Virus record (IMG/VR): IMGVR_UViG_3300028388_004019
Location: 62,001 to 126,000 of that record
From: a virus
Reading direction: 5' to 3' (one strand)
DNA: 64,000 nt
Made by a program: the position numbers and the translations under genes. The notes beneath the pieces were generated by a model. It was not told where the DNA came from, searched no databases, and was given only the letters and a program-made list of their open reading frames with translations. The number at the start of each line of letters is the position of its first letter. Position 1 is the first letter of the stretch. Shown here piece by piece: positions 1 through 64,000 of this stretch.

Positions 1-2320
1 GTTGGAGTAACACTTGCAGTGATTGTAGCAGTCACAGACGGTGTTGGAGTATTTGATGTTGTAGGAGTAACGGAGGCCGTTGGAGTTACTGACGATGTCG
101 GAGTAACAGACGCAGTTTGTGTTACCGTTTGAGTCGGTGTAGATGTTGGAGTTACCCCTGGAGTCTCAGATGGTGTTACCGTTTGAGTCTGAGTAACCGT
201 CGGTGTAATAGTTGCCGTTACCGTTGGTGTAATAGAAGCGGTAGGAGTAACAGATGATGTAACTGTCGCAGTAACTGATGGGGTTGGAGTATTTGACGTT
301 GTAGGTGTAACCGATGCTGTTGGTGTAACTGATGAAGTAGGAGTATTAGAAGGTGTTACCGTAACTGTAGAAGTTGGTGTAGATGTCGGAGTAACACCTG
401 GCGTTTCAGAAGGAGTTACAGTTTGTGTTGGCGTGAATGTTGGTGTAACTGTAGCAGTTACGGTCGGTGTAATACTTGCCGTTGGTGTTACACTCGCAGT
501 TATAGTTGCAGTTACCGATGGTGTTACTGTTTGAGTAGGAGTTACTGATGCAGTTGGTGTAACTGATGAAGTAGGAGTTACTGAAGCCGTCACCGTTTGA
601 GTTGGTGTGATTGATGCAGTTGGTGTCACACTAGCAGTCGGCGTTACAGATGAAGTAGGAGTATTTGTTTGTGTTACCGCAGGTGTTTCAGATGGTGTTA
701 CCGTTTGAGTCGGTGTGTTAGTTGGTGTCTCACTTGCCGTCAATGTTGGTGTAACAGACGCCGTTGGTGTTACCGATGCCGTTACAGTAGCAGTAACCGA
801 AGGTGTCGGAGTATTTGTAGGTGTTTCAGTAGGTGTTGGAGTTACCGATGATGTAGGCGTTACACTTGCAGTTGGAGTAACCGAAGCGGTAACCGTTTGT
901 GTTGGTGTGATAGTTGCCGTTTGAGTAACAGTTGAAGTTGGAGTATTAGTTGGCGTACTTACAGGTGTTGACGAAGCAGTAACAGTTTGTGTCGGTGTAA
1001 ATGTTGGAGTCACGGTAGAAGTGACCGTTGGAGTTATAGACGCAGTAGGAGTTACCGATGCAGTAACAGTTTGAGTAACTGTTTGAGTAGGTGTGTTTGT
1101 CGGAGTTAACGATGCTGTTGGAGTAACTGAAGATGTTGGAGTAACACTTGATGTTGGAGTAACCGAAGCAGTAACCGTTTGAGTTGGAGTAATAGTTGAC
1201 GTTTGAGTTACCGTTTGTGTTGGAGTGTTAGTTGGGGTAATTGATGGTGTCTCAGATGGAGTAACCGTCTGAGTAGGCGTAAATGTCGGAGTAACCGTGG
1301 CAGTTACCGTTGGAGTAATAGACGCAGTTGGTGTAACTGAAGCAGTAACAGTTTGTGTAACAGTCTGAGTTGGGGTATTTGTCGGTGTAATACTTGCAGT
1401 TGGAGTGACCGAACTTGTAGGTGTTACTGATGATGTTGGCGTAACCGAAGCCGTAACCGTTTGAGTTGGGGTAATAGTTGCAGTCGGTGTCAATGTAGAC
1501 GTAGGAGTATTCGTAGGTGTCACTGCTGGTGTAGAAGAAGCTGTTACCGTTTGTGTCGGAGTAAAGGTTGGAGTCACCGTTGAAGTAACAGTTGGAGTAA
1601 TAGACGCAGTAGGTGTTACCGATGCAGTAACCGTTTGAGTCACTGTTTGTGTTGGCGTATTTGTAGGTGTCAACGAGGCAGTTGGTGTAACCGAAGCAGT
1701 TGGTGTTATTGATGATGTTGGAGTAACCGAAGCAGTTACCGTTTGAGTCGGAGTTATAGTTGCAGTTTGTGTAACTGTTGATGTTGGGGTATTAGTTGGA
1801 GTAACTGCGGGGGTTGAAGAAGCAGTGACAGTTTGTGTTGGCGTAAATGTCGGAGTGACCGTGGCAGTTACCGTTGGTGTGATAGTTGCAGTTGGTGTAA
1901 ATGTTGGAGTAACCGTAGCCGTAACTGTTGGTGTTATTGAGGCAGTTGGTGTTACACTAGCGGTTGGAGTAACTGAAGATGTAGGCGTTACCGAAGCTGT
2001 CACTGTTTGTGTCGGGGTAATTGTAGCAGTTGGAGTAACTGAAGATGTTGGAGTGACTGATGATGTCGGAGTATTAGTCGGAGTGACCTCAGGCGTTGAA
2101 GATGCCGTCACAGTCTGTGTAGGGGTAAATGTTGGAGTAACCGTGGCAGTTACAGTCGGTGTAATACTTGCAGTCGGTGTTACCGACGCAGTAACAGTTT
2201 GAGTGACAGAGGCAGTTGGAGTAACCGACGCAGTAGATGTCACCGTTTGTGTTGGTGTATATGTCGGAGTAACTGAAGGTGTCGGTGTTACCGACGCAGT
2301 TGGTGTTGGTGTTGGAGTCG
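1..2320 (-). repeat. Thr/Pro/Ser low-complexity repeat tract (distal stalk)
   Basis: About 770 codons read as an alternation of TPT, SVTPT, TATVTP and TNTP-type units with almost no charged or aromatic residues. The DNA copies differ mainly at synonymous positions, which indicates selection on the protein. The composition resembles mucin or PTS linkers, a typical substrate for O-glycosylation. Confidence 0.85.
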
Positions 2321-5300
2321 GAGCAATGAATATAACCTCAACGGGACATGTACACGCACTCGTATTAACATCAGTAATACCCCAAGTACTAATAGTCTCA
2401 CCCGGAGGTAAAATGGAATTAAAATTATATTCAATTTGATGTTCATTAACCGGCATCGTTCTCACACCTGAATATGTGAATCCTGAACTACCTGTCATGA
2501 AACCTGATATCTCATAATCACATAGTGATTCTGCAGGGTCCGTTAATGCAGCATCATTCCAAAGATTAATTCTAATCTTATCACCCTGGACAATGTAACC
2601 AGCAATATACTGTGTTGTCTGTGGACATGTTGCCGATGGAGTTACCGTCTGTGTTGGAGTAATCGATGCAGTTGGAGTAATTGATGATGTCGGCGTTACA
2701 GATGCAGTCGGGGTAACCGTTTGAGTAACTGAGGCGGTTGGTGTAACACTTGCAGTCACTGTTTGTGTCGGAGTAATTGTTGCGGTTGGCGTTACTGACG
2801 ATGTTGGTGTTACAGAAGATGTTGGCGTATTAGTTGGAGTCACTGCAGGAGTTGAAGATGCAGTAACCGTTTGTGTCGGGGTAAATGTCGGAGTGACCGT
2901 GGCAGTTACCGTTGGTGTTATTGATGCAGTAGGGGTAAACGTAGGTGTTACGGTCGCAGTTACTGACGGGGTAATAGATGCCGTAGGTGTTACTGATGCA
3001 GTTGGTGTAACAGAACTTGTAGGTGTATTAGTTGGAGTAACAGTATTAGATGGTGTTACGGTATTGGTCGGAGTCACACTTGCGGTTGGTGTGACAGAAG
3101 ATGTTGGAGTATTAGTTGGTGTAACTGCAGGGGTTGAAGAAGCAGTTACTGTTTGTGTCGGAGTAACCGTCGCAGTCCTTGTAGGTGTAACCGTTGGCGT
3201 TACTGATGATGTAGGTGTAAATGTCGGGGTAACAGTTGCGGTTCTTGTCGGCGTTACCGATGGAGTAACTGTTGATGTTGCAGTTACAGACGGAGTCGGA
3301 GTAACACTTGCGGTTGGTGTTACCGATGATGTCGGAGTGTTTGTAGGAGTAACACTCGAAGTTGGTGTAACTGAAGAAGTCGGCGTATTTGTTGGAGTTA
3401 CAGTATTAGAAGGGGTAACCGTATTTGTTGGAGTCACACTCGCAGTTGGAGTAACCGACGATGTCGGTGTATTTGTGGGTGTTACCTGAGCAGTCTGTGT
3501 AGGTGTATGTGTTGGTGTTACAGTAGATGTCGCAGTTACCGATGGTGTTGGAGTAACAGATGAAGTTGGAGTTACAGAAGCAGTAGGAGTATTTGTAGGT
3601 GTTACCGTATTAGTTGGAGTAACCGATGCGGTTGGTGTTACTGATGATGTTGGTGTATTTGTCGGAGTAACACTTGCCGTTGGGGTGACAGTAGAAGTCG
3701 CAGTAACCGAAGGTGTTGGTGTATTTGATGAAGTCGGTGTATTAGTTGGAGTTACCGCTGCCGTTTGTGATGGTGTCACAGATGCAGTTGGAGTATATGT
3801 TGGAGTAACAGTCGCAGTCCTTGTTGGCGTAACAGTTGGAGTAACTGAAGACGTTGGTGTAAATGTTGGTGTAACCGTATTAGATGGAGTAACAGTATTC
3901 GATGGTGTAACTGATGATGTAGGAGTATTTGTAGGTGTAACCGTATTAGATGGAGTAACAGTATTCGATGGTGTAACTGATGATGTAGGAGTATTTGTAG
4001 GGGTAACAGTATTTGACGGAGTTACAGTATTTGTTGGAGTATACGAAGGTGTTACCGTATTTGTTGGGGTAACCGATGCAGTTGGCGTAACTGAACTGGT
4101 TGGTGTATTCGTAGGCGTAACAGTATTTGTTGGAGTATACGAAGGTGTTACCGTATTTGTTGGGGTAACCGATGCAGTTGGCGTAGCAGTTCTTGTCGGT
4201 GTCCTTGTAGGACTTACCGATATCGAAGGAGTAACTGAAGGAGTAACCGTCGCGGTTCTGGTCGGTGTTCTAGTAGGACTTACTGAAATAGAAGGCGTAA
4301 CCGTTGCAGTTCTCGTAGGGGTCCTTGTAGGTGTTCTAGTAGGACTAACCGAAATAGAAGGCGTAACCGTTGCAGTTCTGGTCGGTGTACGTGTTGGTGT
4401 TGGTGTAGGTGATGGACATGACGGACACTCCCCATAACCACAAATACTCTCAATCCAGTTTGGTGCAGGTATAAATAAATCAGGAATACCAGTACTCGTA
4501 GATGTTATCTGATAACACGCATTATTACCAAATGGATTAATAACACCATCACCCTGAAATAATACCGTACCTGATGTTGTTGACGCAATGAAAGTATCAT
4601 TAGAGTCACAACAATTAACCATTAAATACTTATCAACAGCTGGTGTTGAAGTCGGTGTCGGAGTACGAGTTGGAGTACTCGTTGGAGTTCTTGTTGGAGT
4701 TCTTGTTGGTGTACGAGTTGGTGTCGGTGGTATTGTCGTAGGTGTAGGAGTAGGTGTCGGCGTTACAGGTGTGTCACCACAACATTCTGTACATGTTTGA
4801 TATGCAGTTGCACTACAAGTCTCCACAGGTTCACAATCAGGAACAATACCTTCAACAAAGTAACAACAACCATCACAGTTATCTAACTTAACAACTTGAC
4901 CAGCATTTGGACATGGACTTATATTAAGGGATACAAATTGACCAGAGTATTGATAGTTACATGTTCCACAAGCTTCTGGGTCAATATCAATACAAGGGAT
5001 AAGGAATGCACAACAGGTTTGATTAAGATTCATTATATCATAACCAACACCAGGTTCCATACCAGGTTCATAAGGTGTTGGAGTACCCTCACCCTCACAT
5101 TCTTCACAATTATTAAATGTCTGTACTACACTACCAATAAAACTAATATTAGCTTCTGAACAATTTTCAGCACATGAACCTGACCTGAAAACCTCCCAAC
5201 AAACATTAATATTATCAACAAAAGCCTGACCTACTTGAAGATTATAAACATTTTGTATACAGGCAACAGAACTTCTCGTCCTACAATCTCTAATACAAAC

Positions 5301-5774
5301 ATAACCTACATTGTGAACAATATACCCATCTAAGATATAGTAATTAGGACCACTAAGAGAAAGGTTATAGATTGGGTCGAAAGAATATACAATCTCTTTG
5401 GATTCAACAGGTTCGTGAATAACCTCACCGTCAACCATTTTAACCATATCGTATTCACCCCCAACAACTAAACTTATGGTGGAAACAAATTGATATTTTT
5501 CTTTGGTTTTGTGGTACGCTAATACGTGTTCATCAATAACACCCAACCCATTAATCTGAAGGTAATTACCCGATTCTTCTAATATCTCGGTAACCTCAGG
5601 AGATTGGACATTATCAACATTAATGGTAGGAAATTGGACCTCACGGAAGTCAACGCCGTTAACAATTTCAGGTATATCAAAAGAAAACAGTTGGTCCCCT
5701 AATTGAATATCTTCAATATTCTTTACGGAACCATCTGATAATAATACTTTCTGTCCTAACTTATAACCTGCCAT
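1..5774 (-). CDS. Giant Hint-domain and Thr/Pro/Ser-repeat fibre/adhesin protein (partial, runs off left edge)
   Basis: The frame starting with ATG at 5774 stays open to base 1, giving at least 1,924 codons; the C-terminus lies outside the window. Residues 1-155 read as a Hint (hedgehog/intein) domain: VLLSDGSVKNIEDIQLGD at 10-27 is block A-like, DEH at 81-83 is block B-like, and YNLSLSG followed by YIVHN ending at Asn155 are blocks F and G. The block-A catalytic Cys is absent (Gly3 aligns there) and Val156 follows the Asn. Next come Cys-rich segments, a short TP linker (about 335-380), a small globular domain (about 385-445), a Thr/Pro/Ser tract (about 453-1043), a globular island (about 1044-1150, with two Cys-x-Cys-like pairs) and a second Thr/Pro/Ser tract (1150 to the edge). 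Probably a virion fibre with a mucin-like stalk. It is the last gene after the glycosyltransferase operon. Cleavage and function are inferred. Confidence 0.8.
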   Translation of the reverse strand, partial: MAGYKLGQKVLLSDGSVKNIEDIQLGDQLFSFDIPEIVNGVDFREVQFPTINVDNVQSPEVTEILEESGNYLQINGLGVIDEHVLAYHKTKEKYQFVSTISLVVGGEYDMVKMVDGEVIHEPVESKEIVYSFDPIYNLSLSGPNYYILDGYIVHNVGYVCIRDCRTRSSVACIQNVYNLQVGQAFVDNINVCWEVFRSGSCAENCSEANISFIGSVVQTFNNCEECEGEGTPTPYEPGMEPGVGYDIMNLNQTCCAFLIPCIDIDPEACGTCNYQYSGQFVSLNISPCPNAGQVVKLDNCDGCCYFVEGIVPDCEPVETCSATAYQTCTECCGDTPVTPTPTPTPTTIPPTPTRTPTRTPTRTPTSTPTRTPTPTSTPAVDKYLMVNCCDSNDTFIASTTSGTVLFQGDGVINPFGNNACYQITSTSTGIPDLFIPAPNWIESICGYGECPSCPSPTPTPTRTPTRTATVTPSISVSPTRTPTRTPTRTATVTPSISVSPTRTPTRTATVTPSVTPSISVSPTRTPTRTATPTASVTPTNTVTPSYTPTNTVTPTNTPTSSVTPTASVTPTNTVTPSYTPTNTVTPSNTVTPTNTPTSSVTPSNTVTPSNTVTPTNTPTSSVTPSNTVTPSNTVTPTFTPTSSVTPTVTPTRTATVTPTYTPTASVTPSQTAAVTPTNTPTSSNTPTPSVTATSTVTPTASVTPTNTPTSSVTPTASVTPTNTVTPTNTPTASVTPTSSVTPTPSVTATSTVTPTHTPTQTAQVTPTNTPTSSVTPTASVTPTNTVTPSNTVTPTNTPTSSVTPTSSVTPTNTPTSSVTPTASVTPTPSVTATSTVTPSVTPTRTATVTPTFTPTSSVTPTVTPTRTATVTPTQTVTASSTPAVTPTNTPTSSVTPTASVTPTNTVTPSNTVTPTNTPTSSVTPTASVTPTASITPSVTATVTPTFTPTASITPTVTATVTPTFTPTQTVTASSTPAVTPTNTPTSSVTPTSSVTPTATITPTQTVTASVTPTASVTQTVTPTASVTPTSSITPTASITPTQTVTPSATCPQTTQYIAGYIVQGDKIRINLWNDAALTDPAESLCDYEISGFMTGSSGFTYSGVRTMPVNEHQIEYNFNSILPPGETISTWGITDVNTSACTCPVEVIFIAPTPTPTPTASVTPTPSVTPTYTPTQTVTSTASVTPTASVTQTVTASVTPTASITPTVTATVTPTFTPTQTVTASSTPEVTPTNTPTSSVTPTSSVTPTATITPTQTVTASVTPTSSVTPTASVTPTASITPTVTATVTPTFTPTATITPTVTATVTPTFTPTQTVTASSTPAVTPTNTPTSTVTQTATITPTQTVTASVTPTSSITPTASVTPTASLTPTNTPTQTVTQTVTASVTPTASITPTVTSTVTPTFTPTQTVTASSTPAVTPTNTPTSTLTPTATITPTQTVTASVTPTSSVTPTSSVTPTASITPTNTPTQTVTQTVTASVTPTASITPTVTATVTPTFTPTQTVTPSETPSITPTNTPTQTVTQTSTITPTQTVTASVTPTSSVTPTSSVTPTASLTPTNTPTQTVTQTVTASVTPTASITPTVTSTVTPTFTPTQTVTASSTPVSTPTNTPTSTVTQTATITPTQTVTASVTPTASVTPTSSVTPTPTETPTNTPTPSVTATVTASVTPTASVTPTLTASETPTNTPTQTVTPSETPAVTQTNTPTSSVTPTASVTPTASITPTQTVTASVTPTSSVTPTASVTPTQTVTPSVTATITASVTPTASITPTVTATVTPTFTPTQTVTPSETPGVTPTSTPTSTVTVTPSNTPTSSVTPTASVTPTTSNTPTPSVTATVTSSVTPTASITPTVTATITPTVTQTQTVTPSETPGVTPTSTPTQTVTQTASVTPTSSVTPTASVTPTTSNTPTPSVTATITASVTP
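3868..3999 (-). repeat. Perfect 66-bp tandem duplication in the stalk coding region
   Basis: Bases 3868-3933 and 3934-3999 are identical, an in-frame duplication of 22 codons of the Thr/Pro/Val-Ser stalk. Most of this tract repeats only at the protein level, with many synonymous differences, so an exact copy points to recent slippage or unequal recombination. Confidence 0.9.
4024..4185 (-). repeat. Direct repeat of 66 bp at 96-bp spacing
   Basis: Bases 4024-4089 recur unchanged at 4120-4185. The offset of 96 bp equals 32 codons, so the frame is kept. Like the neighbouring 66-bp tandem copy, it suggests ongoing length change of the stalk. Confidence 0.85.
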
Positions 5775-5786
5775 TTACTGATACAC

Positions 5787-5809
5787 TTAACCTATAAATA
5801 ATCGGTTAA
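5787..5809 (-). promoter_or_regulatory. TATTTATA element inside a small inverted repeat before the Hint-stalk gene
   Basis: The minus strand carries TATTTATA (ATAAATA at 5794-5800 on the plus strand) 19 nt before the ATG, flanked by TTAACC and GGTTAA arms (5787-5792 and 5804-5809). The same heptamer lies 14-16 nt before several other start codons in this window, so it may be a late-type promoter element. That role is inferred. Confidence 0.35.
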
Positions 5810-5820
5810 CCCCTTTTGTA

Positions 5821-8181
5821 TCAGGATTCTTTCCTCAAACTTCCGTCGTAATGGTCAAATCTATCGTGTTCAGTCGGACTTAATAACAAGATACCTGGTT
5901 TAATGTTACCCTTGATTGTTTCTTGGAACATATAAGACATCCAAGTTTGCTCATAAGGACGAGCCCATTTCTCCGTTAAGAACATCTTTTCATTACCGTA
6001 TTTCGATACAATCTGAGGCCAGTTACAGTAATAAATCTCACCATGTGCAAATGGTATTCCTTGGAATGTGTCTATTTTAGTGATTTTAGTTTTTGGTGCG
6101 TTAGGGTCCAATCCTTGAACAGGTAGATTTGGTTTTTCTGGCCAATGTTCTTCCCTAATATGTTGTGGAACATTATACCACGCCCATTGAACCGTATTGT
6201 CACCATAAAATTCTGTATAAGATAACTTTAAGAAATCAAAGTTGTTTTTCTTTGCAATTTTTAATGAGTTTCTGTATAGATTCTTCACATATCTGTTGAA
6301 TCCATTCTTACAAACCTCACCTTGTTTTGGATAGAAGAACATATCATCTTCAAAGAAGAAATAATAATCAAATCCTCTCTCCTCAGCATCCTCAGCAACC
6401 CACTGACGACCACCACAAATACCTAAGTTGTCTTTCTTAACATAAATCATATTATATTCTTTTGCCAACTCTTCATATTCAGGTGATGTCGATAAATCTG
6501 TTGAATTATCTAAGACAACCCATTGAGGTTTCGTCACAAAATCCTCATCATATTGTTTCATCGACTCAATCAATGTTTTTATCTGATTTGGACTATTAAA
6601 TGTAATAACATATAAACCTACATTGGTAATATCTAAATCATTTTTGATTACCTCAAACCTCATCTCATCCATCGGTTTGTGTCTATCCTGTTTGACATCC
6701 TCAAAGAACTTATTAATCAACCCATTCCCTTCGATTGGGAAGTATTGGTAGTTCTCAGGGTATCTATATAACAATAAGGTAAATAGAGACTCCTCAGTAC
6801 CCATATAACCCTGATTAAGGGTGGATTTCATAATACCGTAATACTCATTATTAAAATCAGCAATATCTTCAATAGGACCACCAAAGAACCCACCACGACA
6901 AACTTTATTGACTTTAGCATTTGCAATCTCATTCATCTTATTAATCTCGAAACCGTGAATCTCAGTATTCGATTCATAAGGGAACGCAATGAAAGTCATC
7001 TTATCAATCTTTGTCAACTTATCCAATACTCTATCATGTGTAAAGTAACCTGAATGTACGGTATTAGTAATACCAGCATCCAACCAGAATAAGTGTGTTG
7101 AACCAAACTTATCCATAATCTTAGCATCGTGTAACAAATATGGTTTTGACATCACCAATGGATTGTACATATCCAATCTACCTTGAGTAGATTCTGATAA
7201 CCATCCCACCTGATTTTGCCATTCAGGGTTTGTACGAATGTTTTGAATTGGTTCATAGAATTCTCCTTTGAACCACTCTTGGCTACGACTGATGAACTGT
7301 GTTGTCTCATCTGACCTTCTCTCCATAACAAAATCCCTTAATTCCTCATCACCAAATACAATCATGTTGTAAGGTATCTTAAGAATTTCATCAAATTTTT
7401 TTAAATAATGTTCAAAACTACGTGACCAACCTTCCGCTAATTCATCACGTTTAATGTTCCATAACCCTGTTACTATAGTAATTCCGTTGTTTTCCATTTC
7501 TCCGTAAAGTTCTTTATAAATGTATTTTTTTATTCCGACGATATCTCCGCCCTCAAGACCATAAACATAATCATGTTGGTCAAATTTTTGAATGATATTT
7601 TGTTGGTCTTCTTCTTCCAAACTTCCCCACTCTATTCTAACAATCTTTGGTGAATGTCTTTCAAAATCAATTTGTTTGAAGATAACATAGTCATGACCTT
7701 CAGCATCAATTTTAATAACATCATAATCAATGATTTCATGCTTATTTAATAATGAATCTAAGGTGATTGTTGGAACCTTAATTCTCACTCCATATTTTTC
7801 TACAGTATCTCTATCACCTTCACTAGCCAAACCATTTTTTGGTGGATATATTGCACTCATACCCATAAAACAATGGTGGATATCTTTATTTTCAATAGCA
7901 AAAGGATTGATGGTTAACATTTCAACCTCACCATTTTTATCAGACACCGCAGAGTTTTCAAACTTATGTTTGTCACCCAAATTCTTCACCAGTTTATGAA
8001 AGTAATAAGGAATCGGTTCCACATATAAACCTGTGAAATCATATGCGTTGGTATACCCGATTAATTCATCAAATGTTTGTCCGTCCATCGCACCAATATT
8101 AAGTGTAAACAATTTATGTCCTTGTTTACCCAAATGGTGAAGTGCGTGATTGAAATAATCTGTTTTTTCTAATTGAATCAT
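5821..8181 (-). CDS. Three-domain fusion: FkbM-type methyltransferase, HtrL-like transferase, GT2 glycosyltransferase
   Basis: A 786-aa protein with three apparent enzymes in a row. Residues 1 to about 235 look like an FkbM-family SAM methyltransferase: a LFTLNIGAMDGQTFDEL SAM loop, YVEPIP, and VIKIDAEGHDYVIF. Residues about 235-525 look like an HtrL/YibB (WlaTC) domain, with ITIVTGLWNI at the start and LFWLDAGI as the acidic core. Residues about 525-786 look like a GT-A fold family 2 glycosyltransferase: VGLYVITFNSP, WVVLDNSTD, and the metal-binding acidic motif FFFEDDMFF. The likely job is to build and O-methylate a glycan in the cytoplasm. The ATG overlaps the stop of the upstream 60-aa ORF (TAATG). 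Domains are assigned from remembered family motifs; substrate and acceptor are unknown. Confidence 0.82.
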   Translation of the reverse strand: MIQLEKTDYFNHALHHLGKQGHKLFTLNIGAMDGQTFDELIGYTNAYDFTGLYVEPIPYYFHKLVKNLGDKHKFENSAVSDKNGEVEMLTINPFAIENKDIHHCFMGMSAIYPPKNGLASEGDRDTVEKYGVRIKVPTITLDSLLNKHEIIDYDVIKIDAEGHDYVIFKQIDFERHSPKIVRIEWGSLEEEDQQNIIQKFDQHDYVYGLEGGDIVGIKKYIYKELYGEMENNGITIVTGLWNIKRDELAEGWSRSFEHYLKKFDEILKIPYNMIVFGDEELRDFVMERRSDETTQFISRSQEWFKGEFYEPIQNIRTNPEWQNQVGWLSESTQGRLDMYNPLVMSKPYLLHDAKIMDKFGSTHLFWLDAGITNTVHSGYFTHDRVLDKLTKIDKMTFIAFPYESNTEIHGFEINKMNEIANAKVNKVCRGGFFGGPIEDIADFNNEYYGIMKSTLNQGYMGTEESLFTLLLYRYPENYQYFPIEGNGLINKFFEDVKQDRHKPMDEMRFEVIKNDLDITNVGLYVITFNSPNQIKTLIESMKQYDEDFVTKPQWVVLDNSTDLSTSPEYEELAKEYNMIYVKKDNLGICGGRQWVAEDAEERGFDYYFFFEDDMFFYPKQGEVCKNGFNRYVKNLYRNSLKIAKKNNFDFLKLSYTEFYGDNTVQWAWYNVPQHIREEHWPEKPNLPVQGLDPNAPKTKITKIDTFQGIPFAHGEIYYCNWPQIVSKYGNEKMFLTEKWARPYEQTWMSYMFQETIKGNIKPGILLLSPTEHDRFDHYDGSLRKES

Positions 8182-8363
8182 TAACTAATTACAATAAAGT
8201 TTTTCTGCCACCCTTTATACTCAGTCCAAGTCTTACCCAAAAGTTCCGCAGTTTCAACTGCAAAATTGTATTCGTCTTCTCTGTATGTATCATCCATAAT
8301 AATTGGTACTGAAGTGTCCAATCCCTTTAACTTAGGGAAAATATAATTCAAAACTATATTCAT
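8181..8363 (-). CDS. Small hypothetical protein in the glycan operon
   Basis: A 60-aa ORF that I do not recognise. Its ATG overlaps the TGA of the upstream HtrL-like gene (ATGA), and its TAA overlaps the next ATG (TAATG), so it sits in a translationally coupled chain, which is the main reason to believe it is real. It starts with a short hydrophobic stretch, has an acidic middle and ends with a hydrophobic strand. It could be a remnant of a larger transferase, since WTEYKGWQ looks like a fragment of a folded enzyme. Confidence 0.6.
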   Translation of the reverse strand: MNIVLNYIFPKLKGLDTSVPIIMDDTYREDEYNFAVETAELLGKTWTEYKGWQKNFIVIS

Positions 8364-9238
8364 AATTGTTCAAAGAATTTGTAGAAGCTGATTTTACCCT
8401 CCAAAAATTCAGGTGTGACCGATTTATCAGTTAAGTTTGAGTCATCGTGGTACCACGTATTAAACTTAAAACTATTATAATTTTCAGGTTTGTCATAAAC
8501 CATTGTAGACATCATCGCCTCATGGTTCAAAAGAAACTCCTTATCCAAACACACCTGAGCGTAATTCTCAAACCTTTCAAAAAAGTCGGGTAACTTACTC
8601 ACATGACCACCAATAATACCACCAATAGATAAAGAATCATAGTTGTGGTCTTTCTCCAAAATATCATTCAATTTTCTGTGGTCGTGGAAGAATAATGTGT
8701 TTCTAATATCAATTAATCTATCACCGACCCAATTATTGATTTTGTTAAATAATAAAGTATTGAAAATACCATCGTAAGTATACCGATATTTATTCACAGA
8801 TAATCCAGTAATTTTATCAGCATTTGAGTTATACCGTCTCGGATATAAACCAAGATGTGATAATCCACAATCTATCCAATATAGATAATCAATCCCTTCT
8901 TCCATCTCATCTTCCATCAAAGCAATTTTAGCCCATCCGACTTCCAAATAAAATTTGAATTTATCAGGATTTTTTTCTTTAATTTCAATCATCTTTTTAC
9001 TATGACGAATATCTTCAAGTTCTTTGACTTTAATTGTTACATTATCTACCTGATTTTCATCCATATAGTTTTGTAACGCTTCTGCCGTGTTAGAACCTGT
9101 ATAACAAACAATCGGTAAACCCATTTCAGATAGTTGAACCAATGAATTGATGTACCTATCCCAACGAGCTTGAACCTTATGACCAAAGAAAGGGAAATCA
9201 CCCAAACCAAAATATAAAAAAGTTACTAATTTTGTCAT
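8360..9238 (-). CDS. HtrL/YibB-like (WlaTC family) putative glycosyltransferase
   Basis: A 292-aa protein that starts with a strand (VTFLYFGLGD) and contains LEVGWAKIALM followed by YLYWIDCGLSH, the core expected of the HtrL/YibB family. It has a later GGIIGG loop. The middle domain of the 786-aa fusion downstream has the equivalent LFWLDAGI core, so the two are probably paralogous. Members of the family occur in LPS and capsule gene clusters, but few have a proven activity. It is coupled to its neighbours by ATGA overlaps on both sides. Role inferred: transfer of a sugar to a phage-made glycan or protein. Confidence 0.68.
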   Translation of the reverse strand: MTKLVTFLYFGLGDFPFFGHKVQARWDRYINSLVQLSEMGLPIVCYTGSNTAEALQNYMDENQVDNVTIKVKELEDIRHSKKMIEIKEKNPDKFKFYLEVGWAKIALMEDEMEEGIDYLYWIDCGLSHLGLYPRRYNSNADKITGLSVNKYRYTYDGIFNTLLFNKINNWVGDRLIDIRNTLFFHDHRKLNDILEKDHNYDSLSIGGIIGGHVSKLPDFFERFENYAQVCLDKEFLLNHEAMMSTMVYDKPENYNSFKFNTWYHDDSNLTDKSVTPEFLEGKISFYKFFEQL

Positions 9239-10806
9239 TTTCTAAAGTAATAATCCTCTAATAAGAGACAATCCATTTCTGTTTTATCATAGACTTTTAA
9301 AGCATCTGAGTATCTTGAAAGAATAGGTTTACCGTTCACATTGAATGATGTATTTAATAAAACACCAATTCCTGATTTCTCTTCAAACTCAGTCAATAGG
9401 TTATACAACCAAGGATTTTGTTCTTCTGTAACTGTCTGAACTCGAGCAGTACCATCAACATGAGTAATCGAAACTAATTGCTCTCTCCACTCTTCTCTTA
9501 CCGTTGGACAAAAACTCATCCATCTACTCTCACCTTCGAAATCAAAGTATTTTTCAACATCTTCTAATTTACAAACTGGTGCAAATGGTCTGTACCATTC
9601 TCTATTTTTAACCTTCGCATTTAGAATATCTTTCATATCAGGATACGCTGGATTACAAATGATACTACGATTACCTAAAGCTCTCGGTCCATGTTCTGAC
9701 GTACCTCTTACAACACCAACAATTTTTCCATTGGATAAATCATCAGTCAAACTATCCATAGTCAACTCACGTCCTCGTCTTTCTTCAACGTGAGACATTA
9801 ATGTATGTCTGTCGAGAATCGGTACACCAGCATAAGTCACGTCAACCGCAGTTGCTGGTTTCATATGATTCAAAATCATACCAGTTGCAATACCACAGTC
9901 ATTTGGGTTAGGTGGAACAAACACAGGACGGTCTAATATCTGTTGTAGTTTGGTATTAAGAAGTATGTTAAGAGCACATCCACCAACTGTAATCAACGGG
10001 ATATCAGGATATTCATCCAAGAATGGTTGAGCCATCTCCATGAAAACATTTTCGAAGGCAATTTGTGAAGTTTTAGCAACGTCCCATCCTGTTTGTCCTG
10101 TAAATCGGTTATTCATATCGAAAACCAATCCTGTTTGTTCACCTAATTCACCCAAAAAATCGATATAGTTCAAACCATCGGGTTTTCTTCTATAGTAATT
10201 TTCGAAGTGTGGTAACCAATCTTCATTTACCTCACCATAAGAACATAGTCCCATGATTTTACCAGAATATACTAAGTTACCAATATTTAATGCGGGTTCC
10301 TTACGAATATCACCCAAATAATCACCAAATGACATATAAGGGAAACCTAAATCTAAATTATATTTGTCCAATAAGGTTATAGTTTCTCTATCAGACGCAT
10401 GATATACATTGAAGAAACCGTCATTACCACCTCCATCGAAAGAGATTATCAACGCTTCATTATAATCAGTCTGATATAAACCACAAGCCGCGTGACTCAA
10501 ATGGTGAAGACAGTTGATATGTTCTTTAGCAGGAATAAGTTTTTCATAGTGAACCTTAGTTCCACTTTCTAAAGTATCTGAGTTCAAGTAATAACACTTT
10601 TCATACTCAGAAATACCATATTCATCTTCGATAAATTTCAAGATATGTTTAAGTAGATAAGGTCTTGTATATGAAACCAAATACTGAGCATAACCAGCAT
10701 TCTTTTCACTCAAAAATCTTTCTACTTCAATTACTGTAATTAATTCTCCATTCTCCTCAACCGCAACCGCCGCGTTGTGAGAACCATAAAACGCAATATT
10801 CGCCAT
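9235..10806 (-). CDS. NodU/CmcH/TobZ-type O-carbamoyltransferase
   Basis: At 523 aa this is close to the usual length of the NodU/CmcH family. The N-terminal Kae1-like half has HHLSHAA at 101-107, whose first and last histidines match the metal/ATP-binding HxxxH of the family, followed by SFDGGGNDG. VGGCALN and LLNTKL follow in the middle. The C-terminal YrdC-like half has RGTSEHGPRALGNRSI, YRPFAPV and a LLNTSFN motif. These enzymes use carbamoyl phosphate and ATP to carbamoylate hydroxyl groups of sugars; related phage enzymes have been linked to modification of hydroxymethylated bases. In a glycosyltransferase operon, a sugar hydroxyl is the more likely acceptor. The start overlaps the stop of the upstream gene by one base. 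Confidence 0.88.
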   Translation of the reverse strand: MANIAFYGSHNAAVAVEENGELITVIEVERFLSEKNAGYAQYLVSYTRPYLLKHILKFIEDEYGISEYEKCYYLNSDTLESGTKVHYEKLIPAKEHINCLHHLSHAACGLYQTDYNEALIISFDGGGNDGFFNVYHASDRETITLLDKYNLDLGFPYMSFGDYLGDIRKEPALNIGNLVYSGKIMGLCSYGEVNEDWLPHFENYYRRKPDGLNYIDFLGELGEQTGLVFDMNNRFTGQTGWDVAKTSQIAFENVFMEMAQPFLDEYPDIPLITVGGCALNILLNTKLQQILDRPVFVPPNPNDCGIATGMILNHMKPATAVDVTYAGVPILDRHTLMSHVEERRGRELTMDSLTDDLSNGKIVGVVRGTSEHGPRALGNRSIICNPAYPDMKDILNAKVKNREWYRPFAPVCKLEDVEKYFDFEGESRWMSFCPTVREEWREQLVSITHVDGTARVQTVTEEQNPWLYNLLTEFEEKSGIGVLLNTSFNVNGKPILSRYSDALKVYDKTEMDCLLLEDYYFRK

Positions 10807-12074
10807 TATAATGTACCTGTTAGTCTATCACACCATCCTTTTGAAGTTGAATAAGGCCAAACAACCCAATAAGCTGGTTTTTCAGTTATGTTAAATTGTC
10901 TCCAAACTTTACAGTAACCGTCAGGGTCATTCATCATACGGTCAATCTCTGCTCTGTCTGCATCCTTTCTGTAAATAGTGTTATCTTCCTTATCGTGGAA
11001 AGCAACAACCCAATATTCATAATCTTTCTCAGGAACTTGCTCATAACCAACATCAATACAATGTTTGTAAATAGTCGCAAAACTCTCCAACCATTCTTCT
11101 TTCGACACATATGAATCAATACCTGGGTTCGGTGGGTAGTTTTTATCTAAAGTGTATTGTTGTACACCTCTTTTACTGAATTTCAAACCTGAAAACTCTT
11201 CATATTCTTCCAAAGACCTCGTTGGACCAAACCCGTATTTACCTTCGTGACCTTCTTGAGATTCACCATCCATACCAAATAATTTTCTATTTGTTAAGTG
11301 TGAAGTATTGTTTTTACTGACCCAATCTTTATCATCATCCCATTGTTTAGTTCTACCTTTACGAGTATATTCGTGCCAAATCAAAACTTTGTGTGGATGG
11401 AACATATCATATCCCCATGTAAACGCTCTCGCCGCGATTGAAATCTCTTCCCCGTGGAAGTAGTACTCAGGATTGTGTTGAACCTCATTACTGAATTCAC
11501 CCAATGTGAAGCAGAAATGTGCCGAGTAAAATCTTGCAGGAACAGGTGTATCCAATTCTCTCCAACCTGGTATAGTCTCAGGTAAAAAGAATACCGCACC
11601 TTCAGGAATGAAACGGTCAAAGACCATTCTCCACGGTTCTTGCACTCTCGCCGCTGGGTCATTATCAGGGTCAAATGATGAAACATAACCTGTCAATAAA
11701 GGTTTCGGAATACCCATACCTTGTAAATCTTTGACCATCTTAATCATCTCCACGTCCCAATTTTTCTCAAATCTCATGTGTGAATCAATCTGTAATGTAT
11801 ACATTTCCCCGTCATACATCTGTTGAATCTGATTTCTTGCCCAACAGGCACCTTTAGACTCTTCATAAGGAACATCCATTATTCTGAATCTCTCATCATC
11901 ACGGTACTTGTCAAGGTTATCAAATCCATCTTCAGGATGGTATTGTCTACAAATCCCCAATATAACATTTTGGGGTCTTTTTGCGTTTTTTAACATATCT
12001 TCTATAGTTGGGACCAACTCAGGGTCTCGATATGACGCAATCTGTACGAAAATTTTCTGTGCTCTTCTTGCCAT
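10806..12074 (-). CDS. Glycosyltransferase of the GlcNAc (PF11397) type
   Basis: A 422-aa protein from the ATG at 12074; a longer reading would need TTG at 12104 and adds a poorly placed hydrophobic leader. IFVQIASYRDPELVPTI near the N-terminus, CWARNQIQ, LQIDSHMRF (DxD-like) and FHGEEISIAARAFTWGYD match the family that includes the Dictyostelium Skp1 hydroxyproline GlcNAc transferase and many bacterial and viral relatives. It probably adds a sugar, possibly GlcNAc, to a protein or glycan. It heads a leftward five-gene operon with one- to four-base overlaps and lies next to fibre genes rich in Thr, Pro and Ser. The acceptor is not visible from sequence. Confidence 0.8.
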   Translation of the reverse strand: MARRAQKIFVQIASYRDPELVPTIEDMLKNAKRPQNVILGICRQYHPEDGFDNLDKYRDDERFRIMDVPYEESKGACWARNQIQQMYDGEMYTLQIDSHMRFEKNWDVEMIKMVKDLQGMGIPKPLLTGYVSSFDPDNDPAARVQEPWRMVFDRFIPEGAVFFLPETIPGWRELDTPVPARFYSAHFCFTLGEFSNEVQHNPEYYFHGEEISIAARAFTWGYDMFHPHKVLIWHEYTRKGRTKQWDDDKDWVSKNNTSHLTNRKLFGMDGESQEGHEGKYGFGPTRSLEEYEEFSGLKFSKRGVQQYTLDKNYPPNPGIDSYVSKEEWLESFATIYKHCIDVGYEQVPEKDYEYWVVAFHDKEDNTIYRKDADRAEIDRMMNDPDGYCKVWRQFNITEKPAYWVVWPYSTSKGWCDRLTGTL

Positions 12075-12136
12075 AATTTTAATGTTTGTAATAAGAATAA
12101 TCAAAGATTATTTAAGATAAAGTGATATTTATAGAT

Positions 12137-12310
12137 ATGAAACTTCTAAAAACAATAAAACATTTAGTACAAGAGTCGGAAGAAAACTTGGAAAACGCAT
12201 TACATACTAATACGTCACCGAAAGAACTTAAGGCTTTAGAAGAAAACTATACTGAATCTTTGAATCTACTTTCATTATTTGAAAGTTTAGAGCAAGAAAA
12301 AGAGGACTAA
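12137..12310 (+). CDS. Small helical hypothetical protein, only plus-strand gene
   Basis: A 57-aa protein from the ATG at 12137; an upstream in-frame start at 12122 is possible. It is highly charged and almost certainly alpha-helical (LLKTIKHLVQESEENLENAL, then ALEENYTESLNLLSLFESLEQE), perhaps a coiled coil. I do not recognise it. It is divergent from the glycan operon and convergent with the fibre operon, and it is followed at once by an intrinsic terminator, which supports a real gene. GATATTTATAGA lies just before the ATG, the same 12-mer as before the gp25-like gene. Confidence 0.55.
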   Translation: MKLLKTIKHLVQESEENLENALHTNTSPKELKALEENYTESLNLLSLFESLEQEKED

Positions 12311-12330
12311 TTTCTTAACCCTCTTTTTTT
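12297..12330. terminator. Bidirectional intrinsic terminator between convergent genes
   Basis: AAAAAGAGG (12297-12305) pairs with CCTCTTTTT (12320-12328) around a 14-nt loop. A T run follows on the plus strand and the A run of the left arm gives a U run on the minus transcript, so it can stop both the plus-strand small gene and the leftward fibre operon. Confidence 0.75.
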
Positions 12331-12354
12331 ATCACTTTTCTTTATATTGTTTTA

Positions 12355-15300
12355 TTATTGTTGTGTATATTCAACTTCAATCTTATCAACATCAATTCTT
12401 TCCGCCTGAATAAAGTAGTAACAGTCAATCTTATTACTGAATAGGTTACCATTCTGAATATATACCACCCAATCCTTAATCTCTTTAACATATAAGTTTT
12501 GGTGTGAACCTACTGAGGTCAACTGAACAGTAATTGAATCAGGGTCAACCAAATCCTTCCAATATTCAGGAAGTTCGATTTCCTTATCATTCAATTGTCT
12601 ACCTCTAATATAGATACCGTGTTCAGGACCCTCCAAGTTACCATGCTTCAACCTCATACCCTGTTCTTTCTTCTCAGAGTTCGGGTGTGGAATGTCGAAG
12701 GCTTTGGATGTTGCCATTAAGTTTCCTTGACCGTCTACACTAAATACTCTTGCTCCACCCGCCTCATAACCTGAAACAAGGAATGTATTTGGGTCTGATG
12801 AATCCAATTCTAATACATTATCATAAGTTTCGTCGGCTTCAATCATAACTCTTGTTAAACTTCTGTTAGCCTGTGTAGTTTTTCTAAATTTCGTATTAGC
12901 CGCTCCTGTAGTTTTGAATTCTAAATTATTACCGTTTTGTGTAACTGTTCTGGCTGCCGATAAAGTTCCATCAGAACTATAGATATTCGTATTACCTGCG
13001 GAAGTTATATATCCAGCATCATTATTAAATCCACTGTTATTAATGTTACCTTTGGTAAGTTTCTTTTGATTGTTTGATGAATCAACCACCACAAAGAAAT
13101 CACCATCATCATTCGAAGTCGATGTAGTCAATTCAGATAAATCAACAGAGATAGTATCAGCGGCGACATCAATACCTGTACCAGCACCTACGTTTAGAGT
13201 TATAGAACTACCCAAAGAAACAGAACCACCGTTAGTAAGACCATTTCCTGCGAAAACCGTAAGTGAAGAATTTGCCAATGAAGAGTTAGGTACATTAGAT
13301 AATCCTAAGGCTATCGTACCACTTGTTGTAATTGGTGACCCTGAATCCACATCTATACCATCAGACCCTGAGATTGCTACTGAGGTCACAGTACCACTCG
13401 AATTCGTATATGGTAAGTCAGATATCAAACCTTTCTTAACATTATTGTCCGTGGCATCGTGATAGATGATAGTATCAGTAAGTGCAATGCCTGTACCTTC
13501 TAAATCCGTTGCAGAATTTATAAAGTTATTAGTACCCGAGTAATCTAATCCAACAGTATTAGCCGCTACAGAAACACCCGTACCTGCACCTACATTTAAG
13601 GTTGTCGAACCACCCAATGAAACAGAACCACCGTTAGTAAGACCATTTCCTGCGGTTACCGTAAGTGAAGAATTTGCAAGTTTCGCATTGGTTACATTAG
13701 CATCTGTAATCTTTACAGTAGTTACTGCATTTGTGGCTAATTCAGCGGTATTGACGACACCCGCATCAATCGAAGCATTTAATTGTACGTCCGTAGAACC
13801 ATCGAAGGAAATTGCTGATGCGGTAATATCACCTGTAATCGAGAAGTTTCTCGGTGCTTCTAAGGTTGTTGCGGTTCCAGCATTACCATCAAGATTTCCT
13901 TGTACATCACCTGTAAGTGGACCAGTTATGGAGTTGAAAGATACATCATCACCCGTGGCTACTGATTGGTCTTGACCACCCAAATATCCCCATTGTGCTG
14001 CTGATATCGTAGTTGTACCGATATTTGCTAATTGAGTAGCCTCTGCCGATGTCATTGAAACACCTTGAATCTTAGTGACTGTACCGTTTAATGAAACGTT
14101 ACCAGTACCATCGAAAGATACATTGGATGCCGTAACATCTCCAGTAATTGAAAAGTTTCTTGCAGTCTCAAGTGCTGTCGCGGTGTCCGCATTTCCAGTG
14201 ACATCACCTGTCACATTACCAGTAACATTACCAGTAACATTACCTGTAAGGTTACCACTGAAGGCTGTAGATGTAACCGAAGTGAGACCTGCGAGTGTTG
14301 TTGAGGACGCACCTAAATCAATACTTGTACTACCAATAGTCACACTGTCATTTGATAAAGCACTATTTGGAATGTTTGACCAAAAACCTGTAATATCTTG
14401 TGCTGAAGAACCATCATTCAACCCTAAAGAGAGACTTCCTGAAGTGAAGGTTCCACCTGTTACATATGTATTAACGGAATTACCTACTGTTAAATCAATC
14501 GTATCTGTTCCTGAATTACCCACAATGGTTACAGTACTGTCAGAAGACGTAAAGTTCAGAGTACCACCCAATGGTACAACAGGGTCAGAACCTGAAGGTG
14601 CATTCACAGTAAATGACGAATTTGAAAGTGAAGAATTAGGTACATTTGATAAACCTAAGGCTATTGTACCGTTTGTCGTAATCGGCGAACCTGAATCAAC
14701 ATCAATACCATCTGAACCTGAAATTGCTACCGAAGTTACAGTACCTTGATTATTTGAAAACGGTAAAGCTAAAACATCATAATATAATACATTGTTAGAT
14801 GCATTACTAACAGGTATGTGCCATGATGTTTGTATGTCACCAGTACCTGCTCCTGAGGCTAAAATATAATTGTCTGTTCCTGCGTAGTCGAGAGCTACAT
14901 CATTCGTGTTTACTACGATACCAGTACCCGCACCCACATTCAATGTAGTTGAACCACCTAAGGAAACTGAACCTCCATTGGCTAAACCATTACCAGCACT
15001 TACCGTAAGTGAAGAATTTGCAAGTTGAGAATTAGTTATCTGTCCATTACTTACATCAGCAATGATGTCATCACCAGTAATTTGACCACCTAATGAGATG
15101 TCAGAACCCGCAATATCAATCGATGAATTAGCTAATGAAGTATTTGGAACATTAGATAAACCTAAAGTAATTGTTCCACTTGTTGTTATTGGTGAACCTG
15201 AATCAACGTCAATACCATCAGTACCACTAATAGCTACTGAAGTAACTGTACCTGAGTTATTAGAGAATGGTAAATCAGAAATTAAACCTTTCTTAACATT

Positions 15301-15744
15301 ATTATCTGTAGCATCGTGGTAAACAATAGTATCAGAAGTTGCGATTGAAGTTCCTTCTAAGTTAGTTGCCGAGTCAATAAAGTTGTTTGTTCCCGAATAA
15401 TCAAGAGCCACATCATTAGCGTTTACAACTATACCTGTTCCTGCACCAACGTTAAGTGTTACAGAACCGCCTAAAGAAACTGAACCTCCGTTCGCTAAAC
15501 CTGAACCCGCAGTCACTGTAAGTGAAGAATTGTCTAAAGATGCGTTTGGAATAGTGCCGAAAGAGAGAGCGCCCGAACCATTAGTCAATAATACCTCATC
15601 AGCAGACCCATCTGAAGTTGGGAATGTATATGCTGAATTAAATTCTATAACACCACCCGTTGAAATGTTGATACGGGTAGTCGTATTTGTTCTAAGATTC
15701 AATCCTGAACTATTACTATAATAAACTCCGTTATGGTTTGCCAT
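12355..15744 (-). CDS. Large repetitive tail fibre protein
   Basis: A 1129-aa, Gly/Ser/Thr/Asn-rich, beta-type fibre. It holds several copies of a module with GTVTSVAISG, GIDVDSGSPITT and SLTVTAGNGLTNGGSVSLGG, and a module with RNFSITGDVTASNVSFDG and LTGNVTGNVTGNV. The last roughly 130 residues form a distinct C-terminal domain (AFDIPHP, HGNLEGPEHGIYIRGR, IELPEYWKDLVDPDSITVQL) that I recall from fibre or structural proteins of marine T4-like phages and algal viruses. It is the last gene of the leftward fibre operon and ends at the bidirectional terminator. Shared modules with the next fibre gene suggest duplication. The receptor is unknown. Confidence 0.8.
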   Translation of the reverse strand: MANHNGVYYSNSSGLNLRTNTTTRINISTGGVIEFNSAYTFPTSDGSADEVLLTNGSGALSFGTIPNASLDNSSLTVTAGSGLANGGSVSLGGSVTLNVGAGTGIVVNANDVALDYSGTNNFIDSATNLEGTSIATSDTIVYHDATDNNVKKGLISDLPFSNNSGTVTSVAISGTDGIDVDSGSPITTSGTITLGLSNVPNTSLANSSIDIAGSDISLGGQITGDDIIADVSNGQITNSQLANSSLTVSAGNGLANGGSVSLGGSTTLNVGAGTGIVVNTNDVALDYAGTDNYILASGAGTGDIQTSWHIPVSNASNNVLYYDVLALPFSNNQGTVTSVAISGSDGIDVDSGSPITTNGTIALGLSNVPNSSLSNSSFTVNAPSGSDPVVPLGGTLNFTSSDSTVTIVGNSGTDTIDLTVGNSVNTYVTGGTFTSGSLSLGLNDGSSAQDITGFWSNIPNSALSNDSVTIGSTSIDLGASSTTLAGLTSVTSTAFSGNLTGNVTGNVTGNVTGDVTGNADTATALETARNFSITGDVTASNVSFDGTGNVSLNGTVTKIQGVSMTSAEATQLANIGTTTISAAQWGYLGGQDQSVATGDDVSFNSITGPLTGDVQGNLDGNAGTATTLEAPRNFSITGDITASAISFDGSTDVQLNASIDAGVVNTAELATNAVTTVKITDANVTNAKLANSSLTVTAGNGLTNGGSVSLGGSTTLNVGAGTGVSVAANTVGLDYSGTNNFINSATDLEGTGIALTDTIIYHDATDNNVKKGLISDLPYTNSSGTVTSVAISGSDGIDVDSGSPITTSGTIALGLSNVPNSSLANSSLTVFAGNGLTNGGSVSLGSSITLNVGAGTGIDVAADTISVDLSELTTSTSNDDGDFFVVVDSSNNQKKLTKGNINNSGFNNDAGYITSAGNTNIYSSDGTLSAARTVTQNGNNLEFKTTGAANTKFRKTTQANRSLTRVMIEADETYDNVLELDSSDPNTFLVSGYEAGGARVFSVDGQGNLMATSKAFDIPHPNSEKKEQGMRLKHGNLEGPEHGIYIRGRQLNDKEIELPEYWKDLVDPDSITVQLTSVGSHQNLYVKEIKDWVVYIQNGNLFSNKIDCYYFIQAERIDVDKIEVEYTQQ

Positions 15745-15780
15745 TTTATATGTTTTCTCTTTCTTTTATTTTTTGGCTAT

Positions 15781-15800
15781 GGGGGAGGGTTAACTCCCCC
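15781..15800. other. GC-rich hairpin in a fibre intergenic gap
   Basis: GGGGGAG (15781-15787) pairs perfectly with CTCCCCC (15794-15800) around a six-base loop, in an otherwise AT-rich gap between two fibre genes. No clear T run follows on either strand, so it is a weak candidate for termination and may instead protect or process the mRNA. Confidence 0.55.
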
Positions 15801-15848
15801 AATCATATCTAATGATAAATACTTTTCAAATAATTTATAGTGTATAAA

Positions 15849-18806
15849 TTAGATTACTTGTACCCATCCAAATGATTTTTTGATGTATACACCTTCATCA
15901 CCATCAGTTTGATATACTAACAAACCTGTCGCTGGTGAAGAAATAGCACCTCTCTGAGTCTCTGTCATTCTCGGGAAAAGGAAACCTTTCGTAGTCGATG
16001 ACACCTCAAGTACTGCTGAAGCAGCAGGTGCAGCAACCCCGATACCTACAGCACTTGCCGATTCATCAACAGAAAGTGTTGTTCCGTCAACCGTGAAATC
16101 ACCACCTGTGAACGCTAACGTGTTACTCGCCTGAGTCACTGTTCTAGCACCTGTTAACGTACCATTAGTATTAAAGATGTTCGTATTCACAGACGAACCA
16201 ACTGTAATGTCGATTGTCTTAGAACCACCTGAAATACTAACAGAACTATCCGTAGAGGTGAAAGTAATTGTATCTTCATTTGCATCTGCAACAACATTCG
16301 AACCAGCATCCACTCCGAATGTCTTGAAGAATTCTTGAGAAGAACCCAAATCAGAGTTTGTGATTGTAAAGTTAGGATACGTACCTGAAGTTGAAATACC
16401 CGAACCGTTTGATAAAGAAACTGTCTTATCGTAAAGATTAGTTGAACCTTCAGCAATATTATCAGAGTCCAAAGAAACCGCACCTGTCTGACCATTTACA
16501 GAAGTTACAGATTCAGTGTTATCAATCTTATCCCAAGTCGAACCGTTATAGAAAACAAAGTCACCAACTTCAAATGTCACAGAACCGTTACCTAAGTTCT
16601 GAGTACCACCTGTAGCTACACGGTATTGGTCACCCGAATTACCTGTATATGAAGGGTAAATGTCAGGTGTGTTAGTATTCGCATTCCACTCACCTTTGTA
16701 TTCAAACGCTGAAGAAGGTAATTGTGAAGAAGGTACTCTACCGTTAGCATCAAGAGATGCATAACCGTTAGATTGACCTTTTCTTGATACAACTTCAACA
16801 AATGTATCATCAACAGAAATAACCAACGTATCTGTAGACTGAGCAACAGTATCAATACCGTTACCACCTGAGAACGTTGATGTATCACCCAACTCTAATG
16901 TTTGTGTACCTGAGTCACCCGCCAATGTTAATGATGAGTTCGCTAATTTAGCGTTAGTAACAGAAGAGTTTACTAATTGTGAACCGTTTATTGTTTTGTT
17001 TGTAAGTGTTTGTGAACCTGATGTTGTCACAACCGTATTGTCAATCGCCAATGTAACGGTACCTGATGACTCAGTTGAGTCGATACCTGTACCACCCGCA
17101 ATTGTTAATGTACCACCCAAATCGATATTTGATGAGTTAGAACCATCTGTAACAGAAATTGATGAGTTTTCCAATTTAGCATTTGTTACACCACCATCAA
17201 CTAATTCTGCAGTATCAACAGTGTTTGCTGCCAATGAAGATGATAAAGCTACGTTACCAGTACCATCAAATGAAATTGCCGATGCTGTGATATCACCAGT
17301 GATAGAGAAGTTTCTTCCTGTCGCTAGTGCAGTCGCGGTATCTGCATTACCTGTCAAATCACCCGTTACATCACCCGTTAAATCACCTTCGAACGCCGTT
17401 GATGTTACCGAAGTTAAACCTGCAAGTGTAGTTGACGAAGCACCTAAGTCGATACTCGTCGTACCAACTGTGATACTATCATTTACCAATGCAGAATTAG
17501 GAATGTTAGTCCAAATGTCAGAAACTGTGAAATCAGTATCTGCATTATTAGTGAATGTAATCGTACCAGATGAGAATGTACCACCCGTTACAAATGTGTC
17601 AACACCAGCACCGACAGAGATATCAAATGTGTCAGATGTTGAGTTACCTGAAATCACAACAGAGTTATTACTCGATTGGAAAGTCAACGTACCACCCAAG
17701 TCTACTACAGGGTTTGTACCTGAAGTACCTGCGAATGTTACTGATGAGTTTGCTAATTTAGCGTTTGTTACATCACCATCTACAATCTTAGCTGTAGTAA
17801 CAGCGTCATCAGCCAATTCTGTAGTATCAACAACACCAGCCGCTATTGATGAACTCAATGCAACGTTACCAGTACCATCAAATGAAATTGCTGATGCGGT
17901 GATATCACCTGTAATTGAGAAGTCTCTTCCCGTTTCCAATGCAGTCGCAGTATCAGCGTTACCAGTCACATCACCCGTTAAATCACCTTCGAACGCCGTT
18001 GACGTTACCGATGTTAACCCAGCTAAAGTAGTTGATGAACTACCTAATGCAATCGCGGTTGTACCAACCGTAATTTCGTCACTATCTAAACCAATGGTGA
18101 TTGTGGACGTACCATTACTCTCAGTAGAAATACCTGTACCACCTAATATGTTAATACCTGTTTCTAAGTTAATAGTACCAGAAGAACCTGAATCACCATC
18201 AAAATACCATCTGAAAGAATCTAAGTTGAATGAGTTACCATCATTTCTAGTGATTGTCAAATCACCATTTGATAATGTCATTCCAGTTGAGAATGTATCC
18301 GCACCATCTAATCCTGTAATTTCGATGTCCGTTTCCAATCCATCGTTTATACCCAATGTTAGGGTTGAAGTACCTGAGTTATAAGTACCACCAGTAATGA
18401 ACGGTAATGCAATTGGTGTTGAACCAATTGTACCCGTCCCATCTAGTGCAATGTCGTATGCACTACTGTATGTCACCGCCGTTACCGCTTGAACCGTCAA
18501 GTTAGAGGTATCTCCATCAACATCTGTCAAAGTAACAACGTTATCTGAAATAGAACCACCAACTAACACATCGCTGCGATAAGACACGACACCGTTTGTG
18601 TTGGTCACCAAAACACGTCCATTCGTGCTAGATGCCAAATCTCTAATCCTCAAAGGAGTAGAGGTCGAACCAGAAATGTCCACTAAGTTTGTTGGAGATA
18701 ATACACCAAAACCGTGGTTACCACTCGAATCAATAACTTCTCTTTTTACGTCATTGGTAGTGAATGATAATTCATTACTGGAATTGTAATTTAAGCCGTT
18801 TGACAT
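15849..18806 (-). CDS. Large repetitive tail fibre protein
   Basis: A 985-aa beta-rich fibre. It carries two nearly identical stretches (TALETGRDFSITGDITASAI and TALATGRNFSITGDITASAI) exactly 600 bp apart, plus modules shared with the 1129-aa fibre downstream. A segment near residues 690-770 (QLPSSAFEYKGEWNANTNTP, then GNSGDQYRVATGG) resembles the carbohydrate-binding-like insert found in many fibres. The C-terminus (AVLEVSSTTKGFLFPRMTET, ending in GVYIKKSFGWVQVI) is a tip module common in Bacteroidetes-associated fibres, often placed before a chaperone or receptor-binding end. Tail fibre by composition, modules and position. Confidence 0.8.
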   Translation of the reverse strand: MSNGLNYNSSNELSFTTNDVKREVIDSSGNHGFGVLSPTNLVDISGSTSTPLRIRDLASSTNGRVLVTNTNGVVSYRSDVLVGGSISDNVVTLTDVDGDTSNLTVQAVTAVTYSSAYDIALDGTGTIGSTPIALPFITGGTYNSGTSTLTLGINDGLETDIEITGLDGADTFSTGMTLSNGDLTITRNDGNSFNLDSFRWYFDGDSGSSGTINLETGINILGGTGISTESNGTSTITIGLDSDEITVGTTAIALGSSSTTLAGLTSVTSTAFEGDLTGDVTGNADTATALETGRDFSITGDITASAISFDGTGNVALSSSIAAGVVDTTELADDAVTTAKIVDGDVTNAKLANSSVTFAGTSGTNPVVDLGGTLTFQSSNNSVVISGNSTSDTFDISVGAGVDTFVTGGTFSSGTITFTNNADTDFTVSDIWTNIPNSALVNDSITVGTTSIDLGASSTTLAGLTSVTSTAFEGDLTGDVTGDLTGNADTATALATGRNFSITGDITASAISFDGTGNVALSSSLAANTVDTAELVDGGVTNAKLENSSISVTDGSNSSNIDLGGTLTIAGGTGIDSTESSGTVTLAIDNTVVTTSGSQTLTNKTINGSQLVNSSVTNAKLANSSLTLAGDSGTQTLELGDTSTFSGGNGIDTVAQSTDTLVISVDDTFVEVVSRKGQSNGYASLDANGRVPSSQLPSSAFEYKGEWNANTNTPDIYPSYTGNSGDQYRVATGGTQNLGNGSVTFEVGDFVFYNGSTWDKIDNTESVTSVNGQTGAVSLDSDNIAEGSTNLYDKTVSLSNGSGISTSGTYPNFTITNSDLGSSQEFFKTFGVDAGSNVVADANEDTITFTSTDSSVSISGGSKTIDITVGSSVNTNIFNTNGTLTGARTVTQASNTLAFTGGDFTVDGTTLSVDESASAVGIGVAAPAASAVLEVSSTTKGFLFPRMTETQRGAISSPATGLLVYQTDGDEGVYIKKSFGWVQVI
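17368..18002 (-). repeat. 35-bp exact direct repeat, 600 bp apart, in a fibre gene
   Basis: Bases 17368-17402 recur exactly at 17968-18002. The surrounding roughly 150 bp are also highly similar, marking a duplicated module of about 200 residues. The exact stretch could serve as a homology site for fibre shortening or expansion. Confidence 0.85.
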
Positions 18807-18854
18807 TGTCTTAAAATTTTTTTTGTTAGTTTATGTTTATTCCCTTAAAAAGGC

Positions 18855-20522
18855 TTATAATACGTTCACCCATCCTAAAGACTTGTACATGTACATACCC
18901 TCTTCCCCATCGGAATCAGTATTAGTACAATACACTATCAATCCTGCGATTGGTGAACTTATAGCTAATCTCTGTGCTTGAGTCATCCTTGGTATCAGAA
19001 GACCCTGATTAGTGCTTGCTAATTCTAATAAAGCACAGACTGGTGATGTCGTATTGGTACCCATTGATACCGAACCACCACTAAATGTTAAACTATTAGA
19101 GTCTTGGTCAACAACTCTATTACTTTCTAATTGACCGTCAGCACTGTATAAGTTACCAGTCGTTGTGAAACCAGTAATATCTACAGAACCGTTTGTATTA
19201 TCTAATAGGGATAAGGTACCATTACTTAGTGTACCTCCTGTTATTTCAGGTGCAAAACCTCCAACACTAAACTCCGTACCATCGTTCATACCCAACGTCA
19301 AAGTAGTTGGAGTATATGTAGCACCTGTTAAATAAGTGTCGTCTGAGTCAAGACCTGTTATTGTAATATCTGTTTCTAAACCATCATTGATGTTCAAGGT
19401 AAGATTACCCGAAGAATATGTACCACCGGTAATGAATGGTAATTCAACCGCAGGTGCAGATACTCCTGTTGAAGTTCCTGATAGTGCCCAAACATTTTTA
19501 CCTAAACCTGTTACGGCATCAACAGTGAGTGATGTCGTTGAATTATCATTGAGCGTGACTGTGAATACATTACTACTTTCTGTGACGGTTTTAACGTAAC
19601 TCCAACCAGTGATATCAACATCATTATCATCATTTCTCGAAAGGGATAAAGTACCTGTCGTTTCGGTGTAAGTACCACCTGTTATATATGTATCTGATTC
19701 GACTGTGGTGAAACCTGTTACAACAATATCATCACCAACATTCTTGATTAGGGTAAGTGTGTCCCCAACTAAAGTAGCATTAGAAAGTGCGGTGAAACCA
19801 GTAATATCAACATTGGAGTCATCATTTAGACTCAATTGTAAAGTACCTTGTGAGTTATAAGTTACGGTACCACCAGTAATATAAGTATCAGAACCACCAC
19901 CAGTTGTAAACCCTGTAACATTGATAGTTCCACCTGTATTATTTTCAAGACTTAATGTACCAGTTCCTGAGTTATATGTACCACCTGTAATTTGCCAGTC
20001 AGTACCATAAAAGATTCTCCAACGAGCATTGTCTCTTGTAACACCACTTACACCTTCAATTGAGGAGTCTAACCATGCATCGATGAAATCCTCACCACCA
20101 GTTGTAGACGTAGAGATAGTGGTACCGTTATCACTCTCGGTGGTAGAACCACTCGCACCGTCCCATAAAGTTTCGAAGTTTGGTATAGTATACTGATAAG
20201 TTTTTTGTGTTTCGTGTACGTACACCAACATACCAAGTCTTCTACGACCTGATGAAATATTATCAGAGTTTAGTGTAAGGTTATCAGGTAAGAAGGGTAA
20301 TGTTCTCTTATTGTATTGAATTGGAATGGTATTTCCTGTGAATTCTATAAGACCAGTTTCACCACTCGGTATAGTAAATTTCAAGTCATCGAGAGTATAT
20401 ACCTCCATGTAACCACCAGTCTGTAATACACTGAAATTAGTACCATAAACTTTTTGTCTTTCCGCGGCATTTGTACCTGTTAAGTTGGTCGTTGACGTTG
20501 GATTTTTATATACGAAACTCAT
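18855..20522 (-). CDS. Tail fibre protein with Bacteroidetes-type C-terminal tip module
   Basis: A 555-aa protein. The N-terminal 170 residues include a globular part (VLQTGGYMEVYTLDDLKFTI, FLPDNLTLNSDNI), followed by repeats of the type GGTYNSGTGTLSLENN and DDTYLTGATYTPTTLTLGMN. The C-terminus (ALLELASTNQGLLIPRMTQA, ending in MYMYKSLGWVNVL) is paralogous to the tip of the 985-aa fibre next to it. AAAAAGGGGA just before the ATG is one of the few purine-rich Shine-Dalgarno-like sequences in the fibre region. Probably a shorter fibre or a hinge in the same appendage. Confidence 0.78.
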   Translation of the reverse strand: MSFVYKNPTSTTNLTGTNAAERQKVYGTNFSVLQTGGYMEVYTLDDLKFTIPSGETGLIEFTGNTIPIQYNKRTLPFLPDNLTLNSDNISSGRRRLGMLVYVHETQKTYQYTIPNFETLWDGASGSTTESDNGTTISTSTTGGEDFIDAWLDSSIEGVSGVTRDNARWRIFYGTDWQITGGTYNSGTGTLSLENNTGGTINVTGFTTGGGSDTYITGGTVTYNSQGTLQLSLNDDSNVDITGFTALSNATLVGDTLTLIKNVGDDIVVTGFTTVESDTYITGGTYTETTGTLSLSRNDDNDVDITGWSYVKTVTESSNVFTVTLNDNSTTSLTVDAVTGLGKNVWALSGTSTGVSAPAVELPFITGGTYSSGNLTLNINDGLETDITITGLDSDDTYLTGATYTPTTLTLGMNDGTEFSVGGFAPEITGGTLSNGTLSLLDNTNGSVDITGFTTTGNLYSADGQLESNRVVDQDSNSLTFSGGSVSMGTNTTSPVCALLELASTNQGLLIPRMTQAQRLAISSPIAGLIVYCTNTDSDGEEGMYMYKSLGWVNVL

Positions 20523-20536
20523 TCCCCTTTTTAATT

Positions 20537-20543
20537 ATAAATA
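20537..20543 (-). promoter_or_regulatory. TATTTAT element 14 nt before a fibre gene
   Basis: The heptamer TATTTAT on the minus strand lies 14 nt before the ATG at 20522. It is one of a set with near-constant spacing; a late-promoter role is inferred. Confidence 0.35.
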
Positions 20544-20547
20544 TTCA

Positions 20548-23481
20548 TTAATTCACCAACCCACCTTTAAAGTAGAGAGTTGTTGAACTGTTATCCAATC
20601 TAAAGTCTTGCGACGAGTATGTTGTGTATATTCTATACGTACCATTAGCGAATCCAGTAGGATTAGTAACAGTATAAGTGTAATAAGAAGAGGTCAACGA
20701 ACGAGCTGTTAAGTTAGATGAACCTTGACCATTCGAATTTTCTATTTCCCGTACTCTATTAGCAGTTCCAGCACCACCGATAGACTCATCAGCAATAATC
20801 CATGTGTACCAAGCGTCACCTGATACTGTTCCTGAATTAATCTCAGTAGTAACAAATTTGTATTGTTCAATAGCATTACCAAATGAATCGTTACCACCTC
20901 CTGACTGAGGCACTGTCGCCGTCACAATTGAAGGTACATTACCTGTCCCAGCATTTTGGTTGTAGTAAGATAAGTACGAACCTAAATCAGAAGAACTTGT
21001 CGGACCACTACCATTGGTAAATCCATACCACGAAGCACCAGCATTAAACATGAACGTTCCGATTTCTGATGCGTCTGAATCAGGTTCAATCAATAGATAA
21101 GCGTTAGGAACACTTGCAGTTGATGGTGACACAGTCGGTGTCACTGTATTAGTTGGCGTCAATGATACTGTAGCGGTCGGCGATGCCGTCACTGATGGTG
21201 TTGGTGTTAATGAAGTCGAAGGTGTGACCGATGGTGTTGCGGTTACAGTTGGTGTTACAGTATTAGAAGGAGTAACAGTCGTTGTCGGTGTATTTGTTGG
21301 AGTAGGTGTTGGTGTTTCAGTACCTGCTGGTGTACTCGACGGAGTAACTGAAGGTGTGACTGTATTAGTTGGTGTATTCGTATTCGTTGGTTGTGGAGTA
21401 AACGATGGTGTTGGTGTCACCGTATTAGACGGAGTCACTGTATTCGTAGGTGTATTCGTTGGTGTTATACTCGGTGTCACCGATGATGTTGGTGTATTTG
21501 TTGGCGTAATGGTTGGCGTCACCGATGAAGTAACGGATGGAGTCACTGAAGGAGTAACCGAGTGAGTTGGTGTGTTTGTTGGTGTTATTGTTGGTGTCAC
21601 ACTTGCGGTCAACGATTGAGTTGGCGTAATCGATGGTGTCACCGACGCCGTCGGAGTATTTGTCGGGGTTCTTGTAGGTGTAACAGAAGCTGTCACTGAT
21701 GGTGTTATAGTTTGAGTTGGAGTATAAGAAGCCGTCACTGTAGGTGTTACACTTGCAGTAGGTGTGTTTGTTGGTGTCACTGCAGGTGTACTTGTCGGCG
21801 TGACTGAACTTGTTGGTGTATTTGTTGGTGTTGAACCAGGTGTCGATGTTGGAGTAATACTTGATGTTGGCGTATTTGTCGGTGTACCACCTGGCGTTCC
21901 TGATGGCGTGACAGTTTGCGTAGGAGTATTTGTCGGACTCACGGCCGGTGTTCCTGATGGAGTTACAGTCTGTGTTGGAGTACTTGTTGGAGTACCACCA
22001 GGTGTTTCTGATGGAGTTACTGTCTGTGTTGGAGTATTTGTTGGTGTACCACCTGGTGTTTCTGATGGAGTTAGAGTTTGTGTTGGAGTATTGGTAGGAG
22101 TTACTGATAAAGTAATTGACGGAGTCACAGTTTGAGTTGGGGTACTTGTTGGTGTACCACCAGGTGTTTCTGATGGTGTAACACTTGATGTTGGCGTAGA
22201 AGTAGGAGTTATAGAAGAGGTTACTGTCGGTGTATTTGTAGCAGTATTCGATGGTGTCAATGTTGCGGTTGCCTGTGGAGTTGAAGTTGGCGTACTTGAA
22301 ACAGATACTGATGGTGTTACTGTCGGAGTTGAAGTGTATGTTACTGTTGGCGTAGGAGTAGCAGTTTGACTCGATGCAGGAGTACTTGAAACAGATACTG
22401 ATGGTGTTACTGTAGGAGTTGAAGTAAATGTAGGTGACGGCGTTGGACTCACACCACCTGTTGGAGTTAATGATACAGTACGTGTCGGTTGTGGAGTATT
22501 CGTTACTGATGGAGTCACGGATGATGTGACAGTCACTGTCGGAGTTGGTGTTGCAGTATTTGTAGGTGTTGATGTCGGCGTTGTCGTTACAGTAGCCGAA
22601 GGTGTTGATGTTGGTGTAGAAGTTACTGAGACTGATGGTGTCACCGATGGTGTCGCAGTATTTGTTGGCGTTGAAGTTGGTGTTACTGATGATGTAGGGG
22701 TATTGGTCGGTGTTACGGATGAAGTTGGTGTATTTGTCGGAGTAACTGATGGCGTACTTGTTGGTGTGACATTTATTGTTGAAGTTGGCGTATTCGTAGG
22801 AGTCACCGTACTCGTTATAGTATTTGTTGGAGTAGGTGTAGCCGTGACACCGATAGAAGGGGTGACCGAAGCAGTCGGAGTCGGACTCAATGATGTTGTC
22901 GGGGTTGGAGATGGAGTACCTGAGAATTGGTAATCCTCACTCACTGTAAAGTTATTACCTGCAGGTACACCATTAAACGTAAAACCACTAAAGATAACAT
23001 CACCTCTATCAATCAACTCATAGTTTTCAGATGTGGCAGTCAATGCAGTACTCGCCGATAACGCACCTACTGGTACATTAATAGTAGGAGTAAACGTAAT
23101 GTAACCACCCGTAGTCTTACCAATTAAGTTAGTAAAGGCAACTGCTAAATTAGAAGTTTGTCTTACATTAGATTCTACAGTATATCTAGCAACTACAGAA
23201 CCTGGCTCATATTCTGTAGTAATCGTGATAACTTCAGTATCACCATAAATGATGATTTGTTTAGTGACTGTTTGGTCGTCACAGTCAGGCTGATTGTTTT
23301 CGAATGTTAAAGAGTACTGAGTACCTCCTGAGGTAGCAGGGAAATCATACGTCACCCCAGCAACCAATTGGTCACGAGTTTGACCTGTTAATATTGGTGT
23401 TGTAGACGTTGAACCTGTATATATACTGAAGGGACCAAGAGCGTTACTCCCCAATGTTAATCTTAATACAACCTGAGCCAT
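20548..23481 (-). CDS. Giant fibre with about 600-residue Thr/Pro/Ser stalk
   Basis: A 977-aa protein in three parts. Residues 1 to about 183 form a beta-rich N-terminal region with Ig-like features. Residues about 184-787 are an almost pure Thr/Pro/Ser/Val tract ([10 protein letters not shown] and [16 protein letters not shown] types). Residues about 788-977 are a C-terminal globular domain ([32 protein letters not shown], ending in [11 protein letters not shown]), probably the receptor-binding or capping end. The stalk has no charged residues over long stretches and would be extended; its Thr and Ser are candidate O-glycosylation sites. It lies in the fibre operon directly downstream of the 2234-aa gene. 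Confidence 0.8.
21120..22930 (-). repeat. Thr/Pro/Ser stalk repeat tract
   Basis: About 600 codons of SVTPT, TNTPT and TQTVTPS units. The block near 21880-22150 repeats a longer unit ([20 protein letters not shown] type) several times at the protein level with synonymous drift. Confidence 0.85.
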
Positions 23482-23496
23482 TTAATTGTTTTAATA

Positions 23497-23503
23497 ATAA
23501 ATA
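23497..23503 (-). promoter_or_regulatory. TATTTAT element 15 nt before the stalk-fibre gene
   Basis: TATTTAT on the minus strand lies 15 nt before the ATG at 23481, matching the position of the same heptamer before other genes here. Function inferred. Confidence 0.35.
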
Positions 23504-23522
23504 GTTTATAACCTATAAATTA

Positions 23523-23551
23523 CCTAATAAATTACTTTACTTTTTATTAGG
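23523..23551 (-). terminator. AT-rich hairpin at the stop codon of the 2234-aa gene
   Basis: CCTAATAAA (23523-23531) pairs with TTTATTAGG (23543-23551) around an 11-nt loop, starting at the TAA stop of the upstream gene. The stem is weak and the T run is poor, so it may be a partial terminator or an mRNA end structure. Confidence 0.35.
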
Positions 23552-26500
23552 GAGTCCATGGGAATCTCACTATAATAGAATTTTCATTACTATTATTCGG
23601 GTTGAAACTGTAAGATGCGGTCGCTGAATTACCATTAGCACTGTCCCTTACAACATAATTACCAAGGGTTATGTGACCTGTTTCAATAGCAGTTGTTGTT
23701 ATTGCTTCACCACATCCCGCACCTGTTGGTGTAGCATTCTGAACAGACACGTTAATGTTATCCGCAGTAGTCGCTTGGAAATTATTAGTACTTAACACAG
23801 GTAATGCATTACTATTTTTCGTAATTGTGACAACAACCGAGCCATTTTTAGTTATGGATGCAGTGAATTTGTCACAATCATTCTCACTAAGTGTCGATGA
23901 TACATAGACAGTAAAGGTCTCTAGTGGTGCCGAAGAAGAAACTGTTGGAGTCGGTGTAGGCGTTGCAGTTTCACTAATTGTTGGAGTCGGAGTTGGTGTT
24001 GAAGTTTCACTAGTCGACGGAGTAACAGTTGGTGTCGGAGTTGATGTTTCACTAATTGTTGGAGTCGGAGTCGGAGTTGATGTTTCACTAATTGTTGGAG
24101 TAACCGTATTTGTAGGTGTCGGAGTAAGAGTCGATGTCTCACTAATAGAAGGCGTAACAGTAACAGTTGATGACGGCGTATTAGTAACCGTTGGCGAAGA
24201 AGTCGGTGTTGAAGTATTTGTCGGAGTTGGTGTTTGAGTTGAGCCAGGTGTGTTAGATACTGAAGGTGTCACCGAAGAAGTAGGTGTCGGAGTAGGTGTT
24301 GATGTTTCACTAATTGTTGGTGTGACGGTAGGTGTTGCAGTTTGACTAACACCCGGTGTGTTCGAAACAGATACTGATGGTGTGTTAGTTGGTGTTACTG
24401 ATGGAGTATCAGATATTGATGGAGTCACAGTAACCGTTTGTGTTACAGTAGAAGTCAAAGTTGGTGTTTGAGTGACTGTTGGTGTTGGTGTTTGAGTCGA
24501 ACCAGGTGTCTGTGAGTTAGTCACCGTAGGTGTAATTGTCGATGTTGGAGTAGGTGTACTTGTTTCTGTTTGAGTTACAGATACTGTAGGGGTAGGTGTC
24601 TGACTTACACCAGGAGTATCCGATACAGTTACAGATGGAGTATTTGTCGGAGTAATTGATGATGTTACTGAAGGCGTTGGTGTCACAGTTTCAGTGGCTG
24701 CCGGTGTTGATGTTGGTGTTATTGATACAGAAGGAGTAACACTTACAGTAGGTGTTGGAGTTGCAGTATTACTAGGTGTTGGGGTAGGACTCGACGGTAC
24801 GTAACTACAATCTAAGTCGTATTCAATCAATACCTGAATATCAACAAATTCATTTGTTTCACAATCACCCGTAATTTTCACACTATTCTGTATTGGGTCA
24901 ACCTCGACTCCTTGTATTCCAACAAATAAAGAAATAACATCTTCGAGTAATTCTGCCCAAACGAAATCAGAAGGAACATCACTTAATGTATATCCCGTGT
25001 AGAAACTTCCTGTTGCAACTTGGCCGTCGTATGAAATATCGTAGTTGAAAATTGCACTGTTAAGTGTACAACCCGACACTCCCAAGTCATCTATCAAATC
25101 TAAGTACCCTTCATTTAATAAATCATAAAAACCTTTCTTGGTCATTGTGGTTGTACTGAAATCATCACTACATATTTCAACTATAGGGAATGAACTTACT
25201 ACTGTCTTTATATCCTGAACAATATATTGTGCGGAATCCTGACAACCATTACTATCAGTCACTAAAACTGAATAGGTACCCTCAGTTTCTGCACTTATAG
25301 TTGAACCTGTTGAACCATCATTCCACAGGTAAGTAAACGGAGCTGTACCACTCAACGTTGTTGCACTTAATACATCAGGTGTTGTGTATGTACCTGGCGT
25401 GACAGTTATAACTACGTTGACTCCAGTCGTTCCTGTGATGTTTATTGTCTCTGAAACACTACATCCCGCACCGTCCACAACTTGAAGTGTGTAACCACCT
25501 TCTTCAACATTATAGAATGTGTAAGCAGATAATGGGGTATCAATAATCGACTGACCATCTGAAAGAATGTAATCCAAAGGCGCTGTGTACCCACTACTCG
25601 GTACTACTTTGATGACACCACTACCACCATTACAAGTATCACCTGTTGTCGTAATAGTAAGTTCGAATTTAGGTGTCGCACTTACAGTAAACTCACCAGT
25701 GTAACAACATCCGTTACTTCCTTCTACTTTGTAGTCATAGGTATCAGAAATAAGATTAGTAAACTGTTGTTGTGTATTAGATGTAGTAACCGATTGTGTA
25801 CCACCTGAAGTCTGACCAGTATAACTGTAAGTGTAAGGACCACCATCACCAACAACTGTGATGGTAACATTACCCAAACTTCCACAGTTTACATAATCAA
25901 GTCTTGTATTCACACTTGTGATACCACCCAAATCACCAATATTAACATTATCAGTCAATGTACAGTTTGAACTATCAGTTATAGTGAATTCGAAATTCCC
26001 TGAAGAACAACCTGTAAAGGTAAATGTGGTGTCTGAAGTAGTACCTGAATATCCATTCTGTCCGGCGTAAGTGTATGGTGCTGTTCCACCACTGATATAG
26101 ACAGTCACCTGACCGTCCTCACTTAAACAACTTGTTGGCGTTGTCGTATAAGAAAGTAGACTTATACCATTGGCCACATTTACCGTGGCAGATTTAATGA
26201 GTTCACAATTGTTACTATCTGTAACTGTTACTGAATACGTACCACCACTTAAATTAGAAATCGTATCACCAGTCGCACCATTTGACCATAAATAAGTGTA
26301 AGGTGAAGAACCTGTAAGTCCCGTAATTTCAATAGCCCCCGTATTGACCCCGCAAGAAGAAGTACCTGTTACAGAAAGACCATAATCTAACGAACTTACA
26401 CCTGATAAAGTCACAGTTGAAGTTTGACCCGTAGCACCACCGTAATCTTCTATGGTTGCATAGTATTCACCATTTGGTAGGTTTTCATATATAGTCGGAT

Positions 26501-29500
26501 TAATTGGACTACTCGTATTAGAGTACACCAAACCATCTTTATAAAGAACTATTTGATATGGTAGTGAGGTTGAATCACCACTTACTTTAATATATCCATT
26601 CTCTGAACCACAAGTTGTACCAGAAAAATCAATATCAGTAAGAATACATCCATCGATATTAACATTGACGTAAATTTCATTGTTTGAATCACCCAAACTA
26701 TCATTAAGTCTGAAAGTATAAGTACCGGCGGAAAGTCCTGTCCAAGTGAAAGGCTGATTTGATGTCCCACCTGTCAATGTACCAGGTAGAATATTATCAA
26801 TAGTATATGGTGGAACACCCGCAAATGGAGAAATAGTTATAACACCACCATTTGCATCTTCACAAGTTCCTGTCACCGAGAAATTATAATCTAAATCTCC
26901 TTGGTCACAATTCTGAGTCATTGGTGTACCGTTAAGTGAAATACCTGAATAAGGTTGTGATGGGTCTAATGGAACTATTTCTCCCACACTTTGACCTGAA
27001 CGGTAAAAACCACAACAATCAGTATAATGATAAGTACCATCTGTCACACCTTCTACACAACTACCACTATCTGAAGGTGAAGGTGTTGGTGTCAAAGTAT
27101 TTGTTGGAGTGACTGATGTAGTCACCGATGGTGTGTAAGTCGGTGTGTAAGTTGGTGTAACAGATGGGGTAGGTGTAGGTGAAGGACAAATACAAGGAGC
27201 GGTATCACAAATATTTTCTGTCAACGCACTGAAATCAAGTGTGATAACAGCACTTCCCGAAGTTTCACTATCGAATGTATAACAAGTTCCAGTATATGCG
27301 TATCCATAACCTTGAGATAGGTCGGTAGATTCAAGGAACACATCCAATCTTTCAGCAACAAACGCCTCAGTAAAACCAGTAACAGTAGGGTCTACATTTA
27401 CCCCAAAGTTTTTGAGTCCAGGTCCATTTTGGTATGATGAGTCCAAGTTTTGGTAAGCAGTTGTTGCTGTAAATGCAGAAAATACATTTATACTCGAAAG
27501 ACCTAGCAGATTTAAATTTTCAGGACCAACTGAAGTGATAGGTTCACCATATTTACTTAGATATTCTGTAGCATTAATAGTCTCACCTTCAACAATTCCA
27601 ACAACATGAGGGACAAAACCTTTTCGTGAATCAGCATCATCAATAACAGGATAAACTAAAGAGTCTATTCTACCGTTTTGCTGTTTGATATCCTCCCAAA
27701 CCTTTAAGTATTGTTCATAATCGTACTCTACTCTATCAGTAGTGAGGTTATTAGGTGTAGTTGCAGTCCAAGTATTACCAATAAGGTTAAATGGGTTAGA
27801 CACCAATGTACTATTATTCGTAAAATCACCATGATAAAGACCAACTAAACCGTCAGCCTCATCAATAATATTAATAACAATATAATTTGTATCACCACCA
27901 TTAAATGTACCTGACCCTGACTCGTCTGTAGTTGTCAAATTACTATGGTTGAACGGCACACCCTGTGAACGTGTATCATTACTACCTGTATTTAAGTCTA
28001 AACCCCTGTTAATTCTTTGATAGACGGTCGTATCATCTCTAAACTGTGTTTTTCTCGGAACACACTTACCATTATCATTAGCCTTACACCAACGTGAGTC
28101 ATATTCAGAATATGTCACACCATTATTCAAAGAACTGTATTCAACGACCGATGTCGAATCACTTAAAGTTCCACCCGTCATCGAACCCAAATATGGATAT
28201 GACATCCACCATATCCAGTTCTCACCATTACGAGAGTTATCACCAACAATACCCTCATATAAACTACCTAATTCAGAAGAATTTGAATTAAACCAACTAC
28301 GAATCGATTCCGAAGCACCAGAAGCAGTTGCGGAATCTAATGAAGTCCCATCATAGAATACATAAACATTTGGAGGGCCCGGCACATTTACATCAACAAT
28401 AATACTATCGGAGGAATCACAACAAGCAGTCATAGACCACGTTTCTGTAGAGGAACCCGGTGTCGAAGATGGTGTTGGGGTAGGAGTATTCGATGTAGTT
28501 ACTGTAGGACCAGGGGTATATGTCGGTGTGTAAGTTGGTGTAACAGATGGGGTAGGTGTCGGTGAATCACACGGTGGACATTCACCATCTTCACAACCAA
28601 CCGCCAAAACAGGATTACCAACACCAGAATAAACATAAGAAGGACCCGAACCTGAATAAGTTACGGCCGTTGCACAAACACCATTCGTACCATCAAAATT
28701 ATAATTATAAGTTTGACCGATAACAATATTAGTCGTACCCGTATAACCACTAAAAATGAAATATCCTCCACAACAATCCTCGAATTGATAATCATTACTT
28801 GATGAAGAGGTTGTTACCGTTGGAGTTACCGTTGGAGTTATCATTGGGGTAGGTGTAGATGTTTCCGAAATTGAAGGCGTAGGTGTAGGGGTAGGTGCAG
28901 ATGTTTCCGAAATTGAAGGTGTTGGTGTAGGGGTAGGTGCACTACACAATGAATCGGAACAACCACCAGGAATTTCTGTACTTTGGGAATCAACAACATA
29001 TCCGTTGAATGTTACAGTCGTTGCAGTGGCATTAACATTAGTATAACACCCATCAGGAATATCAGAAACATTTTCGATTTTATATACGTTTCCAGAAACA
29101 GGTGGTCCACCAAAAGCTGTGTCATATTCACCTTGTCTTGTTCTATAAAGGTCATCACCATTACAGGGTTCGAAATAGTAGTAATCCAAACATGGTGTCT
29201 CTCCGGTACAAGAATTACACATCACCTCACCTGATGGTGTATAATAACCATCTATAGTACCTGTAATAGTATAACCAGTAGTGATTTGTGTATATGCACC
29301 AACACACTCTCCATTTATGGTAACACCTGTATTTTGTTGTGGACCTAATGACCCCCTAATGTTACCATTCAATGTATCTGCAGTGAAGACATACACACTT
29401 TCGTCACAACACGACGCAGCACTATAGTATAGTATATCATTACCAGTACCACCAGTACAAGCACCACAATTGTCGTAAGCGGTAACAATCGTGTTACCAT

Positions 29501-30251
29501 TATTACCCGTATAAGGCCTAAAACAAATATTTCCTGGAGTAAAACACGCATTATAGTTAGTCAAATACGCAGTATCCTTATCTAATGCATTACCATCAAC
29601 ACTAATATTAGTAACATCAATATTACACGTAGATTCTTCATCTGTCAATCCATATGTGTAACCATCACCATTAGTGTTATAATAAGATATTGCACCCGTA
29701 GCACTAAATGGGATATCGTTACCACCACAAGGGTTTTGGTCAGTATTCGCAACATCGAACAATGTCAAGTTTCCTCCAAGCCAATTCCAAAATTCCGAAG
29801 AACTTGCGGACCCAAAAACCCAACCCGTTTCGTAGGTGTCACCATTACTATCGATTCTATCCTTTCTAGAGTCTTGAATGTAATTTGTATCAGAAAAATA
29901 GACATCACCATTGAGACCTAATAGGTGATTTTGTCGGTATAAATTGACTAATGCGAAAGTCGGTACCTCCATCCCTGTGGGTGGAAATCCTGACGAACTA
30001 CCACCATGATAATCATCATTTTTCATGGTGTAATCAACCGATTGATTAGGCGTTGTACCGTCGTAGGTTACAGACCAATATCTATGTTTGAAATTGTTGA
30101 AAAAACTATATGTACCACCAGTGAAATATTGTAAGTTTGTGTCGTCGGTAGCACCTGAAAGACCCGTATCCCACTGAATATAGTAAGTATCACCCGTATA
30201 GGTAGAACTCGCGGAAGTTCTTTGTTTGATTACAAAATAATAACTAGACAT
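23547..30251 (-). CDS. 2234-aa multidomain adhesin-like fibre with SprB-like repeats and Thr/Pro/Ser stalk
   Basis: Domains in order: a Cys-rich N-terminal region (1 to about 435); short TP linkers near 435-470, 560-590 and 1020-1060 separating small Cys-containing domains (CCGGYFIFSGYTG); a region at about 604-1017 that may be von Willebrand A-like (VYVFYDGTSLDSA, then NIIDEADGLVGLYH); several SprB-like/Ig-like repeats at about 1117-1684 (SPYTYLWSNGATGDTISNLS, GTYSVTVTDSNNC); a module at about 1684-1817 shared with the next gene; a Thr/Pro/Ser stalk at about 1819-2105; and a C-terminal beta domain. SprB repeats are typical of Flavobacterial gliding adhesins. Likely a virion adhesin or long fibre, translated from a start overlapping the upstream stop. 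The domain names are from pattern recognition only. Confidence 0.78.
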   Translation of the reverse strand: MSSYYFVIKQRTSASSTYTGDTYYIQWDTGLSGATDDTNLQYFTGGTYSFFNNFKHRYWSVTYDGTTPNQSVDYTMKNDDYHGGSSSGFPPTGMEVPTFALVNLYRQNHLLGLNGDVYFSDTNYIQDSRKDRIDSNGDTYETGWVFGSASSSEFWNWLGGNLTLFDVANTDQNPCGGNDIPFSATGAISYYNTNGDGYTYGLTDEESTCNIDVTNISVDGNALDKDTAYLTNYNACFTPGNICFRPYTGNNGNTIVTAYDNCGACTGGTGNDILYYSAASCCDESVYVFTADTLNGNIRGSLGPQQNTGVTINGECVGAYTQITTGYTITGTIDGYYTPSGEVMCNSCTGETPCLDYYYFEPCNGDDLYRTRQGEYDTAFGGPPVSGNVYKIENVSDIPDGCYTNVNATATTVTFNGYVVDSQSTEIPGGCSDSLCSAPTPTPTPSISETSAPTPTPTPSISETSTPTPMITPTVTPTVTTSSSSNDYQFEDCCGGYFIFSGYTGTTNIVIGQTYNYNFDGTNGVCATAVTYSGSGPSYVYSGVGNPVLAVGCEDGECPPCDSPTPTPSVTPTYTPTYTPGPTVTTSNTPTPTPSSTPGSSTETWSMTACCDSSDSIIVDVNVPGPPNVYVFYDGTSLDSATASGASESIRSWFNSNSSELGSLYEGIVGDNSRNGENWIWWMSYPYLGSMTGGTLSDSTSVVEYSSLNNGVTYSEYDSRWCKANDNGKCVPRKTQFRDDTTVYQRINRGLDLNTGSNDTRSQGVPFNHSNLTTTDESGSGTFNGGDTNYIVINIIDEADGLVGLYHGDFTNNSTLVSNPFNLIGNTWTATTPNNLTTDRVEYDYEQYLKVWEDIKQQNGRIDSLVYPVIDDADSRKGFVPHVVGIVEGETINATEYLSKYGEPITSVGPENLNLLGLSSINVFSAFTATTAYQNLDSSYQNGPGLKNFGVNVDPTVTGFTEAFVAERLDVFLESTDLSQGYGYAYTGTCYTFDSETSGSAVITLDFSALTENICDTAPCICPSPTPTPSVTPTYTPTYTPSVTTSVTPTNTLTPTPSPSDSGSCVEGVTDGTYHYTDCCGFYRSGQSVGEIVPLDPSQPYSGISLNGTPMTQNCDQGDLDYNFSVTGTCEDANGGVITISPFAGVPPYTIDNILPGTLTGGTSNQPFTWTGLSAGTYTFRLNDSLGDSNNEIYVNVNIDGCILTDIDFSGTTCGSENGYIKVSGDSTSLPYQIVLYKDGLVYSNTSSPINPTIYENLPNGEYYATIEDYGGATGQTSTVTLSGVSSLDYGLSVTGTSSCGVNTGAIEITGLTGSSPYTYLWSNGATGDTISNLSGGTYSVTVTDSNNCELIKSATVNVANGISLLSYTTTPTSCLSEDGQVTVYISGGTAPYTYAGQNGYSGTTSDTTFTFTGCSSGNFEFTITDSSNCTLTDNVNIGDLGGITSVNTRLDYVNCGSLGNVTITVVGDGGPYTYSYTGQTSGGTQSVTTSNTQQQFTNLISDTYDYKVEGSNGCCYTGEFTVSATPKFELTITTTGDTCNGGSGVIKVVPSSGYTAPLDYILSDGQSIIDTPLSAYTFYNVEEGGYTLQVVDGAGCSVSETINITGTTGVNVVITVTPGTYTTPDVLSATTLSGTAPFTYLWNDGSTGSTISAETEGTYSVLVTDSNGCQDSAQYIVQDIKTVVSSFPIVEICSDDFSTTTMTKKGFYDLLNEGYLDLIDDLGVSGCTLNSAIFNYDISYDGQVATGSFYTGYTLSDVPSDFVWAELLEDVISLFVGIQGVEVDPIQNSVKITGDCETNEFVDIQVLIEYDLDCSYVPSSPTPTPSNTATPTPTVSVTPSVSITPTSTPAATETVTPTPSVTSSITPTNTPSVTVSDTPGVSQTPTPTVSVTQTETSTPTPTSTITPTVTNSQTPGSTQTPTPTVTQTPTLTSTVTQTVTVTPSISDTPSVTPTNTPSVSVSNTPGVSQTATPTVTPTISETSTPTPTPTSSVTPSVSNTPGSTQTPTPTNTSTPTSSPTVTNTPSSTVTVTPSISETSTLTPTPTNTVTPTISETSTPTPTPTISETSTPTPTVTPSTSETSTPTPTPTISETATPTPTPTVSSSAPLETFTVYVSSTLSENDCDKFTASITKNGSVVVTITKNSNALPVLSTNNFQATTADNINVSVQNATPTGAGCGEAITTTAIETGHITLGNYVVRDSANGNSATASYSFNPNNSNENSIIVRFPWTP
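23935..24795 (-). repeat. Thr/Pro/Ser stalk repeat tract (TPTPTxSETS type)
   Basis: About 287 codons. Unlike the other two stalks, this one repeats SETSTPTPTPTI and VSNTPGSTQTPTPT units, so it carries regularly spaced Glu. Confidence 0.85.
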
Positions 30252-33190
30252 TATCCACAGTTAATTGTTACGTTTATACCCACATTCAAGGTGATAGTCT
30301 TATCAGTAAATGATGGGTCACAACCCGTATTACTGAATGTGATGGTGTTACCATTAATAGAGTAATTCAAACCATCTTGATATAAATACTGAAAGTGTGC
30401 AATTGCAGCGTTCAACCATTCCGTATTCGAAGGGGCATCTGCATTACCATAACCAGTATAAAACTTCTCTTGTACGAGAATATCTGAATCCAATCGTAAA
30501 TCAATATACCATTCTGTCACCACACTATTCAAATCACATTGTGAGGTTGTAAAACCACTCGAAGAAACAATAGAGTTAATTTGTTGAGACAATATTTGAT
30601 TAAAAGTATTAGAAGGATAGAAATTACAGTCCACAGTTTGAGTAGCACAATTGTATTTCCATAACGGACCTTGAATCTCACAAGGAACACAATCAATCTC
30701 AACTATTTCACAACCCCTCTGTACCCTATAAACATGATTTTGTCTATGGAATACAGCGTTTTCCATTCTCTGACCACCATTCCATAAAGTTGAAGCAGGT
30801 ATGACTTGTTCAACCAATCTCATCCAATAGTCACCGATGCCATTAACATAATCAATCATCTTTTGGTAAGTGTATCGATTTGATGGTATGTTTACATCTT
30901 GTTGAGAATTTAAGTATTTCCAATATAAAGAGGCTAAAGTCAAGTAACCACCATTACTTGTCTGTCTATTACGAACATTAATCATGTTCTTATAGAATGA
31001 TTGAGCAAACTCAAAGAATGATTTGTCTTTTGGTCTTGGATTTATAACTGTCCAATCAATACCTCCAGGTGTTGGATAAGGTGAAGTCAATCCCGTGGCA
31101 GGAATAGGATAATTTTGGTCCCTACTCATTTGCCAAACGTCATATGTAAGACCTTGACCCATATTCATGAACAACTCAATATTTTTTCTATTCAATACTA
31201 ACCTCTCATCCACAACGTTATAATCTGATGTGAACTCACCAGTACCCTTTCTAACCCCTAAGTTGGTATCCGTCCATGATTTTTTATTATCATTGACAGA
31301 TGTAAGTTCATAACCCAATCTCATATTAGGAAAATCACGGAATTTATTAAAATACTTCTCCCCATAAGTGTATGGTTCTAAAGATGTTTGAATATTCGGA
31401 TTCGAACCCGTGAAATTGGAGTTTACCACATCAATAGTTTCATTTGCTCTGTGTTGTGGTGTTTGTTCAAACCAACCTGAACCCATTTCATAGTAGTATG
31501 AGTCTGTTTCAGGGACCACTCTTGGGTATCCTTCATCATCCATTGGGTAATCACCCCTTACTTCCTCAGTAAACGTAGTAACTGACTGTGGTGTGAAGGC
31601 AGTATAGGTAACTCCCTTGATTTTGTAGGTACTGTTAGGTACTAAGACCGGTAAAATGTCTAATTTTGTACCACCAGTCACTTCTGAAAGTTCTCTATTG
31701 AATTCTGTAAGATTAATTGGTCCATCAGCCATATAAATGGTCTCATTGAACTCAACCAATGCTTTGGGAGCACCAATCATTCTCATCAAAAACTCCAAAC
31801 CCGCTCGTGTACCCTTAGATTTGTATAGATAACCTGAATTTATGATTAGTTTTCTATAATATTCGTAATCTAACTCTTGTGGGGTCTTGTCACGAGTCTG
31901 ACCAGGGTAAATCGATTGATTTTTTGTTCCAAATATTGACGTTAAGAAGTCATCTTCCGTAATTGGTGATATGTTGATGTCAAAACCTAATGTCTGTGCT
32001 AGATTCTTTAGTAAGACCGAAGGAATATCATTCTTTGGATTGTAATTTACTGAGTTAATGTACGCTAATCCATCGATAAACTTCTTTGTCTCGTCAAAAC
32101 TCCTACCATAAATTTGTAAAACCTTCTCCATCTTTTGGTCACCAGTATCGAAGTCTTTGAATGCCCCTGTGACCAAGAATCTACTGATTAGGTTCGTCTT
32201 ATATCTGTCCATAACCTCTGAAATCTCGTTGATTTTGTTCAGATAGTTTTCATATGATACCGTTTGTATATCTAAATTCCATAACCCTTTAATTGGCCAT
32301 GTGATGTTTTCGACTGAAGTGTAGTACCTACCCGAATCATCTTCTCTCGGTACTCTGAATAACGCAGTATATTTAGGAGTGACTAATCTATTCAACAAAA
32401 ACTTTTCGACTTCATCAAAAGAGTCTTCAAAAATTTCTTCAGTGTAAAATTTGTTTGGTCTCAATATGATATTTTCGGTTGACGATGTTGAATTGCCGAA
32501 AGGCTTACCTTGTACAACCACATCTATAGTCCCTGCGGATAGAGAGACCGACGGTGTAAAATCTTGAACTTTATATTCAGTCTCACCAGTACCAACAAAT
32601 AATGAATACCTGAGGAACATCCTTGTCAAGTTTCTATATGGTGAAGTCTCCATTGGTCTGAGAGACATATTTCTATCGGCATTTTCACTAAAATCAATAT
32701 CGAATGGATTTTTAATTCTACCAACGGATACGGTGAACGTGGTTTCATCATCAACCACATCATAAGACACATTGCTCACCGTATTTGCCGTTGTATAGTC
32801 AGTAAAAACCCTATCAACCTCCAAAGCTGCGGGAAAAAAATTAATTATCCTCGTTATTGAAGATGAAAGTCTTTTTTGTAAAGAACCATAATAAGAAAAA
32901 TTAGTAACCACTGATACATCATAATTGGGGTATACTCCGAAATTACGAGCCCATATCTTTTTAGATTCCTCTAAATTTTCTAAATCCATATTCTCCAATG
33001 TAAAGGGATTGGAGAAAACACCCGTCTCAAAGGTACGATTAACCTTTTCAACTACGGAAGTAGTAAATTCAAAATTTCCTTGCGTTAAACCACCACCATC
33101 AACAAGCTGAAAGCCCACCAAGTCTGGTGAGAATGTTTCTGCTCCTGAAGGCGGTGCCGGTGGAAATCTGTATTTTTTTCTACTTGCCAT
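30251..33190 (-). CDS. Baseplate/tail-tip protein, tail protein I (P2 gpI)-like core
   Basis: A 979-aa protein. The central part reads SVLLKNLAQTLGFDI, then YYRKLIINSGYLYKSKGTRA and GLEFLMRMIGAPKAL, the pattern of tail protein I-like baseplate proteins (a short first domain, then a KGT loop and helix). The N-terminal 500 residues and the region after 550 are family-specific. The last roughly 90 residues (FYTGYGNADAPSNTEWLN to the C-terminal INCG) resemble residues about 1684-1817 of the 2234-aa adhesin encoded next to it. It probably links the baseplate wedge to the fibres. Stop and start overlap with neighbours indicate one operon. Confidence 0.62.
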   Translation of the reverse strand: MASRKKYRFPPAPPSGAETFSPDLVGFQLVDGGGLTQGNFEFTTSVVEKVNRTFETGVFSNPFTLENMDLENLEESKKIWARNFGVYPNYDVSVVTNFSYYGSLQKRLSSSITRIINFFPAALEVDRVFTDYTTANTVSNVSYDVVDDETTFTVSVGRIKNPFDIDFSENADRNMSLRPMETSPYRNLTRMFLRYSLFVGTGETEYKVQDFTPSVSLSAGTIDVVVQGKPFGNSTSSTENIILRPNKFYTEEIFEDSFDEVEKFLLNRLVTPKYTALFRVPREDDSGRYYTSVENITWPIKGLWNLDIQTVSYENYLNKINEISEVMDRYKTNLISRFLVTGAFKDFDTGDQKMEKVLQIYGRSFDETKKFIDGLAYINSVNYNPKNDIPSVLLKNLAQTLGFDINISPITEDDFLTSIFGTKNQSIYPGQTRDKTPQELDYEYYRKLIINSGYLYKSKGTRAGLEFLMRMIGAPKALVEFNETIYMADGPINLTEFNRELSEVTGGTKLDILPVLVPNSTYKIKGVTYTAFTPQSVTTFTEEVRGDYPMDDEGYPRVVPETDSYYYEMGSGWFEQTPQHRANETIDVVNSNFTGSNPNIQTSLEPYTYGEKYFNKFRDFPNMRLGYELTSVNDNKKSWTDTNLGVRKGTGEFTSDYNVVDERLVLNRKNIELFMNMGQGLTYDVWQMSRDQNYPIPATGLTSPYPTPGGIDWTVINPRPKDKSFFEFAQSFYKNMINVRNRQTSNGGYLTLASLYWKYLNSQQDVNIPSNRYTYQKMIDYVNGIGDYWMRLVEQVIPASTLWNGGQRMENAVFHRQNHVYRVQRGCEIVEIDCVPCEIQGPLWKYNCATQTVDCNFYPSNTFNQILSQQINSIVSSSGFTTSQCDLNSVVTEWYIDLRLDSDILVQEKFYTGYGNADAPSNTEWLNAAIAHFQYLYQDGLNYSINGNTITFSNTGCDPSFTDKTITLNVGINVTINCG

Positions 33191-34095
33191 TAACTAATTA
33201 CATTATTGAAATTCTTACTGAAATCGATATTATCACCTCTATCTTGACGAACCTCAAATAATAGATTATTAAACTCATCTCTAATCTCGAACAAGTTGTA
33301 TTGTTTGTAGATGTTGTTAGATGGGTCATAAAGTGTGTAAATACCATCCTCGAGACTCTTAGTTTGATTACCATAAAGTGCAATCGCAAGAGTATCGATA
33401 TCGTGTTCAGCCATTTCAATATCTAATGTAATTGGGTTAAAATACGTATTAGTAATGATAATATTCTGATTTGGTTGACCGATAAATGGTGTTGCATTTG
33501 GTTTGTTCGACGGCGCACTCGATGGTGACAGTGTACAGAACAATAAGTCACTACCATTTTCAACATAACGATAACGGATAGTCTTTTGTGAACTGTTTGT
33601 TAGGTTTGTAGTCACAGGCTCACAATAGAAGGATGAAGTAATTATCCTATAAAAATTAGGTACCTTCGTTCCACTGTCATTTAAGTATTCCACTCTAAAA
33701 CCAACCAATCCTTGTGCAACAAATTTGTTACGGAATTGAGGGTCAACATTATTTAAATCAATGATAATACCTTTTACATTCGGAAGTGCTGACAATACAC
33801 CACAATCAGTGATTGTTGTTCTCATCTCAGCAGGACGAATATATAAAGTATAAATCCCTGTTTGATTAAACTCATTGGATGGTAGTCTTAAATTATACAT
33901 TCCACCCAATATTTCATTTGTATTTCCACCTGTTTCGTTATTGTGGAAATAAGGCGTCAATATAGAAGCCGCATCTAATTTTTTTAGTACAAAATCTTCA
34001 GTTACGTCTCTACTCGGCGTGTAATTCATGATGATTTCTACATCCTCAGGGGACATATCTGCAGGTCTTGTTATTCCATAAGTTCCTAAAGCCAT
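33190..34095 (-). CDS. Hypothetical structural (tail/baseplate) protein
   Basis: A 301-aa protein that I do not recognise. It is rich in short beta-strands (GIYTLYIRPAEM, GIYTLYDPSNNIYKQY), with no signal peptide or membrane segment. It sits between the tail-protein-I-like gene and a PKD-like protein, sharing one base with the former, so a role in the baseplate-fibre junction is likely. Confidence 0.6.
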   Translation of the reverse strand: MALGTYGITRPADMSPEDVEIIMNYTPSRDVTEDFVLKKLDAASILTPYFHNNETGGNTNEILGGMYNLRLPSNEFNQTGIYTLYIRPAEMRTTITDCGVLSALPNVKGIIIDLNNVDPQFRNKFVAQGLVGFRVEYLNDSGTKVPNFYRIITSSFYCEPVTTNLTNSSQKTIRYRYVENGSDLLFCTLSPSSAPSNKPNATPFIGQPNQNIIITNTYFNPITLDIEMAEHDIDTLAIALYGNQTKSLEDGIYTLYDPSNNIYKQYNLFEIRDEFNNLLFEVRQDRGDNIDFSKNFNNVIS

Positions 34096-34098
34096 TTT

Positions 34099-35181
34099 CT
34101 AATTTTCATTAATTTTATAGAAACCATAACCATATCTTGTTAAGTCTCCTAAGTTATCAACCTCACCCAACCTTTCTAAACCTTCGAAAGCTGAGTTCTT
34201 GCCTCTGTCTATAAATACTTCACTCTGAATTTCTGGTGAAGAAACCATATCTAATAATACTTCTTGTTTTGTAATTGCACTTACACTTATGTCATTTGCG
34301 GTAATACCTGATGAATTTTCGATGAATAGAGTTGTACCATCAGGATAATCATAGTAATCAACATTATTGATTGTATATGCGGTGTAATCAGTATCCAACT
34401 CATTGATGACACCATACAATTGACCGTTTTGGAAAATAGGGACATTTGTTGCATATCTTACAGAACCATAACTACTCAGACTTGTCAATCTACTCGACGT
34501 ATACCCTGACACTATAAAAGGTATATTAGTATATTTTGAGGATACTTGAGAAGATATATTATTCTCAGCATCACCACTGAAAATAAAATCATAACTCAAT
34601 GGTGTACCTGACCAATTTCCCCCTTGTGGTGTAAAAGTAATCGAACCTTCAGGATTAGGTATTGTAGCACCACTCATAGGGATTTTGATTTCTTTTTTCA
34701 CTTCAGTAGTCCCCCATGGATTTGTTTGTGTAATTGTCACGGTGAAAGCAGAAGCAAATGGATATATATGAGATTTGAAATCAGGTGAAGTGTCATTTAT
34801 ATTTTCAGTTGAGCTACCATCACCCCAATCAATAACATAATCCGCAAGTTGTAAAAATTTTTTGAAGTCCCTATCCGCTGTATTGAATACAAATACTTCA
34901 TAAAAATTATTTGGATTCCCTGAATATACAAAGTTGTTCACCACATTCTTTTGAAGAATATACCCATCGAATGGTGTGTAGTACCCCAAATCATTGAAGG
35001 ATTGTGTAAACATGATTGGTATAGTCAATCCTGTAAGTAAGGAATCACCATTGGTTCCACCACTTAAGATTTCTGTCAATCCGGAATACACACCAAAAGT
35101 ATTTCCACTATAGGTTTCTTGAACGATATCACTCTTCAAAACCTCAGGAGAAACTTTAATATATGTCTTTTGTGTTTTCAT
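34099..35181 (-). CDS. Structural protein with PKD-like domain
   Basis: A 360-aa protein. Residues about 105-170 hold VIDWGDGSS followed by SHIYPFASAFTVTIT, the WGDGS and H-Y-x-F/T-V-T-V pattern of PKD-type Ig-like domains. The rest is beta-rich and unrecognised. PKD domains in virion proteins are usually decorative or adhesion modules. It lies three bases after the upstream stop and one base overlaps with the next gene. Confidence 0.6.
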   Translation of the reverse strand: MKTQKTYIKVSPEVLKSDIVQETYSGNTFGVYSGLTEILSGGTNGDSLLTGLTIPIMFTQSFNDLGYYTPFDGYILQKNVVNNFVYSGNPNNFYEVFVFNTADRDFKKFLQLADYVIDWGDGSSTENINDTSPDFKSHIYPFASAFTVTITQTNPWGTTEVKKEIKIPMSGATIPNPEGSITFTPQGGNWSGTPLSYDFIFSGDAENNISSQVSSKYTNIPFIVSGYTSSRLTSLSSYGSVRYATNVPIFQNGQLYGVINELDTDYTAYTINNVDYYDYPDGTTLFIENSSGITANDISVSAITKQEVLLDMVSSPEIQSEVFIDRGKNSAFEGLERLGEVDNLGDLTRYGYGFYKINEN

Positions 35182-35981
35182 TATGGGTTGACGTATTCAT
35201 AAAATTTTATCGGAGTTCCTGTTCCTATCCTCACGTTATTGAGATTATACATCTCATACTCATAATTATTATAATCCAATTGTAATTTGGTATAAAAATT
35301 ATCGGCCTTATTGAAATTAAACCTATTACTAAAATTTGATTGAGGTTGGGTCATCATCCTTGTAAAATCACCCGTCTTTCCATTAAAAAACTTGACCGAC
35401 ATGTAAAATTCATCCAAATTGATAAAGTCCCTATCTCTCAACCAATAGATAAAGAAACCTTCTTTGTCACCAACATAATCCAATTTGTATTTTGGTATTC
35501 TCACATCAACAACATTTGGTACGAGAGCAGTACCAATATCTGCCGATGTCGTTTCCCCTTGTTGAGTCGGTATCACCACCGTGAAATATAGTCTTTGTTT
35601 TTGACTATCATTAGAATCGTAAAAGTCCAACTTGAAGAAACTATTTTTGAATGAATTGGCATAATAATGAACTTCTCTATCATTAAATCCCGCACCACTA
35701 TAACTTATAGTCCAATCCGAAGCTGTCGCACCTGTAACATCAATCAAGGAATTGATAAAATAAAATTCGTAGTTTATACTTGAAGCCGTAGTAGAATATA
35801 TTTTATGGTCAAATCTTGTAACCTCAAAATCCTCAGTTGGATTGATGACCTGTTCAATAACCTCATCCTCAAACACATCAATAGCATCATCACGACCTGT
35901 CACATCCCAAGATTGTTCAATCGGAATCTGAATTTCTCTCTCAATACCTCTATCTGAAAATCTATACTTATTCACAATCAT
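35181..35981 (-). CDS. Hypothetical structural (tail/baseplate) protein
   Basis: A 266-aa protein from the ATG at 35981; a TTG at 35984 would add one residue. Unrecognised. The sequence (INYEFYFINSLIDVTGATAS, FKNSFFKLDFYDSNDSQKQR) is beta-rich with no membrane or signal segment. It overlaps the upstream gene end by 14 bases, fitting a co-translated structural operon. Confidence 0.6.
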   Translation of the reverse strand: MIVNKYRFSDRGIEREIQIPIEQSWDVTGRDDAIDVFEDEVIEQVINPTEDFEVTRFDHKIYSTTASSINYEFYFINSLIDVTGATASDWTISYSGAGFNDREVHYYANSFKNSFFKLDFYDSNDSQKQRLYFTVVIPTQQGETTSADIGTALVPNVVDVRIPKYKLDYVGDKEGFFIYWLRDRDFINLDEFYMSVKFFNGKTGDFTRMMTQPQSNFSNRFNFNKADNFYTKLQLDYNNYEYEMYNLNNVRIGTGTPIKFYEYVNP

Positions 35982-37668
35982 CAATAGCTGGTGGGGTTAT
36001 CACACCGAATCCATAATTCAATGTTCTTTGCGGTAATACCTGAAGGAATGTGATGTCTTTGAATGGGTAATGTGCACCATTTAAGAATGGGTGGTCAACA
36101 CCTACCCCTTCACCATCAACAAACCCATAAGGGTACAAATCTCTCCATCTCCATCTTTGTTCGAAGTTAGAGTAAAAGGCGTAATCAGGAATACCATCCA
36201 CATCATCAACATTTCCCGTTTCAACGTAAGGTGAAAAATCTCTAACCTGTATAGAATAATGTGGATAATATAAGTATCCACTCGGTAAAACAACAGTACT
36301 TTCATCCAAAAAATGAATATCATTATAACTGTATTTATGTAACATAGGTGAAACAACATACTCCTTCATTTCAAAATCATTCCACTCGCAAAAATCTCCA
36401 AGGATTTCATCCCCTTGGGAAAGGTTTTGGTTATAATAAAATGTTTGATTATTTTTTTGGTAGTTAGCACCAGGAATATTATCTTTGTTATTAGAATTGT
36501 CTTTTCTCCACCATTGGTCGACTTCTAATGATAGACAGTTGAATTCCCAACCAACCTCGATAGATGATGTTGACCTACCATAAGGTTTGTTGAACCAACC
36601 CATATATCCTTTGTTTAGTATAGTAACAAATATTTCACTCAGTGGTCTATCATGATTGTCTTTATAATCATCTATTTTAATTTGTTTCTCAAAGGTAAAT
36701 GATACCACTTGACTACCATTTCTCGTTGACACCCTTTGAACGTTATTTGGCGTCAATGCAGAATATTCTAATTTACTATCATTGTTAAATGGAGTATTTT
36801 CGAATCCCATTCTTGCGAGATTATAATCCTTAATATCGGTAAGAATTTTGTGTTTTCTCACATAATAATTAGAGGTGGTTTCACCAGAATTATTTCTATT
36901 AATTACCCTTTTTAATGTACCTGTAACACCATTACCAAAAGTAGAACCAGTGTAACCCAAATCATAAATTGAAAATACTTTACCGTTACTATCATAATCT
37001 TCATCCCCCAACTCATATACTTGAAATAATGATTCTCCATTGTAATTAATTGAAAGTTTGACATACTCACCAACGGAAAGATTATGACTACCACCACAGT
37101 AGAAAGTAATCAGATTTTTACCGTTAACTGTTCTCTTTTTCATAGCAAAAGGGATACCATCTTCAACATTAAAAACGGTAGAAGCACTTAACTCTTCATT
37201 TTTATAAGTCATGGTACGACCTGTGATGTTATCTGAAGCATACGATAGGTAGATGGTCCAATTATAGGTTGTTGAACTTTTCGGGACAAAGTTGAGATGA
37301 CCTTCAATACCTTGAGTTCTGATAAAAGAAAATTCTTCATATTGCGGATACCCCTTCCATACATTAGAACTGACTGAATTTACCGCACCAACATAATATA
37401 AATTATTTTTATAAGGGTCATAGTTGGTTTTACCTGAAAGTACATTATCGAACAGATTAGTTATTTTTCCAGTAATCCTAACTTTATCAGAACCCTGTCT
37501 CTCTTTTTCAAATCTTTCAGCTAAGTTTACTAATACTGTACGGTCTCCCTCAACCATTAATCTTTTTTCACCTTCCAATGAAACATTTAAAGTAGTATCA
37601 AGGGTAGGAGCACCTTTGAACTGTTTCTCACTCGGAACAATTCTTATTTGACTTGGTTCCTTACTCAT
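35968..37668 (-). CDS. Hypothetical structural (tail/baseplate) protein
   Basis: A 566-aa protein, unrecognised. The N-terminus (SQIRIVPSEKQFKGAPTLDT) resembles a docking or arm peptide and is followed by beta-rich, Tyr- and Trp-rich sequence. The ATG overlaps the upstream stop by four bases. Position between the wedge-associated giant and the fibre-proximal genes suggests a baseplate-peripheral or fibre-attachment part. Confidence 0.62.
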   Translation of the reverse strand: MSKEPSQIRIVPSEKQFKGAPTLDTTLNVSLEGEKRLMVEGDRTVLVNLAERFEKERQGSDKVRITGKITNLFDNVLSGKTNYDPYKNNLYYVGAVNSVSSNVWKGYPQYEEFSFIRTQGIEGHLNFVPKSSTTYNWTIYLSYASDNITGRTMTYKNEELSASTVFNVEDGIPFAMKKRTVNGKNLITFYCGGSHNLSVGEYVKLSINYNGESLFQVYELGDEDYDSNGKVFSIYDLGYTGSTFGNGVTGTLKRVINRNNSGETTSNYYVRKHKILTDIKDYNLARMGFENTPFNNDSKLEYSALTPNNVQRVSTRNGSQVVSFTFEKQIKIDDYKDNHDRPLSEIFVTILNKGYMGWFNKPYGRSTSSIEVGWEFNCLSLEVDQWWRKDNSNNKDNIPGANYQKNNQTFYYNQNLSQGDEILGDFCEWNDFEMKEYVVSPMLHKYSYNDIHFLDESTVVLPSGYLYYPHYSIQVRDFSPYVETGNVDDVDGIPDYAFYSNFEQRWRWRDLYPYGFVDGEGVGVDHPFLNGAHYPFKDITFLQVLPQRTLNYGFGVITPPAIDDCE

Positions 37669-40600
37669 AACGTTTCTTGATTTAAGATAAATTTATCTAT
37701 AAACTTATTCATCGAACTAGCACCTTTTCTCAAACCGAAATAGAAGAAGTAAGGTGAACCAGTTTGTATTTTATTTCTGAACTGTGTTGGTTTTGTTGTT
37801 GTAACCTGGACTGTATTTCCTGATATGGTTGAATTGTATATGTACCCAGGTCTTTGAGTTGTTGGTTTATGTATGTTAGTGTTGAATGTGTTTTGTGATG
37901 TCAGCCTATCTTCACTTTGATAATTGACGGAACCAATACCATCTTGTGATTTTTTACTATACCAATCATTATCTTGAGTTCCGAATATTGTTGAAGAATT
38001 ATTGACAATTTGCCATTTGTGATATGGAACCAATTGGTCGTTATGACCGTAATTGTCTGTCAAAGTAACATTGAAAGTATCCTCAAATGTAAATTTACCT
38101 GGACTAATCATATCACGGTTAATAGTATTTGCACTGAAGAATATACCTAAGGTTGGGTCATTCCCATCTTTTATATATCTTATTTGTTCATCTGAATAAT
38201 TAGAACCTAAATATGGTACTACACCAAACTCAGAATTAATACTCAATAATTGAGCTACATCCCCATCCAATCTCTGATTGTCTCTTGAGAATAATTTTTG
38301 TACAGAACCATCACCTAATCCTACTATTTGTTCCCAAAATCCTGAATCAGTAAGTCGACTTATGGCAAATAATTGTAATATATCAGACGTGTCGTTATAC
38401 GAACTACTTTTGACTTTATCAATGATATATCCCTGAAATTCTGGATTAAAACATATTTCTTTCGTAAATAAATCTCTTGGACCTAAATCCATAATTGTAG
38501 TTGGGTTACCCAAAAACTTTTTATTGGCACCATTAGACCTACCAAGTATATTATTCTGTATTGCATTGTCTCTACCGATAAATCTATTACCTTGTGGTCG
38601 ATTAGGATTGTATGGAGAAGCTCGATAGTAGAATGAATTAGTAACCAATTGATACATCGCAGTATCTTTACAATAAACATATTCAGGATTTGTGGTATAT
38701 GTTGTCTTATTAATATCATTACCGTAAAGGTCAGTCTTTTGGAATGCATACATATACATCGCTCCGTTTATCCAATTATTAACGAAGGTCAGACTGACAA
38801 CGTTATTACATAATGCAAACATCATTCTAAATCTTGCTCTCCATTCAGCAATAGATTGGAAATCTTCACCGATTGCAAAGTTTTTAGTTATAAGGTAATA
38901 ACAACCCTTATACATCTTCTTTATCTCTTTTTTGTTATCAACATAATAACATCTATCATCTTCAGGTTGAACACCAATAGTTTGACCATATCCAGTATAA
39001 CACTCCAATGGAACCATTTTTTCACATGAAAAAGTTTCATTAATCTGTGTACTAATAGCACCCGCATCTTCATTGAAGTCATCACCACCGTCACCAAATC
39101 CACTGTCACTTCCGAAATTGAATGACGTAGACTCTCCATCGTCCGTAATCGTATAGATGGAAAACCTTTTGTTTTGGTGTAGAGAAAACCTCTTGTAGGT
39201 GTTGTCGGATGTCGGTAATCTATCCGTTCTCATAACCAACTTGGATGAGTCTGACATTGTTAATGACTGATTAGGGATTTTTTTATAATATACTGGTGAT
39301 GCATAAGACCAATCATTATCACTATTAGGCGTAGCTCCTTGAGACATCATCAAACTACCACCTTCAACAACCTCATCTTCTCTATAATTAAATTTGAAAT
39401 CATTGTTTTGTTCCATCCGACCCCAGTTTCCTATTACATTTACAAAATTCGGAGTCCTGACTGCTTTGTTTTCATTTTTAACATTTTTATTATAAAGAGT
39501 ATTAGTAGTATCCATTGAAGAATAATACTTATAATTTCTATTATTATAAGTTTGATACATTGAAGAATTAGGGGAAAATGAGAATGAATCAAAATATATC
39601 GGTAAACCAGTTTCAGAACAATTAGAACCATTATCACTTATTTTATCATGTCTCGGTATTCTCCAATCACTGTTAGCATTTGAATACGGTTGAATAGGTA
39701 TATTCATTTTAAATTTACCTCTAACTTGAGGACCACTACCCATATTAAATCCATACAATTTAGATAAGTCATATTTAATATCCTGTCTTGGTGTATTGGG
39801 GTCGACACCTCTCACCAAAAATACAACACAATGATTTTGCCAATCCGGATTTAACTTTATATTCGGAACTTCGGATTCGAAGTAATTACCACTTGTTGCA
39901 CCATTAGGATAAACATCAGGGTCTTTGGATAAACTACCACCTTTTTTAACTTTATGCCATCCAAAAAGGTAGTATTGACCTAAGGTATTATTTGGATTCC
40001 CATATGATGTCAACCCATTCGAACTACTACTCATGGTATTTTCATAATCAGCAAGAGTCTGCCCCGTGATGACTTGGAAATATTCGATATCAGATGCAAA
40101 ATCATAATTAACTGAACTCCCTGTAGTACCTGTGATTATGTAATTATTAATAGCTGAACCCAAATTAGTCGGTGACATAGATTTGATTTGTACCGTTGAA
40201 GTAGTTTGTGTACTAAAAATTGTAGTACCTGTTGTACCCCCACTTACATTCGGGTCGTTTGACATTTCAGGGTCGTTGAATGTTACAATAGTACCCGACG
40301 TGAATGTTGATAATTGACCAGAATCCAAAACTAACATAACAACATTATCACTATGTTTTTTGGAATTATTTTCTGTTGGATTGATGTAAGTGTCAATTCT
40401 ATTGTATCCACCATGTTGATGATATTTCGCTTTGACGTTAAAAAGATTAAATCTTTCACTCAACGGTAAATCTCTCGACCAAGTATCTTTTGTTACATTA
40501 GGGTTTTGTTTTTTATCCAACCACGGACTAAGTGATTGTTGTTCATCACCATATATATCATTACCCGCCATGACAGTAAGAAAACCGTCTGTGAACTTTT

Positions 40601-42830
40601 CCCATTCAGAGACATCATCATTATGATAACCAACAAAATCTGAATAAAATTCTGATTCATTAGTATTAATCAAGAGTGTAGTATTACTTTCAATTTCGGG
40701 AAATTCTGTATTCTGACCCGCTTCTCTGTCTTCACACGCACATGCCTGACACTCAGGATAAGAGAGGTTAGGTAGAGGAATCGCAGATAGAGGACACTTC
40801 TTTGATAACGAAGGAAAATTGAGTGGTGCTATTGGTTCTTTTTTACTACCAAAAAATTTTCTAATTACATTTATTACTGTAATAATAGAATTAATTACAA
40901 CAACTACTACAGTCACTAAGAAATTTAATATAATCCTTATGACCGGCCATAAAAAACAAATAACATGACCTATGACCGTCAATGCTAATATCACAGGAGT
41001 AAATACTGATAATAAAATATTGATAATTAGAAATAATAGATTGAAGTTTCTAACCCCGTCGTTTGTTGGAAACTTATTAGTGTCATTCTCACAACCTCTA
41101 TCCAATATCTCCTTAATACCTAAGAACCTCGCACGACCATAACCCTGTCTATACTCATCAATCATCATTGATGGTGTATAAACCTTATTGTAATTCATCA
41201 AATAGAATGAATCCTCACAATTAATCGCCACTTGCTTGTCAACATATTCATCCCAATCTAAAGAGAACGCATATGACTTTTGGAATTGAATGTAATCGTA
41301 ATCATACTGTTTGACTTCAACAGTAACATCTTGTCCTATAGTTTGTGGTGGATTACCAACCTCCGTAGTCTTTTTCGTTACTTCAATAGTCAAAGTACCA
41401 CCATTAGGAAATTCTATCCACTTTTCATTTCTGACCAATCCATTAACTGTCAAATTGATAGCCTCGAGATTGTCATTGAAAGGAATTGTCACCGTAGTGT
41501 TCGACGGTATGGTAATACTTTTTGTCTCAGTAACTTGACTCTGATTTAAAAAATCAACTTCAAGAATAGTCTCCGTATCTTTTGTTGATGGGTCAACACC
41601 CGAATTTTGGACTGAACCGTTCCACCCATATTCTCTAATCTGTGGAACAATAAAGTTGGCTCTTTGAACTTCTCCAACTATTGGGAAAATTTGGTCACCC
41701 TCAAAAGGTGGTCCATTTTCTTCTGATTGATACTTAATCTTAAATCTATACTTACCCTTTGTAGGAATACCAATTGCAGGGTCATTAGATAAGACCGTCT
41801 CACCAAACTCATTGGTCACCACATAATCTAAGTTCATCGGAACGTCGGTAACAAAGGCACCATCCTCATCAATTACCTTACCTGAATTTGGTAAACTATA
41901 TTGTTCCAACACTGGGTCCCCATTTTGGTCTACATCAATGGTCTGCCTGACCGCCAATATCTCACCTGGCCCTGTCGCTAAATTACATAAATCACCTTGT
42001 TCAGTTCTTGGCTTACAGTTTGGTTTTATCGGCCTACTCTCGACATCACTGAAGATAGAACCCATAAACACAGCTGTGGGTTGAATCTCAATACCCAAAT
42101 CTCTTAAATCAAAATCATTTCTTGTAATACCAATATTACACAGGTCCTCTTGACCCCAAAAAGAAGCTACATCAATATCTTTTACTTGTGTTATAATTTG
42201 TGGTAATTCATCAATATTTGTGGACGCTTTGAAGTTAGAACCGTCGAACTGCTCAGCAATACCCATATTCATTCTAATCAAATCCTGAGGTCTCAAAGAA
42301 AAACAACCCATGTCAGATAGGTCCATATCCAAAACAATCTTCTGATTACCCAACGGCACACCAGTAATCATAAAATCACCAGAAGTGTTTGTCTTCACTG
42401 TAAATTTGTAATACTTCTCATAGATTTCCAATACCTCGTTACGAGTAAGAACGTCAGACCTTGAAGGGAATGTACCTGTCGGCGTATGACCTCCATATTG
42501 TTTTTCATAAGGTAATAGATTATATCGATATCCATCTTCATTTTTATCAGAAGGGGATTTGTAAGGATATAAAGCTGATATTACTGGGTCCTCTAAGTCC
42601 ATATCATCGACAGGTATGAAGATAGAAACTCTAGCATTTGGTATACCAAATCCACTATTTGCAACTACACGACCAACAACCACACCATAATCAGCACAGA
42701 ATCTGGAATACACATCTTCCTGTCTTAACTTCAACGATAAGATTTCAAGAAAATCGAAGTCCTGCTCCACATTCACACGAATGTTTTGGTCAGTCCCTAA
42801 CTTAGTACGTATTCTATATGATTTAGACAT
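37665..42830 (-). CDS. 1721-aa baseplate-associated protein with transmembrane-like helices
   Basis: A very large protein. Residues about 40-190 hold a carboxypeptidase-regulatory/Ig-like fold (VVVGRVVANSGFGIPNARVS, FTVKTNTSGDFMITGVPLGN). Residues about 590-660 are strikingly hydrophobic (LLFLIINILLSVFTPVILAL, then VTVVVVVINSIITVINVIRK), long enough for about three membrane helices. They are followed by a Cys cluster with CQACACED near 680-690. The C-terminal half is beta-rich and unrecognised. It lies between the gp6-like wedge gene and the other tail-tip genes, so it is probably a virion component; the hydrophobic block could act in membrane insertion or in assembly. I cannot name a T4 equivalent. 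Confidence 0.7.
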   Translation of the reverse strand: MSKSYRIRTKLGTDQNIRVNVEQDFDFLEILSLKLRQEDVYSRFCADYGVVVGRVVANSGFGIPNARVSIFIPVDDMDLEDPVISALYPYKSPSDKNEDGYRYNLLPYEKQYGGHTPTGTFPSRSDVLTRNEVLEIYEKYYKFTVKTNTSGDFMITGVPLGNQKIVLDMDLSDMGCFSLRPQDLIRMNMGIAEQFDGSNFKASTNIDELPQIITQVKDIDVASFWGQEDLCNIGITRNDFDLRDLGIEIQPTAVFMGSIFSDVESRPIKPNCKPRTEQGDLCNLATGPGEILAVRQTIDVDQNGDPVLEQYSLPNSGKVIDEDGAFVTDVPMNLDYVVTNEFGETVLSNDPAIGIPTKGKYRFKIKYQSEENGPPFEGDQIFPIVGEVQRANFIVPQIREYGWNGSVQNSGVDPSTKDTETILEVDFLNQSQVTETKSITIPSNTTVTIPFNDNLEAINLTVNGLVRNEKWIEFPNGGTLTIEVTKKTTEVGNPPQTIGQDVTVEVKQYDYDYIQFQKSYAFSLDWDEYVDKQVAINCEDSFYLMNYNKVYTPSMMIDEYRQGYGRARFLGIKEILDRGCENDTNKFPTNDGVRNFNLLFLIINILLSVFTPVILALTVIGHVICFLWPVIRIILNFLVTVVVVVINSIITVINVIRKFFGSKKEPIAPLNFPSLSKKCPLSAIPLPNLSYPECQACACEDREAGQNTEFPEIESNTTLLINTNESEFYSDFVGYHNDDVSEWEKFTDGFLTVMAGNDIYGDEQQSLSPWLDKKQNPNVTKDTWSRDLPLSERFNLFNVKAKYHQHGGYNRIDTYINPTENNSKKHSDNVVMLVLDSGQLSTFTSGTIVTFNDPEMSNDPNVSGGTTGTTIFSTQTTSTVQIKSMSPTNLGSAINNYIITGTTGSSVNYDFASDIEYFQVITGQTLADYENTMSSSSNGLTSYGNPNNTLGQYYLFGWHKVKKGGSLSKDPDVYPNGATSGNYFESEVPNIKLNPDWQNHCVVFLVRGVDPNTPRQDIKYDLSKLYGFNMGSGPQVRGKFKMNIPIQPYSNANSDWRIPRHDKISDNGSNCSETGLPIYFDSFSFSPNSSMYQTYNNRNYKYYSSMDTTNTLYNKNVKNENKAVRTPNFVNVIGNWGRMEQNNDFKFNYREDEVVEGGSLMMSQGATPNSDNDWSYASPVYYKKIPNQSLTMSDSSKLVMRTDRLPTSDNTYKRFSLHQNKRFSIYTITDDGESTSFNFGSDSGFGDGGDDFNEDAGAISTQINETFSCEKMVPLECYTGYGQTIGVQPEDDRCYYVDNKKEIKKMYKGCYYLITKNFAIGEDFQSIAEWRARFRMMFALCNNVVSLTFVNNWINGAMYMYAFQKTDLYGNDINKTTYTTNPEYVYCKDTAMYQLVTNSFYYRASPYNPNRPQGNRFIGRDNAIQNNILGRSNGANKKFLGNPTTIMDLGPRDLFTKEICFNPEFQGYIIDKVKSSSYNDTSDILQLFAISRLTDSGFWEQIVGLGDGSVQKLFSRDNQRLDGDVAQLLSINSEFGVVPYLGSNYSDEQIRYIKDGNDPTLGIFFSANTINRDMISPGKFTFEDTFNVTLTDNYGHNDQLVPYHKWQIVNNSSTIFGTQDNDWYSKKSQDGIGSVNYQSEDRLTSQNTFNTNIHKPTTQRPGYIYNSTISGNTVQVTTTKPTQFRNKIQTGSPYFFYFGLRKGASSMNKFIDKFILNQETL

Positions 42831-42844
42831 AATGCAGTTTTAAG

Positions 42845-42851
42845 ATAAATA
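42845..42851 (-). promoter_or_regulatory. TATTTAT element 14 nt before the 1721-aa gene
   Basis: TATTTAT on the minus strand, 14 nt before the ATG at 42830. It is embedded in a seven-base-pair inverted repeat (GATAAAT at 42844-42850 and ATTTATC at 42855-42861). Function inferred. Confidence 0.35.
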
Positions 42852-42905
42852 CCCATTTATCCATTTTACAAATGTAAACCCACAAGTATCTGATGTAAAT
42901 TATTA

Positions 42906-44744
42906 TTATTTGTAATCGACGTTTTTAAGGTTTTTAACTCTGACCTTAATATCTTTCTCAGGGAATCTTACTTGGTAAATCTGTGAAGGTTCCGCAAAAA
43001 TGGTTTCATCAATTAATTGAATTTCTTTCGTGTCGTCGTCCGAATATCTTTGTGATGTTTCAGCTGAAGAATATTGACCCCCAACTTTATTGTAAACTTT
43101 TAATTCAGTAATTGAAATCACACCAGCAACATTTTGAATGATTTGTTTCAGTTGAGATACAAAAATGTTTTCACCCATGGACCTATCTGTTGGTGTCATA
43201 TATTTTGATACCTCATCTATAATTTTAGTTATGACCGTTCCTTGATTCTGACCTGAATCTAATACTACAGATAAATCATATTCCAAATCAATAACTTGAC
43301 CAACATTCACTGAGATGTAGTCGTTAATCATTCTATATTTTGATAGGTAGTTAGCGATATTTTGTTTCAATGTGTTTGATACTGTCTGAGTCAAACTACC
43401 GTTTGCATCATAAGATAAGACATTGATGTTAATCTTATTATCTTTTTCGGTGATTGCTGTCTTTGCAGGTGCACCGTATTTTCCAGGCATCTTTCTAACC
43501 AAGGCGTTATAATCATTGATGGTCACCGCTCTATTTTGAGAAGCGAAGTTAAATGTCACCATATTCCTTGCCTCTTCTATAGACGGTTGATTAGCCCCAC
43601 CAATAGCCGCAGTCACATTATTGACCGTCAACGAATTGATTACAGTTTGATTATTTGTATTCGAAGGACCATTTACAAAAAAGTTTACCGTCCCCACTTG
43701 GTTGATTGCATTAACTCCAATGTTAGACGCCGTTCCACCACCAACTCTATACTTAACGAATAATGTAGTATTTGCTTTTACAGTCCTACCCAATCCAATA
43801 TTATTTTGATAATCTTGTATTCTTAATGATACCCCATTTCTTGCAAATTCAGCAAGTTGGTCGTCAGGTGTTGTTGTTCCACCACCAAACTGTACTTTCA
43901 TAAATCCTTGAGGGGTGTATTCAGTGATGAATCTTTCCTCAGTATCTATGTATTTACCAACTTTGATACCTGGTAAATCTGAAGGTTTTGTAGTGTCCTC
44001 AACAAAAACTGTACTCTCAGCTAAAGAATCAACCTCATACCATCTGTCTTGAGCATTAACAAATTCAGAATATGTCGGTGTTGACTGAAAAGAAGTACCG
44101 TCTTTTTGAATGATATCTACAACTTCTAATACATTCTGTTCTGGTAAGAAAAACTCAAAAAATGGTTTTACATCATTTGGATTTATAGTCTTCTTGAATA
44201 CTTTGGTAAGTCCGTTGACTACTACTTCTCTCTTAGTAATAGTGTAATTTATTAATACATTATTGGAGTCGAAATTTGGAATTTTAGTCCTGTTTGGAAA
44301 ACCCTCATTATTATATTGTGAAGCAAAATCAATATCATATACATTTTCGAATACTTGACCCGCACCAATAACTTGGGAACCTGCTCTTAAGATACCCAAG
44401 TACCTCGAATCTTCTTGGTCACCCAATGCCGGTACTGTAATAGAAAAATCAACAATCGCAACAGATGGTCTGTTACCAGGTATCTTTAGACCATAAGTTC
44501 TTGCAATGTTAAATATAGATGAACGTTGTTGTGCATATTGAAGTACAGTTTCTTGAATACTTCTGTCAATATGGTAATTGAGATTATCACCAATTGCTGC
44601 GTTCAAATCCATGAGTACAGAATATACAGCAGCATCATTGAAGTTATCGATTAATTCAGGGTAATATTGTCTCGTATAGTTTACGAGGTCCTGTCTTAAA
44701 CCTTCAAAGTCTCTTTCTGTATATGAAATCTTCTTACTCGCCAT
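42906..44744 (-). CDS. Baseplate wedge protein, gp6/baseplate J-like
   Basis: A 612-aa protein with the wedge signature: YTERDFEGLRQDLVNYTRQY, AAVYSVLMDLNAAIGDNLNY and ETVLQYAQQRSSIFNIARTY at the N-terminus, and RNMVTFNFASQNRAVTINDY with NALVRKMPGKYGAPAKTAIT in the middle. This pattern matches the T4 gp6 and baseplate J family (T4 gp6 is about 660 aa). It forms the core ring of the baseplate. It lies directly downstream of the gp25-like gene, the arrangement seen in contractile-tail phages. TATAAATA, the T4 late-promoter consensus, overlaps the end of the upstream gene. Confidence 0.88.
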   Translation of the reverse strand: MASKKISYTERDFEGLRQDLVNYTRQYYPELIDNFNDAAVYSVLMDLNAAIGDNLNYHIDRSIQETVLQYAQQRSSIFNIARTYGLKIPGNRPSVAIVDFSITVPALGDQEDSRYLGILRAGSQVIGAGQVFENVYDIDFASQYNNEGFPNRTKIPNFDSNNVLINYTITKREVVVNGLTKVFKKTINPNDVKPFFEFFLPEQNVLEVVDIIQKDGTSFQSTPTYSEFVNAQDRWYEVDSLAESTVFVEDTTKPSDLPGIKVGKYIDTEERFITEYTPQGFMKVQFGGGTTTPDDQLAEFARNGVSLRIQDYQNNIGLGRTVKANTTLFVKYRVGGGTASNIGVNAINQVGTVNFFVNGPSNTNNQTVINSLTVNNVTAAIGGANQPSIEEARNMVTFNFASQNRAVTINDYNALVRKMPGKYGAPAKTAITEKDNKININVLSYDANGSLTQTVSNTLKQNIANYLSKYRMINDYISVNVGQVIDLEYDLSVVLDSGQNQGTVITKIIDEVSKYMTPTDRSMGENIFVSQLKQIIQNVAGVISITELKVYNKVGGQYSSAETSQRYSDDDTKEIQLIDETIFAEPSQIYQVRFPEKDIKVRVKNLKNVDYK

Positions 44745-44750
44745 CTACTA

Positions 44751-45215
44751 TTAAATATTTATAATTATGAAATCTTTGGTTTGAAATGTATTATCAGTCA
44801 CTGTAAAATCAATTCTTAATTTTGCAGTATACTCTTCAACACCACGGCCAGGTATTCTATATATACCTCCAACACCTAACTTTTCAGTATTCAACTCACC
44901 TTGAGCATCCAAATCCTCTAAGTAAGGTGTGATTGTGATTTCATTTATTGTTAAATTAGGGATATACTTTTCGACCGCATTTTCGATATCAGACTTTATA
45001 GCTTGGAAACTTGTACCATCCATCGGTTCGAAAATAAATTCATATATTCTTGTTCCAAAATCAGGTAAATAATATCTACTTCCCTTTCTGGTAAGTATCA
45101 AATGAAGTAAGTCAGTCCTTATCTCCTCATCAGCAGTCTGAGAGAGAGAAAGATACTTTCCATCTTTACTATCCTGAAAAGGAAAATTAATACCATATGT
45201 TTTACCGTCAGCCAT
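44751..45215 (-). CDS. Baseplate wedge protein, gp25/GPW-like
   Basis: A 154-aa protein. The GPW/gp25 core is clear: TADEEIRTDLLHLILTRKGS followed by RYYLPDFGTRIYEFIFEP. In contractile tails gp25-like proteins join the wedge and sheath initiation. It starts after the terminator that closes the nrd operon, so it probably begins a separate late transcript. GATATTTATAGA sits just before its ATG, identical to the 12-mer before the plus-strand small gene. Confidence 0.88.
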   Translation of the reverse strand: MADGKTYGINFPFQDSKDGKYLSLSQTADEEIRTDLLHLILTRKGSRYYLPDFGTRIYEFIFEPMDGTSFQAIKSDIENAVEKYIPNLTINEITITPYLEDLDAQGELNTEKLGVGGIYRIPGRGVEEYTAKLRIDFTVTDNTFQTKDFIIINI

Positions 45216-45220
45216 TGTCT

Positions 45221-45227
45221 ATAAATA
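45221..45227 (-). promoter_or_regulatory. TATTTAT element just before the gp25-like gene
   Basis: TATTTATAGACA lies immediately before the ATG at 45215, with five bases between the heptamer and the start. It is the first candidate start signal downstream of the nrdA terminator. If it is a promoter element, the mRNA would be nearly leaderless; that is inference. Confidence 0.35.
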
Positions 45228-45246
45228 TCTTAACTGATTAAATTAT

Positions 45247-45274
45247 AAAAAAAAGAGGACCGAAGTCCTCTTTT
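45247..45274 (-). terminator. CUUCGG-loop intrinsic terminator after nrdA
   Basis: On the minus strand AAAAGAGGAC, TTCG, GTCCTCTTTT makes a ten-base-pair stem with a UUCG tetraloop, followed by more T (T run of eight). It lies between the nrdA stop and the gp25-like start and should separate the nucleotide/replication transcript from the late baseplate transcript. Confidence 0.9.
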
Positions 45275-45301
45275 ATCTTAGTTGTCTGTTATTTTTAACA
45301 A

Positions 45302-47008
45302 TTAACCTTCACAAGCAACACACTGAAGGTCATTCAATCCCAACTTCTTTCTTGCGAAAGCTTGAGCTGAATTCATTGAGTGTTGGTAGTACAATGTTTT
45401 AACACCCAACTGCCAAGCTTCAATAAGAAGTTTGTTAACATCCCTTGTTGGCATGTCAGGTGAAATCATTAAGTTCAATGACTGTGATTGGTCAATATAA
45501 GATTGACGAACCGCAGCTTGGTTGATGATTGACGACTGGTTAATTTCAGCAAATGTTCTGAAGATGTCTTTCTGTTCGTCAGTCAAAAAGTCTAAGTGTT
45601 GTACTGAACCATCGCTTTGTTTGATACTGTTCCAAATTTCTTTGGTGTCTTTACCCATCTCAGATAACAACTCCTTAAGAATAGGATTTTTGATGGTTAC
45701 CTTCATCTTAGCCACATCCTTCACGTAACAATTAGACCAAATAGGTTCAATTGATTGTGATACCTGACCTAAGATAAACGCTGAAGATGTTGTTGGTGCA
45801 ATTGCATTCAACGTAACGTTTCTTCTACCGTAACCTTCCAAGTATTCAGGTTCACCGAACATCTTAGCCATTTCCTCAGACGCTGCGTATGATTTTTGTT
45901 TGATTAGTTTGAATACCTCAACATTCAATCTCGCAGTCTCTCTAGTGTCGAATGGTAGACCTCTTTTCTGTAGAAGTGAGTGCCATCCCAATACACCAAG
46001 ACCCAATGCTCTTTGTCTTTTAGCAAAGTTGTAAGCTTTCTCCAAGTAGAAGAAACCTCTCTTACCTTCGATAGTTCCGTTGTCTCTGATATCCTCAATC
46101 TTAGTTAAGAATTCAGTAACAACTGCATCTAAGAACATAGTCATAGTCTCAACAGCATCTGTGTCTTTCCACTCATCATAATGAAGAACATTCATTGATG
46201 ACAATACACAAACGAATGACTCCTCTTCAGAGTTGTGAAGCGCAATCTCAGAACATAAGTTTGAGTTGTAGATTGTCGCATCTTTGTCTTTGTATACGTC
46301 AACAGTGTTGTTGTTCATTGTATCGTGGAACATAATGTATGGGTAACCAATCTCTCCACGTCTTTGGATGACCTTAGCCCAAATCGCTCTTTTCTCTTCG
46401 TCACCTGCAATCATCTCATTCATAAACTCATCAGTTACAGTAACTGCGTGAGTCAAATCCTGAATTGGGAATCCTTCTGTACCAATTTCCAAGAACTCCA
46501 TGATGTCAGGGTGTTCTACAGGAAGGTATGGTGAGAAACGACCACGACGAGTTGAACCCTGTGAGATGTTGTCAACAACACTCTCAAATAGATTCATAAA
46601 GTGTACCGAACCTGGTGCTAAACCGTTGTCAGTAATCTCAGCACCTCTGTGTCTGATGTTACCAAAGTAACCAGAAGTACCACCACCCATCTTACTCATT
46701 TCACCGACCTCAGCCTGTGTGTATAGAATTGACTCGATGTTGTCTCCAATATTAGACCCAAAACAACTTACAGGTAAACCTCTCTTCTTACCGAAGTTAG
46801 CCCATACAGGTGATGATAGGGAATACCATCCCTTACCCATATAGTCATAGAATTTATCTGCAAAACCTTCTATACCTAAAAGGTTTTCTGCATGGTCTGC
46901 GATTGTTCTGATTCTCTCTAGCGGTTCTTCACCTTCACTCAAGTATCCTCTACGGAGGAAGGTAATTGATTCTTCGTTAATCCAGTCAAATGGTTTTCTA
47001 TCGTTCAT
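45302..47008 (-). CDS. nrdA: Class I ribonucleotide reductase large (catalytic) subunit
   Basis: A 568-aa protein, short for NrdA (E. coli 761 aa) because the N-terminal ATP-cone and part of the start are missing. It carries the catalytic residues: Asn250, Cys252 and Glu254 in NLCSE, the redox pair Cys82 (PVSCFG) and Cys267 (FVCVLS), the radical-transfer tyrosines Tyr540-Tyr541, and the C-terminal shuttle Cys563 and Cys566 (CVACEG). SSPVWANFG and QGSTRRG are typical. It reduces ribonucleoside diphosphates to supply dNTPs for phage DNA synthesis. It partners with the NrdB encoded just upstream (19-base gap), which carries the regulatory ATP-cone. It ends at a strong terminator. Confidence 0.95.
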   Translation of the reverse strand: MNDRKPFDWINEESITFLRRGYLSEGEEPLERIRTIADHAENLLGIEGFADKFYDYMGKGWYSLSSPVWANFGKKRGLPVSCFGSNIGDNIESILYTQAEVGEMSKMGGGTSGYFGNIRHRGAEITDNGLAPGSVHFMNLFESVVDNISQGSTRRGRFSPYLPVEHPDIMEFLEIGTEGFPIQDLTHAVTVTDEFMNEMIAGDEEKRAIWAKVIQRRGEIGYPYIMFHDTMNNNTVDVYKDKDATIYNSNLCSEIALHNSEEESFVCVLSSMNVLHYDEWKDTDAVETMTMFLDAVVTEFLTKIEDIRDNGTIEGKRGFFYLEKAYNFAKRQRALGLGVLGWHSLLQKRGLPFDTRETARLNVEVFKLIKQKSYAASEEMAKMFGEPEYLEGYGRRNVTLNAIAPTTSSAFILGQVSQSIEPIWSNCYVKDVAKMKVTIKNPILKELLSEMGKDTKEIWNSIKQSDGSVQHLDFLTDEQKDIFRTFAEINQSSIINQAAVRQSYIDQSQSLNLMISPDMPTRDVNKLLIEAWQLGVKTLYYQHSMNSAQAFARKKLGLNDLQCVACEG

Positions 47009-47027
47009 TTTATTTTTCGTTATTTAA

Positions 47028-48308
47028 TTAGAATAAATCGTTTGATGTAATCGATTTAGATTTCTTACTGTAGTTAATACTTCTTTTGTTGAAGAAATCA
47101 GTGTGTTTAGTAGTTAAGATTTCATCGTCAAACCACTCAGTTGTTTCCAACAACGGTTCGTTGATTTCAAAAATACTATCTACACCAATGGAGTTTAATG
47201 ATACATTAAATCTATGTTTAATAAATTCCATTGTCTGACTTTTCGTTAGGAAATCTAAATCACCTTCTTCAAATATCCAATTAACTATTTCTGTTTCTGC
47301 CTCATACGCTTCCATTGTTGCCGCGATAAGGTCTTCTTTTAATTCATCCGTCCACCATGATGGGTTCTCTCCTTTGATAAGGTTTACCAAATCAAATCCA
47401 AATCCAGCATGGATGTTTTCTTCTTTCGATGTTGCTTCAACAGCGTTACTAATACCCTTCAACATGTTCTTATGTTTGTTGAATGACATAATAACTAAAA
47501 ACTGTGAGAACAACGATACATTCTCTACAAACATAGAGAACAATACTACAGATTCAAAGTATTCTTTATCTTCCACTGCTTTTGAGTTAGAGATTGCTTT
47601 CTCCAAATACTTAATTCTTCTACGGATTGCAGGTACCTCGAGTAATGTTTCGAAGTCAGCGTTCAACCCTAAAAGTTGAATTAAGTGTGAGTAAGCGTCA
47701 GCGTGTCTAACCTCAGACTCCGCAAATGTTGCACCTACATTACCAATTTCAGGTTTTGGCATCCTTTTGTAGATGTCACCCCAAAACGTTTTAACGGCAA
47801 TCTCAATTTGTGAGATAGCCAACATCGCTCTCTTTACCGCAGTTTTTTCTTTCTTATCCAAGTTTACTTTGAAATCTTGAATGTCTGAAGTAAAGTTAAA
47901 CTCTGTATGTACCCAATATGAATGTCTGATAGCATCCACATATTCATTAAGATTTGGATATTCGTAAGGTTTAAGATTTGTTCTCTTGGTAAAGATATTT
48001 GGACCGTGATTTTTACGATAAATGATATATTCTTTAGCGACATCATTAAGACCGTTGTCCATCAACTTATTCTCCACCATATCGTGAATTTCATCCACGT
48101 GAGGTACTTTATCTTTTTCATCTCTGAAAATTCCTTTACGAGTGATTCTTGCAATTTTCTCAGCCATTTCATCATCAACTTCACCGACAGACTTCATAGC
48201 CTTCAGTACCGCATATTTGATTTTTTCCGCTTCGAAAAGTACTTGTTCACCACTTCTCTTAATTACATAACGAGTTTCTTTACTGTTCATAGCACTATTG
48301 TTAACCAT
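47028..48308 (-). CDS. nrdB: Class I ribonucleotide reductase small subunit with N-terminal ATP-cone
   Basis: A 426-aa protein. Residues about 12-105 read as an ATP-cone (YVIKRSGEQVLFEAEKIKYA, HVDEIHDMVE, VAKEYIIYR). The radical-generating domain follows, with metal ligands Glu169, Glu199-x-x-His202, Glu262 and Glu297-x-x-His300. Tyr206 is at the position of the radical Tyr122 of E. coli, so a tyrosyl-radical class is possible. ATP-cones usually sit on NrdA; a cone on NrdB has been described for Bacteroidetes such as Leeuwenhoekiella blandensis, where dATP binding drives NrdB into inactive tetramers. The start may instead be at Met7. It sits 13 bases below the helicase stop, in the replication operon. 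Confidence 0.93.
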   Translation of the reverse strand: MVNNSAMNSKETRYVIKRSGEQVLFEAEKIKYAVLKAMKSVGEVDDEMAEKIARITRKGIFRDEKDKVPHVDEIHDMVENKLMDNGLNDVAKEYIIYRKNHGPNIFTKRTNLKPYEYPNLNEYVDAIRHSYWVHTEFNFTSDIQDFKVNLDKKEKTAVKRAMLAISQIEIAVKTFWGDIYKRMPKPEIGNVGATFAESEVRHADAYSHLIQLLGLNADFETLLEVPAIRRRIKYLEKAISNSKAVEDKEYFESVVLFSMFVENVSLFSQFLVIMSFNKHKNMLKGISNAVEATSKEENIHAGFGFDLVNLIKGENPSWWTDELKEDLIAATMEAYEAETEIVNWIFEEGDLDFLTKSQTMEFIKHRFNVSLNSIGVDSIFEINEPLLETTEWFDDEILTTKHTDFFNKRSINYSKKSKSITSNDLF

Positions 48309-48321
48309 AATTTATTGTTTA

Positions 48322-49704
48322 TTAATTTTGTTGTCCCTCACGTTGCTTACGCTTTTCCATGAGTTCTTTGATTCTATCCCTTTGTTTCTCCTCTCTTTGT
48401 TCTTCTAAACCTAAGAAAGTAACACTCTGTTCAGTATCAATAACCAACATTTCATTATCATACTTACAATTCTCAAATACAACCCCATCCTTTCCGATAC
48501 GGGACTTTGTAATTGCAATGGTAGCCAAGTTCATTTCCTTTTGTTGTAATGACTTCGCCACCGAGATAATTACGTGACCAACCTGAGCCTTCTTAATAGA
48601 ACCACCCATTTGGTCTGTGGTAACAACTTCTGATGAAATTGAAGAACGGTTACCCTGTGTTGCTGTCCAACCAACAATGTCCAACTCGTGACACATCGCC
48701 TCGAACGCTCTCATCACAGAACCTTCACTCTTCCATTCATCACCCAAGTTTTTGTCAGGTGTAATACAATCGATGTAATCCACAACAATCATATCAATCT
48801 TGTTCCCTTCCGCTATCATCTTTCTAACCTGATTCTTGATTTGATTCATCGTCAGGGTATCAGACGGTAACTTCTTCAAAGTTAAGGAATTTTTTGTATT
48901 TTCCTTAATCTCTTTGACTTTATTCATCACATCATCTTTATGATTAGATAAATTGTCAGGAGCAATACCTGTCCATAGTGTGAAGTGCTTACGTTGGATA
49001 ATCTTCGGGTTGTCCTCAAAGAACACCTGAAGAACATTGTAACCCAAGTTGAATGCGTGGTTTGAAATCTTTGTTAAGAAGGTCGTCTTACCCACACCTG
49101 TCGGTGCAAGAATAACTCCAATCTCACCTTTTGCCAATCCACCCTTCATTAGGTTGTCAATACCTGGTACTCCCATCGGAATTGGGTGACGGTAGTCGTC
49201 GTCCAATACCACATCTAAATTTGAGAATACATCAGATGTACCTGTATCCACTTCACCAACCTGTAGAGCTTCTCTAACCATCTCCTCTAAGTGGTCATAA
49301 GATTCAAAATCACCCTTATCGATGATTTTCTGAGCCTTACTCATCACTTTCTGAAGTTCCTGCTGCTTACAGAACTTCAATGACTTCTCTTGAACGAAGT
49401 CTGACCCTTCAATTGGTGCTTCCTTGACATCGTTTAACATGTCGAAGACCATCTTCTGAGCCATCGGAGAGGTAATTTCACTCTTCGTTAGTTGTTCCAA
49501 TGTTGCAAATGTTGGAGTATGTTCATACTTAGTATAGTACTCCTTTACCATCTGCATAATAATTTTGAAATATTGATTATCAAAGTACTTCGGGTCCAAT
49601 ACATCCACAATCGAATTGGCAAAGTCTTTGTCAATCACGATATTATTTAGAAGTTGTATTTGGAAGGAGTTACCAAGGTAACCGAAGTTTTTCTCTTTTG
49701 ACAT
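48322..49704 (-). CDS. Replicative DNA helicase, DnaB/T4 gp41-like
   Basis: A 460-aa protein with an N-terminal helical domain (about 1-150) and a RecA-like motor. The P-loop is APTGVGKTTF with Lys206, and Walker B is MIVVDYID with Asp309. WTATQGNRSS and the later TKSRIGKDG match the DnaB/gp41 pattern of a Gln sensor and an Arg-finger-like loop. It has a basic/acidic C-terminal tail (EEQREEKQRDR). It unwinds the fork ahead of the polymerase in a hexameric ring. It lies in the replication operon between an unknown gene and nrdB; no primase is seen in this window. Confidence 0.9.
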   Translation of the reverse strand: MSKEKNFGYLGNSFQIQLLNNIVIDKDFANSIVDVLDPKYFDNQYFKIIMQMVKEYYTKYEHTPTFATLEQLTKSEITSPMAQKMVFDMLNDVKEAPIEGSDFVQEKSLKFCKQQELQKVMSKAQKIIDKGDFESYDHLEEMVREALQVGEVDTGTSDVFSNLDVVLDDDYRHPIPMGVPGIDNLMKGGLAKGEIGVILAPTGVGKTTFLTKISNHAFNLGYNVLQVFFEDNPKIIQRKHFTLWTGIAPDNLSNHKDDVMNKVKEIKENTKNSLTLKKLPSDTLTMNQIKNQVRKMIAEGNKIDMIVVDYIDCITPDKNLGDEWKSEGSVMRAFEAMCHELDIVGWTATQGNRSSISSEVVTTDQMGGSIKKAQVGHVIISVAKSLQQKEMNLATIAITKSRIGKDGVVFENCKYDNEMLVIDTEQSVTFLGLEEQREEKQRDRIKELMEKRKQREGQQN

Positions 49705-49741
49705 ATCAATCTAATTTCTTTCGGGTAAATAATAAATATGG

Positions 49742-50194
49742 TTAACCTAACTGATATTCCATGTATTCGTAAGATAAATCTTCAGAGGAAAAAAGCTCTG
49801 TCAAACCACGAAGTACACTTTTTAGTTGCGGGCGTATATCTACGGTGTATCTTATTTTCGGCGGGTATAATTTCGCGTCAATAATTTTATGACAAATTGT
49901 CTCCTCCCCAATACGAATTTTTACGTGGAAAGTCTCCGGACCATCAGTGTTTGAAGTGTCCAAAATACTTGGGTCCAAAGCAATTTGGTTGTAGTGGTCC
50001 AACATATACATGTTAGTTCTCGCCTTTAGACTCCTTGTCAAAGTACCAGTGAAATCATTCACAAATTCAATCACATCAATACTCTTACGAGCCTTTGGAT
50101 TGTACCCTCTAACGTTGAAGTAACGTTGCACTACAATGTTGTCATTCAACATCAAAAGGAATTCCATTTTTGTTACGTCATTTTTTTCTTTCAT
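49742..50194 (-). CDS. Unknown protein in the replication operon
   Basis: A 150-aa protein that I do not recognise. It has a mixed sequence (NIVVQRYFNVRGYNPKARKS, LKARTNMYMLDHYNQIALDP) and no membrane segment. It sits three bases after the rnh stop and 38 bases before the helicase, so it may be a helicase-loading or fork accessory factor comparable in position to T4 gp59; this is only a guess from context. Confidence 0.6.
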   Translation of the reverse strand: MKEKNDVTKMEFLLMLNDNIVVQRYFNVRGYNPKARKSIDVIEFVNDFTGTLTRSLKARTNMYMLDHYNQIALDPSILDTSNTDGPETFHVKIRIGEETICHKIIDAKLYPPKIRYTVDIRPQLKSVLRGLTELFSSEDLSYEYMEYQLG

Positions 50195-50196
50195 AA

Positions 50197-51204
50197 CTAA
50201 TTTTTGTTTTTGTAACGTTTTTTTTCTTTTCTACTAAGTTTCATAAACGGTGTTAAAAAATCTACCCAACCATCATCCTGTTTGGGTAAGTACTTGAAGA
50301 TTCCATCATCATTCATCATTCTCATGAGATTCTGATATCCTCTTCCTTCAGGGTCCAACTCTTCTGTATAGTAGAGTTCAACCTCGTCCTTACCTTCATC
50401 ACTTATCATTGGGTGGGACAAATCTACAATCTTTTTGTTAATATCAAAGAATTCTTTTCCTAAAACCCCCCTTTTAGTTTTTCCTTCTAAGATACTCTCT
50501 AAGATTTTTCTCTTGTCACCCTCTGATTGTAATTCTTCAGCTCGGTTTATAATATCATCAACAGAAGTCGCTTTGTCCAATATTTCAGGAAATATCTTCG
50601 CAAAAGTTTTCTCACCGAGTAAGTATATACCATCAATATTGTCAGACTTATCCCCCGATAAAATCTTAAACGTGGTCATGTTGTAATGTGGTATAGAAAT
50701 GTCCTTCAAAGGGATGTTATCTCCCTCCTTAAAGACTTTTCTATGACTGGGTGAGTAGACCTCCACTTTATCAGAGATAAGTTGTGTAAGGTCTTTATCT
50801 GATGAAAATATAGTTTTGTATTCGTCCTCAGAAATGTTACAGTAATGAGCAATCGCATCGTCTGATTCACATCCATCAATGGATACTTGCCTGATAAACA
50901 TTTCTTCCAAATACTTCTTAACTCTCGACAACTGCCATTCAAATGAAATCTGTTGTTGTTCGTTAAGGGTTCTTTTTCTATTTCTTTTGTATTGTTCGAG
51001 CAACTCTCTTCGTGATGTTGAGTTATCCTTCGCATCCCAAAAGACAATGACTTTGTCGTAATTGTGCTCGACTAAGAATTTTTTGAGGGTATTCACGAAG
51101 TGAAAGATTGCACCAATATGGTTTCCCTCATGATATAAATCTCTTACTCCGTGATAACCTATTTTAACTAAGTTGTTTCCGTCAACTAATAATGTCTTTG
51201 TCAA
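50197..51204 (-). CDS. rnh: 5'-3' exonuclease / RNase H of the FEN family (T4 Rnh-like)
   Basis: A 335-aa protein. The FEN/PIN acidic residues are all visible: Asp8 (LLVDGNNL), Asp57 (VFWDAKD), Glu113/Asp115/Asp116 (GCESDDAI), Asp136/Asp138 (SSDKDLTQ) and Asp185/Asp188 (GDKSDNIDGI), the last before the helix-hairpin-helix. It removes RNA primers and flaps during lagging-strand synthesis. No ATG is available: the frame opens after a stop, and the plausible start is TTG at 51204, preceded by a GAGGG Shine-Dalgarno-like sequence nine bases upstream. That makes it one of the few genes with a clear SD. Confidence 0.9.
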   Translation of the reverse strand: MTKTLLVDGNNLVKIGYHGVRDLYHEGNHIGAIFHFVNTLKKFLVEHNYDKVIVFWDAKDNSTSRRELLEQYKRNRKRTLNEQQQISFEWQLSRVKKYLEEMFIRQVSIDGCESDDAIAHYCNISEDEYKTIFSSDKDLTQLISDKVEVYSPSHRKVFKEGDNIPLKDISIPHYNMTTFKILSGDKSDNIDGIYLLGEKTFAKIFPEILDKATSVDDIINRAEELQSEGDKRKILESILEGKTKRGVLGKEFFDINKKIVDLSHPMISDEGKDEVELYYTEELDPEGRGYQNLMRMMNDDGIFKYLPKQDDGWVDFLTPFMKLSRKEKKRYKNKN

Positions 51205-51222
51205 AATACCCTCAATTAAAGG

Positions 51223-52224
51223 TTAGACTTCTTTTACTTCTTCCAATTTGTAGTCACCGTCAGTACCGATGACTCTCTTCCAATATTCCGCTTGTTCGGA
51301 CTTATACTTTTCAATGGACTTCTTCTCTTCTGCAGATTCTTTCCCTGCCAAGAAACCATGAGGTGTTACGATAATCTTACCGTCCTCATATCCCAATCCA
51401 TTGATGTGGTTTTTCATAACCGATACTTTCGTTCTAACTGCAAACTTAACTTTTCTTTTGTCTTTGACCGCAACAATCTTATTGGTACCAGCATTTTTCT
51501 GATTTCCAAATAAGAATACCAATGAGGAGTTCAACCAAATTGCCTCACCACCCTTAGCTTTAATCTTAGGTTGACCAAAAGGATTGTCGGGTAATTCTAC
51601 CCACGGTTGATTAACAATCACCAATGTATTCTCATACTTTGATGTTGCCTTTCTTGAGCCAGCAATTCTTTGGTTGATACCCATACCAATTTTGTCGGCC
51701 AATGCGGCAGCATTATGTTGTTTACCACCCTTACCGTCAAAAGTCATTTTACAAGGAACAGAACCTACAGAATCCCACAAGAATAATAAGTCGTACTCCA
51801 ACTCACCTTTTTCCTGTGCATCCAACAATTCGTTGATGTAGTCTGTGATTTGTTCGATGTAATCAAAGTTGTTGTTAAATAAGAAGAATCCGTCCCAATC
51901 CAATTCACCTGTTTCCTCATCAACAACTTCTTCACATTCGAATCCCATTGTTAATGCGTGGTCAAAAGACCATTTTTGTTCAGTGATAATAAAGACAGGA
52001 AGAATGCCCTTCTTCTGTGCGTCTACCGCGGCTTTAACCAATGCAGTTGTTTTACCAGTATCACTATGACCCAAGAACATATTCAGGTGACCAATCGCAG
52101 GACCAGGTAGACCTACCGCATCCAAAAATGCCTCACCTAAATCTAAAAACCTTTGTGGTTTGTACTTTGCTGAAGTAGAATATTTCTGCTTCAACGATTT
52201 GAAATCTTTTTTCTTAATTGCCAT
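51223..52224 (-). CDS. uvsX: Recombinase, UvsX/RecA-like
   Basis: A 333-aa protein. The P-loop is GHSDTGKTT with Lys58 (the family GxxxxGKT). LLFLWDSVGSV is the Walker B segment and LVIVNQPWVE the Gln-containing motif 3. The DNA-binding loop region (GKGGKQHNAA) precedes it. It catalyses strand exchange in recombination-dependent replication and works with the gp32-like protein encoded just upstream, as in T4. It starts 55 bases after the ssb stop, downstream of a CUUCGG hairpin, so part of its transcription may be read-through. Confidence 0.92.
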   Translation of the reverse strand: MAIKKKDFKSLKQKYSTSAKYKPQRFLDLGEAFLDAVGLPGPAIGHLNMFLGHSDTGKTTALVKAAVDAQKKGILPVFIITEQKWSFDHALTMGFECEEVVDEETGELDWDGFFLFNNNFDYIEQITDYINELLDAQEKGELEYDLLFLWDSVGSVPCKMTFDGKGGKQHNAAALADKIGMGINQRIAGSRKATSKYENTLVIVNQPWVELPDNPFGQPKIKAKGGEAIWLNSSLVFLFGNQKNAGTNKIVAVKDKRKVKFAVRTKVSVMKNHINGLGYEDGKIIVTPHGFLAGKESAEEKKSIEKYKSEQAEYWKRVIGTDGDYKLEEVKEV

Positions 52225-52241
52225 ATTGTTTAGTAAATAAA

Positions 52242-52269
52242 GATGGTAAGGACCGAAGTCCCTACCATC
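52242..52269 (-). terminator. CUUCGG-loop hairpin after the ssb gene
   Basis: On the minus strand GATGGTAGGGAC, TTCG, GTCCTTACCATC forms a twelve-base-pair stem, one pair being a G-U wobble that would be an A-C mismatch in a plus-strand RNA, so it is built for the minus transcript. TTTATTTA follows. It shares AGGACCGAAGTCC (plus strand) with the nrdA terminator. The weak T run suggests partial termination, giving more ssb than uvsX. Confidence 0.75.
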
Positions 52270-52278
52270 GTGTTAGAT

Positions 52279-53139
52279 TTAGAATGGCAAGTCGTCATCG
52301 ACTTTCATTCCCGCTTGAGGGTCTTCCACCTTCACATTAGTGTCAGATGATACTGAACCACCCAATGTTACTTCTGTGTCGTCACCATAAACGTATTTTT
52401 TCAATTCTGTATCCCAAACAGGTGTTTCACCTCTTGCGATAGCTTCCAAATACTCAACAGGTTTTTGAGCGTAAACGTCCTGCCAAGTCATCTCATCTTC
52501 AACCCATTCTTTCATCTGAGCTTTGTCAGTATGAATTGGTGCTGGGTCATCATACATAATAGTCTTAACTACTGTGTACTCGATACCTGAAGGTGTCTTA
52601 GCTTTAGACAAATCAACAATCAAGTCACGACCTTCGTTAGCGTCAGTCACATCACCTTTTTGTTTCCAAATTGGAATGATTTTATCCAAGATACCTTCTT
52701 GTTTGTAGTTATCCTTGAATCTCCAAAACTTAGGTCCGTGGTCTTCGTTCTCACGGTCGATAACCTTAACAATGTAGAATTTACGTGGACGGTACTGACG
52801 AGCCAATTCTTTGTCTGACTCTTTACCTGTAGACATCAATTCTTCGTAAACCTCAGTAAGTGGTGAACGCTCACCATCGTTCTTACCTGGGTCGTAGAGT
52901 TTAGTCCACTTACCATCAATCTGTACTTCGTGGTACCACACCTCTTTAAATGGAGATGAACCGTCTGGTGTTGGAAGGATTCTGATTACTTTTTGACCTG
53001 ATTTGGTCCCTTTAGGTAGATACGTTGTAAAGTATCTTTTTAGTCTGTCTTCTTGAGACATTGAATTACCCCCACCGTTATTTGAACGTTGGGTGTTTTT
53101 TTCGTACTGAGCCAGTACAGCATCTAATGCATTTCCCAT
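52279..53139 (-). CDS. Single-stranded DNA-binding protein, T4 gp32-like
   Basis: A 286-aa protein. A basic N-terminal segment with RYFTTYLPKGTKSGQKVIRI is followed by an OB-type core (WYHEVQIDGKWTKLYDPGKN, RPRKFYIVKVIDREN). The acidic tail ends in KVDDDLPF, typical of gp32- and SSB-like proteins that recruit partners. I see no Cys-His zinc site, unlike T4 gp32. It coats single strands and organises the replication and recombination proteins encoded downstream. It has its own promoter and a downstream hairpin, fitting high, separate expression. Confidence 0.88.
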   Translation of the reverse strand: MGNALDAVLAQYEKNTQRSNNGGGNSMSQEDRLKRYFTTYLPKGTKSGQKVIRILPTPDGSSPFKEVWYHEVQIDGKWTKLYDPGKNDGERSPLTEVYEELMSTGKESDKELARQYRPRKFYIVKVIDRENEDHGPKFWRFKDNYKQEGILDKIIPIWKQKGDVTDANEGRDLIVDLSKAKTPSGIEYTVVKTIMYDDPAPIHTDKAQMKEWVEDEMTWQDVYAQKPVEYLEAIARGETPVWDTELKKYVYGDDTEVTLGGSVSSDTNVKVEDPQAGMKVDDDLPF

Positions 53140-53187
53140 AATTTTTTCTTTTTACTCTGTTAATTGTTTCTCTTAAACTCAATAATA

Positions 53188-53215
53188 AGTATAGTCTTAT
53201 TACTTCAAAAGTCAA
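53188..53215 (-). promoter_or_regulatory. Sigma70-like promoter upstream of the ssb gene
   Basis: On the minus strand TTGACT (-35, 53210-53215) and TATACT (-10, 53188-53193) are separated by 16 bp, about 50 bp before the ssb ATG and just below an intrinsic terminator. It looks like a housekeeping sigma70 promoter rather than the Bacteroidetes TAnnTTTG type. Confidence 0.6.
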
Positions 53216-53227
53216 CCGACTGCAAAG

Positions 53228-53258
53228 AAAAAGACCACCCTAATTGAGTGGTCTTTAT
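53228..53258 (-). terminator. Intrinsic terminator before the ssb promoter
   Basis: AAAGACCAC (53230-53238) pairs with GTGGTCTTT (53248-53256) around a nine-base loop. On the minus strand the stem is followed by TTTTTC. It lies just after the stop of the acidic 208-aa protein and should end the baseplate-side transcript. Confidence 0.85.
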
Positions 53259-53286
53259 TATAGAAAATTTTGTGTGTTAAGTCAAC

Positions 53287-53913
53287 TTATTCTTCGTCTT
53301 CAATCGGGGAATCAAACGATTTTTTGATGTCAGCGTCAGAATAATTCTCAACTTCGTCAGAGGTTAAAACATATTCGTTCTTACCTGTTTGTTGCATCTC
53401 AACTTCTTTGTCAGCGAAGAAGTCCGTCAACTTCTGATTATAAGGATAACTGTCCAAACTTCTTAATTGTAATTTTTCTTCAGGTGACTTCTCTCTGTAT
53501 TTTTCAACCTTAGCTTCGATATCATTAATCTTACTTAATATTGAATCCATCTGAGACAACTTACTTTCCAAGTCGTTTAATTTATCAAACATTGAGTCCA
53601 TATACTCATCTTGTTTATCTGAGATTTCATTTTGTTTGTTTACCAAATCTGTAATCTCCAACTCTTCAGTGTCACCACCCATATCCTCATCAGACTCCAC
53701 ATTACCCTCGTCGTCTAATTTCTCAACATCAGGGTCTGTTTCAACATCTACTGGTTCCGCAATTTCCTCGGCACCCATCTCGACATCCATATCCAACTCC
53801 AAATCGTCACCAGCATCTGCAGCTGGGTCAACAGGTTCTTCTTGTTCTACCAAATAGTTGTTGATGGAATTGTGTCTTTTGAGTTCTTCTAATATTTTAT
53901 TATCTACTGACAT
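53287..53913 (-). CDS. Acidic coiled-coil hypothetical protein
   Basis: A 208-aa protein, unrecognised. Residues about 20-90 are extremely acidic (EPVDVETDPDVEKLDDEGNV), followed by a heptad-like coiled coil (DEYMDSMFDKLNDLESKLSQ, MDSILSKINDIEAKVEKY). It looks like a scaffold or structural adaptor. It lies between the small 74-aa ORF and the ssb terminator, at the end of the baseplate transcript. No catalytic motif is visible. Confidence 0.75.
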   Translation of the reverse strand: MSVDNKILEELKRHNSINNYLVEQEEPVDPAADAGDDLELDMDVEMGAEEIAEPVDVETDPDVEKLDDEGNVESDEDMGGDTEELEITDLVNKQNEISDKQDEYMDSMFDKLNDLESKLSQMDSILSKINDIEAKVEKYREKSPEEKLQLRSLDSYPYNQKLTDFFADKEVEMQQTGKNEYVLTSDEVENYSDADIKKSFDSPIEDEE

Positions 53914-53924
53914 CTTATTTTAAT

Positions 53925-54149
53925 TTACCCATTTAATAATGTTTTCACACCGTGTGGTGTTTCAACTTTAAGGGTTCTATTCACTTGTCTTGTATTGTCA
54001 ACTCTTTCAATAAGTCCGTCTCTCATACTAACAGTGTAACAGTCTCCTGTATCTAAGTCACAAACTTCTTTGTAACCATTTCCGGCATCTCTTTCAGTAA
54101 TTCTAGTGTCTTTTGACAAATACTGGTCTAATAATGATTTTACGTTCAT
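53925..54149 (-). CDS. Small hypothetical protein
   Basis: A 74-aa protein from the ATG at 54149 (MNVKSLLDQYLSK). A longer reading from 54251 would run back into the preceding gene, and its extra N-terminal sequence looks random, so the shorter start is preferred. It holds YKEVCDLDTGDCYTVSMRDG, with two Cys eight residues apart. TATTTAT lies 16 nt before the start. Unrecognised. Confidence 0.6.
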   Translation of the reverse strand: MNVKSLLDQYLSKDTRITERDAGNGYKEVCDLDTGDCYTVSMRDGLIERVDNTRQVNRTLKVETPHGVKTLLNG

Positions 54150-54165
54150 AGTAATACTTTTATTA

Positions 54166-54172
54166 ATAAATA
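54166..54172 (-). promoter_or_regulatory. TATTTAT element 16 nt before the 74-aa gene
   Basis: TATTTAT on the minus strand lies 16 nt before the ATG at 54149, the same spacing as at other gene starts in this window. Function inferred. Confidence 0.35.
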
Positions 54173-54192
54173 TATGAAAAAGTGAATTTATC

Positions 54193-57100
54193 CTAATTTG
54201 TAGATACATACCATTTAATACCCTGGTCAAAGAGTGGTACCACCGTTTCATATCTTTGTTTTATTTGTTTTTCTTGGTCATTGGCAGGATTAGTGATTAT
54301 TCTATTAAATTCACTGTCTGTCGATATTTGCGAGTAGAAGTATTTGATATAAATCTTAGCATAAACATCCTCATTTTTATCATCTGTAGATGATTGACCG
54401 ATTTGAGACATGTCATTATAAACACTTGGAGTATTAAGGAGTGCCTTTATGGAATCCATACTTTTTTTCCAATCTGTAAATGATGCTAAAGGTACATTTT
54501 GTCCACCCATATTTACACAAACCTGACCTTCTAAATCACTAACATCAACACCTCTTAATATCTTATTGGTAGTTAAGTTACCTAAATTACCATTTTTGAA
54601 TTTTACGGAAGAGTTATTTACTGTAAACTCAATCCATGGTATTAAACCTATAAGTCGTCTAACATCCATATCATCTCGTAACAATGTCAATGTTTTAACA
54701 TAATCCTTAATATTACTATAAGAAAGTGTTTCGTCTCTTAACGGAACATAATCTAAACCTACATATCTAGCTATTGGAGTACAGTTCGATGAACCAATTT
54801 CAGTAGCATTACCCTGAACACCATTTGCCGTTGACTGCTCATTTGTAATAGGTGTGGATGTTCCTTCATCATTGGTCACGTTCTGATTTTGTTGTTTTGG
54901 TTTATTATATTGTTCGTTCAACCTCTTCAACAAATCAATATTTACACTCATAGTGAGTTCTTTGATATTTGGGAATGAATACTTGGAAATTCTTACACCA
55001 CTGAATGTTGTCATAAAGTCACCTGGTGTAATATTGTGAGATACATCAGTAATCCAATATGGACCAGTAAACATAGGTACATATCTCAAGTTGAAATACA
55101 TAGTTGGTTGAATCATCACATTACCCATTGATGTAATCTGACAATTATAACTTCTATTTTTATAAATGTTATATAGAGAGGTGGATTGTTGGAACGTCTT
55201 AGAACCCTTACTTTGATTTGCCATATCCGTCAAAATTCTGAACGATTCCGAAGTATCCTTAAATTGTGATTGGTCCAAACTTACTGATTTAAAAATCCCT
55301 TGATTACGAACACCAAAATCTACATTGAAACCTACAACTTTATTAGAAAAGGCATAATCAGTTTTATCAGTCTGATTTTCCCTCAATACTTCAGCCTTAT
55401 ATATATCAAAACTATCATCACCGAATCGGTAATCCACATTCTCAGACTGATTCAAATGTTCAGATACTTTGTCAGTATATAAACATAAAAATCTAGGTCT
55501 ACTATTATTATGGTCTACCTCCAAGAATGTACCAAAAACATCAGAAGCAGAATTTTCAATACCTTCTTCAGGTCTAGCGTCAGGTGAAGGGTCACTCACA
55601 CCATAGAAATTAGTGTACGAAGGTAAGGCCATAAATAACATATTATTCTTTTGTATTAAATGACCAATCAAAGTATAAATTGAATTACCGTTCACTTCAT
55701 CATTTATATAACCAACTAAAGAAGTAACATCTACGATTAGTTTATCACCTATATCTCTGTTTGCCCTGTCCAAGAAAAGGAAATCTTCAAATAACGTTCG
55801 AGTCTCGAAATCACCTCCAGAAATCCATTTATCATTCAAAGCTTTGAAAAATTCATACAATTCTAATTTCGCAGCATCACCAGTCATAGATGACTTGATA
55901 TTTTCTGTCTCTTCAGTTATGACAGGTAAATCCTTATTTAACTTTGTAAATAAGTTATTTTGTATTTTCTTTTGTGAGGAATCTAACAATGTTAAATACT
56001 CATTAAATGAAGTCATAAACTCTGTGGATGACATACTTGGTTTTTCATACTTTTGACTAGCATAAATTTGAATAATCGGACCCAACTGATTCACATTGTC
56101 TTCATTAAACTCGATATCCATATCAATAAAAAAATCAGTGATGAATGACCCACTATCACTGTATTCCATTCCATCTGCATCGTACTCACCCACAACTAAT
56201 CTTAATGCTCTCCATGCATCAGGATAGTTACCCTCACTAATACCAAGTGTAGTACTATTAGTCAATGATGGTAATGAATTAGGTATATAAGTACCAAAAT
56301 CAATCCTTTGATTCTGAGTTTGATATCTAGAATCATCAGTAAATGAATTCCACACTCTCCTGTCAAAATTCGAAGGATTGGCATTTTTAAATATATAAGA
56401 ATTACCCACAAATTTTATCATTTCCTGTTTGAATGACTTGAGTTGTTGATTAGCAATCTTTTTTCCATCCAAATCTTGATTATTAACCAATTCAGGTCTT
56501 TCAACGAAAAACAGACTTCTCATAGTATTGATTAAATTCGGACCTTCAACATTAGTATCTCTGTTAGGGTCTTTACAAAATTTCAAGAATTCTTCTTCGA
56601 ACAAATTCATAATATCTGAATTGAATACAGCTAAAATTTCTTCTATTGAAGAATATTCACTGAGACCTTCTAAGTTGAAACTGTCCTGTTGTGTTTTTTC
56701 ATTATCGATTGTCTTTATATATTGTCTATATGTCGGTTTGTTCAATAAAGACGCATCAAAATAACCATAATGACTACCACCCCAAAGTGTTTTAATTGAC
56801 CCATCATACAAAGGATGGGATAGGGGGTTATTTTCAGTTTTACCTTGGGGGTTAGTTACCTCAAACTGTGATTGATTGAAATCACCACCACCTGCTGATG
56901 GATAACATATTACCCTATCTTTAAAACTCCCATCGTATAATTGAGGTTTATCATAGAAGGTATAATATGAATTTATGTTATACCTCTCAATTTCAAATTG
57001 AACTGGTGGTCCAATACTTACAACAGTGTTATTGAACCTTTCTATATTGAAGGCGGAATTATTATTTGTTGCAATCTTCAAACCTGAACCTGAAAGTTGA

Positions 57101-60100
57101 GTATTACCTGAAAAATAATTTCTGAAATCTTGTGCGGTAGTCCCCGTTATAAATTCATTATAACCAAATAGATAGTTTATGTTATTTATAATTTCAGGAT
57201 AAAAACCAACATTACTTTGTATAGTATTGGCACCTATCTGTGAACCAAAATAGGTCACTTCCATTTGATAGTTAGTTGTACCAGTATTACCATATCTTGG
57301 TATTTTATAAAGTTCTAATTTGGACGGTGATTGACTTAATGGGTCATATAATTTATCCTCATCAATATTAGTCCATACATCATCGAGAATATCGATACCA
57401 TCAGTAATATATTTTTTATATCTATACCATATCGAACCATATTTGACCACCCAAGAATAAGGCATTTTATGTAATGCACCAAACTTGTTATATATTGCAA
57501 AGTTGTAATCATTAAATTCACCTTTTGGATTTCCTTTACCTTTATTCATTTTTTCCCTCAATGTCTGTAGAGGAAGTGAATTTATGAATAAATAACCCAT
57601 CGTCGAATATGGGTTATCAACACCATTTTTACTATCAACCACAGATTTATTTATAGAGTTGATAAAGTAAGGGGTATTCAATAATGAAGTGGTTTGATAC
57701 CTCGAAGTGAAACCAGAATAATTATTTCCGTAATCTATAGCACCTTCAGTAACAAAATAGTCTTTGTTATTTTGTCTTCTTTCATATTCGGCTTTTATTG
57801 TACCATATGATGGAACGGATATTGTAGAACCAGAGTTAGAATACCACGTGGTCGGCATGGATGGTGTATCATTAACTGATGAACTCAAACCTAATTTTGC
57901 CTCATTGAAGGACACAACAGTCTTTTTCTCTGATGAGAAATACATTGAATTTCTTGTAATGTTAGATTGGTCAACTGAACCTAATTCAGAACCTCTCGCA
58001 ACATTTTTCTGTAACCACTCTAAATTTGTCAAAGGGTATACATCGACAAAACCTATACCATCAGTTTCAGGTGATTCCAAATAATTTCTTAATTTGACCT
58101 CACTATCATCTGAAATATCTATAGTTGGTGATTTTTCATTGAATGTTTCTAAATCATATAATTCAAAAAATTTGTCTGTATAATCCCTTATGTATGGTGT
58201 GACGAAAACATCTGCTAGAAATGTATTCCAACTAACCCCCGTCCCATTATTAGACACGTGTGACAATAAACTTTCAAAATTTGAGGAGTTGATACCAAGT
58301 CTTTTGAGTTTCATCTTAAGAAATGGGTCACTCTCAATTGCCTTTTTTATTGTCAATGTTTCAAAATCCGCAACCACTTGATAAAGATTTTGAGGAGATT
58401 GATTAGGTCTAAACAACTTAGAGTAGTTCGAAGAAAGGTATGTTCTTTCCCAAAGTTCGTATAAGAACGGTACCTCACTTAAATTAGTGTATGGAATTTG
58501 AGAATATGGGAATTCAACAGGATTAACAGGAATTGATGATAACTCGGTTTTAGTATTTCCAAAATTTGCCGACTTTTGTTCAACTCTTCTTTGTAATTTT
58601 CCTTTGATAAATTCTTCAATAAATTCAACCTCCGGCCACTTATCATATAGGTATGATTTTGTAGACGATTCCACCTTAGGGTCACCCAAATATTTAACAA
58701 CATACCTTTCATTACCATCTTCATCCAACTCTTTTTCAAAATATTGTGGCCATGGATATACTACTTTTTCTGTATCAGTGTTTGATAATATAGTATCTTT
58801 AGTATCAACTCCATTAGTGGTCTGTTGATTGATAATGACATTTTGTCTTATTGGGTCATCTTTGACGTTCCATGCATCTGTATGCACTTCATCCATCAAT
58901 CTGTAAAATGCATCAACGTTAGCCATCAAAATTGCCATGACATTTCTTATTGTAGGTTTGAACCCTAATGCACCATCAGGATTTTCAATTTTTTGTGCTA
59001 AGGCGGTAGATAATTCTTTTTGAATTGTTTCTGCTTTATCTTTATATATTTTCTCAATCTTATCTAATTTACCCAAGAATGAACTTTTTGTTACATTTCT
59101 ACTATCACTAATCTGACCAAATCCGTAAAATTTTGAGGTTAACTCCTCATCAGGTGTCAAATCTAAATTGTAATATGTATTTTGTATGTTGAAGTAATTT
59201 CGAACTTCTAATTCATAAGCAGCTAAATCCAAATCAGTAGGGGTTGCATTTTTTTGTGATTGATATGATTTTGTTAGATTTACATCGTCAAAATCCAAAT
59301 CAAATTCCAAATCTTCAATCCCTATATTTACAGGAATAGAAGAAGACTTTTTCTTACCCAATATACTATATTCACCATTCTCACCAAAGGTGGCATTATC
59401 AGATAATTTTTGATTAAATTCTTTTATTTTAGCATCTAAGATGCTACGAGCATCTTCTTGGTCTTGAAGACTATCTTTTGTTTTTTTTAACCCATAGTAT
59501 ATACCATTTTCATTGTCTATGAAACGTTTGGTAGTATCCAAATACTCAAATGGCCACCTCGTGTTTCTGAATAAAGTTACATACTCCCTATAACCTTTGA
59601 TTACTTTACCATAACTTTCAATATCATTCAAAACTGATAAGTCCTCTTTACTAAACTGTTGTCTAATAAAATCTTCTAGCCCTTTCAATCTACTATTTAA
59701 TTCAGAAAGAGTTAATCTCGGTAATTTTGGGTCAATTAAACCTTTTGAAACATACGTACTATAAACATCATTTATTACTTTTTCTCCACGAGTAACAACT
59801 ATAGGTGTTGTAACCACCTCATCGTCACCTCTCCCAACAGCTTGAGAAGATTCTCTATTGAGTTGATTATCGATTGTTGTTTGGTCACCATTATAATCTG
59901 AAGGGTCTTCATTACTATCGACTAATAAATTTGTTTCATACATATGAGGTAATGCAAATAACGCACCTAAACTCAAGTCGGATAGTATTGCCGCGGTTCT
60001 ACCGATAAATGAAATAGAAACTTTATAGTTACCGTCAGTCGGGTCAAAACGAGCGTTAAAACTCTTCATCATTAATTCGTAACGAACCGCCTTCCCGTAA

Positions 60101-60693
60101 TACCCTTTGACCGTCAAATAAAATAATGGATAGGGTAATTGAAAAAATGCGGAATATGGTGAGTTTTCACCCAATTCAAATAATGTTCTACCCTGAACGT
60201 CAACCATTTCAATGTCTACTTGAGGTATGAAAGACGCATTATTTTTTATGTTGATTGATGTGATACCTAAAAGTTGAGTGTCTTGTGAGTTGTTGACTAT
60301 AGAACCTTGTTGTGTTATTTGTGTCTGATTGATTGCAGTGCCATTGAGTGAGCCTTCACCTGTCAATTGGTCAGTGTAACTTGTATCTAAATACTTTTTT
60401 CCTTGTGGTTTTAGAAAATTAATCTTACCATCCTCAGTCTCACCAAAATTAGCAATCTTCACATTACGAGACATTTGGTCGGTATTTTCACCAACTGCTA
60501 ATTTTGTTCTCGGGATTATTCTTGCCTCCAAGTTAGCATACATAACAAGGTTTTCATGTTCAACAAGTCTTTCAACCTGTTGACCATCTGAATTGATAAC
60601 TTTATTCGGGTCCACTAAGACAATATTGTCAAATTGGTCGAACGCTATCTTTTCTCCTCCATAAAAACTCCTAAAGTTTTGATTAACGGCCAT
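54193..60693 (-). CDS. 2166-aa baseplate hub-like structural protein
   Basis: A giant virion protein. The N-terminal part has VDIEMVDVQGRTLFELGENS, then FFQLPYPLFYLTVKGYYGKA, a pattern I recall from baseplate/hub proteins of large Bacteroidetes T4-like phages. Near residue 1840 (GNVMIQPTMYFNLRYVPMFT, then GPYWITDVSHNITPGDFMTT and FSGVRISKYSF) it resembles the closing domain of hub proteins of the gp27/late-control type. The roughly 1,500 residues between are unrecognised. It overlaps the gp53-like start by 11 bases, so they are one transcript. Size is far larger than T4 gp27 (391 aa). The hub role is inferred. Confidence 0.6.
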   Translation of the reverse strand: MAVNQNFRSFYGGEKIAFDQFDNIVLVDPNKVINSDGQQVERLVEHENLVMYANLEARIIPRTKLAVGENTDQMSRNVKIANFGETEDGKINFLKPQGKKYLDTSYTDQLTGEGSLNGTAINQTQITQQGSIVNNSQDTQLLGITSINIKNNASFIPQVDIEMVDVQGRTLFELGENSPYSAFFQLPYPLFYLTVKGYYGKAVRYELMMKSFNARFDPTDGNYKVSISFIGRTAAILSDLSLGALFALPHMYETNLLVDSNEDPSDYNGDQTTIDNQLNRESSQAVGRGDDEVVTTPIVVTRGEKVINDVYSTYVSKGLIDPKLPRLTLSELNSRLKGLEDFIRQQFSKEDLSVLNDIESYGKVIKGYREYVTLFRNTRWPFEYLDTTKRFIDNENGIYYGLKKTKDSLQDQEDARSILDAKIKEFNQKLSDNATFGENGEYSILGKKKSSSIPVNIGIEDLEFDLDFDDVNLTKSYQSQKNATPTDLDLAAYELEVRNYFNIQNTYYNLDLTPDEELTSKFYGFGQISDSRNVTKSSFLGKLDKIEKIYKDKAETIQKELSTALAQKIENPDGALGFKPTIRNVMAILMANVDAFYRLMDEVHTDAWNVKDDPIRQNVIINQQTTNGVDTKDTILSNTDTEKVVYPWPQYFEKELDEDGNERYVVKYLGDPKVESSTKSYLYDKWPEVEFIEEFIKGKLQRRVEQKSANFGNTKTELSSIPVNPVEFPYSQIPYTNLSEVPFLYELWERTYLSSNYSKLFRPNQSPQNLYQVVADFETLTIKKAIESDPFLKMKLKRLGINSSNFESLLSHVSNNGTGVSWNTFLADVFVTPYIRDYTDKFFELYDLETFNEKSPTIDISDDSEVKLRNYLESPETDGIGFVDVYPLTNLEWLQKNVARGSELGSVDQSNITRNSMYFSSEKKTVVSFNEAKLGLSSSVNDTPSMPTTWYSNSGSTISVPSYGTIKAEYERRQNNKDYFVTEGAIDYGNNYSGFTSRYQTTSLLNTPYFINSINKSVVDSKNGVDNPYSTMGYLFINSLPLQTLREKMNKGKGNPKGEFNDYNFAIYNKFGALHKMPYSWVVKYGSIWYRYKKYITDGIDILDDVWTNIDEDKLYDPLSQSPSKLELYKIPRYGNTGTTNYQMEVTYFGSQIGANTIQSNVGFYPEIINNINYLFGYNEFITGTTAQDFRNYFSGNTQLSGSGLKIATNNNSAFNIERFNNTVVSIGPPVQFEIERYNINSYYTFYDKPQLYDGSFKDRVICYPSAGGGDFNQSQFEVTNPQGKTENNPLSHPLYDGSIKTLWGGSHYGYFDASLLNKPTYRQYIKTIDNEKTQQDSFNLEGLSEYSSIEEILAVFNSDIMNLFEEEFLKFCKDPNRDTNVEGPNLINTMRSLFFVERPELVNNQDLDGKKIANQQLKSFKQEMIKFVGNSYIFKNANPSNFDRRVWNSFTDDSRYQTQNQRIDFGTYIPNSLPSLTNSTTLGISEGNYPDAWRALRLVVGEYDADGMEYSDSGSFITDFFIDMDIEFNEDNVNQLGPIIQIYASQKYEKPSMSSTEFMTSFNEYLTLLDSSQKKIQNNLFTKLNKDLPVITEETENIKSSMTGDAAKLELYEFFKALNDKWISGGDFETRTLFEDFLFLDRANRDIGDKLIVDVTSLVGYINDEVNGNSIYTLIGHLIQKNNMLFMALPSYTNFYGVSDPSPDARPEEGIENSASDVFGTFLEVDHNNSRPRFLCLYTDKVSEHLNQSENVDYRFGDDSFDIYKAEVLRENQTDKTDYAFSNKVVGFNVDFGVRNQGIFKSVSLDQSQFKDTSESFRILTDMANQSKGSKTFQQSTSLYNIYKNRSYNCQITSMGNVMIQPTMYFNLRYVPMFTGPYWITDVSHNITPGDFMTTFSGVRISKYSFPNIKELTMSVNIDLLKRLNEQYNKPKQQNQNVTNDEGTSTPITNEQSTANGVQGNATEIGSSNCTPIARYVGLDYVPLRDETLSYSNIKDYVKTLTLLRDDMDVRRLIGLIPWIEFTVNNSSVKFKNGNLGNLTTNKILRGVDVSDLEGQVCVNMGGQNVPLASFTDWKKSMDSIKALLNTPSVYNDMSQIGQSSTDDKNEDVYAKIYIKYFYSQISTDSEFNRIITNPANDQEKQIKQRYETVVPLFDQGIKWYVSTN

Positions 60694-61000
60694 AATAATA
60701 GAAGTGTGTATCTAAAGCATTTTTATAATCCTGTAAAGATTGAACCAATGGAAAAGGTACAATTAATACAGACCCATCAGGAATGTCTTTTTCTAAACTA
60801 CCATATTGTGGGTTAGCCATTTGAATCAACCAACCGAAGAATGGTGTTTTATAAAACTCATCACTAATTTTATCTAATCTACTCACACCTGCTCTATAAA
60901 CATACCTCTTATCCGTAGTTTTTGAAGGCAAATTGATATTAGGAACAACAGTTTGTCGACCATTCAATAAAAATTTCTGATATCTATCGTAATACTGCAT
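60683..61000 (-). CDS. Baseplate wedge protein, gp53-like
   Basis: A 105-aa protein. VYRAGVSRLDKISDEFYKTP followed by FFGWLIQMANPQYGSLEKDI and PDGSVLIVPFPL matches the gp53-type or LysM-like baseplate protein: a short helix-turn-helix and a final VPFPL strand. T4 gp53 (196 aa) completes the wedge before wedges join the hub. It overlaps the start of the 2166-aa gene by 11 bases and abuts the upstream gene. Confidence 0.78.
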   Translation of the reverse strand: MQYYDRYQKFLLNGRQTVVPNINLPSKTTDKRYVYRAGVSRLDKISDEFYKTPFFGWLIQMANPQYGSLEKDIPDGSVLIVPFPLVQSLQDYKNALDTHFYYYGR

Positions 61001-64000
61001 TATTGAAATTTAACTTTGTTATTCCATTTATTTGCCTCTCCTTCATTATTACCAGTATATAATTTTTCTATCAACTGTTTGTCGGCGTTGCTTGGTGTTG
61101 TGTTATTTTTGAATGTGAATTCTCTAACTTTTCCCTTAGCATAAGGTAAGTCTTTGAACTCGGAAGTAGAGTTTACTTCATCTTCATACCCATCGAAAAG
61201 ATTTTTTATCTGTGTCTGTGCGTCTTGGAAGTCAGATTTCCATTGACCTATTGTGAATTTTATAGCCTGAATCCACTTATCGGGTTTTGTGAAATTATTT
61301 TCATTAATGAACTTAGTCAGTTCCTCTATGAGTGATATATCGTTATCAAGGATATATTTAAAGAATGTCAAATAAAATCTTTTACCAAAGGCATCTTTAA
61401 CATCCGAAATCATGACTGTCATACTTAAATCTTTTTGATAAACAGTATTACTATTTTCAGGTGCAATTATAGCGAAGTTATTACCATTAACTTCATATAC
61501 ATTCGTTTTGGTTAGAGAATCTAATTGATTAAGTTTTGAACTAATTATACCAAAGTCACCTTCCAACTCGTCAAATGTATCTGTATAATCATTACTATAC
61601 ACTTCCGTAGTTGCAGTCAAATCATAAATGACCGTTTGGTCACTCTGAATAAAACCATCAATCTTCTCATATACTACATTCAATTTATCCATGACACGAG
61701 TCATATCAGTCTCTTTAGTGGTCAACTCTTGTAATTTAGTTGTCATCTCAGACACATAACCATTTTGGACTCGAGTGATAATTTCTTTTATCTTTTTATC
61801 GTATTTATTTACATCTTTATTTTTAAAACCTCTACTATCTCTAAATGTAATTCCTCCCGAAGCATATTGTAATGGGTGTTCGTCATTGTCAACATCTTTT
61901 AGTGATTCTTTAAATTGGTAATCCATCTCTTGGGTCAAGTTTTGACTTTTACCAAATATCCTTGTTGATGTTCCCATTACCTCACCATTAAAATATCTTC
62001 TATCTTTAGTGAATAGTCTCAAACCTATCTCACCATAATTTTCGGCAATACTTTGTAAAGTAGGAGATACACTGTCTCTGTAGGTTTCATATTTATCAGA
62101 TAAGTCATCCATAATACCTTTATAAGAAATTGTACCAGTAACAGAGGTACCTGAATTTTCTGTTAGTATTGATGTGACTTCACCGATAGTTGACCCACCG
62201 TCCTTTACATCTTCACCACTAATATCATCTATACTGAAAGCAACATCACCACCCAAAGCTTCAATAATTTCTCTGTCAATTTCTGATTGGTCTTCTGTTG
62301 CCACAGACCTTTCATCATACATTTCAGTATTAGCGTAGTAGTTGAAGGAAAGTGCATTCTGTAATTGAGCAACAGGCTCCTTCAGACCATGACCTCCGAT
62401 AAAATAGAATGATAAACTTACATCAGCAATCATCGGTTGAACCCCAATACCCTCAGGATTCAAATCCAAAACTAAAGGTTCGTACCTTAGACTCATCTGA
62501 TTAATAGCAATTTTAGTATGCCAGAAATCCCCAACTCTTAAAACACATATCGGTGGTGAACCAAATGCAGTATTCAAGGCATTATTCTCGAGTGGATTAC
62601 CATCAGGACCTATGGTAGGAATTGTTTCACCAGGTCTCATACATTGTTGTAAGAAAGTTAATCGTGAATTCAAACCTTCGGGGGTCATTGAATGGAATAC
62701 AGGATTAAAGTATTTAATTTTTTCTTTTATTCCTTCATATAGGAATGAAGTATCATCAGATATACTTTCGAAGTAATCACACTCAGACAGTAATTTTCTA
62801 AGTATCTTCTTAGTGATACCTTCTCTCAATTGTAATTCTTGTGTCTGTCGTGGGGCACCAGTACCTTTTTCTATGACTTTTACTTTTTCAGAAGTTTCAG
62901 AAACTTCCTTTACAACTTCCTCGTCTGTTTGGTCTTTAGGTTTTGGTGTTTCTATAAGTGTAATATTTTTCACAACACTTCTACGACATCCCATCGCTTG
63001 TACGGAATAAATCTTAGAGTCCCCACTCAGAGGAGATGAACAATCAACACCATCAATGGTAGTTGTTTCTCCCACGGCAGATTCACTAAAACCAATGAAT
63101 TTTTTACCTTCTAATTTTTCAATTCGAGAATCCCCAAATATTTGTTTTCTTACTGAATCATTTCTCCTTTTAGATAAGTTTATATTATAAGTGTTATCAT
63201 TTGGAGATGATGCTGAACCCGCTAATTCAATATTTACTCTATATCCATTCGTTATTGCTTCAACTAATTTGTTTATAAAAGTATCTAAAGAATTTTTACC
63301 CTTTTCTATCTGTTGAGTAAAAAATGTTTCCACTTGTTCTTTTTGTCCTATTCCTTCAGCCTTTTTTAGGTAAGTACTTTTTTGTGAAATATAAGAGTTA
63401 TATGATGTATTGTAGTTTATAGTCGAAGTTGTTGTTCTTGTATTTGAGTTTGGTTTATCATTATCAAAATATAATGAAAGATTCTCAAACTGAGTAAATT
63501 GTGGTTTTTGTGGAGTATCCACTGGAACATTATCAGGTTCAGGATTTTCTTTTGGAATTTCTCTTTCGTATTCTCTAAATGTTTCAGGATTATTAGTTTT
63601 AGTAACAACTTCGTAAATATCATTGAAACTCAACTGACCATACTTTTTAGCTAACTCATAAATGTCCAATGTCTTACATCCCGCAAAGAAACTATCAACA
63701 ATTTTTGTAACTTCCGAGTCAGGGGTAATATTAGCCAATTCTTTCTTAACCAATGTATTCAATACCGAAGGGTGGTCAACTAACATTTTGAATGATAATG
63801 AACCCTGTCTTTGACTATTCGAATAGGTGTATATTGGTTCAGGTCTCCCTAAAAAATCATTGGTGGTCCAATTTGCAGTGACACTTTCATCAACTCTAAT
63901 ATCATATGGTGGGAACCACATCACTCTACCACCCGAAGGACCCTTTTCACAATTTGGTAAGTCTTGTGTCATATTTGATGTTCTCCACGCTAAATTCTCA
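61000..64000 (-). CDS. Baseplate/tail protein with embedded OmpA-like domain (partial, runs off right edge)
   Basis: At least 990 aa from an ATG at 63972, but the frame stays open to base 64000 (ENLAWRTSN precedes this ATG), so the real start is probably outside the window. The start (WFPPYDIRVDESVTANWTTN, DFLGRPEPIYTYSNSQRQGS, LSFKMLVDHPS) and later RVGDFWHTKI and LDLNPEGIGVQPMIADVSLS are patterns I recall from large T4-like phage baseplate proteins. Residues about 195-330 read as an OmpA-like peptidoglycan-binding domain (VNIELAGSASSPNDNTYNIN, then LSKRRNDSVRKQIFG). It may anchor the tail at the cell wall during infection. Domain is by pattern; exact baseplate position unknown. Confidence 0.7.
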   Translation of the reverse strand, partial: ENLAWRTSNMTQDLPNCEKGPSGGRVMWFPPYDIRVDESVTANWTTNDFLGRPEPIYTYSNSQRQGSLSFKMLVDHPSVLNTLVKKELANITPDSEVTKIVDSFFAGCKTLDIYELAKKYGQLSFNDIYEVVTKTNNPETFREYEREIPKENPEPDNVPVDTPQKPQFTQFENLSLYFDNDKPNSNTRTTTSTINYNTSYNSYISQKSTYLKKAEGIGQKEQVETFFTQQIEKGKNSLDTFINKLVEAITNGYRVNIELAGSASSPNDNTYNINLSKRRNDSVRKQIFGDSRIEKLEGKKFIGFSESAVGETTTIDGVDCSSPLSGDSKIYSVQAMGCRRSVVKNITLIETPKPKDQTDEEVVKEVSETSEKVKVIEKGTGAPRQTQELQLREGITKKILRKLLSECDYFESISDDTSFLYEGIKEKIKYFNPVFHSMTPEGLNSRLTFLQQCMRPGETIPTIGPDGNPLENNALNTAFGSPPICVLRVGDFWHTKIAINQMSLRYEPLVLDLNPEGIGVQPMIADVSLSFYFIGGHGLKEPVAQLQNALSFNYYANTEMYDERSVATEDQSEIDREIIEALGGDVAFSIDDISGEDVKDGGSTIGEVTSILTENSGTSVTGTISYKGIMDDLSDKYETYRDSVSPTLQSIAENYGEIGLRLFTKDRRYFNGEVMGTSTRIFGKSQNLTQEMDYQFKESLKDVDNDEHPLQYASGGITFRDSRGFKNKDVNKYDKKIKEIITRVQNGYVSEMTTKLQELTTKETDMTRVMDKLNVVYEKIDGFIQSDQTVIYDLTATTEVYSNDYTDTFDELEGDFGIISSKLNQLDSLTKTNVYEVNGNNFAIIAPENSNTVYQKDLSMTVMISDVKDAFGKRFYLTFFKYILDNDISLIEELTKFINENNFTKPDKWIQAIKFTIGQWKSDFQDAQTQIKNLFDGYEDEVNSTSEFKDLPYAKGKVREFTFKNNTTPSNADKQLIEKLYTGNNEGEANKWNNKVKFQ

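Follow-up and report, generated by a model that had tools for sequence, protein, structure and literature searches.

A phage gene cassette led by a GT60-like GlcNAc-transferase as a probable mucin-type O-glycosylation system for Thr/Pro-rich stalks

A five-gene cassette of a large, freshwater-type phage probably encodes a cytoplasmic pathway for mucin-type O-glycosylation of the phage's own Thr/Pro-rich (TP) stalks. It was found in a window of 64,000 nucleotides, comprising bases 62001–126000 of the 183,755-base IMG/VR virus record IMGVR_UViG_3300028388_004019 (hereafter G000). That the phage glycosylates its own stalks was the main claim of the original prediction, and this claim is backed by the co-occurrence and adjacency of cassette and stalk genes, by the precedent of GT60 enzymes and by glycoproteins detected in virions of the jumbo phage XacN1, the stalks themselves being putative acceptors.

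The cassette occupies positions 5821–12074 of the window on the minus strand, between fibre genes and the gene of a 3,120-residue stalk protein. Its neighboring genes overlap by 1, 4, 4 and 1 bases, in order. These five leftward genes, with their overlaps and families, agree with the original prediction, as does the presence of fibre genes on the upstream side, where two fibre/tail genes without TP stalks (12355–18806, minus strand) match PHROG tail families. No hydrophobic membrane segments were detected in the five cassette proteins (19-residue segments, KD >1.4), and none of the five corresponds to the membrane-bound flippase/transferases of Gtr-type serotype conversion. A megablast search with the first 25 kb found no match among cultured phages.

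The stalk gene follows the cassette after 46 bases, in the same orientation; it spans positions 3–5774 and continues outside the window to position 58412 of G000. Thr, Pro and Ser account for 1,728 of the 3,120 residues of the full protein and for 1,087 residues of the part encoded in the window; because the gene runs beyond the window edge, the earlier figure of more than 1,300 such residues is true only of the full gene. Two Thr/Pro/Ser segments of this protein lie on the minus strand at 3–2369 (the first part of the stalk in the window, 68% T/P/S) and 2595–4451 (619 residues, 69%). The two further stalked fibres that had been noticed are present, with amended sizes: the stalk of about 600 residues has 622 (21088–22953, minus strand, 71% T/P/S, in fibre gene 20548–23481), and that of about 290 has 319 (23874–24830, minus strand, 70%, in fibre gene 23547–30251) and is accompanied by three short stalks in the same gene. 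Outside the window, a 258-residue stalk is encoded at 54874–57066 of G000 and stalks of ~750 and ~690 residues at 145246–151821. In total, by the same stalk measure, the record contains six stalk genes with ~5,170 stalk residues, including ~2,600 Thr/Ser. Synonymous Thr and Pro codons are mixed in the stalks (e.g., ACA 396, ACT 352, ACG 136, ACC 69), which indicates that the repeat is maintained as protein and not as a DNA repeat. The reversed-pattern control for the stalk motif gave approximately zero matches, so the stalks are not due to chance. Large plus-strand ORFs at 1825–4437 represent antisense shadows of the stalk repeat.

The first gene of the cassette (10806–12074, minus strand, 422 aa) matches the PF11397 profile (4.3e-68; 230.8 bits, cut-off 21) and phrog_24687 (8e-167), and its product appears to be a member of the GT60/PF11397 family of polypeptide GlcNAc-transferases with the corresponding putative activity. 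PF11397 is equivalent to CAZy family GT60, which consists of retaining GT-A enzymes that transfer GlcNAc onto protein. It includes TcOGNT1 of Trypanosoma cruzi, which forms GlcNAc-alpha-Thr in mucin-like proteins, as well as two other polypeptide alpha-GlcNAc transferases, the Dictyostelium mucin initiator and Skp1 Gnt1, whose acceptor is hydroxyproline. Modification of hydroxyproline in Dictyostelium had been cited as a precedent; a stronger one is the initiation of mucin-type O-glycosylation on Thr by GT60 enzymes (PMC9472816, PMC3188802). The motif Asp97-Ser98-His99 (11778–11786, minus strand) is invariant in 31 phage sequences as well as in XacN1 and RAS14, and DxH instead of DxD is a signature common to GT60 and the animal mucin enzymes of GT27 (PMC7185993). 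The predicted structure of the protein is of low confidence (pLDDT 64); in a Foldseek search with this weak model the best PDB matches were GT-A enzymes, and human ppGalNAc-T2 recurred among the best 50. Profile searches with the alignments of the GlcNAc-transferase (GlcNAcT) and of the HtrL-GT2 protein against PDB sequences gave no match.

The last gene (5821–8181, minus strand) is a fusion of three domains. At its N-terminus it carries an FkbM methyltransferase domain (7561–8097; Pfam 8.9e-18), which is optional and present in some relatives only. It is followed by an HtrL_YibB domain (6742–7482, minus strand; PF09612, 4.8e-13, residues 234–480, 49.8 bits, cut-off 24.1), modelled as a GT-A-like glycosyltransferase domain, and by a C-terminal GT2-like, GT-A-like domain (5824–6627) with invariant E611, D612 and D613. 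No Pfam match was obtained for the C-terminal third, which is assigned to glycosyltransferases by PHROG (phrog_2456, 4e-5) and forms a second GT-A-type domain in the predicted structure of the fusion protein (pLDDT 86). The PDB matches of this model are glycosyltransferases, with collagen galactosyltransferase COLGALT1 at the top, followed by LH3; the whole-chain TM-scores are low, and thus the matches support the fold class, not the substrate. COLGALT1 and LH3 contain several GT-A-type domains each.

Three genes lie between these two. The largest (9235–10806, minus strand, 523 aa) is of the TobZ/NolO O-carbamoyltransferase type (TobZ in PDB, 1e-44) and contains both characteristic domains, Carbam_trans_N (7e-18) and Carbam_trans_C (5.8e-64). 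It also contains HHLSH and FDGGG, which we take to be sequences as found in the TobZ/NolO family. Its product would be predicted to carbamoylate a sugar hydroxyl. The next gene (8360–9238, minus strand) encodes a 292-aa HtrL-like putative glycosyltransferase that weakly resembles the HtrL domain encoded by the fusion gene (1e-4) and is closer to ORF332 of XacN1 (1e-29); with the HtrL_YibB profile PF09612 it does not reach 0.01. The third is a 60-aa ORF (8181–8363, minus strand) that resembles part of a 175-aa gene situated in the same place in the related locus L012.

To describe the cassette across its relatives, we laid out 82 loci, 80 from IMG/VR and two from the jumbo phages XacN1 and RAS14. 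In 76 of them the cassette begins with the GlcNAcT gene and ends with the HtrL-GT2 gene, and all but one of these 76 are wholly on one strand. Zero to nine genes, belonging to 68 sequence clusters, are located between the two ends in these 76 loci. Representatives of the middle genes match the GT25, GT10, GT11 (fucosyltransferase), GT7 and FkbM families, as well as three kinds of sulfotransferases and a sugar nucleotidyltransferase. Members of the 292-aa HtrL-like group occur in 47 of the 82 loci. Carbamoyltransferase and FkbM genes are found in 11 and 12 loci, respectively; methylation and carbamoylation, originally predicted as parts of the system, are therefore optional modules rather than its core. 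Fixed ends with an exchanged interior are also known from O-antigen loci, and by this likeness the exchange of middle genes between relatives suggests that the sugar coat presents a surface that varies. The cassette is evidently common, since the first gene alone yielded 395 pattern-matched relatives in IMG/VR.

The association of the cassette with stalks was analyzed at two levels. When near-identical loci were pooled into 27 sequence groups, 26 groups had a TP stalk no more than three genes away from the cassette, and in 25 a stalk directly adjoined it; as a background, 7 of 148 non-stalk genes of G000 adjoin a stalk gene. Among PF11397-positive records of at least ~100 kb, all 21 (~17 of them independent, some being near-duplicates, and two near-duplicate ones with only two pattern matches each) contained the TPTxTPT stalk pattern, while none of 13 PF11397-negative large phages did. 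Operons in phages without TP stalks, which would have spoken against the original prediction, were thus not encountered. Stalks are near-universal within the lineage, and few independent origins underlie this result for whole records. Fisher tests (21/0 vs 0/12, before Atu_ph07 was included) were not used as evidence, because near-duplicate records and lineage effects make their P values meaningless.

The reverse does not hold. Stalk-bearing contigs contained PF11397 in 14 of 38 cases at a length of at least 40 kb and in 7 of the 13 that reach 100 kb, HtrL was found in none of 14 stalk-bearing contigs without PF11397, and no cassette was seen near the stalk genes that were read in two cassette-less relatives (G059 and G071). 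Thus, stalks occur in related phages without PF11397 or HtrL and can exist without the cassette. Sampling by capsid and sheath genes returned mostly short contigs, which leaves the same-lineage control weak; a 'random' 16-mer sample provided only seven contigs of at least 40 kb, all without stalks and PF11397. Carbamoyltransferase alone was rejected as a stalk tracker, since nine of the 13 phages without the stalk motif carry it. Carbamoyltransferases alone are common in stalk-less cyanophages, and they, like HtrL genes, also occur in sugar clusters of such phages.

As most stalk-bearing records belong to one lineage, the strongest evidence comes from an independent second case, the RaK2-like Xanthomonas phage XacN1 and Stenotrophomonas phages RAS14 and CM1, which form an unrelated lineage. 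They possess a syntenic operon (ORF334–ORF330 in XacN1) with the GlcNAcT, carbamoyltransferase, HtrL and HtrL-GT2 genes in the same order as in the window (the position of the last two being based on XacN1 and RAS14) and ~24–51% identity. As in the window phage, stalk motifs are present in their genomes (51 in XacN1 and 22 each in RAS14 and CM1), and none were detected in the relatives RaK2 and Atu_ph07. Unlike the window, these phages have no FkbM domain and infect other hosts, and the XacN1-type operon has DNA polymerase and tail genes as neighbors and is not directly adjacent to a stalk gene. The stalk protein ORF350 of XacN1 adjoins a gene annotated as structural. In a FastTree tree, read without regard to support values, the XacN1-type and Bacteroidota-type phage enzymes are in separate clades. 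At least two glycoproteins were detected in XacN1 virions, and phage-encoded transferases were suggested in that paper, which names ORF334 (PMC5852040), the counterpart of the window GlcNAcT.

The same phage gives some ground to the notion that the cassette glycosylates mainly other virion proteins (tail tube, sheath, capsid or other fibre domains), the fibre region being a hotspot of gene exchange that accounts for the adjacency of stalks. The glycoproteins are not named in the main text of PMC5852040, the nearest long stalk gene of XacN1 is ~12 kb from the operon, and glycosylation of capsid and tail-tube subunits is known in mycobacteriophages (cited in PMC12619734). We consider it unlikely, given that stalks directly adjoin the cassette in nearly all sequence groups, that the mucin-type family offers a precedent for Thr-rich acceptors, and that TP-rich partner genes exist in bacteria without any phage tail.

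Such partner genes were found in Saprospiraceae and Jiulongibacter, where a divergently oriented gene beside the GlcNAcT and HtrL-GT2 genes codes for a protein with Thr/Pro/Ser repeats and an arginine-pair leader; in one case this protein has a type IX sorting domain. We infer that a leader of the twin-arginine-like type would be consistent with a protein that is glycosylated in the cytoplasm and exported afterwards. In the FastTree tree (support values not considered), the Saprospiraceae enzymes branch within the phage clade, which makes phage–host transfer likely. An HtrL-GT2 homologue was present in 13 of 80 bacterial PF11397 loci; the two end genes can be direct neighbors in bacteria, and in three Myxococcales genes the GlcNAcT and HtrL/GT2 sequences form one protein, which argues for one pathway.

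Taken with these observations, the preferred reading of stalk glycosylation can be outlined as follows. The GT60-like enzyme would transfer GlcNAc onto Thr/Ser, possibly hydroxyproline, of the stalks that the phage itself encodes, either ahead of tail-fibre assembly or in its course, and the two-domain HtrL-GT2 enzyme would extend the GlcNAc-initiated sugar. Products of the middle genes would tailor it, here the carbamoyltransferase and the second HtrL-like transferase together with the FkbM methyltransferase, with carbamoylation and methylation probably as the final steps after extension. Since the five proteins lack membrane segments, stepwise cytoplasmic addition from nucleotide sugars is the simplest scheme. 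The glycan coat may make the long stalks stiffer and protect them, and could introduce variation in attachment, so that protection, stiffness and binding are all candidate benefits. Two 2OG-Fe(II) oxygenase genes are located at 46800–48172 of G000, 10–12 kb from the stalk gene, and given their proximity stalk proline is possibly hydroxylated beforehand.

A role of the cassette in remodelling host surface glycans (LPS or capsule), leading to a superinfection block or altered adsorption, seems improbable to us. The GT25, GT10 and GT11 families of the middle genes do act on bacterial surface glycans too, and G000 contains a second cluster of sugar and sulfotransferase genes at ~156–169 kb; against this, the family of the first enzyme acts on polypeptides, no cassette protein shows a membrane segment, and the cassette is situated among late structural genes, beside stalks. 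Hypermodification of DNA, in which carbamoyl-, methyl- and glycosyltransferases would decorate a hydroxylated base, is very improbable: attachment of diverse glycans to DNA by phage glycosyltransferases has been described (Pyle et al., 2024, cited in PMC12619734), but no thymidylate-synthase-like/hydroxymethylase homologue (PF00303) was found in the 184-kb, possibly incomplete record, with control genomes positive, and the cassette is strongly linked to fibre stalks, not to replication genes. A Tet/JBP (PF12851) search of the record was empty and, run without a positive control, is uninformative.

Glycosylation of phage virions is already known; what is new in stalk glycosylation as outlined here is a mucin-type initiator, swapped middle genes and a TP-stalk partner. 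The first gene shares the Pfam family and the DxH motif with TcOGNT1, the Dictyostelium initiator and Skp1 Gnt1, and the cognate proteins are Thr/Pro-rich like mucins; it differs from them in being phage-encoded and soluble and in sharing an operon with enzymes dedicated to extension and tailoring, its acceptor and linkage being putative. In mycobacteriophages virion proteins are likewise glycosylated by phage-encoded transferases (Freeman et al., 2023), with glycans at the C-termini of capsid and tail-tube subunits, according to PMC12619734, whereas the window phage has a GT60-type initiator, an extender with two GT domains, swapped middle genes and long TP stalks. Chlorella virus PBCV-1 also supplies its own cytoplasmic glycosyltransferases, but its target is a capsid protein and its enzymes are different (PMC5852040). 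'Moraphages', large aquatic Bacteroidota phages, share with G000 four core glycosyltransferase groups as well as glutamine synthetase and DnaJ; TP stalks or such a cassette are not reported in the available part of PMC12619734. Within the literature collection covered, our search for TP stalks or GT60 in phages found no paper.

If stalk glycosylation by the cassette is correct, large aquatic phages carry mucin-type O-glycosylation, usually thought to be eukaryotic, in the form of a cassette whose fixed ends and swapped middle genes would give fibres a variable sugar coat. It would also explain the purpose of long Thr/Pro stalks in many phage metagenome contigs and provide a function for the uncharacterised HtrL_YibB family and the accompanying phage carbamoyltransferases. 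More tentatively, and with somewhat less than even confidence, it can be hypothesized that the cassette represents a general mobile prokaryotic mucin-type system (GT60-like initiator, HtrL-GT2 extender, exchangeable tailoring genes, Thr/Pro-rich acceptors), which at least two phage lineages acquired independently and which has moved between Bacteroidota phages and their hosts, with relatives of the initiator serving type VI secretion and extracellular injection systems. PF11397 genes of type VI and injection-system loci, which are without HtrL-GT2, may have another role. A PF11397 gene was located near type VI secretion genes in 25 bacterial loci, many without an obvious TP protein, and in Azospirillum it lies within an injection-system cluster whose sheath carries a TP insert.

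The N-terminus of the Thr/Pro/Ser-rich stalk gene (window 5265–5774, minus strand) has a Hint/intein-like appearance and terminates in ...DGYIVHN, with Pfam matches below the cut-off. This region suggests that the stalk protein may be self-processing. A Pfam search with the C-terminal part of the gene (58412–60001 of G000, the whole virus record) gave no match; this part includes a DSSGSMD stretch resembling the metal site found in von Willebrand A domains. The stalk gene is followed by a protease-like gene (G000 57068–58345).

Genes for Thr/Pro/Ser-repeat proteins were also revealed in Saprospiraceae and Jiulongibacter (L434:8525–9670; L440:8941–9729), where they are divergent from GlcNAcT and HtrL-GT2 genes. 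Both proteins have an arginine-pair leader, and one of them contains a type IX sorting domain. In a FastTree tree, the Saprospiraceae enzymes are nested within the clade of phage PF11397 enzymes.

In 25 out of 80 bacterial loci (L447–L501; e.g., L461, L478, L501), type VI secretion genes (TssF, TssA and VgrG homologues) were located near the PF11397 gene. In Azospirillum (L478) this gene adjoins those for Pvc16, a tube protein and a sheath protein that carries a Thr/Pro insert.

Two other phage loci (L432 and L433) contain a third type of PF11397 gene, found without HtrL-GT2 and located immediately after a gene with (TP)n linkers. The sugar cluster of cyanophage Bellamy (L409, 172–182 kb) includes carbamoyltransferase and HtrL genes, and lacks both PF11397 and a TP stalk.

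Elsewhere, the phage record encodes a TonB-dependent receptor (G000 16103–18634), glutamine synthetase (14215–15348) and DnaJ (26773–27729). A second sugar cluster (156390–168622) comprises genes for two sulfotransferases, an aminotransferase, a UDP-sugar dehydrogenase, GT-D, GT1 and GT2; an additional sulfotransferase-like gene (50024–50638) was recognized by eye. Finally, collagen-like repeats accompanied by an endosialidase chaperone domain (7096–7866) represent a second kind of fibre stalk, unlike the TP stalks.
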